A DNA stretch of 64,000 nt, from the NCBI RefSeq assembly GCF_003056345.1, contig NZ_PYWB01000005.1, positions 1-64,000 of the forward strand, in the 5' to 3' direction. The DNA is from Devosia submarina (GTDB lineage Bacteria > Pseudomonadota > Alphaproteobacteria > Rhizobiales > Devosiaceae). The notes under the pieces were generated by a model that made no database searches, was not told where the DNA came from, and worked only from the letters and a program-made list of their open reading frames with translations. The first letter of the stretch is position 1. Each line of letters opens with the position of its first letter. Position numbers and translations under genes: made by a program. Shown here piece by piece: positions 1 to 64,000 of the stretch.

Positions 1-357
1 ACCCGCAGCCTGATGAGCCGATCGATCGGCAACATCGCCTGCTTCGCGGATTTCGGCTTCTGTTTGACCAAGCGCACGAGCGCCTTCTTCAGCGGATCGG
101 CGTGCAGCGGCAACAGCATCCCGGCGCATCTCTTCCGTCATCGTGCCAGCTCGATCTCGCAGATCATCAATGGTGGCTTGAGGATTGGCAATGGCATCAA
201 CCGCCGGAGCGAAGGATTCAGGAACATTGAGCTGTACCGTACGTGAACCATCAGCATTGGACTGCACGCTGGCTCGAGGCTCGCTTTCGGGAGCATTGTC
301 GCAAGCAGCCAAGGCAGAAAGAGCAATAAGGGTCAGCGGTGCAAACAGTTTTCTCAT
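1..357 (-). CDS. Small lipoprotein, C-terminus outside the window
   Basis: The minus strand is open from an ATG at 357 to the window edge (119 codons). It begins MRKLFAPLTLIALSALAAC: a basic start, a hydrophobic core and a lipobox (L-A-A-C) with the acylated cysteine at residue 19. A lipoprotein exported by Sec and processed by signal peptidase II is therefore likely. The mature part is acidic and Ala/Arg/Glu-rich, probably helical, and shows no enzyme motif I recognise. A GAGGAG ribosome-binding site lies 10 bases before the ATG, which fixes the start. The gene is incomplete, so full length and function are unknown. Confidence 0.6.
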   Translation of the reverse strand, partial: MRKLFAPLTLIALSALAACDNAPESEPRASVQSNADGSRTVQLNVPESFAPAVDAIANPQATIDDLRDRAGTMTEEMRRDAVAAARRSAEEGARALGQTEAEIREAGDVADRSAHQAAG

Positions 358-546
358 GCGCGAGTAAGCTCCTCAACTTTCTGGATCAGGAGAGCAAAGC
401 CTGAGGGCCTTCACAGTTCCACCAGAACGACGGCAGCTATTGGGGAGTATCCATGGGGCAATCAGCCGACCGAAATGGGGCGAGTGAAGTCGGGCAGGGC
501 AGGGGCATGTAGCGGCTCTGCCAAGGATCAGGCAAAGCCGCATTGC

Positions 547-1179
547 TTAGATCTCCGTTGCCTCCGATAGCGAGAGTGCATCGTCTACATCGACTCCCAG
601 ATACCGCACCGTGTTCTCGATCTTGCTATGCCCGAGCAGTAGCTGAATGGCTCTCAAATTGCCCGTTGCCTTGTAGATGATCGACGCCTTGGTTCGGCGC
701 AGCGAATGGGTGCCATATTCCTGCGGTGTCAGACCGATTGCGGTGACCCATTCGTCGACAAGCCGTGCATACTGACGCGTGCTCAGGTGGCGATCAGCAT
801 TGACGCGGCTCGGAAACGCAAAGTCATCAACCGTGCCGCCTCGTCGCTCCAACCAGGCCAGCAGGCTAGCTCTTGTGTCCGAGGTGATTTCAAATTGAAC
901 GGGTCTGCCCGTCTTCTGCTGGATCACCATTGATCTGGAACGGATTGTTGGTCCAGCCACGAGTGTGCCGATCTTGATCTTGACCAGATCGCATCCCCGC
1001 AGCTTGCTGTCGATCGCGAGATCAAAGAGCGCCCGATCTCTCATTCGACCTTCCCGGTCGAGGAAGAAGCGGATTGACCAAATCTGTTTGACCTTGAGCG
1101 CCCGCTTGGCGCCAACCTGCCTGCCGGCATTCGAAGCGGGTCTTCCTGCAGCAGCAGGATCATAGTGTGAGATACCCAT
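547..1179 (-). CDS. Short tyrosine-type recombinase/integrase
   Basis: A 210-residue protein carrying the complete catalytic set of tyrosine recombinases: Arg61 (KLRGCDLV), Lys89 (QQKTGRP), His158-x-x-Arg161 (HSLRR), His184 (LLGHSKI) and the nucleophile Tyr193 (TVRYLG). The frame stays open up to 1308, but the ATG at 1179 follows a clear AGGAG with 7-base spacing, so I chose it. The protein is about half the length of phage integrases. The core-binding domain is reduced to about 45 residues, a form common as chromosomal orphan integrases in alphaproteobacteria. It catalyses site-specific DNA strand exchange if active. It lies beside a decayed acetyltransferase and a kinase gene, which suggests a former mobile island; no attachment site or tRNA was found next to it. 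Confidence 0.8.
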   Translation of the reverse strand: MGISHYDPAAAGRPASNAGRQVGAKRALKVKQIWSIRFFLDREGRMRDRALFDLAIDSKLRGCDLVKIKIGTLVAGPTIRSRSMVIQQKTGRPVQFEITSDTRASLLAWLERRGGTVDDFAFPSRVNADRHLSTRQYARLVDEWVTAIGLTPQEYGTHSLRRTKASIIYKATGNLRAIQLLLGHSKIENTVRYLGVDVDDALSLSEATEI

Positions 1180-1378
1180 TACATTTCTCCTGTGGCCGAA
1201 GCGGCCGCAAGAAGAACGATTATGGCAGGGTCGCGGACGGGGACTGTTCGCCGCTTTGCAGACGCTGGGCAGGGGCAGCCATCCGACCCCACTTCTGACG
1301 TTAAACATCGAAGCTCTAATTCTTAGAAGCGGACATCAGATGAAGTGCCGGCTGGCTGGTGAATGGTAGACTGAACGC

Positions 1379-1863
1379 ATGAGCCAATCCTATCATTATC
1401 GCTTTCGTAAGGTGATGCCCAACGATCTCGAGCTGCTAGCGGAGTGGCAATCAAACTCGCATGTTCGAGAATGGTGGGACCGAGAGCCGTACAATGAGGT
1501 GAACTTGGCCGATGCCCGAGTTTCACGCTGGATCGTCTGAACGGCGATCGGCCGTTCGCCTATATCCAGGACTACACGGTTCACAGTTGGGAAGACCACC
1601 CGTTCGCCTATCTTCCAAAGGGCTCAAGGGGCATCGACCAATTCATAGGCGATCCTGAGATGGTCGGTCTGGGGCATGGATCCGCATTTATCGCGATGCG
1701 GGTAGGAGCTCTTTTTGAGGAAGGAGCGCCTGTGATTGCCACCGACCCGCACCCAGATAATCTGCGCGCGATAGCCGCGTATAGAAAGGTAGGGTTCGAG
1801 CCAACAGGGCACCCGCAAGAAACACAATGGGGACTGACATTGCCCATGCTGGTTAGGAAATGA
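1379..1863 (+). pseudogene. Frameshifted aminoglycoside 6'-N-acetyltransferase-like GNAT gene
   Basis: From the ATG at 1379 a GNAT-like N-terminus is read (YRFRKVMPNDLELLAEWQ, HVREWW) until TGA at 1538-1540. The rest of the protein continues in the next frame from about 1530 (GDRPFAYIQDY, GSRGIDQFIG, GLGHGSAFIAMR, TDPHPDNLRAIAAYRKVGF) to TGA at 1861-1863. The two parts align end to end with AAC(6')-Ib-like acetyltransferases, which acetylate aminoglycosides with acetyl-CoA. A net loss of one base (or gain of two) near 1515-1540 breaks the gene. The acetyl-CoA loop region (GLGHGSAF) is intact. A sequencing error cannot be excluded. The neighbouring integrase and APH-type kinase gene support an accessory origin. 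Confidence 0.7.
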
Positions 1864-1998
1864 GCCGCACAGGCGCGCTGCCTTAGGCTCTGAGACAATG
1901 TTGAAACTCATGATCTTGCCAGTAACTGTGTCCGACACAATCGTGGGTCGGCCTAATTCTGCCATTATACAAACGGGACCTCGATCAGGATCAGTCAT

Positions 1999-2979
1999 TC
2001 ACCCGGGCAGGAACTGCCGAGCCCCGGCTTCAGCACGCGAGACGGCCTCCCGAAACAGTCTACCTAACGTCTCACGGTCATGCGCCACCGACGCCACTTC
2101 GTTGCCGTTGAAGCTCATCCCGTGTTCGGACATGAAGTCCAGCAAGAACGTAGCTATATAAAACTCGAAGAGCCCATCCCAGGCCTGCCCAGCGCTAGCC
2201 AGCCAAGCACTGACATAGTCGATTGGCCTCCCGCTATTGAGCAATGCGGCAGCCGTAAGAGCAGCGGGATAGCGCGGATCGCCATAACAAAGGTCATCCA
2301 CGTCCACAATGCCGGACAAGTAGCCTTCCGGCGAGACGATGACATTCTTTGTCGTCGTGTCGTGGAGGAAGGGATTAGCCTCAACGATGTCGAGTTGCGA
2401 AGCAAATCCCGACAGCATGGCGTCGACGCTCTCTATGACCGTGACAGGAAATAGCCCATTTTTCACGATCCTTAGCCGAGAGCGATCTATATGCGCCCGA
2501 ACAACATCCATCCAATGCGCATGCGGTGCGTCGTGTGGAGTCGAAGCATAACCAAACCCAGTGCCACGCCCCAAGCGCGCCGTTGCTGCCTGTGCATCAG
2601 AGACCGCTGAGGCGATGCGGCGAAGTTGCTCGTCTGAAAGTCTGTGCAGTACGTGACCTAAGTCGGTCCCTCGAAGGCGCGCCATGGACACATACGGAAA
2701 GCTCCCATGTCTGCCATGGCCTAAGATCTCAGGCAGCGGCACTCCAAGGGGCTTCAGTTGCGCTGTCAGTCGCAAGCCTTGTTGCAGGACATCGGCTTGT
2801 TGTGGAAGGCCGATGCGCACAACCGCCTGTTGGCTGCCCGAGGTCACCTCATAGACGAAGAACGCCATTCCTGTTGTGAACCGTCGAGCCGTTACTGCTG
2901 TCCAGCCGAACACTCGTCCGGCGATTTCGCAAGCGGTCTTTTCCGATGGCAGTTCTCTAGGCAACTCGAAGCTCCGCAA
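1999..2979 (-). CDS. Aminoglycoside/choline kinase-like phosphotransferase (APH family)
   Basis: A 326-residue protein with the APH/choline-kinase fold signature: the Brenner-type catalytic loop LHDTTTKNV (His206, Asp207, Asn212) and the metal-binding aspartates in GIVDVDD (Asp226/228). The N-terminal lobe contains the nucleotide-binding strand AVVRIG. The family transfers the gamma-phosphate of ATP to a hydroxyl of a small molecule such as an aminoglycoside, homoserine or sugar. The substrate cannot be told from sequence; proximity to the broken AAC(6')-like gene makes an antibiotic substrate possible but unproven. The gene stands alone, with no operon partner on its strand. Confidence 0.7.
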   Translation of the reverse strand: MRSFELPRELPSEKTACEIAGRVFGWTAVTARRFTTGMAFFVYEVTSGSQQAVVRIGLPQQADVLQQGLRLTAQLKPLGVPLPEILGHGRHGSFPYVSMARLRGTDLGHVLHRLSDEQLRRIASAVSDAQAATARLGRGTGFGYASTPHDAPHAHWMDVVRAHIDRSRLRIVKNGLFPVTVIESVDAMLSGFASQLDIVEANPFLHDTTTKNVIVSPEGYLSGIVDVDDLCYGDPRYPAALTAAALLNSGRPIDYVSAWLASAGQAWDGLFEFYIATFLLDFMSEHGMSFNGNEVASVAHDRETLGRLFREAVSRAEAGARQFLPG

Positions 2980-3162
2980 TGGACGCGCCGGCTTCGCCGT
3001 CGAGCATGTCTGTATGTCCCAGCATGTATTCGGAAACAGTGGTTCTGCAACCCACCCTCAAGGTACCAGTCAGGTGCCGACCCCTTTTCGGTCGTTCGCC
3101 GGTTCGGTCACTATTCCCAAAACCTGACACAGCCCTTCGGGCGCTAATAGGCCAGCAGTAGA
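2980..3162. other. Gap without a recognisable gene
   Basis: Together with the phosphatase fragment at 3163-3495, this makes about 540 bases between the kinase gene and hutD without an intact gene. I see no promoter, repeat or RNA structure I can support here. It probably marks the junction between the accessory patch and the hut locus. Confidence 0.4.
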
Positions 3163-3495
3163 TCAGGCGCTTGGGTTCAGCCCAGGCTCTGAGCTATTTG
3201 TTCGCCAGGCGATGACTGTGGCGCTATCTTTGGCGCCAGATTCTTGTGCCTCGAGGAGCATATGTTTCGGGCTTTGCTCCAAATCCGGTGATCCGAGGAT
3301 GGCTTGCGAGAGAGGAGCAGGCGCTTCGTAAGGCCGTTGGCCAAATTCCAAAATTCCGTCAGTGACGAGTGCGACGACCTGTTGGCCCTGCCGAGGCTCC
3401 CGAACACCGTCGGTCTCGACGCAGACATGGACACACAATCCGACGTCTAGTTGCCATCTATTCCGCCTGAAAGCCGTCAGTCCGCCCCCCCGCAA
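3163..3495 (-). pseudogene. Possible C-terminal remnant of a PP2C-type protein phosphatase
   Basis: A 110-codon open frame whose second half resembles the end of a PP2C/SpoIIE-type phosphatase: VVALVTDGILEFG matches the conserved beta-strand-DG segment, and GAKDSATVIAWR matches the final metal-binding GAxDNxTVIV motif (Asp retained). Only about 80 residues are family-like. The catalytic N-terminal two thirds (the RxxNED and GDSR segments) are absent, and no good ribosome-binding site precedes the frame. It is best read as a truncated relic. The match rests on short motifs, so a chance resemblance is possible. Confidence 0.35.
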
Positions 3496-3520
3496 TGGCT
3501 TGCAAAAATTGTTGCCATAG

Positions 3521-4096
3521 CTATTTCAGCGGCCGAAACATTATCAGATAGCAGGGCGTAGGCTCTGAAACGTTTAGTGTCAGGATCGAATCCTGAGCAA
3601 TCCCTGTCACTGCGTCGAGCGCTGCCACTGCGTGGGCTTCACCATAGTAATGTACAGTCATGGGGCCACCGAAGACGATGACGCTTTGATGTGCCGTTGT
3701 TCGGAGGATGGTCTCTTTCGACACGAGGTGCCTTTGCATCTCGTGATGAAAGCTGTGCCGCAGTGACATCGCATTCAGGTCAGTCGTTTCGCCTTCGATG
3801 ACGTGGGCAAATATCGGTGTCTCACCGACAAATGCGTAAGGTGGGGCAGAGGTCGTCAACTCGGTCGTTCCTGCCGGATGGCTCAGGCGTATGCCATTGC
3901 CGGAAAGGACTGCAATGGTGCGGTCGACGTTGTCGAAGAGCGAAAAAGGTCCCGACGCAGAAATTGTTGCGATGCTCACGCGCCAGAGAAAATCAGCTCC
4001 CCCTCCATCGTCCAAGGTGGAGACGATCTCGCGGGTAATGCCGCCGCCGTTCTTCCATGGCGTTATGGGGAGATCGCGGTATCGCAAGAGGCGCAA
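3521..4096 (-). CDS. hutD: HutD/Ves family protein of the hut operon
   Basis: HutD proteins are small cupin-fold proteins found in hut operons. In Pseudomonas HutD is thought to limit flux through histidine degradation, possibly by binding formylglutamate. The family hallmark PWKNGGGITREI is present, followed by cupin strands (GPFSLFDNVDRTIAVLSGNGI). The frame is open back to 4225, but that part overlaps the end of hutU in another frame. The family normally begins MRLL...WKNGGG, so I place the start at the TTG at 4096 (191 residues), 55 bases after the hutU stop. It is the last gene of the hutIHGUD operon. The start codon is the uncertain element; the family is not. Confidence 0.85.
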   Translation of the reverse strand: MRLLRYRDLPITPWKNGGGITREIVSTLDDGGGADFLWRVSIATISASGPFSLFDNVDRTIAVLSGNGIRLSHPAGTTELTTSAPPYAFVGETPIFAHVIEGETTDLNAMSLRHSFHHEMQRHLVSKETILRTTAHQSVIVFGGPMTVHYYGEAHAVAALDAVTGIAQDSILTLNVSEPTPCYLIMFRPLK

Positions 4097-4151
4097 GGCT
4101 TGATCCCGTTTGAGGCGGGCTTCCCGGCTGGAGAGCCCGCAATGGTTTGTC

Positions 4152-5819
4152 CTAGAGGATGGCTGGTAGGTCGAGGCTCTTTTCGCGGGCCCAGTCCTGG
4201 GCGATTTCGTAGCCGGCATCGGCATGGCGCATTACGCCGGTGGCGGGGTCGTTCCACAGCACCCGCTCGAGGCGTCGCGCTGCGTCATCGGTGCCATCGG
4301 CAACGATGACCATGCCAGCATGCTGGGAAAAACCCATGCCGACGCCGCCGCCGTGGTGCAGCGACACCCAGGTGGCGCCAGAGGCGGTGTTGAGCAGCGC
4401 GTTGAGCAGGGGCCAATCGGACACGGCGTCGGAGCCATCCTGCATGGCCTCGGTTTCACGATTGGGCGAGGCGACCGAGCCTGAATCGAGGTGGTCGCGG
4501 CCGATGACAATGGGCGCTTTCAGCTCGCCATTGCTGACCATTTCGTTGAAAGCCAGGCCCAGGCGATGGCGATCGCCTAGCCCCACCCAGCAAATGCGCG
4601 CCGGCAGGCCCTGGAAAGCGATGCGCTCGCGCGCCATGTCGAGCCAATTGTGCAGGTGGGTGTTGCCCGGCGTCAGTTCGCGTACCTTGGCGTCGGTCTT
4701 GTAGATGTCTTCGGGATCGCCCGAGAGGGCCACCCAGCGGAAGGGGCCGACGCCGCGGCAGAACAGCGGGCGGATATAGGCCGGCACGAAACCGGGAAAG
4801 GCGAAGGCTTTTTCAAGGCCTTCGTCCTTGGCGACCTGGCGGATATTGTTGCCATAGTCGAGGGTCGGAATGCCGGCCTCATGGAAGGCGACCATAGCTT
4901 CGACATGCTCGCGCATCGAGGCGCGGGCCGCCTTTTCGACTGCCTTGGGATCGCTTTCGCGCTTTTCGCGCCACTCGGCCATGGTCCAGCCCCTGGGCAG
5001 GTAGCCGTTGATCGGATCGTGGGCCGAGGTCTGGTCGGTCACGATGTCGGGGCGAACGCCGCGGCGAGCCAGTTCGGGCAGGATATCGGCGGCATTGCCG
5101 AGGAGACCGACCGATTTGGCTTCGCCGGCGGCCGTCCATTTTTCGATGAGCGCCAGCGCTTCATCAAGCGTCTCAGCCTTTTCGTCGACATAGCGGGTGC
5201 GCAGCCGGAAATCGATGGAATCGGGGTTGCACTCGACCGCGAGGCAGCAGGCGCCAGCCATGACGGCGGCGAGCGGCTGGGCCCCACCCATGCCGCCGAG
5301 GCCGCCGGTGAGGATCCACTTGCCCCTCAGATTGCCGCCATAGTGCTGGCGGCCGGCCTCGACGAAGGTTTCGTAGGTGCCCTGCACGATGCCCTGGGTG
5401 CCGATATAGATCCAGGAGCCGGCGGTCATCTGGCCATACATGGCCAGGCCCTTCTTATCGAGCTCGTTGAAATGGTCCCAGGTGGCCCAGTGCGGCACGA
5501 GGTTGGAATTGGCGATCAGGACGCGCGGCGCATCGGCATGGGTGCGGAAGACGCCGACCGGTTTTCCCGATTGCACGAGCAGCGTCTGGTCATCGTCGAG
5601 CTTTTCCAAAGCCGCGAGGATCTGGTCAAAGTCTTTCCAGGTGCGAGCGGCGCGGCCGATGCCGCCATAGACCACCAGCTCGTTGGGGTTTTCGGCGACG
5701 TCGGGGTCGAGATTGTTCATCAGCATGCGCAGCGGAGCTTCTGTCAGCCAACTTTTGGCCCGGAGCTCGGTGCCGCGCGGCGCGCGGATTTCGCGGACAT
5801 TGTGACGGGGATCGGTCAT
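4152..5819 (-). CDS. hutU: Urocanate hydratase
   Basis: Second step of histidine degradation: adds water to urocanate to give 4-imidazolone-5-propionate, using tightly bound NAD+ as an electrophile, in the cytoplasm. The 555-residue length is typical. Family landmarks are the start segment ending in [13 protein letters not shown], the glycine-rich NAD+ segment [13 protein letters not shown], and [16 protein letters not shown] with the conserved active-site cysteine. The start overlaps the hutG stop by four bases, indicating translational coupling in the hutI-H-G-U-D operon. Control by HutC through the operator at 9411-9430 is expected. Confidence 0.98.
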
Positions 5820-6631
5820 GCTGGTGCCTTTGCGGAAAGGGTGCGGGCGACGGCCTCAATGCGCTTGAGCATCAGCTGAAGGTGCGGGCGCAGGCGGGCG
5901 GTCTTGTCGGGGTCAAGCTCAAAGGGCGCGCTCTCGCGAACGAGATGCGTGTCTTGGGCTAGCTCGAGCTGGATGGCATGGACGTTATTGGCCGGGTCGG
6001 CATAGTGCCGCGTGGTCCAGCCGCCCTTGAAGCGGCCGTTGAGCACGCTGGTATAGGTCGTGGCATCACGCGCCGTGTTGATGGCGGCTTTTTCTATAGC
6101 GAGGTCGCAGGTGGTGCTGCCGTCGGTACCGATGTTGAAGTCGGGCAGCTTGCCCTCGAAAAGGAAGGGGATGTTGGAGCGGATGGAATGGCAGTCGAAG
6201 ATGACGGCGACGCCATGCTCGGCCCGGACGCGCGCGATCTCCGCCTTGAGGGCGGCGTGATAGGGCACGTGAAAGGTCGCGATACGCTCCGCAATGTCGT
6301 CCGCGTTAGGCTCTTCGCCCACTTTCCAGATGGGTTTTCCATCGAAATCGGTCAGGGGCACGAGGCCGGTCGTGTTCTGACCCGGATAGAGGCTTTCGTT
6401 TGATGGCGAGCGGTTGGCGTCGAGCACATAGCGGTGGAACAGCGCGCGAACCACCGAGGCACCAGGGAGCAGGCCGGCATAGAGGTGGTGAATATGCCAG
6501 TCGGTATCGGTGATCCCGACGCCCGTTTCATTAAGCCTTTGGCCGATGGCGTCGGGGATGAAGATGCCTGTATGCGGGAAGCCGAGAATGACTGGCGACG
6601 AGCCTTGCTGTACTTCGAAAACGTCCATCAC
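5816..6631 (-). CDS. hutG: N-formylglutamate deformylase (amidohydrolase)
   Basis: Final step of the five-step histidine pathway: hydrolyses N-formyl-L-glutamate to glutamate and formate. The 271-residue protein shows the N-formylglutamate amidohydrolase features [10 protein letters not shown] near the N-terminus (metal-binding His), a conserved HRYVLDANR segment and [10 protein letters not shown]. Its presence together with hutF shows that this organism uses the formylglutamate route rather than direct formiminoglutamate hydrolysis. It overlaps hutH upstream and hutU downstream by four bases each. Confidence 0.96.
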
Positions 6632-8163
6632 AGCGCCAGCCCCGGCAGAATGCCCGGCGAAACTGTGCCCGTCAGCGACCCGTCGGCGACGAGGCGGACG
6701 GAAGCCTCGATGTCGGGCGCCATGTAGCGGTCGACTTCCAGCTCGGGCACGACGCTGCGCAATGCTGTCCGCGCCTTGAGCAGTTCAGTGCCCGTCTGGA
6801 GCGGGGTGCGGCAATCGACCCCCTGTGTCGCGGTCAGTGCCTCGATGCCGATAATGCCGAAGAGGTTGTCGGTCATCTGCAGCAGCCGGCGGGCGCCGTG
6901 GCAGGCCATTGAGACGTGGTCTTCCTGATTTGCCGAAGTGGGCGTGGAATCGACCGATGCCGGGTGCGACATCTGCTTGTTTTCGCTCATCAGCGCGGCC
7001 GAAGTGACCTCGGCGATCATCAGGCCGGAATTGAGACCAGGCTTCTTGGCGAGGAAGGCGGGGAGACCATAGGAGAGCGCCGGGTCGACCAGCAGCGCGA
7101 TGCGGCGCTGGGCGATGGCGCCGATCTCGCAGATGGCGAGAGCGATCTGGTCGGCGGCAAAGGCGACCGGCTCGGCGTGGAAATTGCCGCCCGAGACGAC
7201 GCTGCCGTCGGAAAGGACCAGCGGATTGTCGGTGACGGCATTGGCCTCGATTTCGAGCGTCCGCCCCGCCGTGCGCAGAATGTCGAGGCAGGCGCCGTCG
7301 ACCTGGGGCTGGCAGCGGATGCAGTAGGGGTCCTGCACCCGCTCGTCGCCCTCAATATGGCTCTCGCGAATTTCCGAGCCGGCCAACAGAGCTCTCAGCG
7401 CCGCCGCGGTGTCGATCTGGCCCTGATGGCCGCGCAGGGTATGGATGTCGGGGTGGAAGGGTGCGGACGACCCCATGGCGGCGTCGGTCGACATGGCGCC
7501 GGTGATGAGTGCCGCCTGGGCCGCCCGGTGGGCGCGGAAAAGGCCGGCCAGCGCCAGGCCGGTGGAGGTCTGCGTGCCGTTGATCAGTGCGAGACCTTCT
7601 TTGGCCGCCAGCACGACGGGCGACAGGCCTGCCTTGGCGAGGGCTTCGCTGCCCGACATTTGCTCACCCCCAAAAAAGGCCTCGCCTTCGCCCATCATCA
7701 CGGCGGCCATGTGGGCGAGCGGTGCCAGATCGCCCGAGGCGCCGACCGAGCCCTTTTCGGGGATCAGCGGGATGACGCCCTTTGCCAGCATGGCTTCGAG
7801 CAGCCGGATCAGGTCCAGGCGAACGCCGGAAGCGCCACGACCGAGCGAGACCAGTTTGAGCGACATGATCAGGCGAACGATGTTTTCCGGCAGCGGCGCG
7901 CCGATGCCGCAGCAATGCGACAGGATCAGGTTGCGCTGCAGGGTGGCGACATCGGCCGCGTCGATCTTGATCGAGGCCAGTTTGCCGAAACCGGTATTGA
8001 CGCCATAGACCGCGGCATTGCCGCGGGCGATCGCTGCGATAAGTTCGGCGCCCTTGAGCACCGCCGCGTCGAATTGGGGGTCGAGCACGGCGGGCACGCC
8101 GGTCCAGTAGATGGTGCCCAGCACGCTCAGCGTAACGGCGCCCGGGGTCAGGACAATGGTCAT
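6628..8163 (-). CDS. hutH: Histidine ammonia-lyase (histidase)
   Basis: First step of histidine degradation: non-oxidative deamination of L-histidine to trans-urocanate and ammonia. The 511-residue protein carries Ala142-Ser143-Gly144 in [12 protein letters not shown], the tripeptide that cyclises into the electrophilic MIO cofactor; Ser143 has the same number as in the Pseudomonas putida enzyme. Tyr53 in YGVNTGFG is the expected catalytic tyrosine. Cytoplasmic homotetramer by family. The start overlaps the hutI stop by four bases. Confidence 0.98.
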
Positions 8164-9383
8164 AGCGTCTTGCCTTTGAAAATACGGCGTTCGAGCGGGT
8201 TAAAACCCATGCGGTAAACGAGTTCGGCCGGTGTTTCGCAGTTCCAGACAGCGAGATCGGCTGACTTTCCGGCCTCAATCGTCCCGGTTTCTGCCTCGAG
8301 GCCCAGGGCCTTCGCGGCATTGAGCGTGACGGCTGCGAGGCATTCACTGACGGTCATCCCGAAGAGGGTCGCAGCCATGTTCATGCCGAGGAGCAGGGAG
8401 GTGAGCGGCGACGTGCCGGGATTGCAGTCGGTGGCTATGGCCATGGCGACGCCGTGCCGGCGAAGGGCGTCGATATCCGGCTTCCGGGTTTCGCGGATGG
8501 CGTAAAAGGCGCCGGGCAGCATCACGGCGACGCTGCCGGATGCGGCGAGGGCGGCGGCATCGGCGTCCTCGATATATTCGAGGTGGTCCGCCGACAGCGC
8601 GCCACGGGAGGCAGCCAGTTTGGTGCCGCCGGATTGGCTCAATTGTTCGGCATGGAGTTTTACCGGCAGGCCCAGGGCCGCGGCACGATCAAACACCTGC
8701 GCCATCTCATCAGCGGTAAAGGCGATGCCTTCGCAAAAACCATCGACGGCATCGACCAGGCCTTCTGCATGCGCTTGGTCGAGCGCCGGCAGGACCACGT
8801 CGGCGAGATAGTCCTGTTTCCGGCCGCAAAATTCTTCTGGCACGGCATGCGCGGCGAGGAACGAAGTGACGATCCTGACGTCGCGATGCGTGGCGAGACG
8901 TCGTGCGGCGCGCAGCATGTCGAGCTCTGTCTCGATGGTCAGGCCATAGCCTGACTTGATCTCGACCGTGGTGATGCCTTCGGCCAAGAGCGCGTCGAGG
9001 CGGGGCAAGGCCTGGGCGATCAGTTGGTCGACGCTCAGCTCGCGCGTGGCGCGTACTGTGGACATGATGCCGCCGCCGGCCTGGGCGATTTCGACATAGT
9101 TTGCGCCGTCGAGCCGCATCTCGAACTCGCGGGCCCGGTGGCCGCCATGGACAGTGTGGGTGTGGCAGTCGATCAGTCCCGGCGTCACTAAGCAGCCATC
9201 GAGGTCAAAGACTTCGGCGACGCCATCGAGCGCCGGGGCATCGTCCGCCGATCCGGCGTAAGTAATCCGGCCGTTCTGCGCCACGATCACCCCGTCCGGG
9301 ATAACGTTTTGCCCCGCGACGCCCGTCAGCAGGCGGCAGTCTTTCCAGGCCTTGGTTGATGTTGGGTTGAAGAAATCTGTCAT
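8160..9383 (-). CDS. hutI: Imidazolonepropionase
   Basis: Third step of histidine degradation: opens the imidazolone ring of 4-imidazolone-5-propionate to give N-formimino-L-glutamate. This is a 407-residue amidohydrolase-superfamily protein with the metal-binding HxH in [15 protein letters not shown] and further zinc/iron and substrate residues in [17 protein letters not shown] and [10 protein letters not shown]. It is the first gene of the minus-strand hut operon; its start lies about 30 bases from the HutC-type operator that separates it from hutF. Confidence 0.97.
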
Positions 9384-9410
9384 CGGGACCGCATTGTCGC
9401 TTTCCAGTTC

Positions 9411-9430
9411 TGTCTAAAATGTATAGACAT
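9411..9430. promoter_or_regulatory. HutC-type operator between hutI and hutF
   Basis: The 12-mer ATGTATAGACAT sits at 9419-9430 and contains the imperfect palindrome TGTATAGACA (consensus form TGTnTAnACA). A further half TGTCTA at 9411-9416 makes a perfect inverted repeat TGTCTA-N7-TAGACA. The same 12-mer recurs at 12782 and 13677. It resembles known HutC sites in proteobacteria, where the repressor is released by urocanate. The position between divergent hutI and hutF fits control of both. Confidence 0.75.
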
Positions 9431-9481
9431 AATGTGGAGGGTGGCAAGAGGCTATTTGCTACCGATGCGTGGAGCCCGGCC

Positions 9482-10828
9482 ATGACCAGATTGTTCGCCA
9501 AGACCGCCCTGCTGCCCCAGGGGCTGGCGCATGATGTGCTGGTGGAGATCGAGGGCGATCGGATCCTTTCCGTCGTCACCGGTGCGTCGTCTGCCGATGC
9601 CGATGAGCATTACGGTGTGCTGGCTCCGGCGGTCAGTAATTTGCATAGCCATGCGTTCCAGCGCGCCATGTCCGGGTTGGCGGAGCGGCGGGGGCAGGGC
9701 GATGACACGTTCTGGAGCTGGCGATCGGTCATGTACAAGATGGCCCTGTCCATGACGCCGGATGACGTGCAGGCGATTGCCGCCCAACTCTATGTCGAAA
9801 TGCTGGAGGCCGGCTTTTGCCGGGTGGGTGAATTCCAATACCTGCATCACGATTGTGATGGCTCGCCCTATGCCAATATTGCGGAGATGGGCGCGCGTAT
9901 CGCGGCGGCCAGCGCGAAGACCGGTATTGGCCTGACCTTGCTGCCCGTCTTCTACGCCCATGGCGGCTTTGGGCCGACGGCGCCGGGCGTCGATCAACGG
10001 CGGTTCATCAACTCGGTCGATGGCTATGAAAAACTGATGGCTGCCAGTCGCGCGGCCATTGCCGGTGTCGAGGGCGCCCGTATCGGTATCGCGCCGCATA
10101 GCCTGCGCGCCGCAACGCTCGATGAGATCCGCGCAATATTGCCTATGGCCGAGGGCGGGCCGGTCCATACCCATATTTCCGAGCAGGTGCTCGAGGTCGA
10201 GGGGTGCATCAAGGCCCACGGCAGGCGGCCCGTGGAGTTGCTGCTGGGGGAATTGCCGGTGGATGGGAAATGGTGCCTGATCCACGCGACACATCTCGAC
10301 GACAAGGAAATTTCCGGTATCGCGAGGTACGGCGCCGTCGTCGGTCTCTGCCCGATCACCGAAGCCAATCTGGGCGACGGGATTTTTCCCGGCATGCCTT
10401 TTCTTGGCGAAGGCGGTGCCTTTGGCGTCGGTTCAGACTCCAATGTCAGCATCAGCCTTGCCGGTGAGTTGCGGCAGTTCGAATATAGCCAGCGCCTGGG
10501 CAATCGCATTCGCAATGCTGTGGCGTCGCCTGGTGGCTCTACGGGAGCGACGCTGCTTGAAAAGGCCGCTGCGGGTGGCGCGCAGTCGCTTGGCTGGCAG
10601 TCGGGTATTGCGGCAGGTCTGCCAGCGGATCTTGTGTCCCTGGATATTTCGCGTGTCAGCTATCTTCCCACCACCGACCTTCTCGATGCTTGGATATTTG
10701 GCGATGACGTTGCTGTTCAGGATGTTTGGGTCATGGGCCGGAAGCGCGTCGCTTCAGGTCGTCACCAGAGCCGCGAAATAGTCCGCCAGCAATTCGAACT
10801 GGCCATGCGGCGCGTCATGTCGGCTTGA
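9482..10828 (+). CDS. hutF: Formiminoglutamate deiminase
   Basis: Fourth step of the five-step pathway: converts N-formimino-L-glutamate to N-formyl-L-glutamate and ammonia. The 448-residue amidohydrolase-fold protein has the metal site HxH in NLHSHAFQRAM, plus FQYLHHD, IAPHSLRA, HTHISEQ and GVGSDSNVSISL, all typical of HutF. The frame is open from 9419, but that upstream ATG lies inside the operator. The ATG at 9482 has a GGAG seven bases before it and gives the family-like start MTRLFAKTALLPQG. It is divergent from hutI and followed by hutC on the same strand after about 50 bases. Confidence 0.96.
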   Translation: MTRLFAKTALLPQGLAHDVLVEIEGDRILSVVTGASSADADEHYGVLAPAVSNLHSHAFQRAMSGLAERRGQGDDTFWSWRSVMYKMALSMTPDDVQAIAAQLYVEMLEAGFCRVGEFQYLHHDCDGSPYANIAEMGARIAAASAKTGIGLTLLPVFYAHGGFGPTAPGVDQRRFINSVDGYEKLMAASRAAIAGVEGARIGIAPHSLRAATLDEIRAILPMAEGGPVHTHISEQVLEVEGCIKAHGRRPVELLLGELPVDGKWCLIHATHLDDKEISGIARYGAVVGLCPITEANLGDGIFPGMPFLGEGGAFGVGSDSNVSISLAGELRQFEYSQRLGNRIRNAVASPGGSTGATLLEKAAAGGAQSLGWQSGIAAGLPADLVSLDISRVSYLPTTDLLDAWIFGDDVAVQDVWVMGRKRVASGRHQSREIVRQQFELAMRRVMSA

Positions 10829-10880
10829 CGCCGCCCCTGATCGATCCGATTAGATTCCCAGTTTGTGTAGGGACTCCGGT

Positions 10881-11633
10881 TTGCGCGACATCGACAGAGG
10901 CGGCCAAATTCGAGAGCAGGACCCCAAAGAGCAGACGCTCCATCAGCGGATTCAGGGCGACATCGAAAACAAGATCCTGTCGGGCGATTGGCCCGTGGGT
11001 TTCCGCATTCCTTTCGAGGTAGACCTCGCCAAGCAATATGGCGTGTCGCGCATGACCGTGAACAAGGTGCTGACCCAATTGGCGCGCGCCGGCCTGATCG
11101 ATCGCGTCAAGCGCAGCGGCAGTTTCGTCAGCCAGCCGCACACGCAGTCGGCCGTGCTGGAAATCGGCGATATCCGGCGGGAAGTGGAATCGCTGAAACT
11201 GCCCTATGACTTCCGTGTCATCGAGCGCAGCAAGCACAAGGCGACTAGCGCCGATCGCCTGCGGCTCGATGTGCCTGCTTCGGCTTCGGTCATCGATATC
11301 ACGTGCCTCCATCGTGCCGGCGGCAAGCCGTTCTGCCTCGAAGAGCGCCTGATCAGCCTCGAAACCGTGCCGGAGGCGGAGGACGCTATCTTTACTGAAA
11401 TCACCCCCGGCCAGTGGTTGCTGCGTCAGGTGCCGTGGTCTTCGGCGGAACATCGCATCCATGCCTCGGCCGCCGACGCGGCAACGGCAGCGTCTCTCGG
11501 CGTCGAAGTCGGCACGGCGTGTCTCGTTATCGAGCGCCGGACCTGGCGCAATGGCGGGCCAGTCACCCAGGTCCGCCTCACCTATCCCGGGGACCGCCAT
11601 GCATTGACGGCAACCTTCGCTCCGGCGTCATGA
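10881..11633 (+). CDS. hutC: Histidine utilisation repressor, GntR/UTRA family
   Basis: A cytoplasmic transcriptional repressor of hut genes. The N-terminal winged helix (LHQRIQGDIENKILSGDWPVG, then YGVSRMTVNKVL and RVKRSGSFV) is of GntR/HutC type. The C-terminal UTRA domain (about 90-250) senses the inducer, urocanate in known HutC proteins. I place the start at the TTG at 10881 because AGGGA lies seven bases before it (250 residues); a TTG at 10863 is also possible. Likely targets are the three ATGTATAGACAT sites at 9419, 12782 and 13677. The stop overlaps the end of the convergent hisC-like gene by a few bases. Confidence 0.93.
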   Translation: MRDIDRGGQIREQDPKEQTLHQRIQGDIENKILSGDWPVGFRIPFEVDLAKQYGVSRMTVNKVLTQLARAGLIDRVKRSGSFVSQPHTQSAVLEIGDIRREVESLKLPYDFRVIERSKHKATSADRLRLDVPASASVIDITCLHRAGGKPFCLEERLISLETVPEAEDAIFTEITPGQWLLRQVPWSSAEHRIHASAADAATAASLGVEVGTACLVIERRTWRNGGPVTQVRLTYPGDRHALTATFAPAS

Positions 11634-12734
11634 CCGCGTCTTCGACAGCGCGTCGAGGAAGTGGTCGTTCTCGGCTGCAGTGCCGATGCTGACACGCACG
11701 AAGCGCTCGTAGTCGGGCTGTTTCCAGGGTTTTACGATGACACCCTCGGCCAACAGCGCCTCACTAATATCGGTGCCTGACGTTCCGGTGTCGAAGAACA
11801 GGAAATTGCCCCTGGACGGCACCACGCGATAGCCGGCTTCTTCCAGGGCTGACCTGACGCGCTCGCGCTCAGTTCTGGCGAGTTCGACCACCGTGCGCAC
11901 ATGCGCCTCACCATCCAGCGCAGCAATCGCGGCGGCCTGCGCTGCGCCATTGGTGTTGAAGGGCGTACGGACGCGATCGAGATAGCCGGTCAACAGCGAC
12001 GTGCTGACGATGCCATAGCCTATGCGGAGGCCTGCGAGCCCCCAGGCCTTGGAAAAGGTCCGAAGGACGATCCAATCGCTATCCTTGCCACGCATGGCGT
12101 CCGGCGCTTCGAGATAGCCATCGCCTTCGGCATATTCGGCATAGGCTTCGTCGATCACCAAAAGGCTTTGGGCAGGCACTGCCGCCGCGACACGGCGCAG
12201 GTCGTCGGGCTTGAGCCAGGCGCCGGCCGGGTTCATCGGATTGGCAAACATGACCAGTCGTGGACCAGTGCCGATTTTGGCGAGCAGCAGGTCGACGTCG
12301 ATTTCGAGCGCGGCGTCGAGGCCCACGCGATCAACCTCGGCTCCCATCACGGTGGTGTAATCTTCATGCAGCGGGAAAGACGGGTAGAGCGTGACCATGC
12401 GATCGCCGGGGCGCAGAATGGTTCGGCAAATGACGCTCAGCAGATCTTCCGATCCATTACCAAGAATTATCTGTTCGACCGCCACGCCGTGCTTTTCAGC
12501 AAGCCTCGTGCGCAGGGCCTGTCCAGCCGGATCGGGATAGATGTGCGAGTTGGCAGCATAGCTAGTCAGGGCCGAGACGACTGCGGGCGAGGGGCCAAGC
12601 GGGTTTTCATTGGAACCCAGCTTGCTGATTTTCCTGGGGTTATAGCGACGCTGCACCTCGGCAATGGTCAGGCCGGAATTGTATGGTGTGAGCTGTTTCA
12701 CTTCGGGCCGCACGATGTTCAGGTCACTTGCCAT
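11628..12734 (-). CDS. HisC-like aromatic/histidinol-phosphate aminotransferase
   Basis: A 368-residue PLP-dependent class I/II aminotransferase of the HisC type. Visible are SNENPLGPSP near residue 41, the Asp195/Tyr198 pair in VIDEAYAEY, the PLP lysine Lys229 in RTFSKAWGLAGLRIGYG, and the C-terminal substrate arginine region (FVRVSIGT). HisC exchanges the amino group between histidinol phosphate and imidazole-acetol phosphate; paralogues act on aromatic amino acids. Placement beside hutC and behind a HutC-type operator argues for a catabolic role rather than histidine biosynthesis, for example transamination of an imidazole keto acid. The substrate is inferred only. Confidence 0.85.
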   Translation of the reverse strand: MASDLNIVRPEVKQLTPYNSGLTIAEVQRRYNPRKISKLGSNENPLGPSPAVVSALTSYAANSHIYPDPAGQALRTRLAEKHGVAVEQIILGNGSEDLLSVICRTILRPGDRMVTLYPSFPLHEDYTTVMGAEVDRVGLDAALEIDVDLLLAKIGTGPRLVMFANPMNPAGAWLKPDDLRRVAAAVPAQSLLVIDEAYAEYAEGDGYLEAPDAMRGKDSDWIVLRTFSKAWGLAGLRIGYGIVSTSLLTGYLDRVRTPFNTNGAAQAAAIAALDGEAHVRTVVELARTERERVRSALEEAGYRVVPSRGNFLFFDTGTSGTDISEALLAEGVIVKPWKQPDYERFVRVSIGTAAENDHFLDALSKTRS

Positions 12735-12781
12735 TTGCCGGCCCTTCCGAATTCTGTCGGCCCTGAATCTGGCCGGAAATT

Positions 12782-12793
12782 ATGTATAGACAT
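12782..12793. promoter_or_regulatory. HutC-type operator between hisC-like and SDR genes
   Basis: An exact copy of ATGTATAGACAT. It lies 48 bases upstream of the hisC-like start and 51 bases upstream of the SDR start, in a divergent promoter region, so it could control both genes. Confidence 0.7.
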
Positions 12794-12843
12794 GATTGAT
12801 CGGAAGTGCTGATATCTGTCAACAGGGATGGAGGAGCCTTGGC

Positions 12844-13611
12844 ATGAATGGTCCAGCAGCCTTTGATCTGACCGGGCGCCACGCCCTCGTGACCGGCGGC
12901 AGCCGGGGGCTTGGCCAGGCCATGGCCCTGGCCCTAGCGAAGATGGGCGCCGAGGTTTGCGTGACCTCGCGCAATGCGGCCTCTCTCGGTGACACTCTTG
13001 ATCAGCTGGAGGCTGCCAGCAGGCCGGGTAGGGGCCTTGCTCTCGATGTGCGGGACAGTGCTGCCATTCGCGGGGCCATCGACAGGCTCGATGCGGACTG
13101 GCCCGTGGATATTCTCGTCAACAATGCCGGCATCGAGCATGTCGCCCCCTCCCTCGATGTCGACGAAAGCATCTGGGACGCGATTGTCGATACCAATCTC
13201 AAGGGCAGTTTCTTTTGCTCGCAGGCCGTGGCTCGCCATATGGCCGGGCGCGGACGCGGGGCGATCGTCAACTTGTGTTCGCTGACCACCTATGTCGGCA
13301 TTCCCACCGCGGTGCCCTATGGTGCCTCGAAATCGGGGCTGCTGGGCATGACGAAGGCCTTGTCGGCCGAATGGGCCACGAGCGGCATCCGGGTCAACGC
13401 CATAGCGCCGGGCTATTTCCGGACGCAGATGACCGAAGGCTTTTATGCGGATGAGGCGTGGGCAAGCTCCATGCAGTCCAAAATACCGCAGCGCCGATTT
13501 GGCGAAATGGCCGATATTGGTGGTGCCGTGGTCTTCCTCGTCAGTGATGCCTCGGCCTATGTCACAGGTCAGTGCATTGCAATAGATGGAGGCTATCTGG
13601 CGTCGATCTGA
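12844..13611 (+). CDS. SDR-family dehydrogenase of the HutC-linked cluster
   Basis: A classical short-chain dehydrogenase/reductase of 255 residues: cofactor motif GGSRGLG (18-24), NNAG (93-96), and the catalytic Ser146, Tyr159 and Lys163 (YGASK). Closest by pattern to gluconate 5-dehydrogenase-type SDRs, which oxidise a secondary alcohol with NAD(P)+. The ATG at 12844 has GGAGGAG seven bases upstream and is preferred over an ATG at 12796. It is placed between two HutC-type operators, before the importer and the HisD paralogue. It may oxidise or epimerise a hydroxyl of the imported compound; the substrate is unknown. Confidence 0.85.
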   Translation: MNGPAAFDLTGRHALVTGGSRGLGQAMALALAKMGAEVCVTSRNAASLGDTLDQLEAASRPGRGLALDVRDSAAIRGAIDRLDADWPVDILVNNAGIEHVAPSLDVDESIWDAIVDTNLKGSFFCSQAVARHMAGRGRGAIVNLCSLTTYVGIPTAVPYGASKSGLLGMTKALSAEWATSGIRVNAIAPGYFRTQMTEGFYADEAWASSMQSKIPQRRFGEMADIGGAVVFLVSDASAYVTGQCIAIDGGYLASI

Positions 13612-13676
13612 CCCTTCTGCTGAAGATTTGGGCAGCAATTGGGTTTGCTCAAAAATGGATTGACCTGCAGTCCAAT

Positions 13677-13688
13677 ATGTATAGACAT
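13677..13688. promoter_or_regulatory. HutC-type operator before the ABC importer operon
   Basis: Third exact copy of ATGTATAGACAT, 45 bases before the start of the importer ATPase gene. It makes the seven-gene operon 13734-21485 a probable HutC target. Confidence 0.72.
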
Positions 13689-13733
13689 CATTTACAGGGC
13701 GGGCGCCTGGTGGGTGATCTGATAGGATCCTGA

Positions 13734-14864
13734 ATGACTGGCATGACCAAAAGCGACGGGAAACAGAAGGCTGCGGTCGCCGTATCCGTCCAGAACGTCA
13801 ACATGACCTTCGATGGCTTCCATGCGGTTGACTCGGCGTCATTCGATTTGGACCAGGGACGTTTCCTGACTATTCTTGGTCCCTCCGGATCCGGCAAGAC
13901 GACGTTGCTGCGCATGATCGCCGGTTTCCAGAAGCCGAGTTCGGGCGAGATTTTCATCAATGGCGCGCCGGTGAGTGCAGCTCCGCCGCACAAGCGCTCG
14001 GTCGGCATGGTGTTCCAGAAGCTGGCGCTGTTTCCGCACATGACGGCGGCTGAGAATGTTGCCTTCCCGCTCAAGATGCGCCGCTTCGATGCCACGACCA
14101 TTCCGGAGCGCGTGCAGCGCTACCTCGATCTGGTGCAGCTTGGTTCTTATGCCGACCGCCGCATCCATCAGCTTTCAGGTGGTCAGCAGCAGCGCGTCGC
14201 CATCGCACGGGCCCTGGTGTTCGAGCCTGACCTGCTCCTGCTCGACGAGCCCCTGGCGGCGCTCGACCGCAAGCTGCGCGAGGAAATGCAGCTCGAATTC
14301 CGTCGTATTCAGCGCGAGTTGGGCGTGACCACGATCAACGTCACCCATGACCAGCGCGAGGCCCTCGTGGTGTCGGACGAAGTCGTCGTCATGGACAAGG
14401 GGCGTATCCAGCAGATGGCGTCGCCCACAGCGACCTATCGCACGCCTGCCAATGCCTTCGTCGCCGGCTTTATCGGGGTGACCAATTTCCTCAACGGCAC
14501 AGTCAAGTCGACCGCCGGCCAGGAAGTGATATTCGCGGCCGGCGAAAGAGAATTTATCGGACATTGGAGCGCTGCCGCTGGCGCTCCGACAGTGTCTGCA
14601 AACGTGGTGGGCGCATTGCGGGCCGAACAGGTCCGCATGGCTACCAGTGCAGACGAACTCGGGCAGTGCCGCACGGTGCTGTCCGCAGCGGTGACGGATG
14701 CCATCTTCGAAGGGGAGCGGACAGCGTATGAAGTCACTGTCGGCATGGATGGCAATATCATCAGGGTCTTCGACCACGACCCTGCTGCACACAAGCAGTT
14801 CGGCATCGGCGAAGCCGTGTTCATCGGCTGGAACCCGCAGGACGTAATGATCTATCCAAATTAG
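13734..14864 (+). CDS. ABC importer ATPase, PotA-like
   Basis: A 376-residue ATP-binding subunit of the spermidine/putrescine-iron importer class. Walker A GPSGSGKTT (49-57), Q-loop, signature LSGGQQQR, Walker B LLLLDEPLAALD and the His-switch NVTHDQ are all present, followed by a C-terminal TOBE-type regulatory domain. It energises uptake through the two permeases at 16072 and 17013, with the binding protein at 14899. It is the first gene of the operon, just behind a HutC-type operator; AGGA lies before the ATG. A short GC hairpin (14866-14879) follows the stop. Confidence 0.93.
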   Translation: MTGMTKSDGKQKAAVAVSVQNVNMTFDGFHAVDSASFDLDQGRFLTILGPSGSGKTTLLRMIAGFQKPSSGEIFINGAPVSAAPPHKRSVGMVFQKLALFPHMTAAENVAFPLKMRRFDATTIPERVQRYLDLVQLGSYADRRIHQLSGGQQQRVAIARALVFEPDLLLLDEPLAALDRKLREEMQLEFRRIQRELGVTTINVTHDQREALVVSDEVVVMDKGRIQQMASPTATYRTPANAFVAGFIGVTNFLNGTVKSTAGQEVIFAAGEREFIGHWSAAAGAPTVSANVVGALRAEQVRMATSADELGQCRTVLSAAVTDAIFEGERTAYEVTVGMDGNIIRVFDHDPAAHKQFGIGEAVFIGWNPQDVMIYPN

Positions 14865-14898
14865 GCCGGGCGTGCCCGGTGGGAACAGGAGAGAACGG

Positions 14899-16005
14899 AT
14901 GACCAAGACTAAATCGACTTATGCGCTGACGCGCCGCCGCTTCCTGGGTAGCGCAGCCGCGCTTGGCGGCCTCGCCGCGACCGGCTGGACCGGGCAGGCC
15001 TTTGCGCAGGAACCCGAAAAGCCAGCCGAAATCATCGTGCGCGCCTGGGGTGGCTCCTGGGTCGCCAGCCTGCAGGCCGGCGTGTCCGATCCGTTCACTG
15101 CCGCAACCGGCATTGCCGTGCGCCATGACCTCACGGAAGACAATGAAATCCAGCCCAAGGTCTGGGCCGCCGTTGCGCAGGGTCGCATCCCGCCGATCCA
15201 CATCAACTGGGACACCACCACCAATGCCACCAAGTCGGCACTGCGTGGCGTAACCGAGGACCTGTCCGATCTGGCTAACCTTGCCAATACGACCGAACTG
15301 GCCAAGCCGGTTGGCCTCGAGGGCTACCCGATCGTCAATACCTATGGCTATGTCTATGTGCTGGCCTATCGCCCATCGGCTTTCCCCGAGGGCGCGCCGA
15401 CGTCGCTGCAGGTGCTGCTCGATCCCAAATTCAAGGGCCGTATCGCGCTCTACAATGACGGCATAGGTTTCCACTTCCCAGCACAGGTCGCCGGCGGCGG
15501 CAAGCTGGAAGACATTCCGGACAATATGGATGCTGCCTGGTCCTTCATCGAGAAGGTCAAGGAACAGCAGCCCCTTCTCGGCGAAGATCCCGATTTCACC
15601 AACTGGTTCCAGAATGGCGAGATCGATCTGGCCGTGACCATTTCGACCAATGCTCGTGAAGCCATGAAGAACGGCATCGAGCTGGCTTGGACGGTCCCCG
15701 AAGAGGGCTCCAAGTTCGAAACCGATGGCCTGTGGATCCCGAAGGGCCTGCCCGAGAACGAACTCTACTGGGCCAAGCAGTACATCAACTTCGCCATTTC
15801 CAAGGACGCCCAGCAGGTCTGGCTCGATGGTCTGGGCCTGCCCGGCGTGGTACCGGGCCTGACGCCGCCGGAAGGCCTTGCCGGCGATCCGTCCTACCCG
15901 ACCGAGCCGGCGGACTTCGAGCGCCTCATCCGCGTTCCGACCGCCATCCAGGTCGAGCATGAGAGCGAGTGGTTCGGCAAGTTCAAGGCGATCATGCAGG
16001 GCTAA
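14899..16005 (+). CDS. Periplasmic solute-binding protein, PotD-like, Tat-exported
   Basis: A 368-residue extracellular solute-binding protein of the spermidine/putrescine-type family. The N-terminus has a twin-arginine motif TRRRFLG followed by a hydrophobic stretch and an AFAQE cleavage site, so export through Tat is likely. The mature part begins IIVRAWGGSW and contains DLTEDNEIQPKVWA and the WIPKGLPE segment typical of the class. The ATG at 14899 follows AGGAGA. Ligand not deducible; context (HutC operators, HisD and HisC paralogues) suggests a nitrogen-containing imidazole or amino alcohol. Confidence 0.9.
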   Translation: MTKTKSTYALTRRRFLGSAAALGGLAATGWTGQAFAQEPEKPAEIIVRAWGGSWVASLQAGVSDPFTAATGIAVRHDLTEDNEIQPKVWAAVAQGRIPPIHINWDTTTNATKSALRGVTEDLSDLANLANTTELAKPVGLEGYPIVNTYGYVYVLAYRPSAFPEGAPTSLQVLLDPKFKGRIALYNDGIGFHFPAQVAGGGKLEDIPDNMDAAWSFIEKVKEQQPLLGEDPDFTNWFQNGEIDLAVTISTNAREAMKNGIELAWTVPEEGSKFETDGLWIPKGLPENELYWAKQYINFAISKDAQQVWLDGLGLPGVVPGLTPPEGLAGDPSYPTEPADFERLIRVPTAIQVEHESEWFGKFKAIMQG

Positions 16006-16009
16006 GCCT

Positions 16010-16047
16010 GCCCGGCGTTGTGATCAGGGATGTCGCCCATGCCGGGC
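16010..16047 (+). other. Inverted repeat after the binding-protein gene
   Basis: GCCCGGC at 16010-16016 pairs with GCCGGGC at 16041-16047, a 7-bp stem with a 24-base loop in the gap between binding-protein and permease genes. Such hairpins often protect the abundant upstream mRNA segment. No U-run follows, so full termination is unlikely. Confidence 0.4.
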
Positions 16048-16071
16048 GGCATCCACCGGCAAGGAGTTACC

Positions 16072-17016
16072 ATGCGATCCTATCGCACCGCATATCCATT
16101 TCGATGGAGGGTGATGGACACCCTCGAGATGCTGGCGCGAGTCCTCTGGCCGAACCGCTTCTCTGGCGCCGTGCCCTATCTAATGCTGGCGCCGGCCGTG
16201 CTGCTGGTGCTGCTGCTGGTCATCGGCATGGCGCAGATCGCGGATTCTAGCCTGCATGTGCTGGATCGATCGACCTTCCTGCCGTCTGCCGACTTTACTC
16301 TGGCGAATTATCAGACCGCCTTAAGGCAGCCGCTCTACTGGATGATCATCTGGCGCTCTCTCCTTGGCGCGGCAGTGGTGACGCTGCTGTCGCTGATCTT
16401 TGCCTTTCCCTATGCCTATCTGATGGTGCGCACGCCCAGTGCGCTGCTGCGAAAATTCCTGCTGATCGCGCTGTTCCTGCCCTTCTTCATCGGTCAGGTC
16501 GTGCGCGCCTATGGCTGGCTCATCATTCTAGGCAATCAGGGCGTGATGAATGAAATGCTGGGCTGGGTGGGCATAGAGCCGCAGCGCCTGCTGTTCAATT
16601 ACCCCGCCGTGCTGTTCGGCCTCGTGCAATATATGCTGCCCTTTGCCGTGCTGATGCTGGCGCCGGCCATCACTGCCATTCCCGAAGAGATCGAGTCTGC
16701 CGCCAGCTCGCTCGGCGCCAACTGGTGGCGCACCTTCACCCACGTGATCCTTCCCATGTCCAAGCCGGGTCTGGTCGGAGCAGGGCTTGTCGTTCTGACC
16801 CTCTCGCTCACCGACTTCGCCATGCCAGCGGTTCTGGGCGGTGGCTCGCAGGATTTCATCGCCAACGCCATCTATGACCAGTTCTTCCGCACGTCCGACC
16901 AAGGGATGGGTGCCGCGTTGACGCTCTTCCTTGTCGGCATCGGCTCCCTGGTTGTCGGGGTGATCTTCACCGTCTTCGGCGCCGGCACGCTCGCCATGGG
17001 GAGGGGCAAGAAATGA
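16072..17016 (+). CDS. ABC importer permease, PotB-like
   Basis: Inner-membrane permease of 314 residues with about six transmembrane segments and the cytoplasmic EAA loop (EIESAASSLGANWWRTFTHVILPMSKPG) that docks on the ATPase. I start at the ATG at 16072 because AAGGAG lies five bases before it; the upstream ATG at 16030 lacks a site. Its stop overlaps the start of the second permease by four bases. It forms the channel with the 17013 product. Confidence 0.93.
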   Translation: MRSYRTAYPFRWRVMDTLEMLARVLWPNRFSGAVPYLMLAPAVLLVLLLVIGMAQIADSSLHVLDRSTFLPSADFTLANYQTALRQPLYWMIIWRSLLGAAVVTLLSLIFAFPYAYLMVRTPSALLRKFLLIALFLPFFIGQVVRAYGWLIILGNQGVMNEMLGWVGIEPQRLLFNYPAVLFGLVQYMLPFAVLMLAPAITAIPEEIESAASSLGANWWRTFTHVILPMSKPGLVGAGLVVLTLSLTDFAMPAVLGGGSQDFIANAIYDQFFRTSDQGMGAALTLFLVGIGSLVVGVIFTVFGAGTLAMGRGKK

Positions 17017-17813
17017 CCGCTCCCCTGAGCAAATCAATCGTCATCTGGGTCATGGTCGGCCTGGTGCTCCTGACCCTGTCAGCGCCAACCGTCGTAGTGT
17101 TAGGCGCCAGCTTCACCTCGGGCAATATCATCGTGTTCCCGCCCAATGGCTTCTCGCTGCAGTGGTATGGCAAGATAGCCAGCGATGTTGGCCTGCGCGG
17201 CGCCTTCATGCGATCACTGACTGTTGCCGCGATCTGCACTGTGATTGCCATCCCCGTTGGCACACTGGCCGGCATCGCCCTTGCTAAATATGCCATCAAG
17301 TTCGAGCGCAGCCTGCAGGTCTACCTGCTGCTGCCCTTCACCATCCCGCTAATCGGCTCGGGAATCGGCCTGATGCTCTTGTTTGGGCAGATGGGCATTT
17401 TGGGGCAAATCTGGCCGATCGGTATCGCCTGCTGCGTCATCAATCTGCCCTTCATGATCTGGGCCGTCACCGCCAGCGCTGCGAACCTCGATCCCGATCT
17501 CGAACTTGCCGCCGCCAATTGCGGCGCACCACCCATCGCTACCTTCTTTCACGTGACGCTACCGGCCGTGATGCCGGGTGTGATCAGCGGGTCGCTGCTA
17601 ATGTTCATCCTGGCACTCAACGAGTTCCTCGTCAGCCTGCTGCTGACCGATGCCCGAACCGTCACCCTGCCGGTGCAGATCTACAATTCCATTCGCTCGA
17701 TCATCACTCCCGATCTTGCCGCAATCTCGGTCGTCTTCATCGCCTGCGCGGCGATTATCATCGCGCTGCTGGACCGGCTCGTCGGCCTTGACATCTTCCT
17801 CAAATCCAAGTGA
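17013..17813 (+). CDS. ABC importer permease, PotC-like
   Basis: Second inner-membrane permease, 266 residues, about six transmembrane helices. The EAA loop reads DLELAAANCGAPPIATFFHVTLPAVMPG. It begins inside the stop of the first permease (ATGA overlap) and completes the importer made of ATPase, binding protein and two permeases. The HisD paralogue follows 40 bases later. Confidence 0.92.
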   Translation: MTAPLSKSIVIWVMVGLVLLTLSAPTVVVLGASFTSGNIIVFPPNGFSLQWYGKIASDVGLRGAFMRSLTVAAICTVIAIPVGTLAGIALAKYAIKFERSLQVYLLLPFTIPLIGSGIGLMLLFGQMGILGQIWPIGIACCVINLPFMIWAVTASAANLDPDLELAAANCGAPPIATFFHVTLPAVMPGVISGSLLMFILALNEFLVSLLLTDARTVTLPVQIYNSIRSIITPDLAAISVVFIACAAIIIALLDRLVGLDIFLKSK

Positions 17814-17853
17814 CGGCGTTCGCGTCGCCGCTCGTTATTCCATGAGACCCGCC

Positions 17854-19176
17854 ATGACCAATGTGTCCTTCCACACCTATGCCGAACTCGACCAGGAGCA
17901 GCGCGCAGCCCTGTTGCGCCGTTCAGAGGCCGACCTCTCCGGTGTCATCGAGAAGGTAAAGCCCATTATCGAGGCCGTCCGGACCCAAGGCGACGAAGCG
18001 CTGGTTCGCTTCGCGCGTGACTTCGATCGCTCCGAAGGCGTGCACAAGGGCAATCTTAAGGTCACCGAGGCCGAATTCGACGCTGCTTTCAAACTGGTCG
18101 ATGCTGAGGTGATCGATGCCATCAAATTCGGCACCGAAAACATCCGCAGCTTCCACGAAGAGCAGAAGCCTGAGACTATGTGGATGAAGGAGATCCGTCC
18201 CGGCGCCTTCGCGGGCGATCGCTTCACCCCCATCCAGTCGGTGGCGCTCTACGTGCCGCGCGGCAAGGGCTCCTTCCCGTCCGTGACCATGATGACCTCC
18301 GGTCCTGCCATGGTGGCCGGGGTTCCCAATGTCGCCATCGTCACCCCGCCGGCTCCCGATGGCACGGTGGATGCCGCAACGCTGGTGGCGGCGCGTCTCG
18401 CCGGCGTGGAAACCGTCTACAAGGTGGGCGGTGCGCAGGCCGTCGCGGCGGTTGCCTATGGCACCGATACGATCAAGCCAGCGCTCAAGGTCGTCGGCCC
18501 GGGCAGCCCCTGGGTCGTCGCAGCCAAGCGCCTCCTCGCCGGAGTGCTCGATACCGGCCTCCCTGCCGGCCCGTCGGAAGCCGTCATCTTTGCCGATGAT
18601 ACTGTCGATGGCAGCCTCGCAGCCCTCGATCTGCTGATCGAAGCCGAGCACGGCCCGGACTCGTCCGCCTATCTCGTGACCCACAGCCGCCGCGTCGCCG
18701 AAGAGGCACTGGCCGCGCTGCCCGGCTTCTGGGCCCAGATGACCGAACAGCGCGTCGGCTTTTCGACCACGGTGCTGACCGGCAAGAATGGTGGCATCGT
18801 GCTGACCGAGGCAGTGGAGCAGAGCTACGATTTCATCAATGCCTATGCGCCCGAGCATCTCGAAATCCTCTCGACCGAGCCTTATGACCATCTCGGCCGT
18901 ATAACTGAAGCCTCGGAAATCCTGCTCGGCCAATATACGCCGTGCTCGATCGGCAACTTCGGCCTTGGACCCAATGCCGTGCTGCCCACGAGCCGCTGGG
19001 CCCGCACCTATGGGCCTCTGTCGGTGACAGACTTCGTCAAGCGCAGCTCCATCGGCTATGTGACCGCCGCCGGTTTCCCGCTGCTCGCCGGCCATGCCCA
19101 CAAGCTGGCCCTCTACGAAGGTTTTTCGTCCCATGCCATCGCCGTCTCGCCCGAACGCTACAAGCACGTCCGGTAA
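17854..19176 (+). CDS. Divergent histidinol-dehydrogenase paralogue
   Basis: A 440-residue HisD-family NAD+-dependent dehydrogenase. HisD oxidises L-histidinol to histidine in two steps. The catalytic pair is kept (Glu334-His335 in APEHLEI), as are AGPSEAVIFAD and Zn ligands His266 and His427. Three key positions differ, with spacing identical to E. coli HisD: Gln259 is Glu263, Asp360 (zinc ligand) is Asn368 in GNFGLGPN, and His367 is Ala375 in NAVLPT. It is therefore unlikely to be a normal biosynthetic HisD, and it also lacks the residues kept in the sulfopropanediol dehydrogenase HpsN. It lies in a HutC-controlled transport operon, so a catabolic alcohol dehydrogenase role is inferred. Start at 17854; an in-frame ATG at 17842 is possible. 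Confidence 0.88.
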   Translation: MTNVSFHTYAELDQEQRAALLRRSEADLSGVIEKVKPIIEAVRTQGDEALVRFARDFDRSEGVHKGNLKVTEAEFDAAFKLVDAEVIDAIKFGTENIRSFHEEQKPETMWMKEIRPGAFAGDRFTPIQSVALYVPRGKGSFPSVTMMTSGPAMVAGVPNVAIVTPPAPDGTVDAATLVAARLAGVETVYKVGGAQAVAAVAYGTDTIKPALKVVGPGSPWVVAAKRLLAGVLDTGLPAGPSEAVIFADDTVDGSLAALDLLIEAEHGPDSSAYLVTHSRRVAEEALAALPGFWAQMTEQRVGFSTTVLTGKNGGIVLTEAVEQSYDFINAYAPEHLEILSTEPYDHLGRITEASEILLGQYTPCSIGNFGLGPNAVLPTSRWARTYGPLSVTDFVKRSSIGYVTAAGFPLLAGHAHKLALYEGFSSHAIAVSPERYKHVR

Positions 19177-19182
19177 AAGCCC

Positions 19183-20193
19183 ATGAAAGCCGTTCGTCTG
19201 CATGCCGTCCGCGACCTGCGCTTTGAAGAGGTCGATGCCCCGCAGCAGCCCGGGCCGGGCGAGGTTCTGATCGATGTGGAAGCCGCGGGTATCTGCGGCT
19301 CGGACCTGCATAATTTCTCGACCGGCCAGTGGATCAGCCGGTCGCCGTCCATTGTAGGCCATGAAGTGTGCGGCCGCGTGGCCGCGGTCGGAGCGGATGT
19401 GACGGGGTTCATGCCACGCGACGCCGTGGTGGCCGATTCCCGCTATTGGTGCGGAGAATGTGACAATTGCCGCTCGGGCGATCGCAATTCATGCGCCTCG
19501 CTGGGTTTTATCGGCGAAGTCTGCGATGGCGGTTTTGCCGAGCAGCTCTTGTTGCCCGCCCGTCTCGTTATCAAACGGCCCGATGATCTGCCTGCAAATC
19601 TCGCCGTCATGTCTGAACCGGTTGCTGTGGCGCTGCATGCGCTCGGCAAGCTCGCCGTCGAGCCCGGCGCGCCGGTGCTGGTCGTTGGCTGCGGCACGAT
19701 TGGGGGCCTTTGCGCCCTCGCTCTGTCGAAGCGCCATGACGGCCCCATTCTGCTGGCTGACCGCAATGTCGAACGCGCCGACGCCGTAGCGCGAGCCACT
19801 GCTTGCAAGATTGTCGCTCTAGAGCGCGCTGCCATCGCAGAGGCGCTGGGTGGCAAGCCGATCCGCTTCGCCATTGACGCCACCGGCAGCATTGCAGCGC
19901 TCTGCGCGGTCATAGAGCTCATGGGCAGCAATTCCAGGCTGGTTCTAGTCGGCATCAGCCACGGCAAGCTCGATCTCGATCCAAACGTGCTGGTCGAGCG
20001 GGAAATCACCCTCCTTGGCTCCCACGCCTTCAAGGACGAGTTGCCGGACGCCATTGCCATGGCGGGTGAGTTGAGTGCCGTCCTGCCGCAGTTCATCAAC
20101 GAGACCGTGCGCCTCGAAGAGGTGCCCGACGCCTTCCAGCGCCTGCTTGCCGGAAAGGCGAGGGGGCTGAAAACCATTATCGAGATCGCGTAG
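19183..20193 (+). CDS. Zinc-dependent alcohol dehydrogenase (MDR family)
   Basis: A 336-residue medium-chain dehydrogenase of the sorbitol/threonine dehydrogenase type. Catalytic zinc residues are Cys38 (GICGSD), His60 and Glu61 (GHE). A structural zinc is held by Cys90, Cys93, Cys96 and Cys104 (WCGECDNCRSGDRNSC). The NAD(P) site is GCGTIGG. It oxidises a secondary alcohol, or a primary one, with NAD(P)+. The gene starts six bases after the HisD-like stop and ends six bases before the kinase gene. It may act on the same diol or amino alcohol as the SDR and the HisD paralogue; the substrate is unproven. Confidence 0.9.
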   Translation: MKAVRLHAVRDLRFEEVDAPQQPGPGEVLIDVEAAGICGSDLHNFSTGQWISRSPSIVGHEVCGRVAAVGADVTGFMPRDAVVADSRYWCGECDNCRSGDRNSCASLGFIGEVCDGGFAEQLLLPARLVIKRPDDLPANLAVMSEPVAVALHALGKLAVEPGAPVLVVGCGTIGGLCALALSKRHDGPILLADRNVERADAVARATACKIVALERAAIAEALGGKPIRFAIDATGSIAALCAVIELMGSNSRLVLVGISHGKLDLDPNVLVEREITLLGSHAFKDELPDAIAMAGELSAVLPQFINETVRLEEVPDAFQRLLAGKARGLKTIIEIA

Positions 20194-20198
20194 CAGCC

Positions 20199-21485
20199 AT
20201 GACAGCCTCTCCCAGCCGTACGGCCGAAATCCGCGCGGTCGCCAAGGACAATCCTGATCGCGCCCAGCTGATGCTGGGCGAGCTGTTGCACGATCTGTTC
20301 GACATCCATCCGCGCAACGTCACGATCAACTACGATCAGTACAGCCTCAATTCGCTCAACGGCTTCTTCGATACCGACACCGAGGCCTATTTCTTCAAGT
20401 TCCACCAGGAGGAAGGCGAGGAGGCGATGAGCGGGGAATATTATCGCGCCGACATCCTCGCCCGCGCCGGCCTGCCGGTCGATCGGCCGGTGCATATGTC
20501 CGTGCTGCCGGGCGAGCAGATCCTGGTCTATCGCCGGCGCAAGGATCGCCGCCTTTCCGATGTGCTGCGGGCCCTCGACCTCAAGGACGATCCGGCGCTG
20601 CGCCGTATTGCTGCCGATGCGGAGAGCCGGCTGAGTGACCGGGTCATGGACGTCTATCGACAGACCCTCCATCCGATCGCAGCCGATGAGGCCGCCAATG
20701 AGCCGATCAATCGCCTGTTTTTCGAGCGCCTGATCGATCCGGCCACGGGCGCCTATCCCGGCGGGCGTCTCAAGAGCTTTTATGTCGACCAGAGTTTTGC
20801 CTTTCCCGGCGCCACTCTCACTTGGCCGGACTTCGCCGATGCTCGGTTCGTCATCAATGGCGTCGCTTATAGCGAAACGATCCGCCAGCTTTTCGACGGC
20901 GCTCATGCTCGCCTCAAGCCTTCGCTGCTGGCTGATGTGGGTGGCGTCGTCGCGCATGGCGATGCGCATAATGCCAATGTCTGGTTCGTGGAGCAGGGGA
21001 ACAGCGCCGATCTCAGCTTCTTCGACCCGGCCTTTGCCGGCGACAATGTGCCGACCCTGCTGGCGGAGGTGAAGACCACCTTCCACAATATCCTCGCGCA
21101 TCCGCTCTGGCTCTACGACCCTGAAGAGCTCGAGCGAACCTATTCGGCCAGCGCGCGCTACAGCAATGGCACGCTGGAGATCGAAACGGACTGGCAGTTG
21201 ACGCCCGTGCGCGCCGACCTCCTGCGCATCAAGGCCGAGAAGTCCTGGAAGCCGCTGCTGCAATTGCTTAGGAATCGCGACTTGCTGCCGCAAGACTGGC
21301 GCCGTGTCGTCCGCCTATCGCTGTTCCTCTGCCCGACGCTGGTCATGAACCTGCGAGCGGGCGCCTCGCGCCACAATCCAACCTCATCGCTGATCGGTTT
21401 CGCCAACGCGGTCCGCGCCGGCAGCGAGCCCCTGGGCGGGTCCGATTTCGTCTCGGCAATGCTGGATCAAGTCACACCGCGCTGA
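20199..21485 (+). CDS. APH-like small-molecule kinase or phosphotransferase
   Basis: A 428-residue protein that I recognise only through its kinase-fold motifs: the catalytic loop VVAHGDAHNANVWF (His253, Asp255, Asn260) and FFDPAFAGDN with metal-binding Asp276. Lys67 in AYFFKFHQEEG may be the ATP-binding lysine. The family phosphorylates hydroxyls of small molecules. It is the last gene of the HutC-linked operon, six bases after the alcohol dehydrogenase gene. A kinase together with a HisC-like aminotransferase suggests a phosphorylated intermediate, but this is speculation. A strong hairpin (21524-21546) follows. Confidence 0.7.
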   Translation: MTASPSRTAEIRAVAKDNPDRAQLMLGELLHDLFDIHPRNVTINYDQYSLNSLNGFFDTDTEAYFFKFHQEEGEEAMSGEYYRADILARAGLPVDRPVHMSVLPGEQILVYRRRKDRRLSDVLRALDLKDDPALRRIAADAESRLSDRVMDVYRQTLHPIAADEAANEPINRLFFERLIDPATGAYPGGRLKSFYVDQSFAFPGATLTWPDFADARFVINGVAYSETIRQLFDGAHARLKPSLLADVGGVVAHGDAHNANVWFVEQGNSADLSFFDPAFAGDNVPTLLAEVKTTFHNILAHPLWLYDPEELERTYSASARYSNGTLEIETDWQLTPVRADLLRIKAEKSWKPLLQLLRNRDLLPQDWRRVVRLSLFLCPTLVMNLRAGASRHNPTSSLIGFANAVRAGSEPLGGSDFVSAMLDQVTPR

Positions 21486-22191
21486 CTGGACCTTATGCCG
21501 AACCGTCATGCCCAATTGTCGTCACCACCGGGCTTGTCCCGGTGGTCCTTGCGGCGGCAAGATGGGTCGCCGGGACATGCCGGGTGCTTGCGCTCTGCCA
21601 GATTGGCGACCAGACGCCTACGGGGAGTGTCTACGTCACGAGGTAATACAATACGGTGTCAATAACTCTTCGTCCGCAAGTCCGCGATGTCGGCTTTCGC
21701 CATTTGCGCGCCAGATGCCGCCAGTCTGCTTACCACTCGTTTCTGCCGTTAGGTTGCGCACCCTGAAGGGCAGGGTAGGGGCCGTAAGCAGCCTGTCCGT
21801 TTGTAGTCGCAAGGTAGGAGATGGTGTTGCCGTAACTAACCTCCTGACCATGCTGAACAAGGATTCCCGTTTTGAAATTTGGGTGTTGAGCGGCAGGCGC
21901 CCAATAGCTCGGAGTGTTGCTTCCGGTTATTGCTGCGGCAACGGCGATAATGACACCTAGGGCCGAGGCTTTGACGAAACCTGCTTCAGCGCAAGTACGC
22001 TCGCCACCGTCTCCACAGCAAGTCGTAGCAAATCATCTATCTCCACGAGCTCGGGGGCTATGACTGGTAAGCCTTAATAGCCTTTGCGACGACTACTGAC
22101 GATCCAACGGCTATCATCGTGCCGCTAGCCTTTATAATCGGACGAACCAGAGAGCGTCTCTGCCGTAGGCGCGGCACCCTGTATTCATCAG
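21486..22191. other. Long intergenic region with an open frame lacking a start codon
   Basis: Apart from the hairpin near 21535 no gene is convincing here. On the minus strand a frame is open for 100 codons from 22032 to a TAA at 21730-21732. It reads like a small secreted protein: a hydrophobic stretch (ASALGVIIAVAAAITGS) followed by a Gly/Tyr/Pro/Asn-rich tail. It has no ATG, GTG or TTG start and no ribosome-binding site. It may be a decayed gene or use an unusual start. Confidence 0.35.
21524..21546. repeat. Palindromic repeat unit and possible terminator
   Basis: ACCACCGGG (21524-21532) pairs with CCCGGTGGT (21538-21546) around the loop CTTGT. The core CCGGGCTTGTCCCGG recurs in inverted orientation at 58998-59012, with similar flanks (GTCGTCA on one side, TCC on the other). 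This marks a dispersed intergenic repeat. Placed 38 bases after the kinase stop, it could also end transcription, though no T-run follows. Confidence 0.55.
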
Positions 22192-22893
22192 CTAAAGTTT
22201 CCGAATACGTGCGGAGCGCATGTGCTCGACGATGTGCCGACCCGATCCCATGATGTGCATTCGAACCACTTCGGCTGCGCCGGCGGCGTCTTGGAGCCTT
22301 ATTTTTTCGATTATCTGGCGGTGCTCAGAGATAATCTCCTTGCGTCGCACCATTGAGTAGGGGAACCGGCGTGCAATAGCCCGCAGGATCTCGCGGTGGC
22401 GCCACCATAGATCTGCTGCGTGGCGGTTGTAGTGACCGTCGTAGATTATCTGGTGGAACTGGGTGTCCAACTCCGAATGGCGCAGTGGATCATCGAAGCC
22501 CAAGGCTTCGATCTCATCCTGCACCAATTCCAGGCGCCGAATGTCGTCATTTGTGGCGATGCCAACAAACCAGGATGTTAGATAGGGCTCGATCTGAGCC
22601 TCTACTTCGTAAATGTCACGGGCGAAATCTTCATCGATTGGCCGGACGCGTGCTCCACGATTAGCCGTAAAGAGCACGAAGCCTTCGCCTCGCAGCTGCT
22701 GCAGCGCCTCCCGGATAGGGTTGGTACTCGTGCCATAGCGCTCAGCAAGTGCTCTCACCTTTAGCCGTTCATTGGCTGTGAGACGTCCTTCCAAAATGTC
22801 CTGAAGGATCTGCTGGTAGATGCCCGCATCCACAGCTCCATCGCTGCCGAGGTCCTGCTCAGGGCTAATAGGGTCTTCTACGACTTCGGTCAT
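22192..22893 (-). CDS. GntR-family regulator with FCD domain
   Basis: A 233-residue transcription factor: N-terminal winged helix (IYQQILQDILEGRLTANERLKVRALAERYGTSTNPIREALQQLRGEGFV) and a C-terminal FCD ligand-binding domain with the metal-histidine segment LDTQFHQIIYDGHYN. FCD regulators usually respond to sugar acids or other carboxylates. It is divergent from the importer and sugar-acid dehydratase operon at 23079-32479, which it probably controls through the palindromes at 22939-22984. Confidence 0.88.
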   Translation of the reverse strand: MTEVVEDPISPEQDLGSDGAVDAGIYQQILQDILEGRLTANERLKVRALAERYGTSTNPIREALQQLRGEGFVLFTANRGARVRPIDEDFARDIYEVEAQIEPYLTSWFVGIATNDDIRRLELVQDEIEALGFDDPLRHSELDTQFHQIIYDGHYNRHAADLWWRHREILRAIARRFPYSMVRRKEIISEHRQIIEKIRLQDAAGAAEVVRMHIMGSGRHIVEHMRSARIRKL

Positions 22894-22938
22894 GTTGTGG
22901 CTTTCGGAGGCATGTTATAGAAGGTTTGCGGATTTGGT

Positions 22939-22984
22939 ACTTCGAAGTTGACAGATAATGTACGATCTGGAAAGTACTGAGTAC
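22939..22984. promoter_or_regulatory. Candidate operators of the FCD regulator
   Basis: Two perfect palindromes lie in the divergent region: ACTTCGAAGT (22939-22948) and GTACT-G-AGTAC (22974-22984). GTAC half-sites fit the GT...AC pattern of GntR/FCD operators. Which of the two is bound cannot be decided from sequence. Confidence 0.4.
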
Positions 22985-23078
22985 CGGCAGCCGAGAATGC
23001 CGCGCAATGAGTGGCCGCATCAAGCGGCCCGGTATGTTCCAAATGTCGTTTGCAGGCGTTGCGCCGGGCGGAGGAAAA

Positions 23079-25019
23079 ATGACCTTTCATATGACTAAAC
23101 GCGGTTTGGGTAAGCTTGCGTTCGGTGCGTTCGTGACGGCATTGCTGTCGACGAGCTCGCTGGCATGGGCTCAAGAATTCAAGCAAGCACCCATGCTTGA
23201 TGCCAAGGTAGAATCTGGCGGTTTGCCGCCCGTGGAAGAGCGGTTGCCTGCCAATCCGTATGTCGAAACCATGGTCGATGGGATCGGACAGTACGGCGGA
23301 ACGCTCCGCACGACCATCCTCGCCAATGGTGATCATTACAATCTAACACGCACGATTGCCAACGAACTGCTGGTGCGTTGGACGCCCGACTGGACTGAAG
23401 TCGTGCCTTCGTTGGCCGAAGAAGTTACTGCTTCGGACGATGCAACGACTTATACTTTCAAGCTGCGCGAGGGGCTCAAGTGGTCTGATGGTGCGCCTTT
23501 CACTGTCGATGACATCATGTTCTGGTACGAGGACGTGTTCTCCAATCCCGCGTTGACGCCCGACAAGAACCCGATCTTTGTGGTCGGCGGCGAGCCAGTC
23601 GTCGTTACCAAGATTGACGAGCAAACAGTCGAGTTTAAGTTTGCTTCGCCATATGGCTTGTTCTTGCAACAGCTCGCTTACGGCCAGGGGCATTTGCCCG
23701 TCATTTACCCGAGGCATTACCTCAGCCAGTTCCACGAGAAGTACAATGCCGAGGGCATTCCGGCGCTTCTTGAGCAAGATGCCACGGCGGCCGATTGGGT
23801 GGCGCTGTTCAATTCCAAGGTTTCTGTCAGCTTCCAGCCTGCCTATTGGCAGAACTTGGAGCTGCCTACGCTGAACCCGTATGTCCTTACGGTTCCCTAT
23901 GCGGATACCGATCGAGTCGAGGCGGTGCGCAATCCCTATTATTGGAAGGTCGATCCCGAAGGTAACCAGCTGCCCTATATCGACAACGTCACCTGGGCAA
24001 AACTCGATGATCCTCAGTTGATGCTGCTGCGGATGACTGCCGGCGAACTCGACTTCGCCTTCCGCCACATCAACAACTCGACCTACAAGTCGGTGCTGTT
24101 CGATGGACAGGAGACAGGCAATTACCACTTCGTGGACGTCAAGGATCTGCCGGCGAACGATGCAACCCTGCTTCTCAACCTGAACGTCGAAGATCCGATC
24201 AAGAACGAGATCTTCAACAACAAGGATTTCCGCATCGCCTTGAGCCATGCGATCAACCGGCAGGATATCATCGACCTCGTGTACGTGGGGCAGGGGGCTC
24301 CGTCTCAAGTCGCGCCGCAGCCCGACCACGAGCTCTACGACGAGAAGATGTCGACCCAGTACACCGAGTATAATCCGGAACTGGCCAACCAGATGCTCGA
24401 CAAGATCATGCCCGAAAAGGACGCCCAGGGTTTCCGCTTGGGGCCCGATGGTAACCGCTTCACCATCAACTTCATGGTGGCAGACGTGTTCGGTTTGTCC
24501 TACCCGGACATCATGCAGATGGTGCAGCAATACGCTGCCGAGGTCGGCATTGACATCCAGATCCGCACCACCGACCGGGCGCGCCTTAATACCATGTGGT
24601 ACGCCAACGAGCAGGAAGCCTATATCTGGAACTGCGTCGGCGGCCTTTCGGAAGCCTATACCGATGTCCGTTGCTATATCCCCTTCCAGAAAGCGGATAT
24701 CTTCTTCGCCTCTAAGTGGTCCGAGTGGTACTCCGACCCATCAACGGGTGAAGAGCCTCCGCAGCGCGTGAAGGATGCCTACCAGGCCTATGACGAGGTC
24801 AAGGCTGCCGTCACCGACGAGGACCGGCTCCGCGAGATGAAGGAATTCCTTGCGATCAGCGCGGACAATCTCTTCACGATTGGCATTTCCCGGCCAATGC
24901 CGAAATACATGCTGGTCAACAACGACATCAAGAACGTCGTCCAGGGCATCCCGATCACCGGTAACCTCTGGCACCCAGCTCCTACACTGAGCCAGTGGTA
25001 CTTCGACCGCGCCGAATAA
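23079..25019 (+). CDS. Periplasmic binding protein of an Opp/Dpp-type importer
   Basis: A 646-residue family 5 extracellular solute-binding protein. The Sec signal peptide is MTFHMTKRGLGKLAFGAF then hydrophobic residues to SLAWAQE. Typical family segments are TYTFKLREGLKWSDGAPFTVDDIMFWYEDV and DFRIALSHAINRQDIIDLVY. Large members of this class often bind oligosaccharides rather than peptides. It is clearly paralogous to the protein at 56892 (both begin APMLD...GLPP or ELPP, then EERLPANP). The ATG at 23079 follows GGAGG at short spacing; upstream starts lack a site. Context suggests a hexuronate-containing ligand. Confidence 0.92.
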   Translation: MTFHMTKRGLGKLAFGAFVTALLSTSSLAWAQEFKQAPMLDAKVESGGLPPVEERLPANPYVETMVDGIGQYGGTLRTTILANGDHYNLTRTIANELLVRWTPDWTEVVPSLAEEVTASDDATTYTFKLREGLKWSDGAPFTVDDIMFWYEDVFSNPALTPDKNPIFVVGGEPVVVTKIDEQTVEFKFASPYGLFLQQLAYGQGHLPVIYPRHYLSQFHEKYNAEGIPALLEQDATAADWVALFNSKVSVSFQPAYWQNLELPTLNPYVLTVPYADTDRVEAVRNPYYWKVDPEGNQLPYIDNVTWAKLDDPQLMLLRMTAGELDFAFRHINNSTYKSVLFDGQETGNYHFVDVKDLPANDATLLLNLNVEDPIKNEIFNNKDFRIALSHAINRQDIIDLVYVGQGAPSQVAPQPDHELYDEKMSTQYTEYNPELANQMLDKIMPEKDAQGFRLGPDGNRFTINFMVADVFGLSYPDIMQMVQQYAAEVGIDIQIRTTDRARLNTMWYANEQEAYIWNCVGGLSEAYTDVRCYIPFQKADIFFASKWSEWYSDPSTGEEPPQRVKDAYQAYDEVKAAVTDEDRLREMKEFLAISADNLFTIGISRPMPKYMLVNNDIKNVVQGIPITGNLWHPAPTLSQWYFDRAE

Positions 25020-25031
25020 GCCAACCAGTTG

Positions 25032-25054
25032 CGGGGTGGCGCCAAGCCACCCCG
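25032..25054 (+). other. Hairpin after the binding-protein gene
   Basis: CGGGGTGGC and GCCACCCCG form a perfect 9-bp stem around GCCAA in the gap between binding-protein and permease genes. It has no T-run. It probably stabilises the upstream mRNA end or attenuates downstream expression, as is common in ABC importer operons. Confidence 0.5.
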
Positions 25055-25089
25055 TCTCGACCAAACACCTAATTTTTCTGGAGGCGAAG

Positions 25090-26076
25090 ATGCTGCTTTT
25101 CATCTTCAAGCGCCTACTCTTCGCCATTCCCACAATGATCGCCGTTTCGATCGTTGCATTCATCATCATCCAGTTGCCGCCAGGCGACTATCTTTCGACC
25201 TTGATGGCTGATCTTGCCAGCTCCGGCGGTTCGCTTGAAGAAGGCACGATTGCGGCAATGCGCGAGCGCTTCGGCCTCGATCAGCCTATCTATGTTCAAT
25301 ACTGGAAATGGGTTTCCAGCATCGTCTTCCGTGGCGATTTTGGGATCTCCTTCGAGCTCAATCGTCCGGTTACGGATGTTATCTGGGGGCGGCTCGGCTT
25401 CTCGTTCCTGTTGGCCGCACTAACGCTTTGCTTCGTATGGGCATTGGCCATACCGATCGGCATCATTTCGGCAGTTCGCCAGTATTCGATCACCGACTAC
25501 GGCGTCACCTTCCTTGCCTTCTTCATGCTCGCCGTGCCCGATTTCCTTTTGGCACTGGTCTCCATGTATATTCTCTCGACCTATTTCGGGCAGAGCGTGG
25601 GCGGACTTTTCTCGCCCGAGTTTGTAAACGCCGCCTGGAGCCTACCGCGCGTCTGGGACTTTCTTTCGCACGTTTGGTTGCCGGTTTGCGTCATCGGCAT
25701 CGGAAGTCTGGCTGCGCTTGTCCGCATCATGCGTGCCAATCTGCTTGACGAGATCCATCGCCCTTACGTCACGACCGCTCGCGCCAAGGGCATGTCCGAG
25801 CTTGAGCTGCTGCTGCGCTATCCTGTGCGCATGGCGCTCAATCCTCTGATCTCGACCCTGGGCTGGATTCTGCCGGCAGTTGTTTCCGGTGAGATCATCG
25901 TTTCAGTGGTGATGAGCCTGCCCACTACGGGGCCGCTACTGCTTCGCGCCTTGCTGTCCCAGGACATGTATCTGGCGGGTTCGCTGATCCTGCTCATCTC
26001 TGTCCTAACCATTATCGGCACCCTGATTTCGGACATTCTGCTCGCGATCGCCGACCCAAGGATACGCCTGCAATGA
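25090..26076 (+). CDS. Opp/Dpp-type ABC permease, first subunit
   Basis: A 328-residue DppB/OppB-like inner-membrane permease with six predicted helices, starting MLLFIFKRLLFAIPTM. The cytoplasmic EAA region (NLLDEIHRPYVTTARAKGMSELELLLRYPVRMALNP) contacts the ATPase. GGAGG lies five bases before the ATG at 25090. Its stop overlaps the start of the second permease by four bases. Confidence 0.94.
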   Translation: MLLFIFKRLLFAIPTMIAVSIVAFIIIQLPPGDYLSTLMADLASSGGSLEEGTIAAMRERFGLDQPIYVQYWKWVSSIVFRGDFGISFELNRPVTDVIWGRLGFSFLLAALTLCFVWALAIPIGIISAVRQYSITDYGVTFLAFFMLAVPDFLLALVSMYILSTYFGQSVGGLFSPEFVNAAWSLPRVWDFLSHVWLPVCVIGIGSLAALVRIMRANLLDEIHRPYVTTARAKGMSELELLLRYPVRMALNPLISTLGWILPAVVSGEIIVSVVMSLPTTGPLLLRALLSQDMYLAGSLILLISVLTIIGTLISDILLAIADPRIRLQ

Positions 26077-27233
26077 CGACAGAACTTTCAAACCTGCCGC
26101 CGTCCGGCATCGACCATGCCGTCGTTGATGCCCGCAGCGCCGATATCGCCGTTGCCGGTCAGTGGAAGCTGTTCTGGCTCAAGTTCGTCAAGCATCGCTT
26201 GGCCGTGGCCAGCCTGTTTGTCGTGCTGTTCCTGTACCTAGTTGCGGCGCTCGCTGACTTCATTGCGCCCTACGACCCTAACGCCACCAATGCGCGCTTC
26301 ACCTACGCGCCGCCGCAGGCGCTTGGGCTGTTTGTTGATGGCAGCTTTGCTCCCCATGTCGATGGCTTGGCCATGGAGCTCAACACCGAGTCCATGCGGC
26401 GCGTCTTTACTCCCGACCCGGAAGCGCCGGTTCGCGTTGGGTTCTTTGTCCCCACTGCGCCTTACACCCTGCTTGGCTTCATCCCGATGCAGCACAAGCT
26501 TATTGGGGCCCTCGACGAAGGTCCGGGTGTATCCATGTATCTGTTTGGTGCTGACCGGCTGGGTCGCGATATTTTCTCCCGTGTTGTGCACGGTGCAAGG
26601 ATTTCGCTCTCCATTGGGCTTGTTGGTGTGTTTCTCAGCCTTGTGCTTGGCATCACTATTGGCGGTATCTCGGGTTTTTTTGGCGGTGCAGTGGACACGG
26701 TAATCCAGCGCGTTATTGAGTTCCTGCGCTCAATTCCAACCATACCACTGTGGATGGGGCTTGCGGCGGCTATCCCACTCTCATGGCCACCGCTGCAGAC
26801 CTATTTCGTTATCACTCTGATCGTTTCCCTGCTGGGTTGGACGTCGCTTGCCCGCGAGGTCAGAGGCCGGTTCCTCTCGCTCAGAAACGAAGATTTCGTT
26901 ACCGCGGCGCGCCTCGATGGCATGAGCGAAATTGGCATCATCTTCCATCATTTGGTGCCTTCGTTCATGAGCCACATCATCGCCACGCTCACCCTTGCGA
27001 TCCCCACAATGATCCTTGCTGAAACCGCGCTCTCGTTCCTTGGCATCGGCTTGCAGCCGCCCATCGTCTCCTGGGGTACCCTGCTGCAGGAAGCGCAGAA
27101 TATCCGGGCGGTGTCGCAGGCGCCCTGGCTGCTTTTCACTCCAGCAGCCGCCATTATCATCTCGATCCTGAGCCTTAACTTCCTTGGTGACGGCTTGCGC
27201 GACGCTGCCGATCCATACGAGGCCCATTCATGA
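26073..27233 (+). CDS. Opp/Dpp-type ABC permease, second subunit
   Basis: A 386-residue DppC/OppC-like permease. The long N-terminal periplasmic insert after the first helix and the loop GADRLGRDIFSRVVHGARISLSIGL are typical. The EAA segment is EDFVTAARLDGMSEIGIIFHHLVPSFMSH. Genes overlap by four bases on both sides. It forms the channel with the 25090 product. Confidence 0.94.
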   Translation: MTTELSNLPPSGIDHAVVDARSADIAVAGQWKLFWLKFVKHRLAVASLFVVLFLYLVAALADFIAPYDPNATNARFTYAPPQALGLFVDGSFAPHVDGLAMELNTESMRRVFTPDPEAPVRVGFFVPTAPYTLLGFIPMQHKLIGALDEGPGVSMYLFGADRLGRDIFSRVVHGARISLSIGLVGVFLSLVLGITIGGISGFFGGAVDTVIQRVIEFLRSIPTIPLWMGLAAAIPLSWPPLQTYFVITLIVSLLGWTSLAREVRGRFLSLRNEDFVTAARLDGMSEIGIIFHHLVPSFMSHIIATLTLAIPTMILAETALSFLGIGLQPPIVSWGTLLQEAQNIRAVSQAPWLLFTPAAAIIISILSLNFLGDGLRDAADPYEAHS

Positions 27234-28924
27234 CCTCCGCTACTCCAGCCACTCCGGTCCTGAGCGTCAAAAACCTGCAGGTGCAGTTTCCCACCCGCAT
27301 GGGTCTCGTGAAGGCTGTCGACGACGTTTCGTTTGACCTTTATCGCGGCAAGACCCTGTGCGTTGTGGGCGAAAGCGGATCAGGCAAATCCGTGTCGGCC
27401 CGCGCCGTCCTGCAGATCGTGGATCGGCCCGGAAAGATCGTCGGCGGCTCCATGGTGCTCACTCGCCCCGATGGCACCAGCGTAGATCTTGCAAAGCTTG
27501 ATCCGCGCGGTGGCGAGATTCGGTCTATTAGAGGCAGGGAGATCGCCATGATCTTCCAGGAGCCCATGTCTTCGCTCTCGCCGATCCATCGCGTGGGCGA
27601 GCAGATTGGGGAATCCTTGCGCATCCATTTCCGCATGCCCAAGGCAGAACGGCGGGCGCGGGTAATCGAGCTCTTGACCCAAGTGGAAATCCCCAATCCA
27701 GAGCAGGCAATTGACCGCTACACGTTCGAGTTCTCCGGCGGCATGCGGCAGCGCGTGATGATCGCCATGGCGTTAGCCTGCAATCCGTCCATGCTAATTG
27801 CCGACGAGCCTACAACCGCCCTTGATGTGACCACCCAGGCGGAGATCCTGACGCTGATCAAGCGGCTGCAGGCGGAGTACGGCATGGCCGTGCTGTTCAT
27901 CACCCACGACATGGGCGTTGTTGCCGAGATCGCTGATGAAGTGCTCGTCATGTATCGTGGCAAGGTCATGGAGCGTGGGGCGGTCGAGCAGATATTCCAT
28001 GAGCCGCAAAGCGACTATACTCGCATGCTTATCGGCTCGGTCCTGAAGCTTGAAAGCAAGGCCGAGGCGCGCGTCGCTCGAGAACCCGCATCTCTGGCAC
28101 CCGATCTGCTGCTTGACGTGCGCAACATGAGCCTTACGTTTCCCGGCGGCATGAAGGCGGTTGACGACGTGTCGCTCACCGTCTCCCCTGGCGAAACCCT
28201 GGGCATTGTCGGCGAGAGCGGCTCCGGCAAGACCACGATGGGCCGATGCCTCTTGCGCGTCTATGACCCGCAGCAAGGCACGGCCAATTTCCGCCGCGCC
28301 GATGGCTCGGTCACCGACCTGTGCTCGGCAAGGGGGGAGGAACTCAAGGCCGCGCGCCGGGAAATCCGCATGATCTTCCAGGACCCGGTCGGCTCCCTCA
28401 ATCCGCGCAAGACTGTGGCCGACATCATCGCCGAGCCGCTCCGACTGGCCAAGCTGGCGCGCGGCAAGGAACTTGATGATCGCGTTGCCGGCCTCATGGA
28501 ACAGGTGGGACTAGAACCCAGCTGGCGCGAACGCTACCCGCACGCTTTTTCCGGTGGTCAACGCCAGCGCATCGGCATCGCGCGGGCTATTTCTGTCCGC
28601 CCGCGCCTGATCATTGCCGACGAAGCCACTTCGGCGCTCGACGTTTCCCTGCGCAGCCAAATGCTCGACCTTATGATGAAGCTGCAGGACGAGATGGGGC
28701 TCTCGTTTATCTTCATCTCTCACGACATGTCGGTCATTCGCTACATGTGCGACCGGGTCGCTGTGATGTATCGCGGCAAGATCGTGGAAGCTGGAGACAC
28801 CGAGGCGGTCACCGGCTCACCCCAGCACGCCTACACCCAAGCCCTGCTATCGGCCATTCCCCATCCAGATCCGCGAGACCGGCGCCTTGCTGATCGCTTT
28901 CGCTACCAAGAGATCCAGAAGTGA
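27230..28924 (+). CDS. Fused dual ATPase of an Opp/Dpp-type importer
   Basis: A 564-residue protein with two complete ABC ATPase domains, equivalent to fused DppD and DppF. Domain 1 (about 8-265): Walker [10 protein letters not shown], signature FSGGMRQR, Walker [13 protein letters not shown]. Domain 2 (about 290-560): [29 protein letters not shown]. It powers the importer with the 25090 and 26073 permeases. The paralogous system at 61571-63627 keeps the two ATPases as separate genes. It overlaps the dehydratase gene by four bases. Confidence 0.95.
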
Positions 28925-30129
28925 AAATCACCGACATCAAGGTCATCGTTTGCTCGCCGGGCCGTAACTTCGTCACGGTCAAGATCATGACCGACGAGGG
29001 GCTCTACGGCGTCGGCGATGCCACTCTCAACGGCCGCGAACTGGCCGTGGTCGCCTATCTCGAGGAACACGTCATCCCCTGCCTGATCGGACGCGATCCC
29101 CATCGGATCGAGGACATCTGGCAATACCTTTATCGCGGTGCCTATTGGCGTCGCGGTCCGGTTACCATGTGTGCCATTTCTGGGATAGACACAGCGCTTT
29201 GGGACATCAAGGCCAAGGCCGCCGGTATGCCGCTCTACCAGCTACTGGGCGGCGCCTCACGCGAAAACATCCTGTGCTATACCCACGCCCAGGGGACTGA
29301 CATTGCTGAATGCGTCGATGCAGTGGGGAAGCGGGTAGACGAGGGCTACAAGGCCGTTCGCTGCCAGACCGGCATTCCGGGCCTACCCAACGTTTATGGC
29401 ACAGGCAAATATTCCGTCACCACCAATGCCGCCGACGACGCCATGCCGCGCGAAGAAGCATGGTCGACGTCCAAATATCTCAACTACGTTCCCGAGCTCT
29501 TCAAGCAGGTTCGCCAAACCTATGGCAAGGACCTGCATCTGCTTCATGACAGTCATCACCGGCTGACCCCGATCGAAGCAGCGCGGCTGGGCAAGGAACT
29601 CGAACCCTACAATTTGTTCTGGCTCGAAGACACGGTAGCGGCGGAACTGCAGGAAGGTTTCCGCCTCATCCGTCAACACACAACCACGCCTCTGGCCGTG
29701 GGCGAGGTGTTCAACACGATCTGGGATGCGCGCCTCCTCATGGAGGAGCAGCTGATCGACTATATCCGCATGACTGTGGTGCATGCGGGCGGCGTTACCC
29801 CGATGCGCCGGATCATGGATTTTGCATCGGTCTATGCGGTGCGCACCGGATGCCATGGCGCAATGGACATGTCGCCCATCTGCCTTGGCGCCAATCTGCA
29901 TCTCGATCTATGGGCACCCAATTTCGGCATTCAGGAATTCTCGGGCTACCTTCCGGAAATCCTTGAGGTGTTCCCCAGTGCCTGGTCCCTAAAGGGAGGC
30001 ATGCTTCACCCTGGCGAGGCGCTCGGCCATGGCGTCGACATAGATGAAGAACTTGCCGCCAAATATCCCTACCAGCGCGCCTATCTGCCGGTGAACCGTC
30101 TTGAAGACGGTACTCTCTGGCACTGGTAA
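28921..30129 (+). CDS. manD: D-mannonate dehydratase, type II (enolase superfamily)
   Basis: A 402-residue enolase-superfamily enzyme that dehydrates D-mannonate to 2-keto-3-deoxy-D-gluconate, a step of glucuronate catabolism. The length and every catalytic residue of the characterised ManD from Novosphingobium are found at the same numbers: Arg147, Tyr159, Asp210, His212, Glu236 and Glu262 (metal ligands Asp210, Glu236, Glu262). The GTG at 28921 overlaps the ATPase stop. Some ManD-family members have low activity or also use gluconate, so in vivo flux is inferred. It is the first of three tandem dehydratase-like genes. Confidence 0.92.
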
Positions 30130-30156
30130 CAGCACTCGAACCCGAAGCAGCTTGAA

Positions 30157-31308
30157 ATGAAAATCACCGCTATTCACGCCTTTCCAGTTTGGGTCGGCAT
30201 TCGCAACCAACTGCTCGTCAAGATCGAAACTGATGAGGGCATCTTCGGATGGGGTGAAAGCGGCCTTACGGGACGAGAAAAAGCTGTCGTGGGGGCGCTG
30301 GAGCACTTCGCCGAGATCATCATCGGCATGGACCCGTTCAATATCGGCGGCATCTGGCAAAAGCTCTACCGCAGCCAGTACTTCGAAGGCGGCCGCGTCC
30401 TGGCGGCGGCGCAATCCGCCATCGACATTGCGCTTTACGACATCAAGGGCAAGGCGCTGGGCGTCCCTGTCTATGAACTGCTCGGTGGCAAGCAGCGCGA
30501 CCGCATACCCACTTTTGCCACCACCTCCGGCGAGCCAGGCGAGTCGATGATCGAGCAGGCACAGATGCTGATGGAAGCGGGCTGGACCGCGATGCGCCTA
30601 TCGCCCTCGGGACACGAGGAAACCATCTACGAGCCGCGCGAGCATATCGCCACGACTGCTAAATGGTGCACCAAGGCCCGCGAGGCGCTTGGTGACGAGG
30701 TGGTGCTTGGCGTTGACTACCATCATCGGCTTTCCGTCGCAGAAGCCGCCAGTTTTTGCCAAAAAATGCCGCGAGGCACATTGGACTTCCTGGAAGAGCC
30801 GATCCGCGACGAGGCGCCCGAAGCCTATGAAGCCCTGCGCCGGATGACCGATATTCCCTTCGCCATTGGCGAGGAGTTCGCCTCCAAGTGGCAGTTCTTG
30901 CCTTACATCGAGCGTGACATTCACCAGTTCAATCGTATCGACGTTTGTAATGTCGGTGGGCTTACTGAATCTATGAAGGTGGCAGGCTGGAGCGAAGCCC
31001 ACTACGTCGACATGATGCCCCACAATCCGCTGGGTCCCATCTGCACCGCCGCGACGGTTCATTTTGCAGCGGCTGTCTCGAACTTTTCTTGGTTGGAAAC
31101 CCGCTCGTCCCCTGCTGAAACTCATCTGGGCTTCGACAACTCGGAGTTCTTCCCGGTGCAGCCACGCCTGAAGCGTGCTTGCTATCAAGTTTCCGATGCT
31201 CCTGGCCTGGGGGTAGAAGTCAACGAAGAACTGGTGCGCAAACAGGAGTTCAAGTTCTGGCAGGCTCCGCTGCTGAGCCGCCGCGATGGCTCCGTCACCA
31301 ATTGGTAG
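30157..31308 (+). CDS. Enolase-superfamily sugar-acid dehydratase, DgoD-like
   Basis: A 383-residue member of the mandelate racemase/galactonate dehydratase group. The layout matches E. coli galactonate dehydratase by spacing: Asp187, Glu213 and Glu239 as Mg2+ ligands, His189 two residues after the first ligand, and His289 fifty after the third. Such enzymes remove water from an aldonate to give a 2-keto-3-deoxy acid. The exact substrate (galactonate, gluconate or other) is not readable from sequence. Twenty-seven bases after manD, same operon. Confidence 0.85.
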   Translation: MKITAIHAFPVWVGIRNQLLVKIETDEGIFGWGESGLTGREKAVVGALEHFAEIIIGMDPFNIGGIWQKLYRSQYFEGGRVLAAAQSAIDIALYDIKGKALGVPVYELLGGKQRDRIPTFATTSGEPGESMIEQAQMLMEAGWTAMRLSPSGHEETIYEPREHIATTAKWCTKAREALGDEVVLGVDYHHRLSVAEAASFCQKMPRGTLDFLEEPIRDEAPEAYEALRRMTDIPFAIGEEFASKWQFLPYIERDIHQFNRIDVCNVGGLTESMKVAGWSEAHYVDMMPHNPLGPICTAATVHFAAAVSNFSWLETRSSPAETHLGFDNSEFFPVQPRLKRACYQVSDAPGLGVEVNEELVRKQEFKFWQAPLLSRRDGSVTNW

Positions 31309-31345
31309 GCCCTGCGGCCCCGTATCTCCAAGAAAGTACTCGATC

Positions 31346-32479
31346 ATGAAAATCGTGGCGATCACCCCCTACCTAGTCAAGGAATGGCGAACCATGTTGT
31401 TCGTCAAGGTGGAAACCGATGAGGGTATCATCGGGATCGGCGAGGGCGGATTGACCTCTCGCGAACTGGGCGTGGCGGGTGTAATTGAGTCCCTCGCGCC
31501 CCTGCTGATTGGCGAGGACCCCATGCGGTCCGAACACCTCTGGCAATTGATGTGGCGCAGCGGATTTCACCCGTCCAACCAAGTGCTGACCTCGGCTATC
31601 GCTGCCATTGATATCGCGCTATGGGACATCAAGGGCAAGGCGCTGGGCGTACCCGTCTATCAGTTGCTCGGTGGCAAGGTGCGCGACAAGGTGGACACCT
31701 ATTGTCATATGGCAGCAGCCTCGCCAGAGGAGTTGCTGGGGGTTGCGCGCCAACGGGCGGAAGAAGGCTGGAATTGCCTGCGTTGGGACAGCGGTCCGTT
31801 CGGTGCTACCCTGTATGAACCGCGTCACGCTGTAGATTGGACGATCGACGCGTTCGCCCTGTTGCGCAGTGAGCTTGGGCCCGAAATCGAGCTGGCGTTC
31901 GACGCTCACACCAGGACCAGCGTTCCTGATGCCGTGCGTTTGTGCCGGGGCGTTGAGCCTTATCGTCCCATGTTTATCGAAGATCCTCTGCGCATTGAAA
32001 ACCCCGAATCCTATCGCCGACTGCGCGACCAGACCGCGGTGCCGATTGCAGCGGGCGAACAGCTCGGTACCAAATGGCAATTCCGATCGTTGATCGAGGA
32101 AGAACTGATCGACTATGCCCGTATCGACATGTGCATTGCTGCTGGCTTTACGGAAGCTCGCAAGATTGCTGGCTGGTGCGAAACGCACCTGATCGACTTG
32201 GCAGTGCATAATCCGATCGGTCCCGTGTCAACAGCTGCGTGTTTGCACCTGAATCTGGCTACGCCCAACATGCTGGTACAGGAACTGCCACGCCGTCCTG
32301 GAGAAAGCCTGGCCGACGTGATTACCAGTTCTCACCGCTGGGAGAACGGCTGGCTGATTGCCTCGGATGAACCGGGTCTTGGCCTGGAAGTAGACTGGGA
32401 AGGGCTCAGCCGCTATCCATTTGAGCAGGTAAGCTTACCCATCTTTTATCGGGAAGATGGCTCGCTAACCAACTGGTGA
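31346..32479 (+). CDS. Second DgoD-like enolase-superfamily dehydratase
   Basis: A 377-residue enolase-superfamily protein, again with the galactonate-dehydratase spacing: Asp186, His188 (FDAHTR), Glu212 (FIEDP), Glu238 (AGEQ) and His288 (AVHNP). It is about as long as its upstream neighbour, ends with the same SLTNW/SVTNW motif, and is probably an old duplicate with a different sugar acid as substrate. I use the ATG at 31346 (MKIVAITPYL), where the family normally starts; the longer frame to 31286 overlaps the previous gene. A hairpin follows the stop. Confidence 0.85.
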   Translation: MKIVAITPYLVKEWRTMLFVKVETDEGIIGIGEGGLTSRELGVAGVIESLAPLLIGEDPMRSEHLWQLMWRSGFHPSNQVLTSAIAAIDIALWDIKGKALGVPVYQLLGGKVRDKVDTYCHMAAASPEELLGVARQRAEEGWNCLRWDSGPFGATLYEPRHAVDWTIDAFALLRSELGPEIELAFDAHTRTSVPDAVRLCRGVEPYRPMFIEDPLRIENPESYRRLRDQTAVPIAAGEQLGTKWQFRSLIEEELIDYARIDMCIAAGFTEARKIAGWCETHLIDLAVHNPIGPVSTAACLHLNLATPNMLVQELPRRPGESLADVITSSHRWENGWLIASDEPGLGLEVDWEGLSRYPFEQVSLPIFYREDGSLTNW

Positions 32480-32481
32480 TT

Positions 32482-32499
32482 TTGAGCGGCAGCGCTCAA
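32482..32499 (+). terminator. Hairpin at the end of the sugar-acid operon
   Basis: TTGAGCG and CGCTCAA form a perfect 7-bp stem around GCAG, two bases after the last dehydratase stop. There is no clear T-run, so termination is probable from position rather than from a canonical signal. Confidence 0.45.
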
Positions 32500-32710
32500 C
32501 CAGCACAAGTTCATACCGTGCCGAGCGCCGCAGATCCATCCATCGATGAACCGCCTGAAGCGAGGACCGCTTCCACTGTGGACACTTCTGCACCGCCTGC
32601 GGCACCTTGATTGCCGCAGACGTGCTTGTTCTGCGGACCTGAAGCTTGGCAGGTTGTACTGGACTGGGCGTGTACCCGTCTCAACTAGGCTGAGATGTTA
32701 TTAGGGAGAG

Positions 32711-33331
32711 CTAAGCTGCTCGACTGGCGCGAACAAATGCTGCAGCGTGCTCAGCGCAGAAATCATCTATCACCTTGGGGAAATGCTGGTCGCCACCTAG
32801 CACAGTCTGATGCAGGTGAATGATCAGCAGGGGAGAAAGAAGTTGAATCGCCGCAAAGTGTGTATCGACATTTCTCATTTCGCCCAGGGCCACGTGCTGT
32901 GAAAGACGCTTGGCAATAGCCCCGAGAACGGGCTCCAAATGGTCGCCAAGATAGGCACAACCCACTCGCGGGTCCGCAAAGCCTTCGCCAAGCCCAATCA
33001 CTTGGAGGGCAAGAACGCCATGACTGAAGCCAAGGGAGAGCTTGGAAACGAGGTCTTCAATGGACTGCGGGAAGGGGCCTGATGGTTTGCTTGCCAGAGC
33101 CAGAAATGGCGCGCCTTCGTGTGCAGCCTGCTCCAATATTGCTGCTACAAGTGAACTCCGGTCAGAGAAATAGTGGTTCATGGTCGATACGGAGACGTTG
33201 CATGCAGCTGCAATGTCCCGCCAACTTGCCTTTCGCCCCAGTGGCGAGGACAGGTGCATACGAGCCAGACCGATCAGGGCCCTCCTTCTTTCCTCGAAAG
33301 CACGATCGCGACTGCCCTTGGGCCGAGGCAT
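32711..33331 (-). CDS. TetR-family repressor
   Basis: A 206-residue regulator with an N-terminal helix-turn-helix (ASWRDIAAACNVSVSTMNHYFSDRSSLVAAIL) and an all-helical ligand domain. The ATG at 33331 is nine bases after GGAG; a TTG at 33340 is less likely. It is divergent from the export operon at 33413-36381, with an inverted repeat in the 81-base gap, so repression of that operon relieved by a toxic ligand is the expected mode. Confidence 0.85.
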   Translation of the reverse strand: MPRPKGSRDRAFEERRRALIGLARMHLSSPLGRKASWRDIAAACNVSVSTMNHYFSDRSSLVAAILEQAAHEGAPFLALASKPSGPFPQSIEDLVSKLSLGFSHGVLALQVIGLGEGFADPRVGCAYLGDHLEPVLGAIAKRLSQHVALGEMRNVDTHFAAIQLLSPLLIIHLHQTVLGGDQHFPKVIDDFCAEHAAAFVRASRAA

Positions 33332-33390
33332 GTTCAACAACTCCAGTTTAGGAATCTAATCCAAAGCGGTCTGGCAATCGTACAACATTT

Positions 33391-33408
33391 TGTCTATCGA
33401 TTGAGACA
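33391..33408. promoter_or_regulatory. Probable TetR operator
   Basis: TGTCT-N8-AGACA, an 18-base inverted repeat ending four bases before the HlyD-type gene start and about 60 bases from the TetR start. Binding here would block transcription or its start. The arms are only five bases, so confidence is moderate. Confidence 0.4.
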
Positions 33409-33412
33409 TAGA

Positions 33413-34501
33413 ATGGCGAGTTCAGCACGGAAACAAAAAGGCTCCCGCATGCGTCGCTTATCTGCGTGGAAGATCTTGCTTGTGCTGGCGCTCTTTGGTG
33501 CGGGTGCTTTTGCAATCCTTGAACGTCCGTGGGAGGCCAAGCCAAAAAGTGTGGCAGCCGAAGTGCTCGCGCCAGGTCCGTATACGCAAGTGCTTGCCGT
33601 CAACGGTCGTGTGGCAGCGCGCGAGTCAGTTCCGGTTCGATCGTCCGTGTCTGGACAGGCGATCGAAGTCCTGGCCGGCGAAGGCGACATGATCAATGCA
33701 GGCAATGTGCTTGTGCAATTGGATGCTACGCAGCCAAAGAGCGTGGTGGATCAAGCGCAAGCAGCGCTAGATGCTGGTATTGTTCGGCAAGCCCAGGCGC
33801 AGGCCACCGTAGACAGGGCTGTGGCCCTAGGCGAAAATGCCCCACGTTCGACGCGTGAAGATGCCGAGCTTGCCCTTGCAGGTGCCACCAACGAGGTTGC
33901 CCGGCTGCAAGCAGCACTCGATCAGGCAAAGAGTCAGCTGGACCAATACACTATTCGGGCGCCGCTCGAAGGCGTGATCCTAACTCGGACTGTTGATCGT
34001 GGGCAAATTGTTGATCCTCAGGCTGAGCTTTTTCGTGTTGCCGATCTTTCTGAGCTACTGGTTGAGACCGATGTGGATGAGCTTTACTCATCAAGGATCA
34101 AAGCCGGGCTAGAAGCGCTTTTGAAGCCGGTTGGCCACAGTGTCTCCCGCCTAGGCAATGTTGTGTTTGCCGCACCAAGCGTTGATCCCGCGACTGGTGG
34201 GCGTGCCATCAAGATTGCCTTCGCCGAGCCAGCGGATTTGCCGGTTGGTTTGACTGTGAACGCCAATATCATTGTGTCCGAAGAAACCGAGGCGCTCACC
34301 GTTCCGCGGGGAGCTATCGTCACCGAAGGCGCGGACAGCCACGTGTTCGTGCTCGAGAATGGCGTAGCTGTGCGCAGGCCTGTCGAGTTTTCCGATTGGC
34401 CCGCCGATCGCGTCATTGTCACGGAAGGCCTCAATGAAGGTGATGTGGTGATCTCCGACTCTTCTGCGATTGCGGAACGTCAAAGCGTCGTTGCGGAGTA
34501 A
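33413..34501 (+). CDS. Membrane-fusion (HlyD/MacA-like) subunit of an ABC exporter
   Basis: A 362-residue periplasmic adaptor: one N-terminal membrane anchor (WKILLVLALFGAGAFAIL), a lipoyl/barrel-sandwich part split around a helical hairpin (VSGQAIEVLAGEGDMINAGNVLVQLD and IRAPLEGVILTRTVDRGQIVDPQAELFRVADL), and C-terminal beta-barrel domains. It links the inner-membrane permease to the periplasm or an outer-membrane channel. The start at 33413 is chosen; an ATG at 33449 has a slightly better AAGG. First gene of a three-gene exporter operon. Confidence 0.85.
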   Translation: MASSARKQKGSRMRRLSAWKILLVLALFGAGAFAILERPWEAKPKSVAAEVLAPGPYTQVLAVNGRVAARESVPVRSSVSGQAIEVLAGEGDMINAGNVLVQLDATQPKSVVDQAQAALDAGIVRQAQAQATVDRAVALGENAPRSTREDAELALAGATNEVARLQAALDQAKSQLDQYTIRAPLEGVILTRTVDRGQIVDPQAELFRVADLSELLVETDVDELYSSRIKAGLEALLKPVGHSVSRLGNVVFAAPSVDPATGGRAIKIAFAEPADLPVGLTVNANIIVSEETEALTVPRGAIVTEGADSHVFVLENGVAVRRPVEFSDWPADRVIVTEGLNEGDVVISDSSAIAERQSVVAE

Positions 34502-34504
34502 CGC

Positions 34505-35710
34505 ATGCTCTATGGCCTCAAGATTGCTCTGCGCTATCTCACCGCAAACAAGGGGCAAACCGGACTGCTAATTGCCGGTGTGGCGGTGGGCGTTTTCGTT
34601 TTCATCTTCATGAGCGCATTGATCGGAGGGCTGGCGGTATTTCTGGTGCAGCGCACCGTGGGCGATATCGCCCATGTCACGGTAGAGGCTCCATCGCGTG
34701 ATCCTGCATCTCTGCTACCCCCCGATGTTGGGGCGCTGGTTGCGGAGCAACGCGCAACCAATCAGCGCCAGCAATTGCGCACTGCAGATGCGTTTTTGCC
34801 CTTGATCGAGGCGCTCCCCGAAGTCGCCGTCACATCGCAGCAGATCGTGGGTAATGGCTTCATGGTGCGAGGTGTCGTCACTGCGCCGGTTAGTGTTACC
34901 GGGGTGGAGACAGACAAGGTGTCTGCAATTGCCGATATCGAGAAGGCGCTTCAAGATGGTTCGACCGATCTTGCCAATTCCAGCGTCATCATGGGGTCTA
35001 CATTGGCGAGTGATCTCGGCGTCAGTGTAGGCCAGGTGGTGCGCCTCCAGTCGGATCAGGATGTCGAGCGTCCCTTGGTGGTGAGTGGCATATTCGAGCT
35101 TGGCGTCGAAGCGTTGGATGCAAGGTCTGCCTTTGTCAGCCTTTCCACAGCGCGGACCTTGTTCAACCTGCCACAGGGCATTTCGCGTATAGAGATCAAG
35201 CTTAGTGATCTCAATCAGGCGCCGCCTGTCGCCCGGCGGATTGCAAACGAGACCGGCCTAAAGGCAACGCCTTGGACTGAGGGTAATTCCCAGCTCCTCG
35301 ACGGCCTTCGGGCGCAGGCGAACTCCGGCAATTTGATCAAGGCGTTTGCGCTCATCACAATTGTCATTGGTGTAGCCAGCGCACTCTTGCTGTCGACGTA
35401 TAGGCGCCGGCCGGAAATCGGCATCATGCGCGCAATGGGCGCCAGCCGAGGCTTCGTGATCTTAGTGTTTGTGACGCAGGGCGCACTAATTGGCCTCCTG
35501 GGTGGATTGATCGGGGCAGGGCTGGGGTATGCGGCCCTGCTGCCCTTTCCAGTTCCGGAACTGGCTCCGCCTGGAGGGTTGCCGGTTGATGTGCGGCAGG
35601 GTGCCTATGGCCTTGCCATTTCGCTTACAGCGATTGGGGCCATCCTCGCATCGATCCTGCCAGCACGTGCCGCCGCCCGGGTAGACCCTGTGTCGGTGAT
35701 CGGGCAATGA
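34505..35710 (+). CDS. FtsX-like ABC permease (MacB/LolC type)
   Basis: A 401-residue inner-membrane protein with one N-terminal helix, a large periplasmic domain (about 45-270) and three C-terminal helices, the arrangement of FtsX/MacB permeases. The RRPEIGIMRAMGASRGFVILVF segment is the family hallmark that contacts the ATPase. These are mechanotransmission exporters of lipoproteins, peptides or drugs. The ATPase is a separate gene that overlaps by four bases. The substrate is unknown. Confidence 0.88.
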   Translation: MLYGLKIALRYLTANKGQTGLLIAGVAVGVFVFIFMSALIGGLAVFLVQRTVGDIAHVTVEAPSRDPASLLPPDVGALVAEQRATNQRQQLRTADAFLPLIEALPEVAVTSQQIVGNGFMVRGVVTAPVSVTGVETDKVSAIADIEKALQDGSTDLANSSVIMGSTLASDLGVSVGQVVRLQSDQDVERPLVVSGIFELGVEALDARSAFVSLSTARTLFNLPQGISRIEIKLSDLNQAPPVARRIANETGLKATPWTEGNSQLLDGLRAQANSGNLIKAFALITIVIGVASALLLSTYRRRPEIGIMRAMGASRGFVILVFVTQGALIGLLGGLIGAGLGYAALLPFPVPELAPPGGLPVDVRQGAYGLAISLTAIGAILASILPARAAARVDPVSVIGQ

Positions 35711-36381
35711 GCGCACTGCTCGAAGTTCGAGACCTCGTAAAGACCTATGGTGAGGGAGAAGCCGAAACACGGGTTTTGCGGGGACTCGATCTGCGGCTCG
35801 ACTCAGCTGAACTCGTCGCGCTTCTGGGTCCATCGGGCTCAGGGAAAAGCACCTTGCTGACCATTTTGGGCACGCTGATGCGCCCCACGTCAGGTGAGCA
35901 TGAAATGTTGGGGGAGGACTTGACCCGTGCAGGTGACCGGGAGCTTACTGAGTTCCGGAACCGGCATATCGGGTTTGTGTTCCAGTTCCACCATCTCCTG
36001 CCGGACTTCACGGCGCTCGAGAACGTCATCTTTCCCCTGTCTGTCCAGCTTGGCCGAGAAACCAAGGCTGCCCGTGAGAGAGGACGGGAGTTGCTGGCAC
36101 GTGTCGGCCTTGAGCACCGCATGGACTATCTTGCGACCAAATTGTCCGGAGGGCAGAAGCAGCGCGTCGCTATAGCACGCGCCTTGATGAACCAGCCAGA
36201 ACTTGTACTCGCAGATGAACCCACCGGAAATCTTGACCGGGAATCTGCAATGCAGGTCATGGAGTTGATCGGCGAGATCAACAGAAACGAAAAGACCACC
36301 TTCCTGATCTCAACGCATGACGAAAAGATCGCGGAAATCTGCAGTCGTCAAATCCGTGTTGTTGACGGGCTGACCCAGTGA
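35707..36381 (+). CDS. LolD/MacB-type ABC ATPase
   Basis: A 224-residue ATP-binding subunit: Walker [10 protein letters not shown], signature LSGGQKQR, Walker [13 protein letters not shown] and the His switch STHDEK. It drives the FtsX-like permease encoded just upstream. Its last 104 bases overlap the 3' end of the convergent diguanylate cyclase gene. Confidence 0.93.
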
Positions 36382-37627
36382 AACAGGGGCAACTATAAGC
36401 CGGCCCGAAAGGCACATACGCTCTTGGTCTTCCCCACGAGGCGCGTTGAAGTGATCCCCCGCTCAGCGTGCGCAAGACATGAGGGGACATGATCGCGCAG
36501 TTCTTGCCCTCACTTTTGGCACGATACAAAGCCGCATCGGCTTTCGACATCATCTCACTCAGGGTTTCCTGTTGATCGCGGATGTGAATACCGATGCTGA
36601 CCGTTACGTGGCGACCTTCAGGCAGGCAATTCAGCCTGGCCGTGCTCAGATGCTCGCTGATGCTTTCAGCGGTCCGGAGAAGGGCGTTACGGCTGAGCTG
36701 CTGAAAGAAGAGGGCGAACTCCTCCCCACCAGTTCGACCGACTAGATTGGGCCGGCCGATTGTAGACAGCACTTTTGCAACCAGCGCGATGACCTCGTCC
36801 CCAACCGCATGGCCGAAAGTGTCGTTGATCTCTTTGAAATTATCGATGTCGGCGATCATCACTGCCGCAGGGGCTTCAATTGTCCCGGACCCGGGCATGA
36901 GTGCAAGGACCTCCTTGTCGAAGCCCCGCCGATTCAGCAAACCGGTAAGGTAGTCCTGGTTTGCCTCTTTCCTGAGGTCAATCATGATCTGTCCTGCGAC
37001 GGCAGCAATGAACGCCAGTGCGGCAGCAACAGCGAGCATGGGTGTGAACGCTACAACGGTCGCCCAGTAGTCCGAGGATGTGAACGTCCCGCCTTCGTTC
37101 AAGTCGAGTGTGCCAAGCCAGGTGGCTGTTGGCCGGGCAACGGCGAACAGGAAGATGAGCATGATGAATGCGAACAAAATCCAGTCAACAAGTGTGCTCG
37201 GCTTTGCCCGGATCAGAAGCCAGGATGTATAGCCAGTCATCACGGCATAGGCGGCGCTCACCACATAGATGCGGGCCTCCAAAGAGGGTTCGACGATCAG
37301 GTAGTGGTGGAATGCCGCGGCAGTAAGAATAAACAGCGCAGCCAGGGCAAGCACCGGAATACCGATATTTGCACGTCTTAGGGCACTGATGCAGGCAAGA
37401 GATATCGCTGCAAAAAAGGCAAAGTTGGCCGCCGCGCGGAGCCATTCACCTTCATAGAGCCTCAGCAGATCGTTGAGGGCGAACCCTAATCCATTGAACA
37501 GGAAAGCAGTGCCCATCATCGGCAGGTAGTGCAAACGCGGGCGCTTGGTCCAGATAGCGAAGAAAGTCGCGGCCAAAACGAGGCTGAGCACGGGGTTCAG
37601 CAGGGAAAAAAAGAACTGCCCGGGCAT
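36278..37627 (-). CDS. Membrane-bound diguanylate cyclase (GGDEF)
   Basis: A 449-residue protein: six to seven transmembrane helices (about 1-220) followed by a GGDEF domain (about 225-385). [31 protein letters not shown] and the active site [11 protein letters not shown] are intact, so synthesis of cyclic di-GMP from two GTP is expected. No RxxD inhibitory site precedes GGEEF, so product inhibition at that site is not expected. The last 65 or so residues after the domain are rich in Arg, Ser and Cys and read antisense through the end of the LolD-like gene, so they look like a run-on tail. The ATG at 37627 is used; a GTG lies at 37639. Confidence 0.88.
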
Positions 37628-37839
37628 GAGCCAGTCCACTTCGTCTTAAAGTCGCGTTGCCGGCAACATTGCCCTTATTCCCGAACGAACCATTAAGCTT
37701 GGTCCCAGTTTTCAAATATGAACAGCTTTCCAAGATGTTTGGCGAAGCACGATCATGGAACTGCTTCCGACTATCAATGTGCCGTTGGCGCCAAATTTCT
37801 TAAACGAATGGCTTCAAGGCTGCCTGTTGGCCTGGACCC

Positions 37840-38388
37840 TCATTTCTGTTCGCCCTTTCCCGGCGGGTAGCTCACGCGGCCATTGCTGGCGTGGGCGCCT
37901 TTGGTGAGGCTTGCAGGAGCTATGTTGCCGGGGCTGAGGATGTGGAAGACTTCCTGGCCATTACTCAGAAGATAATCGGCAATAATGCGTCGGTGGCAGC
38001 GCCACCAAACGGCTTCGGCGCACATGATCGCCGTGCGCGCTTGCGTTCCATGTTCACGCAGTTGAGCCAGGCCAGTTTGGAATGCCGGAGAGAGGGCATA
38101 ATCGGCGTAATTCTGGAAGCTCTTGTTGCGCCAGAAGCCTCCGCTTTGCTCCACAGCCTTTTGCTTTCCTCTTAGGCCGCCAAGTTCGGCAATGTGAATG
38201 CACCTGATCTGGTATGGGGCGAGTTCGTGGGGCAGGACGTCGATGTTGAACTGCGGGTTTGTTCGGGAGCGTGGGATGGAGCGGACGTCCACCAGAAGTT
38301 GGACATTAGCCTCCCGCAATAGGGAAGCGAATTCTTCGATGCTTCGCGTCGAGTGCCCGATGGTGAAATACGGGTTCTCTGCACTCAT
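37840..38388 (-). CDS. DUF488 family protein
   Basis: A 182-residue DUF488 protein. Family landmarks are FTIGHSTRSIEEFASLL near the N-terminus, DVRSIPRSRTNPQFN, and AIMCAEAVWWRCHRRIIADYL. The biochemical role is unknown. ATG at 38388 and GTG at 38400 are both possible starts. It is divergent from the manganese catalase gene, with about 330 bases between. Confidence 0.85.
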   Translation of the reverse strand: MSAENPYFTIGHSTRSIEEFASLLREANVQLLVDVRSIPRSRTNPQFNIDVLPHELAPYQIRCIHIAELGGLRGKQKAVEQSGGFWRNKSFQNYADYALSPAFQTGLAQLREHGTQARTAIMCAEAVWWRCHRRIIADYLLSNGQEVFHILSPGNIAPASLTKGAHASNGRVSYPPGKGEQK

Positions 38389-38400
38389 TGCTTCCGGCAC

Positions 38401-38718
38401 CTTCTTGACCCCACAATAAAGCTGGTCGCGATCCGTCGCCCGCCAGCCTGCCTATTCAGCAAGACGATCGGAATGGCCAAGCCGTTCCATTGAGTTTTCC
38501 GGTGAATTGGCGTGCAGGAACGCAACAAACATATGAAGGGGTGAGGAGAATGGCCCCGCAACAACAGGGCAGCCCCGGCCGCGAACTTGGCCATAGGCAG
38601 GAGGATTTTGGCAAATCCACCTGGGTTGTAGTGGTTAATCTGATCGCAACTAAAACGCGAAGCTCCCGTTTGACCGGTCCCGGCCAGCAACGTCGGACAA
38701 CAATCAGGAGAGTTGAGG
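38401..38718. other. Gap between DUF488 and manganese catalase genes
   Basis: About 320 bases without a gene I can support. Short open frames exist on both strands (for example from an ATG at 38551) but have no sensible ribosome-binding spacing or family resemblance. The region should contain the divergent promoters of both neighbours; I could not pick out a convincing -35/-10 pair. Confidence 0.4.
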
Positions 38719-39597
38719 ATGTTCTTCAGAACCAACCAGTTCCAGTACAATGCACGCCCTGAAAAGCCAGATCCGGTTTATGCCAACAAGCTGCAGGAGG
38801 TGCTCGGGGGCCAGTGGGGCGAGATCAGCGTCATGATGACCTATCTGTTCCAGGGCTGGAATTGTCGTGCACCGGCCAAGTACCGGGACATGATCTTGGA
38901 CATCGGTACAGAAGAAATCGCTCACGTCGAAATGCTGGCGACCATGATTGCCCGCCTGCTGGAAAGCTCGCCGGTAGAGGCACGTGAGGAAGCCGCCAAA
39001 AATTCGGTGATCGGCGCTGTGATGGGCGGCGCTCGCGTGGAGGACGTCATTGTGGCGGGCATGGATCCGCAGCACGCTATCGTCTCGGGCGGCGGCGCTA
39101 CCCCAAATGACAGCGTCGGCTTCCCCTGGACCGCCCGCTATACGGTTGCCTCGGGCAATCTGCTTGCCGACTTCCGCTTCAACGTAACAGCGGAGACGCA
39201 GGGCCGCCTGCAGGTGACGCGCCTCTATGAGATGACGGATGATCCTGGCGTTCGTGACATGCTATCCTTCCTTATCGCACGCGACACCATGCACCAGAAC
39301 CAGTGGCTGGCCGCCATTCGCGAACTGGAGGAAGACGGTCTTGATGCGACGCCGGCGCCCATGAGCTTCCCGCAGGAAAAGGAAAAGTCGGAAGTAGCTT
39401 ACCAGTTCTGGAACTGCTCGGAGGGCACCGAAAGCGCCGAAGGGCGCTGGGCCAAGGGGCCGACGCCCGACGGCAAGGGCCAGTTCCAGTACCTGGCCGA
39501 CCCCAAGCCGCTTGGCGAAACGGTTACAGAACTGCCGCCGGCCGATCCGCGTTTGCATGGCACGCCCAAAAAGGCAATGCCGCCGATGTCGAGCTAA
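38719..39597 (+). CDS. Manganese catalase
   Basis: A 292-residue non-haem catalase that disproportionates hydrogen peroxide at a dimanganese centre. Metal ligands are visible: Glu35 (GQWGEIS), Glu66 and His69 (EEIAHVE), Glu159 (NVTAETQGR) and His192 (DTMHQNQW); the first three have the same numbers as in the Lactobacillus plantarum enzyme. Cytoplasmic. The ATG at 38719 follows AGGAG. A strong terminator follows at 39610. Likely part of peroxide or general stress defence. Confidence 0.95.
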   Translation: MFFRTNQFQYNARPEKPDPVYANKLQEVLGGQWGEISVMMTYLFQGWNCRAPAKYRDMILDIGTEEIAHVEMLATMIARLLESSPVEAREEAAKNSVIGAVMGGARVEDVIVAGMDPQHAIVSGGGATPNDSVGFPWTARYTVASGNLLADFRFNVTAETQGRLQVTRLYEMTDDPGVRDMLSFLIARDTMHQNQWLAAIRELEEDGLDATPAPMSFPQEKEKSEVAYQFWNCSEGTESAEGRWAKGPTPDGKGQFQYLADPKPLGETVTELPPADPRLHGTPKKAMPPMSS

Positions 39598-39609
39598 ATC
39601 GCCGAGTTC

Positions 39610-39636
39610 AAAAGGGGACCATCAGGTCCCCTTTTT
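39610..39636. terminator. Rho-independent terminator after manganese catalase
   Basis: AAAAGGGGACC and GGTCCCCTTTT form a perfect 11-bp stem around ATCA, flanked by A and T runs so that it can work in both directions. It lies 12 bases after the catalase stop. Confidence 0.9.
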
Positions 39637-39852
39637 AAGGTGGCGTTGGAGGGTCTTGGAGGCAATTACATCGACTGGAGCGAGGCCATTGTCGATGCGT
39701 GTCTCAATGGTCACACCTGCGGCTTGTTCCCGCTTGCGGGTCCAAATGCCCAGTTGACCGTTCTCATGAGTGCCACATGTGGGGCACAGGAGCCGTAAAA
39801 TGAGGAAAGAGCAGGGCAGGACCGCAGAATAACCCCTGTTCTGCCCATACAA
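39622..39852 (-). CDS. Doubtful small protein with a CPTCG motif
   Basis: An open frame of up to 76 codons. The part from about codon 19 looks coding: RLLCPTCGTHENGQLGIW, then a charged tail ending HLKKGT. CPTCG could be half of a zinc knuckle. The only ATG (39852) lacks a ribosome-binding site, and the stop codon falls inside the loop of the catalase terminator. No homologue is recognised. It may be a real convergent small gene, a relic or chance. Confidence 0.25.
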   Translation of the reverse strand: MYGQNRGYSAVLPCSFLILRLLCPTCGTHENGQLGIWTRKREQAAGVTIETRIDNGLAPVDVIASKTLQRHLKKGT

Positions 39853-39927
39853 TTGCGATCTTAGAACACATCTCTCAGGTGAATGGCGGCATCAACAACG
39901 CCACTCACGAGACTTGGTTCCACGCAT

Positions 39928-40311
39928 ATGAAGAAATTTCCCCAGGCCGCCCTGAGCATCGCTCTTTCTCTTGCTCTTTGCGCCACTCCCATCCTACCGC
40001 AGGCTTACGCTAGCGAGGCAAAGGTCCTAAGCGGGGTAGCGTCCTGGTATGGACCTGGCTTTCATGGTCGTACCACGGCCAATGGCGAACGCTACAACAT
40101 GAACGGGCTGACAGCGGCGCATAAATCACTGAAGTTCGGCACCAAGGTGCGCGTAACCAATCAAAAGAACGGCAAATCCGTTGTTGTTCGGATCAATGAT
40201 CGCGGCCCCTATGTTGGCAGCCGCATCATCGATCTCTCCAAGAGCGCAGCTCAGGCCATCGACATGATTGGGCCCGGCACGGCAGCTGTGAAGGTGGAAG
40301 TGCTGGCTTAA
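39928..40311 (+). CDS. RlpA-like septal ring lytic transglycosylase-type protein
   Basis: A 127-residue secreted protein with a Sec signal peptide ([28 protein letters not shown]) and a double-psi beta-barrel RlpA domain: [22 protein letters not shown], then [25 protein letters not shown]. RlpA proteins cut glycan strands lacking stem peptides at the division site. This one lacks the SPOR domain and a lipobox, so it is a minimal soluble form. The start at 39928 gives a clean signal peptide; the frame is open to 39883. Confidence 0.85.
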
Positions 40312-40489
40312 CGGCATTCCTGCCTGCCAGGCGACCTCATGATCTCGGCAAGCTGCAATAATCAAGATCAATCGGCGCGGTCTGTGTGAACGATCCGCGC
40401 CGGTGGACATTCTTCGGAAAACCTTGGGCAGCGGGGAGCGGGCAGCTTGTTCGTGCTTGGCTGCCAAAACCATCTCCGAGGAGCATTCC

Positions 40490-41580
40490 ATGAGAACTAC
40501 CCGCCTCGGCCGCACAGGCCTTGAAGTCAGCCGCATATGCTTTGGCTGCATGTCCTTCGGCAAGGTAACGGAGGAGCGACCTTGGGTGCTCGGTATCGAG
40601 GAGGCCCTTCCCATGTTCCGCCGCGCCTGGGAGGCTGGTGTCAATTTTTTGACACGGCCAATGTTTATGCGCAAGGGACAAGCGAGGAGATTACCGGGCA
40701 GGTGATCAAGGAGCTTGCGCCGCGGGACGAAATCGTTCTTGCCACCAAGGTTTTCGGCCGCATGCGCCCAGGGCCCAACGGGCAGGGCCTGTCGCGCAAG
40801 GCCATCCTCAGCGAGATCGACAATAGCCTGCGGCGTCTCGGCACCGACTACGTCGACCTCTACCAGATACATCGGTTCGATCCGTTCACGCCCGTGGAAG
40901 AAACCATGGAGGCCCTCCATCACATCGTGCGGGCCGGCAAGGCGCGCTATATCGGGGCGTCTTCCATGTGGGCCTGGCAGTTCGCCAAACTCCAGCATGC
41001 TGCTGAATTACACGGCTGGACCAAGTTCGTTTCCATGCAGAACCAGGTAAGCCTCACATATCGTGAGGAAGAACGCGAGATGATCCCGCTCTGCCTCGAC
41101 CAGAGGGTGGCGCTGCTGCCTTGGAGTCCTCTTGGTGGGGGCAAGCTGACGCGGCCGTGGGGCACGCAGACCAAGCGTGCCACGACCGATCGCTACAACA
41201 AGAGCATGTATGAAGAAACCCAAGGCAATGCCCCGGCCGTTGTGGAAGCCGTTGAGGCGGTGGCGAATTCACGCGGCGTGCCTATGGCACAAATAGCCAT
41301 GGCCTGGGTTCTGCAAAAACCGGGTGTGACCTCCCCCATCGTGGGTGCAAGCAAGCTGTCTCATATCGAGGACGCGGTGGCAGCAGAGGCGTTGACCCTG
41401 AGCCCGCAGGAGATCGAGCAACTCGAAGGGCCATACCAGCCAATGGATGTGAAGGGTTTTTGGGGCGGAGGCCTCACCCTCGCGATAGGCACGCCTCTGG
41501 ATAGATGTAGCAGGAGGGCATCAGGGTGGAGCAAGCAACAGGATCGCCCGGCATCGGCACGGCGCCTGCTTTTGCTGTGA
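40490..41580 (+). pseudogene. Frameshifted aldo/keto reductase
   Basis: The ATG at 40490, six bases after GAGGAG, starts a typical aldo/keto reductase (MRTTRLGRTGLEVSRICFGC). At a run of six T (40644-40649) the frame is lost: one more T would restore AGVNFFDTANVYAQGTSEEI, with the catalytic Asp and Tyr. The remaining protein (catalytic Lys in LATKVFGR, substrate His in YQIHRFDP, cofactor segments to DVKGF) continues in the next frame to 41580. Family length about 330. The break lies in a homopolymer, so sequencing error or phase variation must be considered. The neighbouring SDR is also broken. Confidence 0.75.
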
Positions 41581-42416
41581 CCGGCACGTCGAGCGGCATT
41601 GGCCATGCCCTATCCCGTTTGGCAATCGGGAATGGCGCTCACATTTTTGGAATTGTGCGCAGCTAGGATGATGCAGACCGGGTTGGCAGGGAATTGGGCC
41701 CGCGCTTCCATGGACTTGTTTGCGACGTTCGTGACAACAAGGCCGTTGCTGCAGCAGCAGAACAGGTCCGGGTGGCTTTGGGTGGCCGGCGCTTGTCGGG
41801 GCTGGTCAACAATGCAGCGATTGCCATTCCCGGGCCCCTGATGCTGCAGCCGCTCGAGGAACTTCGCGCGCAGCTCGAGACGGATCTCGTTTCCCTGTTT
41901 GTTGTGACCAAGGCTTTTGGGCCTTTGTTGGGTGTTGATGCCAGCCCTGCGGGAAAACCTGGGCGCATCGTCAATTTGTCGTCGATGGGAGGTAAGCTCA
42001 GGCAGCCTCTTGCCATAGCCTATATCGCGTCCAAGCATGGGGTGGAGGGATTTACCGGCGCTCTAAGGCGCGAATTCAAGGTTTACGGCATCCATGTCTG
42101 TGCCGTTGCCCCCGGCGTTGTGGATACGCCCGTTTGGGACAAGGTGGCGGCGCTTAAGGGGCGCTATGACGGCACGATCTACGAGGAGCCTTTCAACAAA
42201 GGCGGCGCCACCATGGTGGAAGGAGGCAAGAACTACGGCAGCAGTCCTGAGGGAATTGCCGAGGTAATCTGGCGCGCACTGACCGAGCCGCGGCCAAAGC
42301 TGCGCTACCGGCCTGCAAGCCACCCTATTCTCGAACATGGCGTGCTGATGGCCTTACCCCCAAGAGCCATAGATTGGGGCTTGGGCCGGTTTATTGGGTT
42401 GCGGCGGAAGGTGTAG
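41526..42416 (+). pseudogene. SDR dehydrogenase interrupted by an amber stop
   Basis: From a GTG at 41526 (AGGAGG eight bases before) an SDR is read: AVTGTSSGIGHALSRLA is the cofactor motif. At 41664-41666 an in-frame TAG interrupts the protein after GIVRS; the same frame goes on with DDADRVGREL, LVNNAAIAIPG, the catalytic region VNLSSMGGK and YIASKHG, and ends at 42416. Family length about 290. Without readthrough the product is a 46-residue stub, although a TTG at 41694 could restart a protein lacking the nucleotide-binding motif. It overlaps the broken aldo/keto reductase gene. Confidence 0.75.
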
Positions 42417-42882
42417 GCGCCTCGGCAGCCGGGCGGCGCCAGTGGTAGCGCATATCGGGTTCGCGCTCCTCGTTCCCGGCTCCGTCGGTGAACTCAACGG
42501 CCGCAAAGCCGTGCTTCTCATAGAAGCGTCGGGCGGCGTCGTTTTTCTGGAAGGTCCAGAGCTGGAGTTCGTCCGAATTAGCCTGCGCCACTTTCAGGAG
42601 CGTGTGGCCAATGCCCTTTCCCTGGTGTTCGGGAAGCACATAGAGCTGGTCGACCCAGCCGGGACGAAAGGCGATGATGCCAGCCAGACCATCACCCGCG
42701 AAGATGCCCCAAACGGTGCAGTCGCGAAGGACATGGTTGCGGAAATAGAAGGTGTCTTCCTCGGGCGTATGAAGACCGGAAAGCCACGGCAGCTGCGCAT
42801 CGAAGGAGCGCCGGTGCACCTGTGCAGCGGCTTGGGCGTGCTGTTCGGTAAGTCGGACCGGCTCTGAAAGTTCGCTGATCAC
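42391..42882 (-). CDS. GNAT-family N-acetyltransferase
   Basis: A 163-residue GNAT protein. The acetyl-CoA pyrophosphate loop is in LYVLPEHQGKGIGHTLL, preceded by GIIAFRPGWVDQ, and the final NDAARRFYEKHGFAAVEF strand is typical. The substrate is unknown. I choose the GTG at 42882 because GGGGAGA lies just upstream; the frame extends to 42942 but would then overlap the previous gene. The 3' end overlaps the convergent broken SDR by 26 bases. Confidence 0.85.
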   Translation of the reverse strand: MISELSEPVRLTEQHAQAAAQVHRRSFDAQLPWLSGLHTPEEDTFYFRNHVLRDCTVWGIFAGDGLAGIIAFRPGWVDQLYVLPEHQGKGIGHTLLKVAQANSDELQLWTFQKNDAARRFYEKHGFAAVEFTDGAGNEEREPDMRYHWRRPAAEAPTPSAATQ

Positions 42883-42904
42883 TATCGTTCTCCCCTGTCG
42901 GTCA

Positions 42905-43378
42905 TCAGGGCTGGGGCAAAAGCCCCTGCCGCAGCAATTCATCGCGCCAAAAGAAAATAACGGTTCTCATGATGGTGAGCAGCGGCTGGACCTGGTCGGC
43001 ACTGTCGCGGATGTAGAAGCCTTCGGCCATTGCATCGTCGGCCCAGTCGTCCTCGTCGGTGTCATCCTCGAAGTCGGCAAATGATGGCGGTGCGTAGCTC
43101 CCTATCCGTTCAGCCTCAGGCGCATAACGCGTGATGTGGACGTGCTTGGCATAGTTTCCCAGATCCCGCACGAGCTTGAGGGCAGGTTGGCGTAGTTCGA
43201 TTTCCGAACGGTAGTCGGAAGGATCGACCCCTTTGGCGGCAGCGACGTGTTCGGCCAGATGGGCGGCCATGATCAGGCAAACATAGGCACGACGAGCCGA
43301 GCCGGGCGAGGCTGCCAGCGCAGCAACGGAGTCCTCGGTCAGGCTTAGAATGTCGTGCGGCTTTATGGGAAAGTTCAT
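42905..43378 (-). CDS. Hypothetical acidic protein, no family recognised
   Basis: A 157-residue protein. It starts MNFPIKPHDILSLTEDSVAALA, has a helical middle (YVCLIMAAHLAEHVAAAKGV, LKLVRDLGNYAKHVHITRY), an acidic stretch (FEDDTDEDDWADD) and ends with VIFFWRDELLRQGLLPQP. No signal peptide or membrane segment. The ATG at 43378 is chosen; the upstream frame to 43480 is not protein-like. It lies 22 bases upstream of the GNAT gene on the same strand, so the two may be co-transcribed. Confidence 0.6.
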   Translation of the reverse strand: MNFPIKPHDILSLTEDSVAALAASPGSARRAYVCLIMAAHLAEHVAAAKGVDPSDYRSEIELRQPALKLVRDLGNYAKHVHITRYAPEAERIGSYAPPSFADFEDDTDEDDWADDAMAEGFYIRDSADQVQPLLTIMRTVIFFWRDELLRQGLLPQP

Positions 43379-43499
43379 TCGTGGTGATCGCCTGTGGGAC
43401 GGCAGCACCGGAACATTGCAGGCGCCATGATGGTTTTCAACATGTGTCGTGCGTTTAGATGTTCCACAGGTAGCCAGCAAAAGGCGGAAGAACAGGGTA

Positions 43500-43778
43500 A
43501 TGAAAGAGCTTCAGCGAGTTAACGTCAGGGCCGGCGATGTCTGGGGCAGTTTTCGCTGGGCGGAGCGTCCAGTCTGCTCGTGTGGTCAGCTGGCGGCTGC
43601 GGTCGAGAGCAAGCTGGTCTTTGTCAGTGCCGAGACCGTTGGAGAGGGGGTGCGGCGAGGCAATCTGTTTTACGTGCTTCCGGTGAGTGGCGACGGGTTC
43701 TTCGCGCTGGATGAAGGCATTGCCATTTCCTGCTGTCCTTGGTGTGGCGATGAAATTGTGGGGCGGCGGCGAAACTAG
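43500..43778 (+). CDS. Small hypothetical protein with a zinc-binding cysteine pattern
   Basis: A 92-residue protein with CSCGQL near residue 27 and CCPWCGDEI near the C-terminus, a four-cysteine pattern suited to one zinc ion. Starts MKELQRVNVRAGDVWG. No export signal. The family is not recognised. It precedes the DUF72 gene by 65 bases on the same strand. The ribosome-binding site is weak. Confidence 0.5.
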   Translation: MKELQRVNVRAGDVWGSFRWAERPVCSCGQLAAAVESKLVFVSAETVGEGVRRGNLFYVLPVSGDGFFALDEGIAISCCPWCGDEIVGRRRN

Positions 43779-43843
43779 GCGCAAACTTGGGAAGAAATGG
43801 TCCGTCACCTGAACCTTCCCGCGTGGAATTTGGTTATGGCTAA

Positions 43844-44782
43844 ATGGCCGAACCGAAGCTGACACCAGAAGAGCGGCGCGAAAAGAAAGCTGCAAAGCGC
43901 ACCAAGCAGCGCGAGATTACGGTTCTGCGCGCCGGCAAGATGCACAAGGCGCGACTGCTTGCGGAAGAAAGCGGCACTGAACCGCGTTCCTATCCGCTGC
44001 CAGCGCTCAACGTCGGGTGTTCGGGCTGGTTCTATTGGCACCTCAAGGGCAGCTTTTATCCGACGCAAATGCCAACCAGTGAGTGGTTCGCCCATTATGC
44101 CGATCATTTCAGCACGGTAGAGCTGAATGCTCCGTTTTATACTTGGCCAACCCTCAAAACCGTGGAGTCCTGGAGCCAGCAGGCAGGCGAGCGGGAGATG
44201 GTCTACACCGTCAAGGTGTCCGAGCTGATCACGCACATCAAGAAGTTCGAGGACACCGGGACCTTGGTCAAGGATTTCGGCCTGATCGCTGATCTGTTGG
44301 GGCCGCGGATGGGTTGCTTTTTGTTTCAGCTGCCGCCCAGTGTGCAATATTCGCCGGCCTTGCTGCAGACGATTGTGGGGCAACTCGACCCCAGGCGGCG
44401 CAATGTGGTCGAGTTTCGCCATGAAAGCTGGTGGAACGAGGCGGTTTACACGGCCTTTCGGGAGGCCGGCGCCATTTTTTGTTCCTGCAGCGGGCCCAAG
44501 CTGCCTGACGCTTTGATCAAGACAGCCGACGACATCTATGTCCGCTTCCATGGCGTGGAGCGATGGTATCGCCACGATTATAGCCATGACGAACTGCTTG
44601 TTTGGGCACACCGCATTCGCGCTTCCGGTGCCAAGCGGGTCTGGGTTTACTTCAACAATGACTTCGATGGCTACGCGATCAAGAACGCTATCATGCTGCG
44701 GGAGATTTTGACGGGCATGGAACCGGCCGCGACCCTTCGAACCAGCACGCAGGCGGGGCTGGTGCAGGCGCTGGCTCGATAA
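43844..44782 (+). CDS. DUF72 family protein (YecE-like)
   Basis: A 312-residue DUF72 protein with a TIM-barrel-like fold. Landmarks are NVGCSGWFYWHLKGSFYP, HFSTVELNAPFYTWP, LFQLPPS, VVEFRHESWW and VWVYFNNDFDGYAIKNA. Function unknown; members occur with stress and DNA-repair genes. The N-terminal 40 residues are Lys/Arg/Glu-rich and precede the conserved domain. Followed 25 bases later by the histidine phosphatase gene. Confidence 0.88.
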   Translation: MAEPKLTPEERREKKAAKRTKQREITVLRAGKMHKARLLAEESGTEPRSYPLPALNVGCSGWFYWHLKGSFYPTQMPTSEWFAHYADHFSTVELNAPFYTWPTLKTVESWSQQAGEREMVYTVKVSELITHIKKFEDTGTLVKDFGLIADLLGPRMGCFLFQLPPSVQYSPALLQTIVGQLDPRRRNVVEFRHESWWNEAVYTAFREAGAIFCSCSGPKLPDALIKTADDIYVRFHGVERWYRHDYSHDELLVWAHRIRASGAKRVWVYFNNDFDGYAIKNAIMLREILTGMEPAATLRTSTQAGLVQALAR

Positions 44783-44807
44783 CAATGGCACCATAAAGGA
44801 ACGTCGA

Positions 44808-45566
44808 ATGGAACAAAGATGGCCCAGGCGCTTGTGGATCGTTCGCCACGGGGAAAGCACGGGCAATGTGGCGCGGCAGGCTGCCATGGATGCAGGGCTG
44901 GCCGAGATCAATATTGACCATCGCGACATCGACGTTCCCTTAAGTGCCAATGGCGAACAGCAAGCCATTGCGCTTGGACGCTGGTTTGCGCGCGATGGTG
45001 CGGGCGGATTGCCCGAGGTCGTTCTTGCATCGCCCTATTCCCGAGCGCGCAGGACGGCGGAACTGGTTGCAGAGCATGGCCGCTTTGCCGATGCGGAGTT
45101 CAGTTGGGACGAGCGGCTCCGGGAAAAGGAGTTCGGCATTCTTGATCGCTTGACCACGGCAGGGATCCGCGAGCGATACCCCGAACAGGCGCGGTTTCGC
45201 AGCCTGTTGGGCAAATTCTATCATCGTCCGCCAGCGGGGGAGAGTTGGTGCGATGTGATCCTGCGGCTGCGCGGTCTCATGGATACGATTGGCCTCCACC
45301 ATGCGGGCCAGGACGTGCTGATCGTCAGCCATCAGGTGGTGGTGCTCTGCCTGCGTTACCTGCTTGAGCGCCTGAGCGAGGAAGAGATCCTGGCGATCGA
45401 TAGGGAAGGCGATGTCGCCAATTGCTCGATCACCGAGTACCGCTTTGTCCAAGGCGATCGCAGGGGCGGCGAAATGGCGCTGCAGCGCTATAATTTCGTT
45501 GCTCCACTGGAGGAGGCAGGGGCCGTCGTAACTGCGGAACCGCCGCTGGTGAAGGCGCCACAATGA
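44808..45566 (+). CDS. Histidine phosphatase (phosphoglycerate-mutase-like)
   Basis: A 252-residue histidine phosphatase: the RHGE motif in LWIVRHGESTGN holds the phospho-accepting histidine, and VLIVSHQVVV carries the second catalytic histidine. Further residues are in SPYSRARRTAELV. It removes phosphate from a small molecule or protein; the substrate is unknown. The end overlaps the start of the NAD(P)HX dehydratase gene by four bases, suggesting coupled expression. Confidence 0.88.
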   Translation: MEQRWPRRLWIVRHGESTGNVARQAAMDAGLAEINIDHRDIDVPLSANGEQQAIALGRWFARDGAGGLPEVVLASPYSRARRTAELVAEHGRFADAEFSWDERLREKEFGILDRLTTAGIRERYPEQARFRSLLGKFYHRPPAGESWCDVILRLRGLMDTIGLHHAGQDVLIVSHQVVVLCLRYLLERLSEEEILAIDREGDVANCSITEYRFVQGDRRGGEMALQRYNFVAPLEEAGAVVTAEPPLVKAPQ

Positions 45567-46453
45567 GCGATCATTCGATTACAGCCGATTTCCTCCGGCG
45601 CAACCCGCTTCCGCTTCCCTTGGGGGAGGTCGACAAGAATTCGCGCGGCAGGGTCATCGTGGTTGGGGGCAATCGGGAGGTGCCGGGCGCAGTGCTTCTC
45701 GCGGCGCTGTCGGCGCTCCGGTCGGGGGCCGGCAAGGTGCAGATTGCCACCATTGCACAGAGCGCGCTCGGGCTTGGCCTGGCAATCCCCGAAGCGCGTG
45801 TAGTCGGCCTAAGCGAGAACGGGAATGGCGACATCGATCCCGGAAATGCTGGGTCTATCCTGCCGAGGATCAAGAGCGAGGATGCACTGGTTCTTGGACC
45901 CGGCATGCTGGACGACGAAGCTGCCGGGACTTTGGCTGCCGCCATTCTGTCTGGGTCGGAAGGCCCGAGCTTTGTCCTTGATGCGGCGGCGTTGACGGGC
46001 CTGCGCAACAGCCCTGAGCGCGTGAAAAAGCATGCCGGGCGGGTGGTCTTGACCCCGCATGCGGGTGAGATGGCGACCTTTCTTGATGTTCCGATTGAAA
46101 GCATCGAGGCAGATCCGCCCGGTGCCGCGCGGCGTGCCGCTGCTGCCACGGGTGCTGTTGTGATCATGAAGGGGAGCCGGACCCATATCGCGAGCCCCCA
46201 GGGTGAAATCTGGCAATCTGCGCATGGCAATTTCGGGTTGGCTGTTTCGGGTTCCGGCGACACGCTGTCGGGCATTATCGGCGGGCTGCTGGCACGCGGT
46301 GCATCGGCGCTGCTGGCGGCGCAATGGGCCGTTTTCATGCATGGCGAGGCCGGGGATCGCCTCAAGAACACGCATGGCTTGCTGGGGTATCTGGCCAGTG
46401 AAATACCAACGGAGATCCCGCGGATCATGGCCGATTTCGGTGGCAAGGATTAG
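45563..46453 (+). CDS. nnrD: ADP-dependent NAD(P)H-hydrate dehydratase
   Basis: A 296-residue ribokinase-fold enzyme of the YjeF C-terminal type that repairs hydrated NAD(P)H. Motifs: GGNREVPGAVLLAALSALRSGAGKVQIAT, FVLDAAALTG, VLTPHAGEMA and the catalytic-Asp segment SGSGDTLSGIIGGLLARG. Here it is a stand-alone protein without the N-terminal epimerase domain found in many fusions. It is coupled to the histidine phosphatase gene upstream. Confidence 0.9.
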   Translation: MSDHSITADFLRRNPLPLPLGEVDKNSRGRVIVVGGNREVPGAVLLAALSALRSGAGKVQIATIAQSALGLGLAIPEARVVGLSENGNGDIDPGNAGSILPRIKSEDALVLGPGMLDDEAAGTLAAAILSGSEGPSFVLDAAALTGLRNSPERVKKHAGRVVLTPHAGEMATFLDVPIESIEADPPGAARRAAAATGAVVIMKGSRTHIASPQGEIWQSAHGNFGLAVSGSGDTLSGIIGGLLARGASALLAAQWAVFMHGEAGDRLKNTHGLLGYLASEIPTEIPRIMADFGGKD

Positions 46454-46502
46454 CCTACTCACAGTCTATAGCGGGCTGAAATCTCTTTGAGCTGTGTGGT
46501 CG

Positions 46503-46527
46503 GGAACCTTAGGGGCAAGTTCGGATT
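46503..46527 (+). promoter_or_regulatory. Possible EcfG-type stress promoter
   Basis: GGAAC (46503-46507) is followed after 18 bases by TT (46526-46527), fitting the GGAAC-N18/19-TT pattern of alphaproteobacterial general-stress sigma factors, about 27 bases before the stress-type SDR gene. Several chance matches are expected in a window of this size, so this is only suggestive. Confidence 0.35.
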
Positions 46528-46553
46528 GGCTTTTCTAAACAATGGAGAAAGCC

Positions 46554-47414
46554 ATGCCAGACAACAACATGCCGACCGAGTTTCCTGAGCAGCCGCAGTC
46601 CCCGCCAGGTTTGACGGGCAAGATGCAGCCCATCCCCGATCATGGCGAGGACAGCTATGTCGGCAGTGGCAAGCTCAACGGCAAGATCGCCCTGATCACA
46701 GGCGCCGATAGTGGCATTGGCCGCGCTGTGGCCATCGCCTTTGCTCGCGAGGGCGCTGATGTCGTTGTTTCCTATCTCAACGAGCATGAGGACGCCCGCG
46801 CGACCGCCGAACTGGTGGAAGGGGCAGGGCGTCGGTGCCTGGTTATTGCGGGTGACATCACCGATGAGGCGCATTGCCAGACGCTGGTGCAGCGGACGGT
46901 GGATGAACTGGGCGGCATTGACATCCTGGTCAATAACGCCGCCTTTCAGCGCACCTATGCCGAGCTGACCGATATCTCGTCGGAAGAATGGGACACCACG
47001 CTGCGCACCAATATCTACGCGCCGTTCTTTCTGAGCAAGGCGGCCGTGCCACATATGGAGCCGGGTAGTTCCATCATCAACACGACGTCCATCCAGTCGA
47101 AATCGCCTTCGCCTGAACTGCTGGCTTACGCCACGACCAAGGGTGCTATTTCCAACTTCACTGCGGGCCTGGCGCAGATGCTCGGCAGCAAGGGTATTCG
47201 GGTCAATGCCGTGGCGCCAGGACCAATCTGGACGCCGCTTATTCCCTCGACCATGCCGCCGGAAAAGGTCAGTACCTTTGGCCAGCAGACCCCGATCGGC
47301 CGGGTAGGTCAGCCGGCGGAACTGGCGGGGGCTTATGTCCTATTGGCGTCCGACCAGGGCAGCTACATGACTGGAGCCGTTGTTCCAGTGACCGGCGGCG
47401 AGATCATGATCTAG
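46554..47414 (+). CDS. Stress-type SDR oxidoreductase (YdaD/YghA-like)
   Basis: A 286-residue short-chain dehydrogenase with a Pro/Gln-rich leader (FPEQPQSPPGLTGKMQPIPDHGE) typical of the YdaD/YghA subgroup, often stress-induced. Cofactor motif TGADSGIG, NNAA, catalytic Ser and YATTK, and the C-terminal VPVTGGE. I prefer the ATG at 46554 (GGAG seven bases upstream) over that at 46542. Single-gene unit with its own terminator. Confidence 0.88.
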   Translation: MPDNNMPTEFPEQPQSPPGLTGKMQPIPDHGEDSYVGSGKLNGKIALITGADSGIGRAVAIAFAREGADVVVSYLNEHEDARATAELVEGAGRRCLVIAGDITDEAHCQTLVQRTVDELGGIDILVNNAAFQRTYAELTDISSEEWDTTLRTNIYAPFFLSKAAVPHMEPGSSIINTTSIQSKSPSPELLAYATTKGAISNFTAGLAQMLGSKGIRVNAVAPGPIWTPLIPSTMPPEKVSTFGQQTPIGRVGQPAELAGAYVLLASDQGSYMTGAVVPVTGGEIMI

Positions 47415-47423
47415 CCAAGGATT

Positions 47424-47457
47424 GGCGCCTGGCTCATCTTGAGCCGGGCGCCTTTTT
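47424..47457 (+). terminator. Rho-independent terminator after the SDR gene
   Basis: GGCGCC-T-GGCTCA pairs with TGAGCC-G-GGCGCC around TCT, followed by five T. It lies directly before the stop codon of the convergent DUF2243 gene. Confidence 0.88.
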
Positions 47458-48243
47458 CTAGGCCTTTGCGGCGAACCAGTCCAGGCAGCCGAGGGGCACG
47501 ATATTGTTGCTGACCAGGACGGCCCCAAGCGCGTAGAAGCCGGTGGCCTGGGTGTCGGAGGGCACTTCAAGAGCCCAAAGCTGTTGTGATGGATCGGTCC
47601 AGAGGATCTTGGCATCCAAGGCCTGGGTTGCGGAAAAGGCCGCCTGTGGCGTGACATTGGGGCCAAACATAACCATGACGGGGCCGCCGCCGGGTGGTGG
47701 CATGGATGCGACGGCAGCCGATGCCAGAACGCCAAGGGTCAGGGCTGCAGGGCTAAGCATGAGCCCCTTTGACCTTGTGTCGATCCGGCGCCGCAGGGCT
47801 ATGCCCCAGACGAGTGGGACAAGGCCGAATACAGCCAGCCAAACCAGATCCCAGAGGAGAGGATTGTCGACATCCATGCGCACGCGGTGGATGCCGAGTA
47901 CCCAATGGGAGAGAATGGCGTCGGCCACATGCCAGGCGCCAAAGCCGATCAGGGCGCAAGCCAGGGTGAGGCGGTCACTGCTGCTCGCGAAGGCATTCCG
48001 GCTTCGCCATAGAAGGACGAGGCCTATTGCCGCCAGAACATACATGAGGAGATGGAAAAGGCCGTCGGCAAGGATCAGCAGCCTTACATCGTGCCGCGCC
48101 TCTTCAAGACCGCTCAGCAGGTGATGCCATTGCAGCACCTGGTGCAGCAGGATGCCGTCGAAGAAGCCGCCCAGGGCAAAGCCAAGCAGATAGAAACTCC
48201 AGTGGAGCTGCCGGCCTGGCCTTGCTGTGGCGGCTTCGGCCAT
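47458..48243 (-). CDS. DUF2243 membrane protein
   Basis: A 261-residue membrane protein: four helices in the DUF2243 part (FYLLGFALGGFFDGILLHQVLQWHHLLSG, LADGLFHLLMYVLAAIGLVLLW, ALIGFGAWHVADAILSHWVLGIHRVRMD, LLWDLVWLAVFGLVPLVWGIAL). The many histidines in the helices (HQVLQWHH, HVAD, HWVLGIHRVR) suggest metal or haem binding. The C-terminal part (about 160-255) adds one helix and a periplasmic segment. Function unknown. Seven bases after the hypothetical gene on the same strand. Confidence 0.85.
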   Translation of the reverse strand: MAEAATARPGRQLHWSFYLLGFALGGFFDGILLHQVLQWHHLLSGLEEARHDVRLLILADGLFHLLMYVLAAIGLVLLWRSRNAFASSSDRLTLACALIGFGAWHVADAILSHWVLGIHRVRMDVDNPLLWDLVWLAVFGLVPLVWGIALRRRIDTRSKGLMLSPAALTLGVLASAAVASMPPPGGGPVMVMFGPNVTPQAAFSATQALDAKILWTDPSQQLWALEVPSDTQATGFYALGAVLVSNNIVPLGCLDWFAAKA

Positions 48244-48249
48244 TTCTGG

Positions 48250-48843
48250 TCAGTACCGGTTGCGCGTGCTCGAGTGAGGACTCGAGCGTACGAGGGCCGC
48301 GATCACGGCCAGAACAGCCCCGGTCACCGCGACCTTGCGGATGAGGCCCGGCATGTTGTGTTGCATTTCCGAGCGGATGCCCATTTCGCCCGGGATATTG
48401 GGCACCCGGCCGTGCATCAGATCGTCGCCAATGCCCTCGATGACATTGATGCGATCTGCTGCGAGCAGCATGAGCCAGTGGCTCCACTTGCCTTCGCTTT
48501 TGCGAAACGCGCGGCGCCTTATGGCCCCGCTCAGCCCGCTTGGCGGGGTGGATGTGCCATAGACCGCGGGGCGGCGGTTGTGCTCGGTCGAGCGGAGGAC
48601 TTCCACCTGCTCGGGCTGCAAGGTTGGTCGCTGCCAATCAAGCCCACCCTTGCTGTCGCGCGAGACGTCGCGCATGGGGTAGGTGGGATCGTTGGCCGGG
48701 TCGGCATCGACGCCCCAGCCGACAACTGTGGTCGGATCAATCCTTTGCTGCACCGCGATATTATCAGGAGCGGTCGACTGAGGAAGGGACAAGGACGGGC
48801 TTGATACATCCGTCGAGCTTGGCGGAGAAGATGTGGTAGGCAT
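48250..48843 (-). CDS. Conserved hypothetical protein with the GWGVDADPxNDPTYPM motif
   Basis: Up to 197 residues. The conserved part begins at IDPTTVVGWGVDADPANDPTYPMRD and includes ERL-like PTLQPEQVEVLRSTE, PPSGLSGAIRRRAFR, WLMLLAADRINVIEGI and a C-terminal hydrophobic segment (AVTGAVLAVIAALV). This is a known uncharacterised proteobacterial family. The ATG at 48843 follows AGAGG but overlaps the upstream dehydrogenase gene by 80 bases; a GTG at 48753 just after its stop would give 167 residues without overlap. The start is undecided. Confidence 0.65.
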   Translation of the reverse strand: MPTTSSPPSSTDVSSPSLSLPQSTAPDNIAVQQRIDPTTVVGWGVDADPANDPTYPMRDVSRDSKGGLDWQRPTLQPEQVEVLRSTEHNRRPAVYGTSTPPSGLSGAIRRRAFRKSEGKWSHWLMLLAADRINVIEGIGDDLMHGRVPNIPGEMGIRSEMQHNMPGLIRKVAVTGAVLAVIAALVRSSPHSSTRNRY

Positions 48844-49921
48844 CAGCAACCTCTTCGAGCGGAACCTTGTGCGTGATAAGGGCTTTGGGATTGATGCGGC
48901 CGGCTTGGACATGGTCGATCAGGCGCGGCAGCAGGCGTTTGACCGAGGCTTGGTTGGCCCGGATGGTAATCCCCTTGTTGACGACATTGCCGATGGGCAC
49001 GATGTTGCCCGTGGGGCCATAAACGCCAACAATCGAGACAATGCCGCCCTTCTTGACGGCGTTGATGGCCCAATGGAGCGCGGTGGCGGCACCGGCTTCA
49101 AGTTTGATCTTGGTGCCGAGCAGGGTGTGCATGGCGCTGCCGGCAGCGTCGCCGCCCACGGCATCAATGCAGACATCGGCGCCCAGGGAGTCCGTGATTT
49201 TCTTGATGAAGAAGACCGGGTCTTCCACCGAGCGGAAATTGTAGACCTCTGCGGGGCAGTATTGCCGGGCAAAATCAAGCCGGTATTCGACGTGGTCAAT
49301 GACGATCACCCGGCCGGCGCCGAAAAGCCAAGCGCAGCGTGCGGCCATGATGCCGACGGGGCCGGCGCCAAAGACCACAACCGTGTCGCCGCGCTTGATG
49401 CCAGCCATTTCGGCGGCCTGATAGCCGGTGGGCACGACGTCGGTCAAAAGGACCGCATCATCGAGGTCCATGCCGGCTGGGATCTTGGTTGGGCCGACAT
49501 CGGCATAGGGTACGCGGACATATTCGGCCTGGCCGCCATCATAACCGCCGGCCGTATGCGAATAGCCGAAAATGCCGCCAACAGCAGTCGCTTCGGGGTT
49601 GGCCTCGTGGCAATTGCCGAACAGGCCCTGCTGGCAGAAATGGCATTTGCCGCAGGCGATGTTGAAAGGGACGATGACGTGGTCGCCGGCCTTGAGGTTT
49701 TTCACCTCGGAGCCGACTTCCTCGACAATGCCGGTAAATTCATGGCCGAAAGTCATGCCGATGCGGGTGTCGGGCACCATGCCATGATAAAGGTGAAGGT
49801 CCGATCCGCAGATGCAGGAGCGGGTGACCCGCACAATGGCGTCTTCGGGGTGCTGTATGGTCGGCATCGGCTTTTGTTCGACGCGCACGCGGTAGGGTCC
49901 GCGATAATCCATGGCAAGCAT
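48764..49921 (-). CDS. Zinc-dependent alcohol dehydrogenase, formaldehyde-dehydrogenase-like
   Basis: A 385-residue MDR dehydrogenase of the glutathione-independent formaldehyde dehydrogenase/FdhA-like group. Catalytic zinc residues: Cys in SCICGSDLHLYHG and His-Glu in FGHEF. Structural zinc cysteines: CGKCHFCQQGLFGNC. NAD site: FGAGPVGIMAA. It has the long insert (about 120-150, EATAVGGIFGYSHTAGG) of this group. AAGGAG lies seven bases before the ATG. The substrate is an aldehyde or alcohol, not specified. A possible EcfG promoter lies upstream. Confidence 0.88.
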   Translation of the reverse strand: MLAMDYRGPYRVRVEQKPMPTIQHPEDAIVRVTRSCICGSDLHLYHGMVPDTRIGMTFGHEFTGIVEEVGSEVKNLKAGDHVIVPFNIACGKCHFCQQGLFGNCHEANPEATAVGGIFGYSHTAGGYDGGQAEYVRVPYADVGPTKIPAGMDLDDAVLLTDVVPTGYQAAEMAGIKRGDTVVVFGAGPVGIMAARCAWLFGAGRVIVIDHVEYRLDFARQYCPAEVYNFRSVEDPVFFIKKITDSLGADVCIDAVGGDAAGSAMHTLLGTKIKLEAGAATALHWAINAVKKGGIVSIVGVYGPTGNIVPIGNVVNKGITIRANQASVKRLLPRLIDHVQAGRINPKALITHKVPLEEVADAYHIFSAKLDGCIKPVLVPSSVDRS

Positions 49922-49949
49922 GGGCGATCTCCTTGGAACTTGACTGGCT

Positions 49950-49974
49950 AATGCGGATGGTGCGGTGGCGTTCC
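49950..49974 (-). promoter_or_regulatory. Possible EcfG-type promoter of the alcohol dehydrogenase gene
   Basis: On the minus strand GGAAC (49974-49970) is followed after 18 bases by TT (49951-49950), about 29 bases before the start codon. Same pattern and same caveat as the site at 46503. Confidence 0.3.
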
Positions 49975-50068
49975 GTCGGAATGTTGCGCTTAACCTGTTT
50001 GGTGCCCTGAATGACGGCTCCCTTGGTGCCCGTACAGCACACTTGCCAAGCTGCAGGCGTTGCTCGGT

Positions 50069-50338
50069 TTATGCGGGGTCCTTTGCGGATAACCAAGCGT
50101 CTACGGTGTGTGGAAAGGCTTCCGCGGTGAACGACAGCTTGAGCAAGGTGCGGTTCTTTTCATCGCAGACGAACATGTCGTAATGGCCGGTGTCCCAGAG
50201 CTTTAGTCCCTGGTCCTTGAGCATTTCGCCGACGATGCGCACGGCGTGATCCTTCACGTCGTCCTGTGTTGCGCATTCAAGCCCCGTGCTGTCGGGGATG
50301 AATTCGCCGTTGATGACATGAAAGAAATAGCGAGCCAT
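50069..50338 (-). CDS. DUF6894 family protein
   Basis: An 89-residue DUF6894 protein, a family typical of Hyphomicrobiales: MARYFFHVINGEFIPDSTGLEC, then a helical stretch (AVRIVGEMLKDQG) and MFVCDEKNRTLLKLSF. Function unknown. AGGAGG lies six bases before the ATG, directly after a strong hairpin. Single gene. Confidence 0.85.
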   Translation of the reverse strand: MARYFFHVINGEFIPDSTGLECATQDDVKDHAVRIVGEMLKDQGLKLWDTGHYDMFVCDEKNRTLLKLSFTAEAFPHTVDAWLSAKDPA

Positions 50339-50348
50339 TGGGGGCCTC

Positions 50349-50384
50349 CTAAGCCAAGGCCATAATGAAATAGCCTTGGCTTAG
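50349..50384 (-). terminator. Perfect 12-bp hairpin between ABC permease and DUF6894 genes
   Basis: CTAAGCCAAGGC (50349-50360) pairs fully with GCCTTGGCTTAG (50373-50384) around a 12-base AT-rich loop. It probably ends the permease operon. It also abuts the ribosome-binding site of the DUF6894 gene, so it could act in that leader. There is no T-run. Confidence 0.6.
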
Positions 50385-50412
50385 GTTTCCCCGGATGACG
50401 GGGATTGGGTCG

Positions 50413-52962
50413 CTAAAGGTCGCGCAGGAGCCTTGCCGGGCGGGCGGAGGCGGCGCGCAGGATGGTGGTTGCGCCGAGCAGGGCCGTGATCAGTGTTGCG
50501 ACAGCCAGCACAAGGAGGATGATGTCGCCGCCGAAGGTGAAATCCACCTCCAGCATGATCTGGCTGATCAGCCAGCCCAGGCCGATGCCCAAAAGGGTGG
50601 CTGGAATGGCGGCAAGGATGCCCAGGACGAGGTATTGGGCGAAGGCTGTCAGCATCAGCTCGGTGCGGGTGGCGCCCAGGACCTTGGTGATGACAGCATC
50701 GGCTTCGCGCTGGCGGCGGCCGGTGGCGAGGCTGCCGATCAGCACCAGAAGGCCATTGCCAACAGCGAGGCCGCCGATCAGGGCCGCGGCGAAGGAAAGC
50801 TGGCTAAGGGCATTGGTGATCTGCTTGAGCGTATCGCCAATGGCAATGAAGCTGACAAAGGGCAGGGCTGTCGCGAGTTCCCGCTCGACGGCTTCTTCGC
50901 GGCCGGCAAGGGTGGTGACGGCAGCAAAGATGGTTGTCGGGTAGGCTTCCAGCACGCCGGGGGAGAAGGTGGCGAGGAAGTCGATACCGCCTTGCCAGGA
51001 ATATTCACGGAAATTGCTGATCTCGGCCGTGATTTCTTCGCCAAAGATCAGGAAGGTCAGGGTGTCGCCAATGTCGACGCCCAAGCCTGAACGCAGGCTT
51101 TGGTGGAGCGAGACAAGGGGCGCGCCGGTGTAGCCGGGTGGCCACCAATCGCCACCGGTCAGCTTGGAGGTGATCGGCATCTGGTCGCGGAAGGTCAGCG
51201 GCACTTCGCCGGACAGAAGGAAGGTGGCTTCGGGGCCGCGTGTTTCCGCCTCGGCGGCGGGGGTGCCGTTGATCTGGGTCAGGGCGCCGCGGAGCATGGG
51301 CGTGGCGACAAAGAATGGGATGTCGGTACGTGGACCGGACATGGCCTCAAGGGCTTCCACCTCATCGGGGAAGAGGTCGGAGGCCACCAGGGTTGGGGCA
51401 TCAAAGGCCGAGGCGCCAAAGAATTCCTGCCGCAGGTTGCTTTGGAGAACCAGAACCACGATCAGCATGGTGAGCGCCAAGCCGGCAGACACAACAACCG
51501 AACTGCTGTTGCCGCCCGTGCCGGCGATGGAGCGAATGGCGTGGCGCAGGATACGGGTGGGAGGCTCGGGCAGGCGGCGCAGGCCGCGTTGCACCAGCGC
51601 TATGTAGAGCTGGAACAGCAATGCGCCTGCCGCGCTGGCGAGGGCAAAGGCGCCGACGAGCATGGCGTCGCCCGTCATGGCATAGGCAAGCAGCAGGAAG
51701 GCCACGACCGCGACAATCAGCGGAAGGATCGCTGGGGAAAGCATGAGCCGGCGCCAATCCGTTGCGGGCGCTCCAAGGCCCTTGGAGCGGAAAAGATAAA
51801 CCGGGCGAATGGTTTGCGCCTGCTGGAGAGGCAGGTAGGAAAAGGCAAAGGCGGTGACGAGGCCAGCGCCTGCGGCGACCAGGAGCGGCTGCAGGTGGAG
51901 CTGGGACGGCAGGTTAATGCCCACGGCTTGGCCAACAAAGGGCAGGACCAGGAACGCCGCGCCGCCACCGATCAGCAGGCCGATCGCGACGCCGATGGCG
52001 GCAAGGGTCAGCACCTGGGAAAAGAAGTGGATAAAGACGCGGGAACGGTCAGCCCCCATGCTGCGCAGGATGGCAATGACATTGGCGCGCTCGGCGATAT
52101 AGGCCTGCATGCCGCTCCAGACGCTGACGCCGCCGATCAGGAGGGAGCCAAGGCCCACGATCACGAGGAAGCGCATGAAAAGGTCGTAGTAGCGCACCAT
52201 GGGGCCCAGGCCATCACGGGCGGAGCGGACGGTCCAGGCGCTGTCGGCGAGGGCGGTGGTTACCCGCTCCTTGGCGGCTTCAGGGTCCTCGCCATCAAGA
52301 AGGATCTTGTAGCGGAACCAGCTGCCAAGGCCGGGGAGGGGCGAGGTGCGATCGGAAATGATCGAGAAACCTTCCTGGCTCACAAGGGCTGTGAGGCCCA
52401 GGCGGAAGCCGCGCACGGCGGCATCGGGAAGCTTGGATAGTGTGCCGCGGGCCTCGAACTCCGTGCCGCCGAGCTGGAAGCGATCGCCCACGCTTATGCC
52501 GAGCTGGTCCAGCATCAAGGGATCGATGAGGGCGCCGAAAACCTCGTCCTTGAGCCCCAGGAACTGCGTGAGGGGCGTGCCGGAAGCGGTAAGTTCGGGG
52601 CTTTGAACCGAGCCGACCAGGGGGTAGGTGGTGCCGACGGCGGTCAGGTCCACAAAGGCATCAGCCTGGGGGGATTGGGCGCGCACATTGGTGTCGATGA
52701 CGCTGGAAACGGCGCCGAAGCCTTCCAAAATGGCGAGTTCGTCGGGGTTGGCGGGGCGATCGGCGCGCGATAGCTCGAGGTCGCCACCCATCAGGACTGC
52801 CGCATTGGTATCAATGGCGCCGGCAATGCTGGAGCCGACGGAACTGACGCCGGCGATCAGGGCCGTGCCGACGGCGAGGCAAACAACGAGGAGAACAAAG
52901 CGGCGCAGGTCGCCACGCAGGTCGAGAAGGCCGATGCGGACGGCCGCCCAAAGATTGCCCAT
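50413..52962 (-). CDS. YbbP-like ABC permease with two FtsX domains
   Basis: An 849-residue inner-membrane protein with the YbbP arrangement: an N-terminal helix, a large periplasmic domain (about 45-260), three helices, a central helical block (about 350-480) and a second periplasmic domain plus three helices, so two FtsX modules. RANVIAILRSMGADRSRVFIHFFSQ and READAVITKVLGATRTELMLTAFAQ are the two ATPase-contact segments. Probably an exporter or membrane remodelling system; the substrate is unknown. Its ATG overlaps the ATPase stop. Confidence 0.9.
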   Translation of the reverse strand: MGNLWAAVRIGLLDLRGDLRRFVLLVVCLAVGTALIAGVSSVGSSIAGAIDTNAAVLMGGDLELSRADRPANPDELAILEGFGAVSSVIDTNVRAQSPQADAFVDLTAVGTTYPLVGSVQSPELTASGTPLTQFLGLKDEVFGALIDPLMLDQLGISVGDRFQLGGTEFEARGTLSKLPDAAVRGFRLGLTALVSQEGFSIISDRTSPLPGLGSWFRYKILLDGEDPEAAKERVTTALADSAWTVRSARDGLGPMVRYYDLFMRFLVIVGLGSLLIGGVSVWSGMQAYIAERANVIAILRSMGADRSRVFIHFFSQVLTLAAIGVAIGLLIGGGAAFLVLPFVGQAVGINLPSQLHLQPLLVAAGAGLVTAFAFSYLPLQQAQTIRPVYLFRSKGLGAPATDWRRLMLSPAILPLIVAVVAFLLLAYAMTGDAMLVGAFALASAAGALLFQLYIALVQRGLRRLPEPPTRILRHAIRSIAGTGGNSSSVVVSAGLALTMLIVVLVLQSNLRQEFFGASAFDAPTLVASDLFPDEVEALEAMSGPRTDIPFFVATPMLRGALTQINGTPAAEAETRGPEATFLLSGEVPLTFRDQMPITSKLTGGDWWPPGYTGAPLVSLHQSLRSGLGVDIGDTLTFLIFGEEITAEISNFREYSWQGGIDFLATFSPGVLEAYPTTIFAAVTTLAGREEAVERELATALPFVSFIAIGDTLKQITNALSQLSFAAALIGGLAVGNGLLVLIGSLATGRRQREADAVITKVLGATRTELMLTAFAQYLVLGILAAIPATLLGIGLGWLISQIMLEVDFTFGGDIILLVLAVATLITALLGATTILRAASARPARLLRDL

Positions 52963-53669
52963 CAGGCTGTTACCGTGGTCTCGGTGAGTTCGCCCTGGGT
53001 CATGGTGAAGACCCGGTCGGCCCTGGCTGCCAGGGCGGGATCATGGGTGATGAGGACGACGGCCGTGCCATTCTTGCGGGCCAGGTCGAACATGAGCTCC
53101 ACCACAACGGCGCCAGTGCTTTGGTCGAGATTGCCGGTGGGCTCGTCGGCCAGGAGGAGGGGCGGATTGGCGACCATGGCACGGGCAAGGCCCACGCGCT
53201 GCTGCTCGCCACCGGAGAGGGCAGTGGGGCGGTGATCGAGGCGCTGGCCCAGGCCTACGGCTGCGAGCGCCTCAGCGGCGCGGGCCCGGACGTCCTTCAT
53301 GGCTAGTTCGGGCGCGGCGATCTCCAGCGCCAGGGCGACATTGTCAAGGGCCGTCAAGGATGGGATCAGGTGAAAGCTCTGGAACACAATGCCCAGCGTC
53401 TTGCGGCGGAAGCGGGCGAGCTCGTCTTCGCCCATTTCCGACAAATTCTTGTTGCGTACGATGACGTTACCTGATGTTGCCCGCTCAAGGCCGGCCAGCA
53501 GCATCAGCAGCGATGTCTTGCCGCTACCGGAAGGTCCAACAATGGCAACAACCTCAGCAGGGGCTACGCGCAGCGACACGCCCTTGAGGATGTGAAGTGG
53601 GCGAGAGGCAATCTCAAGGGAATACACAATGTTCTGGGCATCGATGATCGCAGAGGCAGTCGTATGCAA
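52962..53669 (-). CDS. YbbA-like ABC ATPase
   Basis: A 235-residue ATP-binding protein of the LolD/YbbA group: Walker A GPSGSGKTS, signature LSGGEQQR, Walker [13 protein letters not shown], His switch ITHDPA. It pairs with the YbbP-like permease downstream, with which it shares an ATGA overlap. A lysophospholipase (TesA) gene is often found next to ybbA elsewhere; none is seen here. Confidence 0.92.
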   Translation of the reverse strand: MHTTASAIIDAQNIVYSLEIASRPLHILKGVSLRVAPAEVVAIVGPSGSGKTSLLMLLAGLERATSGNVIVRNKNLSEMGEDELARFRRKTLGIVFQSFHLIPSLTALDNVALALEIAAPELAMKDVRARAAEALAAVGLGQRLDHRPTALSGGEQQRVGLARAMVANPPLLLADEPTGNLDQSTGAVVVELMFDLARKNGTAVVLITHDPALAARADRVFTMTQGELTETTVTA

Positions 53670-53884
53670 GAGCCAAATCCCGTGTCTGTTTGCCCGCTTG
53701 TGGAACGGTTCCTACCTTTATGGCACAAAAGGGGTAAACTAATATTGTCCAGGCCGCGAGGACGCAGTTGCCGGGTTTCCGGGCGTTTAGGGCTCATGCG
53801 GCTTGGTGATCCATCTCGACATTGCCCCAAGCACACGCAATATAGCCACAATGAATTTTACCCCAAGCTGGATGCGTATGCCTC

Positions 53885-54406
53885 ATGACGATTAGATCAA
53901 AGATGCCGGCCGCTGGACTGGCAGCCCTGGTGGCGTTGTTTAGCGTTGCGCCTGCCGTGGCCGGTCCAAAGGAGCTCAATGTCCTGACATCCTATATCGG
54001 GGATTGGCGCGGGGCTGGGGCCCTTGTGGGCGGAGGCAAGTCCGAGCCCTTTACCTGCCGGCTCAGCGTTGCCAAGGGCAATGCCGAAAAGATCAACTAT
54101 ACTGGCCGCTGCAGCCTCGTCAGCGCCAATCTTTCGATCAGCGGCACCATTGCCTTCAACGACCAGGCGCAGCGCTATGAAGCGGCGATGAGCTCCAATG
54201 CGGGCTTTACCGGGCTGGCCGTGGGGCGGCTGCAGGGCGAGCGGATCAGCTTTGACCTGCAGGAGCGTGACAAGGACCGTAGCGGCAGCGACGTGCGGAT
54301 CGGGTCCAAGATCCTCCTCGCCAATGGCGACATCACCGTGGACTTCGAAGTGGAGTTCAACGATTCCGGCGAAGTGCTGCGCGCTTCGGTGCCGTTCTCC
54401 CAGTAA
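53885..54406 (+). CDS. Hypothetical periplasmic protein
   Basis: A 173-residue exported protein. Signal peptide MTIRSKMPAAGLAALVALFSVAPAVAG. The mature part is beta-rich (YIGDWRGAGALVGG, FTCRLSVAKGNAEKINYTGRCSLV, ANLSISGTIAFND, DLQERDKD) with two cysteines that could form a disulfide. The GDWRG start of the mature part recalls lipocalin-like small beta-barrels, but I assign no family. It precedes the esterase gene by 87 bases on the same strand, without clear functional link. Confidence 0.6.
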   Translation: MTIRSKMPAAGLAALVALFSVAPAVAGPKELNVLTSYIGDWRGAGALVGGGKSEPFTCRLSVAKGNAEKINYTGRCSLVSANLSISGTIAFNDQAQRYEAAMSSNAGFTGLAVGRLQGERISFDLQERDKDRSGSDVRIGSKILLANGDITVDFEVEFNDSGEVLRASVPFSQ

Positions 54407-54493
54407 AGCGGTTTAGCTGTGCGTTAGCCTTCAGGCCTCTGGCCTGAGGGCCTTTGGCCGTGCATGGTCGGCAAAAAGCCTTGCGAGGATACC

Positions 54494-55459
54494 ATGCCCT
54501 TTCCAGATCTCATTCAACCTGAACTCGGCGCCTATCAGAGCCGGGTGGAAACACCTGCCGATTTCACGCAGTTCTGGGACGCGACCATCGCTGAGGCGCG
54601 TCAGGCTGGTGGCGCAACCAGCATGGTGCCGGCGGAGACAAGCCTCAAGCTCGTCGAGGTTTTCGATGTGACATTCCCGGGCTTTGGCGGGCATCCGGTC
54701 AAGGGGTGGCTGCATTTGCCGCGAGAGCGAAGCGGGCGGTTGCCGCTTGTGGTGCAATATGTCGGCTATGGCGGCGGGCGCGGCTTTCCTCATGAGAACC
54801 TGCATTGGGCCGCGTCGGGCTATGCCTATTTCCGCATGGATACCCGCGGGCAGGGGAGTGGCTGGAGCACGGGGGCGACAGCCGACCCGGTGGGCACGAC
54901 GCCATCCATTCCGGGCATGATGACCAAGGGTATCCTGGACAAGAACGACTATTATTACCGGCGCGTGTTTACCGATGCGGTACGGGCAATCGACATGCTG
55001 CTCGAACAGGATTTCGTTGATGCAGAGCGCGTGGCGGTTTGCGGCGGCAGCCAGGGCGGCGGCATTACGCTGGCGGTGGCCGGCATCGATAAGCGGGTGA
55101 AGGCTGTCATGCCCGATGTTCCGTTCCTGTGTGACTTTCCCCGTGCCCTGCAAAAGGCGGTGCGTGATCCTTATGGAGAGATTGTACGCTTGCTGGCGCA
55201 GCACAGGGATAAGAAGGCTCAAGTGTTTGAAACACTGCGCTATTTTGATGGCGTGTGTTTTGCCCGGCAGTCCCAAGCACCGGCCCTGTTCTCGGTGGCA
55301 CTGATGGACGATATCTGCCCGCCCTCGACCGTTTATGGGGCGTTCAATGCCTATGCGGGGCTCAAGAGCATGGTAGAATACGAGTACAACAACCATGAAG
55401 GTGGCGGGCCTTTCCAGGACCGCGAGCAGATGGCCTGGCTGGGGAAACTCTTCGGCTAG
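54494..55459 (+). CDS. CE7-type acetylxylan esterase/cephalosporin deacetylase
   Basis: A 321-residue alpha/beta hydrolase of carbohydrate esterase family 7. Oxyanion segment VQYVGYGGGRGFPHE, RGQGSGW motif, nucleophile Ser in GGSQGGGI, catalytic Asp in MDDICPPS and His in NNHEGGG. It removes acetyl groups from short acetylated oligosaccharides in the cytoplasm; no signal peptide is present. The ATG at 54494 follows GAGG; the frame is open to 54464. Located upstream of a LacI regulator and an oligosaccharide-type importer, it supports use of acetylated plant polysaccharide fragments. Confidence 0.9.
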   Translation: MPFPDLIQPELGAYQSRVETPADFTQFWDATIAEARQAGGATSMVPAETSLKLVEVFDVTFPGFGGHPVKGWLHLPRERSGRLPLVVQYVGYGGGRGFPHENLHWAASGYAYFRMDTRGQGSGWSTGATADPVGTTPSIPGMMTKGILDKNDYYYRRVFTDAVRAIDMLLEQDFVDAERVAVCGGSQGGGITLAVAGIDKRVKAVMPDVPFLCDFPRALQKAVRDPYGEIVRLLAQHRDKKAQVFETLRYFDGVCFARQSQAPALFSVALMDDICPPSTVYGAFNAYAGLKSMVEYEYNNHEGGGPFQDREQMAWLGKLFG

Positions 55460-55487
55460 GGAATTCCGGGCTTGCTTTACTCAAAAA

Positions 55488-55502
55488 ACGCAAATATTGC
55501 GT
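55488..55502. promoter_or_regulatory. LacI-type operator upstream of the regulator gene
   Basis: ACGCAA-ATA-TTGCGT is a perfect 15-base palindrome 27 bases before the lacI-like start. The half-site TTGCG/CGCAA is repeated many times before the importer gene (56758-56820), so both regions are probably bound by the same regulator. Confidence 0.6.
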
Positions 55503-55529
55503 TGAAGGAGGATAAGTTCGGGCCCATCC

Positions 55530-56546
55530 ATGCAGAAGCGCGCAAACCAGGCTGATATTGCAGAACGGCTCGGTGTGTCAGTCAGCACGGTGTCGCGTGC
55601 GCTGGCCAACGAGATCGGGATCAGCGAGGCCGTGCGGCGCGATGTGCAGCGCATGGCCCGAACGCTGGGGTATAAATCCAAGCATATCACCGGCATGGCG
55701 GCCGGGGATAAGCGCGCGGTCGCCCTGGTGCCGTTGGGAAGTGCCACGAGCGGTCTTTCCGGGTTTTATTTCGGCATTGTGGAAGGGATGCGGGCGCAGG
55801 CGGCGGAGGCCGGCATGGTGCTCGATGTGCGGCTGGTCAACGAAGCCGTCGTCACGCTCGACATGATCCGCAAGCAGATCGCGCAGGCCGATGCGGGCGG
55901 GGTTCTTCTTGCCGGGATCGATCCCTGGGACGAGTTGATCGAATGGTGCGGGCAAGAAAATATCCCGGCTGTTCTGGTCAATGGGAGCGATCCCAAGATG
56001 CGGCTGAGCTCGGTTTCGCCGGCCAATTTCTATGGGGCATTCCAGGCGACGCAGAGACTGCTTGATGCCGGGCACCGGCATATCTTGCACTATACGCACC
56101 GTTATCGCCCCACCATTCTGCAGCGGCAACGAGGGTTCGAAGCGGCGATTGCGGCAACTCCGGGAGCGGTCGGCACCATCGTCAATACAGCGGAGCGCAA
56201 TACGGCGCTGCTGCTGGCTGATCTCATGGCCGGCAAGCATCATGTGACGGCGCTGTTCAGCTGGAACGATATAGCGGCCGTGGAAATGCTGGAGGCGCTT
56301 TATGGGCCGGAAAGCCCCTTTACGCCAAGCTTTTCCATTATCGGGTTCGACGATTTGCCGATTGCCGGGATGGCGACGCCGCGGCTGAGCACGATGCGCG
56401 TGGATCGTGAGTCCATCGGGCGGGGAGCGGTGCGGCTCCTGGCGCAGCACATGGATGGGGAAACGGCCATCCAGCAGCTGGAAACCGGGGTTTCGCTGGT
56501 GCCCGGTGAGACCATTTTCAATGTCGGGACCTTTGCTCATCGCTAG
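55530..56546 (+). CDS. LacI-family transcriptional regulator
   Basis: A 338-residue repressor: an N-terminal helix-turn-helix (QADIAERLGVSVSTVSRALANEIGISEAVRRDV) with hinge helix, then a periplasmic-binding-protein-like sensor domain (ALVPLGSATSGLSGFYFGIVEGM to FSIIGFDDLPIAGMATPRLSTMRVD). The ligand is probably a sugar or oligosaccharide. AAGGAGG lies about 20 bases before the ATG, an unusually long gap. Expected targets are the TTGCG-type operators at 55488 and 56758-56820. Confidence 0.92.
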   Translation: MQKRANQADIAERLGVSVSTVSRALANEIGISEAVRRDVQRMARTLGYKSKHITGMAAGDKRAVALVPLGSATSGLSGFYFGIVEGMRAQAAEAGMVLDVRLVNEAVVTLDMIRKQIAQADAGGVLLAGIDPWDELIEWCGQENIPAVLVNGSDPKMRLSSVSPANFYGAFQATQRLLDAGHRHILHYTHRYRPTILQRQRGFEAAIAATPGAVGTIVNTAERNTALLLADLMAGKHHVTALFSWNDIAAVEMLEALYGPESPFTPSFSIIGFDDLPIAGMATPRLSTMRVDRESIGRGAVRLLAQHMDGETAIQQLETGVSLVPGETIFNVGTFAHR

Positions 56547-56588
56547 GGCCGAGGCTGTAGCACCGTGTCACCGATGAGCGGTTTGCGT

Positions 56589-56702
56589 TAGCAGACTGCT
56601 AGCATTGAGCTTCGCATCCCGGTCGGTTTTGGGGCTCCTTGCTGATACTTGCGAGACCATATTCTGAGTCACTGACCCTCCCTTTTTGTTAGCAGACTGT
56701 TA
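56589..56702. repeat. Pair of near-identical palindromes TAGCAG-A-CTGCTA
   Basis: TAGCAG-A-CTGCTA at 56589-56601 is perfect; TAGCAG-A-CTGTTA at 56690-56702 has one mismatch. The copies are 101 bases apart, and some similarity continues after each (GCATC...GGTCG.TTTT), suggesting an old tandem duplication. They may be binding sites for a second regulator. Confidence 0.5.
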
Positions 56703-56757
56703 TCGTTTGGGTGCGCATCGGGTCGCTTTTCCCTCCCCTATGTGACTGTGGCCACAG

Positions 56758-56820
56758 CGCAAATCTCGCTATTTGCGTTTATTGCGTGAATTGCGCAAAT
56801 TGCTTGCAAGAGCGCAAATT
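56758..56820. promoter_or_regulatory. Cluster of LacI-type half-sites before the importer operon
   Basis: The region contains CGCAAAT-N6-ATTTGCG (56758-56777), ATTGCG (56781-56786), TTGCGCAA (56791-56798), TTGCTTGCAA (56800-56809) and GCGCAAAT (from 56812). It lies 70-130 bases before the binding-protein start. The density suggests cooperative binding by the LacI-type regulator encoded upstream. Confidence 0.55.
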
Positions 56821-56891
56821 CTGCCCTAGCTTTCGTTACGCGTCACAAGGCGCCGGCCGGACAACAGACGGCCATCGAGGGAGAGAAATCC

Positions 56892-58820
56892 ATGATGAAC
56901 ACCCGATCCGGGCGGCGCCATCGTGCCGGCCTAGCCATAACAACAAGTCTGGCCGCCTTGCTGATGTTGAGCGGCGCAGCACTGGCGCAGCAGCAGGCGC
57001 CTATGCTGGACGAAATGGTGGCGAGCGGTGAATTGCCGCCACTCGAAGAGCGCCTGCCGGCCAATCCGCTGGTGGTGGAGCCGGTGGAAAGCGTTGGTGT
57101 TTATGGCGGCACCTGGCGCTCGGCGCTGCGGGGCGGGCTCGACAATGCCTGGATCGGCCGCACCGTCGCCTATGATGGCCTGGTGCGTTACGACCGCGAA
57201 TGGAAGGAAATCATCCCCAATCTGGCGGAAAGCTGGGAAGTCAGCGAGGACGCGCGCACATATACTTTCAAGCTGCGCGAGGGGCTGAAGTGGAACAATG
57301 GCACGCCGTTTACTTCGGCTGACATCGAGTTTGCGGTGCAGTTGATGAAAGAGCCCGGCTATGGCGTCGGCACGTTTATCAAAAACCCCAACAATCCGGT
57401 GAACGTGGAAGTGGTCGATGAGACGACCTTCAGCTTCGTGTTCGAGCATCCCAACGGCATCATCATGGATGAGCTGGCCTCGATCAACGGGCTGACCGTG
57501 GTGTCGCTCTCCAAGGATTATTGCGGCCAGTTTTATCCAGGAACCAATCCGAACGCCGCCGAAGAAGCAAAGGCGGCAGGGTTTGAGACCTGGGAATTGC
57601 ACATGGCGAACCGCTGCTCCTGGGCAACGGAAACCATTCGCTGGGCCAATCCAGACCTGCCGTTCATGAATGCCTGGATGATCGAGCAGCCGTTAACGGG
57701 CGATGCCTCCCGCGCGACCTTTGTGCGCAATCCCTATTATTGGAAGGTCGATACCGAAGGAAACCAGCTGCCCTATATCGATCGGCTCGACATGCGCGTG
57801 TCGGACTCGCTCGAAGAGCTGACACTGATGGCGCTCAATGGCGAGATCGATTTCCAGGACCGCCATATCGCGACCGTCGCCAACCAGCCGCTGTTCTTTG
57901 ACGGGCAGGAAGCGGGCGACTACCGGCTGGGTGCCAATATCCCTTCCAGCATGAACACGATGACGATCCAGTTCAACATGAACCATGTTGATCCCACGCG
58001 GCGCGAGCTGTTCTCCAACAAGGATTTTCGCATCGGCATCAGCCATCTGCTGGACCGGCAGGAGATCATCGACGTGGTGTTTACCGGCGACGGTGAACCC
58101 TTCCAGGCAGCGCCACGGCCCGAATCTCCGTTCTATGACGAGGAAATGGCCAAGCAATATACCGAGTTCGACCCCGAAGCCGCCGCTGCGGCGTTCGAGG
58201 CTGCGGGCCTGGGCGAAAAGAACGGCGATGGTTTCTACACCATGCCGGACGGCTCGCCGCTTCAGATCACCATCGACACCATTGCGGCCTTCCGCACCGA
58301 ATGGACCGATATGATGGAGCTGATCCAGCTGCAGCTGGAGGCCGGCGGCATCGACGTCGAGCTCAACAACATCGACCGCACACTCTACTACGACAAGCGT
58401 CCGCTGGGCGATTACGATGCGCAGATCTGGCAGGGCGATGGTGGCCTCGATGTGATCCAGGAGCCTCGCTACTACATGGCTTCGGGCGATGAATCAGTCT
58501 GGGCCTATCGCTGGGCACAATGGTTCAACGGCTCGCGCCCCGAGATTGCCGAAGAGCCAGCCGACTGGGCCAAGCAGCAGATGGATCTGCTCAACCAGAT
58601 CCGCCAGGAAGGCGATCCGGCCAAGCGCGACGAGCTGATGAAGCAGATCCTGCAGCTGGCCAAGGAAAACTTCCCGGTGATCGGGGTGAGCTTGCCGGGC
58701 AATGGCTACTTCATCGCCAAGAACAATATGCGCAACATCGCCGAGCCGATGCTCCACGCCTATCTGTTCCCGACCCCGGCACCCTATGATCCGTTCCAGT
58801 GGTATTTCGCCGCCGAGTAA
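56892..58820 (+). CDS. Periplasmic binding protein of an Opp/Dpp-type sugar importer
   Basis: A 642-residue family 5 solute-binding protein with a Sec signal peptide (SGRRHRAGLAITTSLAALLM to GAALAQQ). Segments such as TYTFKLREGLKWNNGTPFTSADIEF and DFRIGISHLLDRQEIIDVVF match the paralogue at 23079. Context (CE7 esterase, LacI, DUF2264) points to an oligosaccharide ligand, as in the cello- and xylo-oligosaccharide members of the family. GGGAGAG lies before the ATG at 56892; the following ATG is also possible. Confidence 0.93.
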   Translation: MMNTRSGRRHRAGLAITTSLAALLMLSGAALAQQQAPMLDEMVASGELPPLEERLPANPLVVEPVESVGVYGGTWRSALRGGLDNAWIGRTVAYDGLVRYDREWKEIIPNLAESWEVSEDARTYTFKLREGLKWNNGTPFTSADIEFAVQLMKEPGYGVGTFIKNPNNPVNVEVVDETTFSFVFEHPNGIIMDELASINGLTVVSLSKDYCGQFYPGTNPNAAEEAKAAGFETWELHMANRCSWATETIRWANPDLPFMNAWMIEQPLTGDASRATFVRNPYYWKVDTEGNQLPYIDRLDMRVSDSLEELTLMALNGEIDFQDRHIATVANQPLFFDGQEAGDYRLGANIPSSMNTMTIQFNMNHVDPTRRELFSNKDFRIGISHLLDRQEIIDVVFTGDGEPFQAAPRPESPFYDEEMAKQYTEFDPEAAAAAFEAAGLGEKNGDGFYTMPDGSPLQITIDTIAAFRTEWTDMMELIQLQLEAGGIDVELNNIDRTLYYDKRPLGDYDAQIWQGDGGLDVIQEPRYYMASGDESVWAYRWAQWFNGSRPEIAEEPADWAKQQMDLLNQIRQEGDPAKRDELMKQILQLAKENFPVIGVSLPGNGYFIAKNNMRNIAEPMLHAYLFPTPAPYDPFQWYFAAE

Positions 58821-58833
58821 CGGATCCCTCCCG

Positions 58834-59170
58834 CCCCTCGCGGCTCTCTCCGGCTGCGAGGGGAAGGGGAGACCAGTTGATTGTGGGGGGACAAAGAGGC
58901 TGGAACAGAAGAAGCCTCATCAGCCCCGCATCTTTCTACACCGTTACCGCCCGGCTCGTCCGGGTGGTCCAGGGGATGCTGGAGCATCGCTGGATTGCCG
59001 GGACAAGCCCGGCAATGACGACGGAAGAAGAGGCTGGTTAATCTCGATGTCATCCCGGCGGAAGCCGGGAACCATCTCGAGATATGGCCAGCGCCGCAAG
59101 GTCGTTGAACTTGGCTAGGGCGATGGGGGCCTGGGTGAAACCTCAGGATGGATCCCGGCTTCCGCCGGGA
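58834..59170. repeat. Mosaic of intergenic palindromic repeats
   Basis: Four units lie in the 428-base gap between binding-protein and permease genes: CCCCTCGC/GCGAGGGG (58834-58863); ATTGCCGGG-ACAAG-CCCGGCAAT (58994-59016), an inverted relative of the unit at 21524; TCCCGGC-GGAA-GCCGGGA (59053-59070); and its inverted copy TCCCGGC-TTCC-GCCGGGA (59153-59170). The last two share 18 identical core bases. These are REP-like dispersed elements and may also stabilise or attenuate the mRNA. I see no gene here. Confidence 0.7.
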
Positions 59171-59248
59171 TGACACCGTGGCAGGAGCCGCGCCAGTGGG
59201 AACGACAAGTTTCGCCGCCGCCAGAACAAAAAATCGCAGGAGACGCCC

Positions 59249-60241
59249 ATGCTTGGGTTCATTGGCAAACGATTGATCGCAATGGTTCTGACCCTTTGGG
59301 CGGTGAGCTTTGTGGCCTTTGCCATTATCCAGCTGCCGCCGGGCGATTACCTCACGACCTATATCGCAACGCTTGCCGCCAATGGGGACCGGGTGGACCC
59401 GGCAACCATCGAGGCGCTGCGGCGGCAATATGGGTTCGGGGAATCCTATTTCGTCCAGTACTGGAAGTGGATTTCCGGCATCGTGCTTCGTGGTGATTTC
59501 GGGCAGAGCTTTGAATGGAAGGCGCCGGTCACGACGCTGATCTGGGGGCGCCTGGGCAATTCCATCCTCGTTGAAGGGCTGGCTGTGATCGTGATGTGGC
59601 TGGTGGCGCTGCCCATCGGCATCTATGCGGCAGTTCGGAAATATTCGCTGGGCGATTACCTCGCCACCATTGGCGGCTTCATCGGGCTCGCCATCCCAAA
59701 CTTCTTTTTTGCGCTGATCCTGATGTATCTTTCTTTCATCTGGTTCGGGGAAACCATTGGCGGGCTGTTTTCGCCAGGGATGGAGAATGCCCGCTGGAGC
59801 CCGGCGCGGGTGTGGGACTTTTTGAGCCATGCCTGGGCGCCGATCCTGGTGCTGTCGCTAGCAGGGACGGCCGAGCTGATCCGCATCCTACGCGCCAATC
59901 TGCTGGATGAACTCAAGAAGCCCTATGTGACCACTGCGCGGGCCAAGGGCCTGAGCGAATTTCGCACCATTATGAAATATCCGGTCCGCGTAGCGCTCAA
60001 TCCGTTGGTGTCCACCATCGGCTGGTTGCTGCCGGCGCTGGTGTCGAGCTCGGTGATCGTTTCGGTGGTGCTAAACCTGCCCACAGCCGGGCCGCTGCTG
60101 CTGCGCTCGCTGACCTCGCAGGACATGTTCCTGGCCGGAGCGATCATCATGCTCCTGGGCATGCTGACGGTGATCGGCACGCTGATTTCAGACCTGCTGC
60201 TGGCCTGGATCGATCCGCGTATTCGCTATGGGAGCAAGTAG
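59249..60241 (+). CDS. Opp/Dpp-type ABC permease, first subunit
   Basis: A 330-residue DppB-like inner-membrane permease, about six helices, starting MLGFIGKRLIAMVLTLW. EAA region NLLDELKKPYVTTARAKGLSEFRTIMKYPVRVALNP. Very similar in layout to the protein at 25090. AGGAGA lies six bases before the ATG. The stop is directly followed by the start of the second permease. Confidence 0.94.
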   Translation: MLGFIGKRLIAMVLTLWAVSFVAFAIIQLPPGDYLTTYIATLAANGDRVDPATIEALRRQYGFGESYFVQYWKWISGIVLRGDFGQSFEWKAPVTTLIWGRLGNSILVEGLAVIVMWLVALPIGIYAAVRKYSLGDYLATIGGFIGLAIPNFFFALILMYLSFIWFGETIGGLFSPGMENARWSPARVWDFLSHAWAPILVLSLAGTAELIRILRANLLDELKKPYVTTARAKGLSEFRTIMKYPVRVALNPLVSTIGWLLPALVSSSVIVSVVLNLPTAGPLLLRSLTSQDMFLAGAIIMLLGMLTVIGTLISDLLLAWIDPRIRYGSK

Positions 60242-61381
60242 ATGGCGGTGGAAACCATGACCGACATTCCCGTTGCCGCGCCGACCACACGCGCCCGTCG
60301 CGAGAGCCAGACAGCGCTGATGTGGCGCCGGTTCAAGCGGCACAAGCTGGCGCTGGTGAGCCTGTGGATCGTGGCGCTGTTTTACCTCGTCGCGATCCTT
60401 GCCGAGTTTCTCGCACCGCACGATCCGGGAGCCTATAGCGCGCGCTACACCTACGCGCCGCCGCAGGGGCTGCAGCTGTTTTCAACCGACGAGAATGGCG
60501 GGTGGCGGTTCTTTCCGCATGTGAATGGCTATTCCACCGAAGTGGATCGTCAGGCGATGCGGCGTATCTTCGTGGTGGACCCCGAGATCGAAATTCCGGT
60601 CCAGTTCTTTGCGCCGAGCGATCCCTATCTGCTGGCCGGGTTCATACCTATGTCCGTCAAGCTCATGGGCGTGAGCGAGGCGCGTGCGCCGTTCTATATC
60701 CTGGGCGCAGACCGGCTGGGACGGGATCTCCTCAGCCGGCTGATCCATGGCACGCGCATTTCGCTTTCCATTGGGTTAGCCGGGGTGACGCTGAGCCTCT
60801 TTTTCGGGATCATTATCGGTGGCTTTGCCGGCTATTATGGCGGTTGGTTCGATAGCGCGGTGATGCGCGTGATCGAGTTCATCCGTTCCATGCCCACCAT
60901 TCCGCTCTGGCTGGGGCTGGCGGCGGCCATGCCCAAGGACTGGACGGCGCTGCAGACATACTTTGCCATCACCATTATCCTCTCGCTCATCGGGTGGACG
61001 GAACTGGCGCGCGTGGTGCGCGGGCGGTTTTTGAGCCTTCGCACCGAGGATTTCGTGACGGCAGCGCAACTCGATGGCGCGAGCGACTGGCGCATCATCA
61101 CGCGGCACATGGTGCCGAGCTTCATGAGCCACATCATTGCGGCGGCGACCCTGGCCATTCCGGGCATGATTTTAGCCGAGACCGCGCTGAGTTTCCTGGG
61201 GCTGGGCTTGCAGGCGCCGATCGTGAGCTGGGGGACGCTTTTGCAGGATGCGCAGAATATCCGCACGCTTGCGAGTGCGCCGTGGTTGCTGGCGCCGGGC
61301 GTGTGCGTGGTGATCATCATCCTGTCGATGAACTTCTTTGGCGATGGGCTGCGCGATGCGGCCGATCCGCATGGGCGGTGA
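60242..61381 (+). CDS. Opp/Dpp-type ABC permease, second subunit
   Basis: A 379-residue DppC-like permease with the usual long periplasmic insert and GADRLGRDLLSRLIHGTRISLSIGL. EAA segment EDFVTAAQLDGASDWRIITRHMVPSFMSH. It begins at the base after the previous stop codon. Pairs with the 59249 product; paralogue of the 26073 protein. Confidence 0.94.
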   Translation: MAVETMTDIPVAAPTTRARRESQTALMWRRFKRHKLALVSLWIVALFYLVAILAEFLAPHDPGAYSARYTYAPPQGLQLFSTDENGGWRFFPHVNGYSTEVDRQAMRRIFVVDPEIEIPVQFFAPSDPYLLAGFIPMSVKLMGVSEARAPFYILGADRLGRDLLSRLIHGTRISLSIGLAGVTLSLFFGIIIGGFAGYYGGWFDSAVMRVIEFIRSMPTIPLWLGLAAAMPKDWTALQTYFAITIILSLIGWTELARVVRGRFLSLRTEDFVTAAQLDGASDWRIITRHMVPSFMSHIIAAATLAIPGMILAETALSFLGLGLQAPIVSWGTLLQDAQNIRTLASAPWLLAPGVCVVIIILSMNFFGDGLRDAADPHGR

Positions 61382-61434
61382 GGTGATGGTGAACTTACCG
61401 ATTTTTGCGTGCGGGGAGATCACCCCCCTCCTGG

Positions 61435-61521
61435 CCTCCCCCGCAAGGGGGGAGGTGGGCGCGGTGCATGTGGCAAGGATTTGCCCAGCACGCGATCTTA
61501 CCCTCCCCCTTGCGGGGAGGG
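61435..61521. repeat. Two GC-rich palindromic repeats between permease and ATPase genes
   Basis: CCTCCCCC-GCAA-GGGGGGAGG (61435-61455) and CCCTCCCC-CTTGC-GGGGAGGG (61501-61521). The second is identical in core to a unit at 63672-63692. They interrupt an operon that is tightly packed in the paralogous system. Confidence 0.7.
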
Positions 61522-61570
61522 CCAGGGTGGGGGTCCTTCCCGCCACATCCACAAGCCGTGGAGGTCCACA

Positions 61571-62590
61571 ATGACCAAACCAATCCTTTCTATTGCCGAT
61601 ATGTCGATCGTGTTTTCCTCGCCCGATGAGGCCGATATCGAGGCCGTGCGGCAGGTGGAGCTGACGCTGACGCCGGGTAAGACGCTGGCGCTGGTGGGGG
61701 AGAGCGGGTGCGGCAAGTCGGTGACGGCGCGGGCCGTGCTGCGCTTGCTGGACAAGAATGCGCTGATCCAGCGTGGGTCCATTACCTTTGAGCCCAAGGG
61801 CGAGGCGCCGGTCGACATTGCTGAGCTTAAGCAGGACAGCCTGCCGCTACGCGCCATCCGTGGCAACCAGATTTCGATGATCTTCCAGGAGCCGATGAGT
61901 TCGCTCTCGCCCGTTCATACCATCGGCGACCAGATCGACGAGATGATGATCATCCACGAGGGGCTCAAGCCTAAGCAGGCGCGGGAGCGGACCGTCGCGC
62001 TCTTGGACCAGGTGGGTATTCCTGGCGCGCGGGACCGGGCCAATGCCTATCCCTTCGAGCTCTCGGGCGGGTTGCGGCAGCGCGCGATGATCGCCATGGC
62101 GCTCGCCTGCAAGCCGCAGGTGTTGATTGCCGACGAGCCGACGACGGCGCTGGATGTGACGACGCAGGCGCAGATCCTGGATCTGCTGCGCCAGTTGCAG
62201 GCCGACTTCGGCATGGCGATGTTGTTTATCACCCATGATCTGGGCGTGGTGGCCGAGATCGCTGATGAAGTCGCGGTGATGTATCTGGGCGATGTGGTGG
62301 AGCAGGGGAGCGTGTTCGACGTTTTTGCCGCTCCCAAGCACCCCTATACGCAGGCGCTTATGAGCTCCATTCCCAAGATGGCGCGGAAGGCCGATCGGGT
62401 GCGGCTGTCGCCGATCAAGGGGACGGTGCCGGCACCCAAGGACCGGCCGGAAGGCTGCGCCTTTACCAGCCGCTGTCCGCATGCCTTTGAGCCATGCCCG
62501 ACGATCCGGCCAGCGCGGACCGATTTGGGGAATGGGCACCATGCGCGGTGTCATCTGCTGACGCGCGTTCCCGTGGAGGAGCCGGCATGA
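61571..62590 (+). CDS. Opp/Dpp-type ABC ATPase (DppD-like)
   Basis: A 339-residue ATPase: Walker [10 protein letters not shown], signature LSGGLRQR, Walker [13 protein letters not shown], His switch ITHDLG, and the C-terminal oligopeptide-type extension with a CxxxxCP-like pattern ([15 protein letters not shown]) that may hold an iron-sulfur cluster in this family. GGAGG lies six bases before the ATG at 61571. ATGA overlap with the next ATPase gene. Confidence 0.94.
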
Positions 62591-63627
62591 GCACGCTGCT
62601 GAGTGTGGAGAACCTCTCCAAGCATTATACGCTGAGCGGGGGCCTGTTCGGCGCCGAGCGGCGGCTGGATGCGCTGACCGACATCAACCTCACGGTGGAA
62701 GCCGGGGAAACGCTGGCCATTGTGGGCGAGAGCGGGTGTGGCAAGACAACGCTGGGGCGCTGCATCATCCAGGCGCAGCCGGCCTCGGCGGGCAAGGTGG
62801 TTTACCGCCCCAAGGCTGGCGGCGAAGTGGAGCTATCAGCGCTCAACAAGCGGCAGATCAAGCCCTGGCGACAAGACATCCGCATGATCTTCCAGGACCC
62901 GATGAGCTCGCTCAACCCCAATATGCGAGTGTTCGACATTGTGGCCGAGCCCTTGCGCATCCACAAGATCTGCAAGGGGCGGGAGCTGGAAGACAGGGTG
63001 ATCGGAACGCTCGCCAAGGTGGGCATTCCGGCAGAAGCCGTGGGGCGCTATCCGCATGCCTTTTCAGGCGGGCAGCGGCAGCGCATCGGCATTGCGCGGG
63101 CGCTGGTACTCGACCCAAAGCTCGTGATCGCGGACGAGGCGGTGTCGGCGCTCGATGTTTCCATTCAGGCGCAGGTGCTGAACCTGCTGGAAGACCTCAA
63201 GAGCGAATTCGGGCTGACCTATATCTTCATCAGCCACGATCTGGGAGTGGTGAACTACATCGCTGACCGGGTGGTGGTGATGTATCTCGGGCATGTGGTG
63301 GAAAATGCGCCCACCGAGATGCTGTTTGAACGGCCGCGCCACCCCTACACCGAGCTGCTGCTTGAGGCGCTGCCCATTGCCGACCCGCTGCGGCGCAAGG
63401 GCCGCAAGGCTGAGGTGCGCGGGGAGATCCCGTATCTGGGCAATCGCCCCCAGGGGTGCCCGTTTCATACACGGTGTCGCTATGCGCAGGATGTGTGCCG
63501 GGCGGAGAAGCCGGCGCTGCGGCGGGTAAACGGGACGGCGCAGGAGGCGGCGTGCCTTTTCGCCGAGGAGCTCGAATTAAAGGGGGCTTATGAGGATGGG
63601 CCCGTCAAGGTGCTGCATGAAGCGTGA
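62587..63627 (+). CDS. Opp/Dpp-type ABC ATPase (DppF-like)
   Basis: A 346-residue ATPase: Walker A GESGCGKTT, signature FSGGQRQR, Walker B LVIADEAVSALD, His switch ISHDLG. C-terminal cysteine-rich extension GCPFHTRCRYAQDVC. The two separate ATPases here correspond to the single fused protein at 27230. Starts at the ATG at 62587 that overlaps the previous stop. Confidence 0.94.
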   Translation: MSTLLSVENLSKHYTLSGGLFGAERRLDALTDINLTVEAGETLAIVGESGCGKTTLGRCIIQAQPASAGKVVYRPKAGGEVELSALNKRQIKPWRQDIRMIFQDPMSSLNPNMRVFDIVAEPLRIHKICKGRELEDRVIGTLAKVGIPAEAVGRYPHAFSGGQRQRIGIARALVLDPKLVIADEAVSALDVSIQAQVLNLLEDLKSEFGLTYIFISHDLGVVNYIADRVVVMYLGHVVENAPTEMLFERPRHPYTELLLEALPIADPLRRKGRKAEVRGEIPYLGNRPQGCPFHTRCRYAQDVCRAEKPALRRVNGTAQEAACLFAEELELKGAYEDGPVKVLHEA

Positions 63628-63671
63628 TGCTGCACTTTTCGCTTCGCATGCCCGATTACCTGCAGTCGACA

Positions 63672-63768
63672 CCCTCCCCCTTGCGGGGAGGGATCAAGGG
63701 TGGAGGTGGGAGCCCAGATATCGGGGCTTCCGACACCCCCTCCCAACCTCCCCCGTCGAGGGGGAGGT
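63672..63768. repeat. Two GC-rich palindromic repeats before the DUF2264 gene
   Basis: CCCTCCCC-CTTGC-GGGGAGGG (63672-63692), identical in core to 61501-61521, and ACCTCCCCC-GTCGA-GGGGGAGGT (63746-63768). They fill the gap after the importer ATPase gene. Confidence 0.7.
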
Positions 63769-63830
63769 GCCGTCCGGTGCTTGCGGCACAACGGATGCAG
63801 AACCGAACACTCCGTTAGGAACAGTAATAA

Positions 63831-64000
63831 ATGACCTATGATCCCGTTTCCGCCAATCCGCTGCATGGCAATCCGCTGAGGACGCGGGCTGATGTGGAGA
63901 AGGCGCTGCGTGACCTTTTCCAGCCCCTGCTGCCCTATTTTTCCAAAGGCGGGGCGCGGGTGCGGCTCGATGGGGCGGCGGCGCATTTTGATCGGGCGGC
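63831..64000 (+). CDS. DUF2264 protein, start only
   Basis: The first 56 codons of a gene that runs off the window: [46 protein letters not shown]. This matches the N-terminus of DUF2264 proteins, which accompany plant-polysaccharide catabolism and may be glycan-active enzymes with an alpha/alpha toroid fold. AGGA lies ten bases before the ATG. It is probably part of the LacI-controlled operon. Confidence 0.75.

Follow-up and report, generated by a model that had tools for sequence, protein, structure and literature searches.

A conserved gene block with HutC-type operators and a HisD-superfamily dehydrogenase: a candidate uptake-and-oxidation module beside hut genes

Two described systems come closest to the locus reported here. 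HpsN, HpsO, and HpsP are, in the sections cited, dehydrogenases of dihydroxypropanesulfonate (DHPS) (PMC11382572, PMC11131964), and the hpsNOP genes bring together in one operon, as does the present locus, a HisD-superfamily dehydrogenase, a gluconate-dehydrogenase-like short-chain dehydrogenase (SDR), a sorbitol/threonine-dehydrogenase-like MDR, and an importer. The second system is the HutC regulon, for which the cited text gives NyGTMTAKACNy as the operator consensus of the HutC subfamily (PMC4494728). The cited parts of published accounts of HutC regulons name the histidine transporters HutXYZ, HisXYZ, and HisT and describe no catabolic HisD, SDR, alcohol dehydrogenase (ADH), or kinase, and the word histidinol is absent from the main text of PMC5343134 and PMC12977541.

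Gene content of the locus and its operators

In the 64-kb stretch of DNA analyzed (the window), the gene identities and the layout beside hutF-hutC that the initial annotation had proposed were borne out (Table 1). In a profile search, HutU, HutG, HutH, HutI, HutF, and HutC each passed the cut-off of its TIGR equivalog, HutC (TIGR02018) being a HutC-family repressor encoded close to the block. A possible alternative TTG start of hutC is located upstream, at 10863. The aminotransferase belongs to the HisC family by the hisC profile TIGR01141 and scored 532.3 against the closer model NF003496, below the cut-off of 540.

Table 1. Features of the hut genes, the operators, and the uptake/oxidation block in the window (locus counts refer to the 79 best related loci)
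Feature	Coordinates	Strand	Evidence
hutU, hutG, hutH, hutI operon	4152..9383	-	NCBIfam equivalogs
HutC-type operator, hutI/hutF intergenic	9419..9430		exact match
hutF	9482..10828	+	TIGR02022 574.9 bits, cut-off 413.05
hutC, GntR/UTRA repressor, presumed block regulator	10881..11633	+	TIGR02018 290.8 bits, cut-off 220
HisC-family aminotransferase, divergent from SDR, accessory	11628..12734	-	TIGR01141 301.3 bits, cut-off 276.55
HutC-type operator, common to aminotransferase and SDR	12782..12793		exact match
SDR, gluconate-5-dehydrogenase-like, core	12844..13611	+	profile and Pfam matches; 76/79 loci
HutC-type operator upstream of potA	13677..13688		exact match
PotA-type ABC ATPase	13734..14864	+	TIGR01187 364.1 bits, cut-off 355.6
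Periplasmic solute-binding protein, SBP_bac_8	14899..16005	+	Pfam and fold matches
ABC permease, PotB-like	16030..17016	+	profile match
ABC permease, PotC-like	17013..17813	+	profile match
HisD2, HisD-superfamily dehydrogenase, Glu/Asn metal-site signature	17842..19176	+	TIGR00069 420 bits, cut-off 243.8
Zinc ADH, threonine/sorbitol dehydrogenase-like	19183..20193	+	profile and Pfam; 59/79 loci
APH-fold small-molecule kinase, no family model	20199..21485	+	predicted fold, motifs; 39/79 loci

When compared with the polyamine importer PotABCD, the ATPase passed the PotA profile (TIGR01187) and the binding protein failed the PotD profile (NF007048, 20.9 versus 582). The fold of the latter was nearest to the opine binders AgtB and MotA, to 4i1d, and to PotD-type proteins. 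Among its best 50 structural matches listed, the best bind opines, GABA, and polyamines, and no imidazole binder could be recognized, a point against an imidazole substrate. For the kinase, no Pfam or NCBIfam model matched at E 0.001, and phmmer against the PDB was uninformative. Kinases of the APH/choline-kinase-like type share an HGDxHxxN loop that is followed, farther downstream, by an invariant Asp. The window kinase has both, in a predicted fold (pLDDT 87) that resembles APH, methylthioribose kinase, and PsiK, and no variation occurs at HGDAHNAN or DPAF in its alignment with 35 homologues taken from 120 listed.

As the initial annotation had claimed, the same 12-mer, ATGTATAGACAT, stands at every presumed transcription unit of the block and between hutI and hutF, the positions of the three sites giving each unit of the block one site. 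These three exact copies in the window are the only ones in the 3.98-Mb genome, against an expectation from base composition of 0.0017 per window and 0.10 per genome, and all three fit the published HutC-subfamily consensus. A separate promoter scan returned nothing above chance.

Conservation of the block and its link to hut genes

Related loci were taken as the best 79 of 179 stretches with a gene for a relative of the binding protein, with one genome scanned per species and the genes called by a codon-usage score. In the synteny search that the initial annotation had suggested, the block was kept across nearly all 79 loci, in the order SDR-potABCD-hisD2-(ADH)-(kinase), and 50 of them carried a HutC-family regulator. 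The aminotransferase, put forward earlier as a step of the pathway, was found in only 23 of the 79 loci and is hence not core.

All strict sites in the 1.55 Mb of these loci (79/79) lay beside module or hut genes. No more than 300 bp before the SDR gene, the strict motif was found in 54 of 75 loci; it was missing there in 21, 14 of them in urocanase-bearing genomes, which counts against the main model given below. In 38 of the 79 loci the best regulator match was a second HutC-family paralogue, usually encoded, among the loci listed, after the ADH gene within the operon, so that in some loci a protein other than the hut repressor would be in control; in the examples scanned (3/3), the operon-borne regulator scored above the HutC cut-off. 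The idea of one regulator common to hut and the block stands as regards the shared HutC-type operator, but elsewhere a HutC paralogue often takes that place. There is good support for the block as a genuine, conserved unit that has an operator of the HutC type in common with hut, and the architecture of the module and its HutC-family wiring, taken together, are very probably as described. In the window, we infer a repression that is likely exerted by HutC itself, with urocanate as its likely inducing ligand.

Not all loci conform equally. The number of sites in the Klebsiella module is no higher than chance, which also counts against the main model; a Pantoea plasmid operon has exact HutC-type sites in front and a different ABC importer; and genome G285 has imperfect sites between an OYE-type gene and the SDR gene. 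The importer type is swapped for an NMT1-like one (Pfam) in Klebsiella, Pantoea, G285, and G221, and nothing close to the Klebsiella module was found in E. coli genomes. The OYE-type gene, which adjoins the block in G171 as well as in G285, was weighed as a clue to a demethylase and dropped.

Genes for hut enzymes lay within about 10 kb in 18 of the 79 loci, in several different layouts. Urocanase was absent from eight of 78 module genomes, which retained the block, and hutH was absent from these eight as well as from two single-contig genomes of the window's genus (10/10); ten module-bearing genomes were thus without both hutH and hutU, and none of the nine that were testable had the HutC-type motif. 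As ten such genomes keep the module, feeding histidine degradation is optional, and the earlier statement that the pathway feeds it was not supported in that form. Because many matches to the urocanase model near 690 bits are, judging from the models, probably thiourocanate hydratases, a cut-off of 899 bits was chosen for comparison; at least this score was reached in 68 of 78 module genomes and, among relatives that lack the binding protein of the module, in 19 of 114, two groups that differ taxonomically (70/78 and 60/121 at E 0.001).

In S. meliloti, SMa0387-SMa0402 (hisC3, hisD2, ABC transporter, GntR) constitute an orthologous block on pSymA, with an aminotransferase, SDR, potA, binding protein, permeases, hisD2, ADH, HutC paralogue, kinase, and FMN dehydrogenase. 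Its HisD2 is 78 percent identical to that of the window, and it has two sites, before the SDR gene and before potA. In the cited part of the tolC-mutant data, the orthologues of the block drop together with hutU/G/H (PMC2912261); since ntrB, ntrC, and many nitrogen genes, among them nitrate genes, figure in these data as well (PMC2912261), the co-expression with hut may reflect general nitrogen control. In the passages that mention it, the S. meliloti block is named only in work on expression, sRNAs, and PHB regulators, and its transporter is called of unknown function.

HisD2, the proposed pathway, and its alternatives

HisD2 shares with L-histidinol dehydrogenase (HisD) the fold family and profile (TIGR00069), the catalytic Glu326 and His327 (kept in 76/76 aligned rows), the zinc ligands His262 and His419, and Glu414, the imidazole contact in HisD. 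It differs from HisD in having Gln259 changed to Glu, Asp360 to Asn, and His367 to Ala. The first two changes form a signature present in all 76 rows, by which HisD2 departs from the canonical set of zinc ligands (Gln259, His262, Asp360, His419), and with two of the four ligands changed, histidinol is not assured as its substrate. A separate canonical HisD is also encoded in the window genome, HisD2 being a paralogue. Judged by these residues, HisD2 forms a clade of its own within the HisD superfamily, separate from both canonical HisD and DHPS dehydrogenase.

The notion that Glu259/Asn360 excludes histidinol was countered by genome G127, in which just two HisD-family genes were found, each of the Glu/Asn type, and IGPD (HisB) is clearly present (E 3.5e-67), so that this type can probably oxidize histidinol. 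A genus designated f87 has a single HisD-family gene in 4/4 genomes, with the signature verified in three; its IGPD matches were weak in three genomes and absent in the fourth, and it was therefore not counted as proof. Existing annotation, where shown, labels HisD2 as histidinol dehydrogenase, often assigns it a term for histidine biosynthesis, and lists the kinase as hypothetical; the metal-site signature and the operon context call such annotation into question.

Our best model, to which as a whole we assign a probability of about 0.5, is a self-contained uptake-and-oxidation module, preferably for an imidazole alcohol. A small alcohol containing nitrogen would enter through the ABC importer, its secondary alcohol would be oxidized or interconverted via the ketone by the SDR and the zinc dehydrogenase, and HisD2 would perform the four-electron oxidation of the neighboring CH2OH to carboxylate, the trio working in the manner of HpsO-HpsP-HpsN in DHPS breakdown. 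By analogy, this mirroring of HpsNOP suggests as substrate a chiral 1,2-diol or amino alcohol, which would be oxidized to an acid. In loci that also encode them, an FMN 2-hydroxyacid dehydrogenase and the HisC-like aminotransferase would convert the product further, into a keto acid and an amino acid. Hosts that have hut genes would mostly control the module by HutC or its operon-borne paralogue at TGTATAGACA operators. We infer the reaction order, the substrate, and the role of the kinase from this gene content.

As substrate we favor, at a little short of even odds and as yet unproven, a three-carbon imidazole alcohol, namely, L-histidinol, imidazolyl-propanediol, or imidazole acetol. Its product would be histidine or imidazole-lactate, which would provide the link to hut. 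Histidinol-using Arthrobacter exist. According to the passages cited, bean root-exudate metabolites include histidinol and imidazolelactate, with histidinol undetected in the exudate of phosphorus-sufficient plants at the date discussed (PMC4192682).

It is quite possible, if against the odds, that a non-imidazole nitrogenous diol or amino polyol (opine-like or DHPS-like) is degraded instead, HutC-family control being a nitrogen-source switch and uninformative about the chemistry. Such a switch sits uneasily with the operators common with hut in different layouts and the hut genes adjacent in 18/79 loci, with an operon-borne regulator that scores as HutC itself, and with the HisC-family aminotransferase attached in 23/79 loci, but it would suit the ten hutH/hutU-less genomes that keep the module (motif absent in nine testable), the opine-, GABA-, and polyamine-binder-like fold of the binding protein, the parallel of the enzyme trio with the DHPS genes, the exchange of importer type between loci, and, in the cited S. 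meliloti data, the drop alongside ntrC and nitrate genes. Histidinol salvage, in which imported histidinol or imidazole acetol would be made into histidine mainly for protein synthesis and the hut coupling would be secondary, appears improbable: it would give the SDR, zinc dehydrogenase, kinase, and FMN dehydrogenase nothing to do, and 15 of the 16 module genomes compared also have a higher-scoring (at least 545 bits), presumably canonical HisD, despite the HisD and HisC family membership, the genome with a clear IGPD in which the Glu/Asn type is the sole HisD found, and the persistence of the module in hut-less genomes.

Under the preferred model of an imidazole-alcohol module, the block would constitute a catabolic branch entering upstream of histidine, which was not found in the papers searched. 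No described function for the block was found in the literature searched, which includes few subscription journals, and as far as found, this widespread block is undescribed. More tentatively still, HisD2 may add a third functional class to the HisD superfamily, one with a Glu/Asn metal site, anchoring an undescribed, horizontally moving pathway for an environmental imidazole diol or amino alcohol that was recruited repeatedly into the histidine regulon by HutC and the operon-borne paralogue and is served by interchangeable importers. If the substrate is an imidazole alcohol, genome sequences could help to show which small, nitrogen-containing alcohols bacteria obtain from roots and soil.

Comparison with hpsNOP and HutC regulons

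The module and hpsNOP share a Pfam trio, some loci of each kind also have an alpha-hydroxy acid oxidase, and in the window a PF13561 SDR and a PF08240/PF00107 MDR are encoded near HisD2, as in the neighborhood of HpsN. The cited description of HpsN gives a G-R-Y-A/S-H motif ending in His126 (PMC11382572), whereas HisD2 has Phe at this position in 76/76 sequences (K-G-S/A-F). DHPS breakdown was rejected as the function on this motif, and an hpsNOP-type degradation operon is highly unlikely despite the same three enzyme families and the oxidase found in both, as HisD2 also scores higher against HisD than against HpsN structures and the window SDR is not closest to HpsO. The block further differs from hpsNOP in Glu259/Asn360, in its importer, in its operators of the HutC type, and in having a kinase and, in some loci, an aminotransferase, and the window proteins are 30-40 percent identical to those of Leisingera. 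With HutC regulons, as described in the cited parts of PMC5343134, PMC4494728, and PMC12977541, the locus has in common the operator sequence, the adjacent hutC and hut genes, and, presumably, an importer under HutC.

Operator sites and conservation of the block

In the whole 3.98-Mb genome, ATGTATAGACAT occurs in three exact copies, against a chance expectation of 0.10 per genome from base composition, and every copy lies inside this region: at hutI/hutF, between the aminotransferase and SDR genes, and before potA. The genes and the shared 12-mer at hut and module promoters, as reported in the initial annotation, are confirmed. ATGTATAGACAT fits the consensus given for the HutC subfamily, NyGTMTAKACNy (PMC4494728), and a variant present in some loci, TGTATATACA, fits the site given for Pseudomonas HutC, TGTA-N2-TACA (PMC12977541). 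The regulator and importer downstream of the block are listed in the table.

Coordinates of features in the window and in genome G127
Feature	Position	Strand	Remark
Solute-binding protein	window 14899-16005	+	module
HisD2 (HisD-superfamily dehydrogenase)	window 17842-19176	+	module
FCD-type GntR regulator	window 22192-22893	-	apparently, with the importer, a system separate from the block (22192-28924)
SBP_bac_5 peptide-type importer	window from about 23007		within 22192-28924
HisD-family gene, G127	C10:270638-271945		outside module
HisD-family gene, G127	C6:88560-89864		

Genome contigs were scanned with the binding protein, and the best 80 of 179 relatives gave 79 loci, by name mainly from Hyphomicrobiales and Rhodobacterales. 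The expected conserved synteny was borne out by tblastn: the binding protein was detected in all 79 loci, PotA and each of the two permeases in 78, the SDR in 76, HisD2 in 72, the ADH in 59, the kinase in 39, the aminotransferase in 23, an FMN 2-hydroxyacid dehydrogenase in 15 and any hut enzyme in 18, with absences partly due to truncation, as 15 of the 79 stretches fall short of 20 kb. The proposal that HutC acts at the block held at the level of the family, a HutC-family regulator being present in 50 of 79 loci, but not always for HutC itself, since in 38 the best regulator match is a second HutC-family protein, usually encoded directly after the ADH in the annotated loci. The three proteins of this second type that were scanned scored 263.6, 255.5, and 250.3, all above the HutC cut-off of 220. 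In 54 of 75 testable loci, the strict motif lies at most 300 bp ahead of the SDR; the other four of the 79 were set aside for want of a forward SDR or of enough sequence. The 1.55 Mb of the 79 loci contains 79 strict sites, every one no more than 400 bp from the start of an SDR, aminotransferase, potA or hut gene, with none elsewhere. Regulation of the module by HutC-family proteins is a prediction well supported by comparative evidence. In one Rhizobium MAG contig, SDR-potABCD is present as an inverted duplicate, possibly an assembly artefact.

The complete block is also found on pSymA of S. meliloti 1021, with ATGTATAGACAT and ATGTATAGACAA before SDR and potA. Its genes are named SMa0387 to SMa0402 in the literature, and PMC2912261 reports SMa0387, 0391, 0392, 0394, 0396, 0398, and 0402 as down 8- to 23-fold in a tolC mutant, alongside hutU, hutG, hutH, ntrB, ntrC, and nitrate genes. 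On Klebsiella and Pantoea plasmids (L098, L110, L112), the enzyme part (HisD2, kinase, ADH, SDR) moves with a different, NMT1-type importer, joined in Klebsiella by genes for an alpha-hydroxy acid oxidase and for a protein resembling hydroxypyruvate reductase. Two exact HutC-type sites precede the Pantoea operon; in the one Klebsiella locus scanned, such sites were no more frequent than by chance. The kinase occurs in 7 of 398 genomes of an even phylum sample, the window genome counted.

The link with hut

The main result contrary to the initial annotation, in which the pathway feeds histidine degradation, is that hut is dispensable for the pathway, 10 module genomes lacking both hutH and urocanase. 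hutH was sought in the eight urocanase-less module genomes, several of them metagenome assemblies, and in two single-contig genomes from the genus of the window, G015 and G057, which are 99-100 percent complete, and was absent from all 10. A urocanase match was present in 70 of 78 module genomes (68 with at least 899 bits) and, at E 0.001, in 60 of 121 relatives; 23 of these relatives reached at least 899 bits, 4 from among the 7 that encode the module's binding protein and 19 from among the 114 that lack it. Urocanase thus appears commoner with the module, which is suggestive only, the genome sets differing in taxonomy. Many genomes encode, often besides a true urocanase, a urocanase-like protein scoring near 690 bits, probably a thiourocanate hydratase by NCBIfam models.

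The strict motif was found in none of seven testable urocanase-less module genomes vs. 53 of 67 that have urocanase (p 6.5e-5 by Fisher's test, relatedness uncorrected). Within the window's genus the contrast is clean: G028 has the layout of the window, with the aminotransferase and three exact sites, whereas the block in G015, G057, and the locus L022 comes without any site, hut gene or aminotransferase in the stretch (in G015, a MYG1-like gene precedes it). Because hut-less module genomes keep the block without the sites, the sequences indicate that HutC control travels with hut and that the pathway itself is independent of hut.

The HisD2 signature

In the alignment, all 76 module rows of HisD2 carry Glu259 and Asn360 (E. 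coli numbering), where the HisD zinc ligands are Gln and Asp (ligand roles as given in PMC5585171). Phe occupies the HpsN His126 position and Glu326, His327, His262, His419, and Glu414 are retained, likewise in 76 of 76, while position 367 is Ala in 74 rows and Cys in two. Among 7713 homologues of the Klebsiella protein, all of the 120 matches listed showed Glu259, Asn360, and Phe138. The clade has 100/100 support in the tree, but its outside placement is unsure because HpsN and E. coli HisD sit on long branches.

In G127, an assembly of 20 contigs with a listed completeness of 100 percent, only two HisD-family genes were found, both of the Glu/Asn type, and IGPD is clearly present (E 3.5e-67); for this reason, a Glu/Asn-type HisD can probably make histidine. 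The f87 genus (L136, L138; G159, G216) also has this type alone, and argues neither way because its IGPD-like matches are weak or divergent in long frames, or absent; its histidine pathway may be unusual, or another pathway may be involved.

Substrate and comparison with HpsN-HpsO-HpsP

Given the HutC wiring and the HisC-type partner, we prefer a three-carbon imidazole alcohol as the candidate substrate, in line with the imidazole alcohols first suggested, and the proposed direction is plausible. The bean root-exudate metabolites listed in PMC4192682 include histidinol and imidazolelactate. The solved SDR PDB 4j2h, described merely as alcohol dehydrogenase-related, matches the module SDR at 330 bits and is probably its orthologue.

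The enzyme set parallels HpsN-HpsO-HpsP, in which, as described in PMC11382572 and PMC11131964, an SDR and an MDR interconvert diol enantiomers and a HisD homologue takes CH2OH to COOH. After this pattern, the SDR and ADH would act on a secondary alcohol and HisD2 would oxidize CH2OH to COOH. An alpha-hydroxy acid oxidase likewise occurs at a Leisingera locus that carries the HpsN-type motif. Since identities to the Hps counterparts are low (HisD2-HpsN 33, SDR-SDR 40, and ADH-ADH 30 percent) and the module SDR is closer to gluconate dehydrogenases and to 4j2h than to the Hps SDR, the module resembles HpsNOP in its logic and is not a member of that system.
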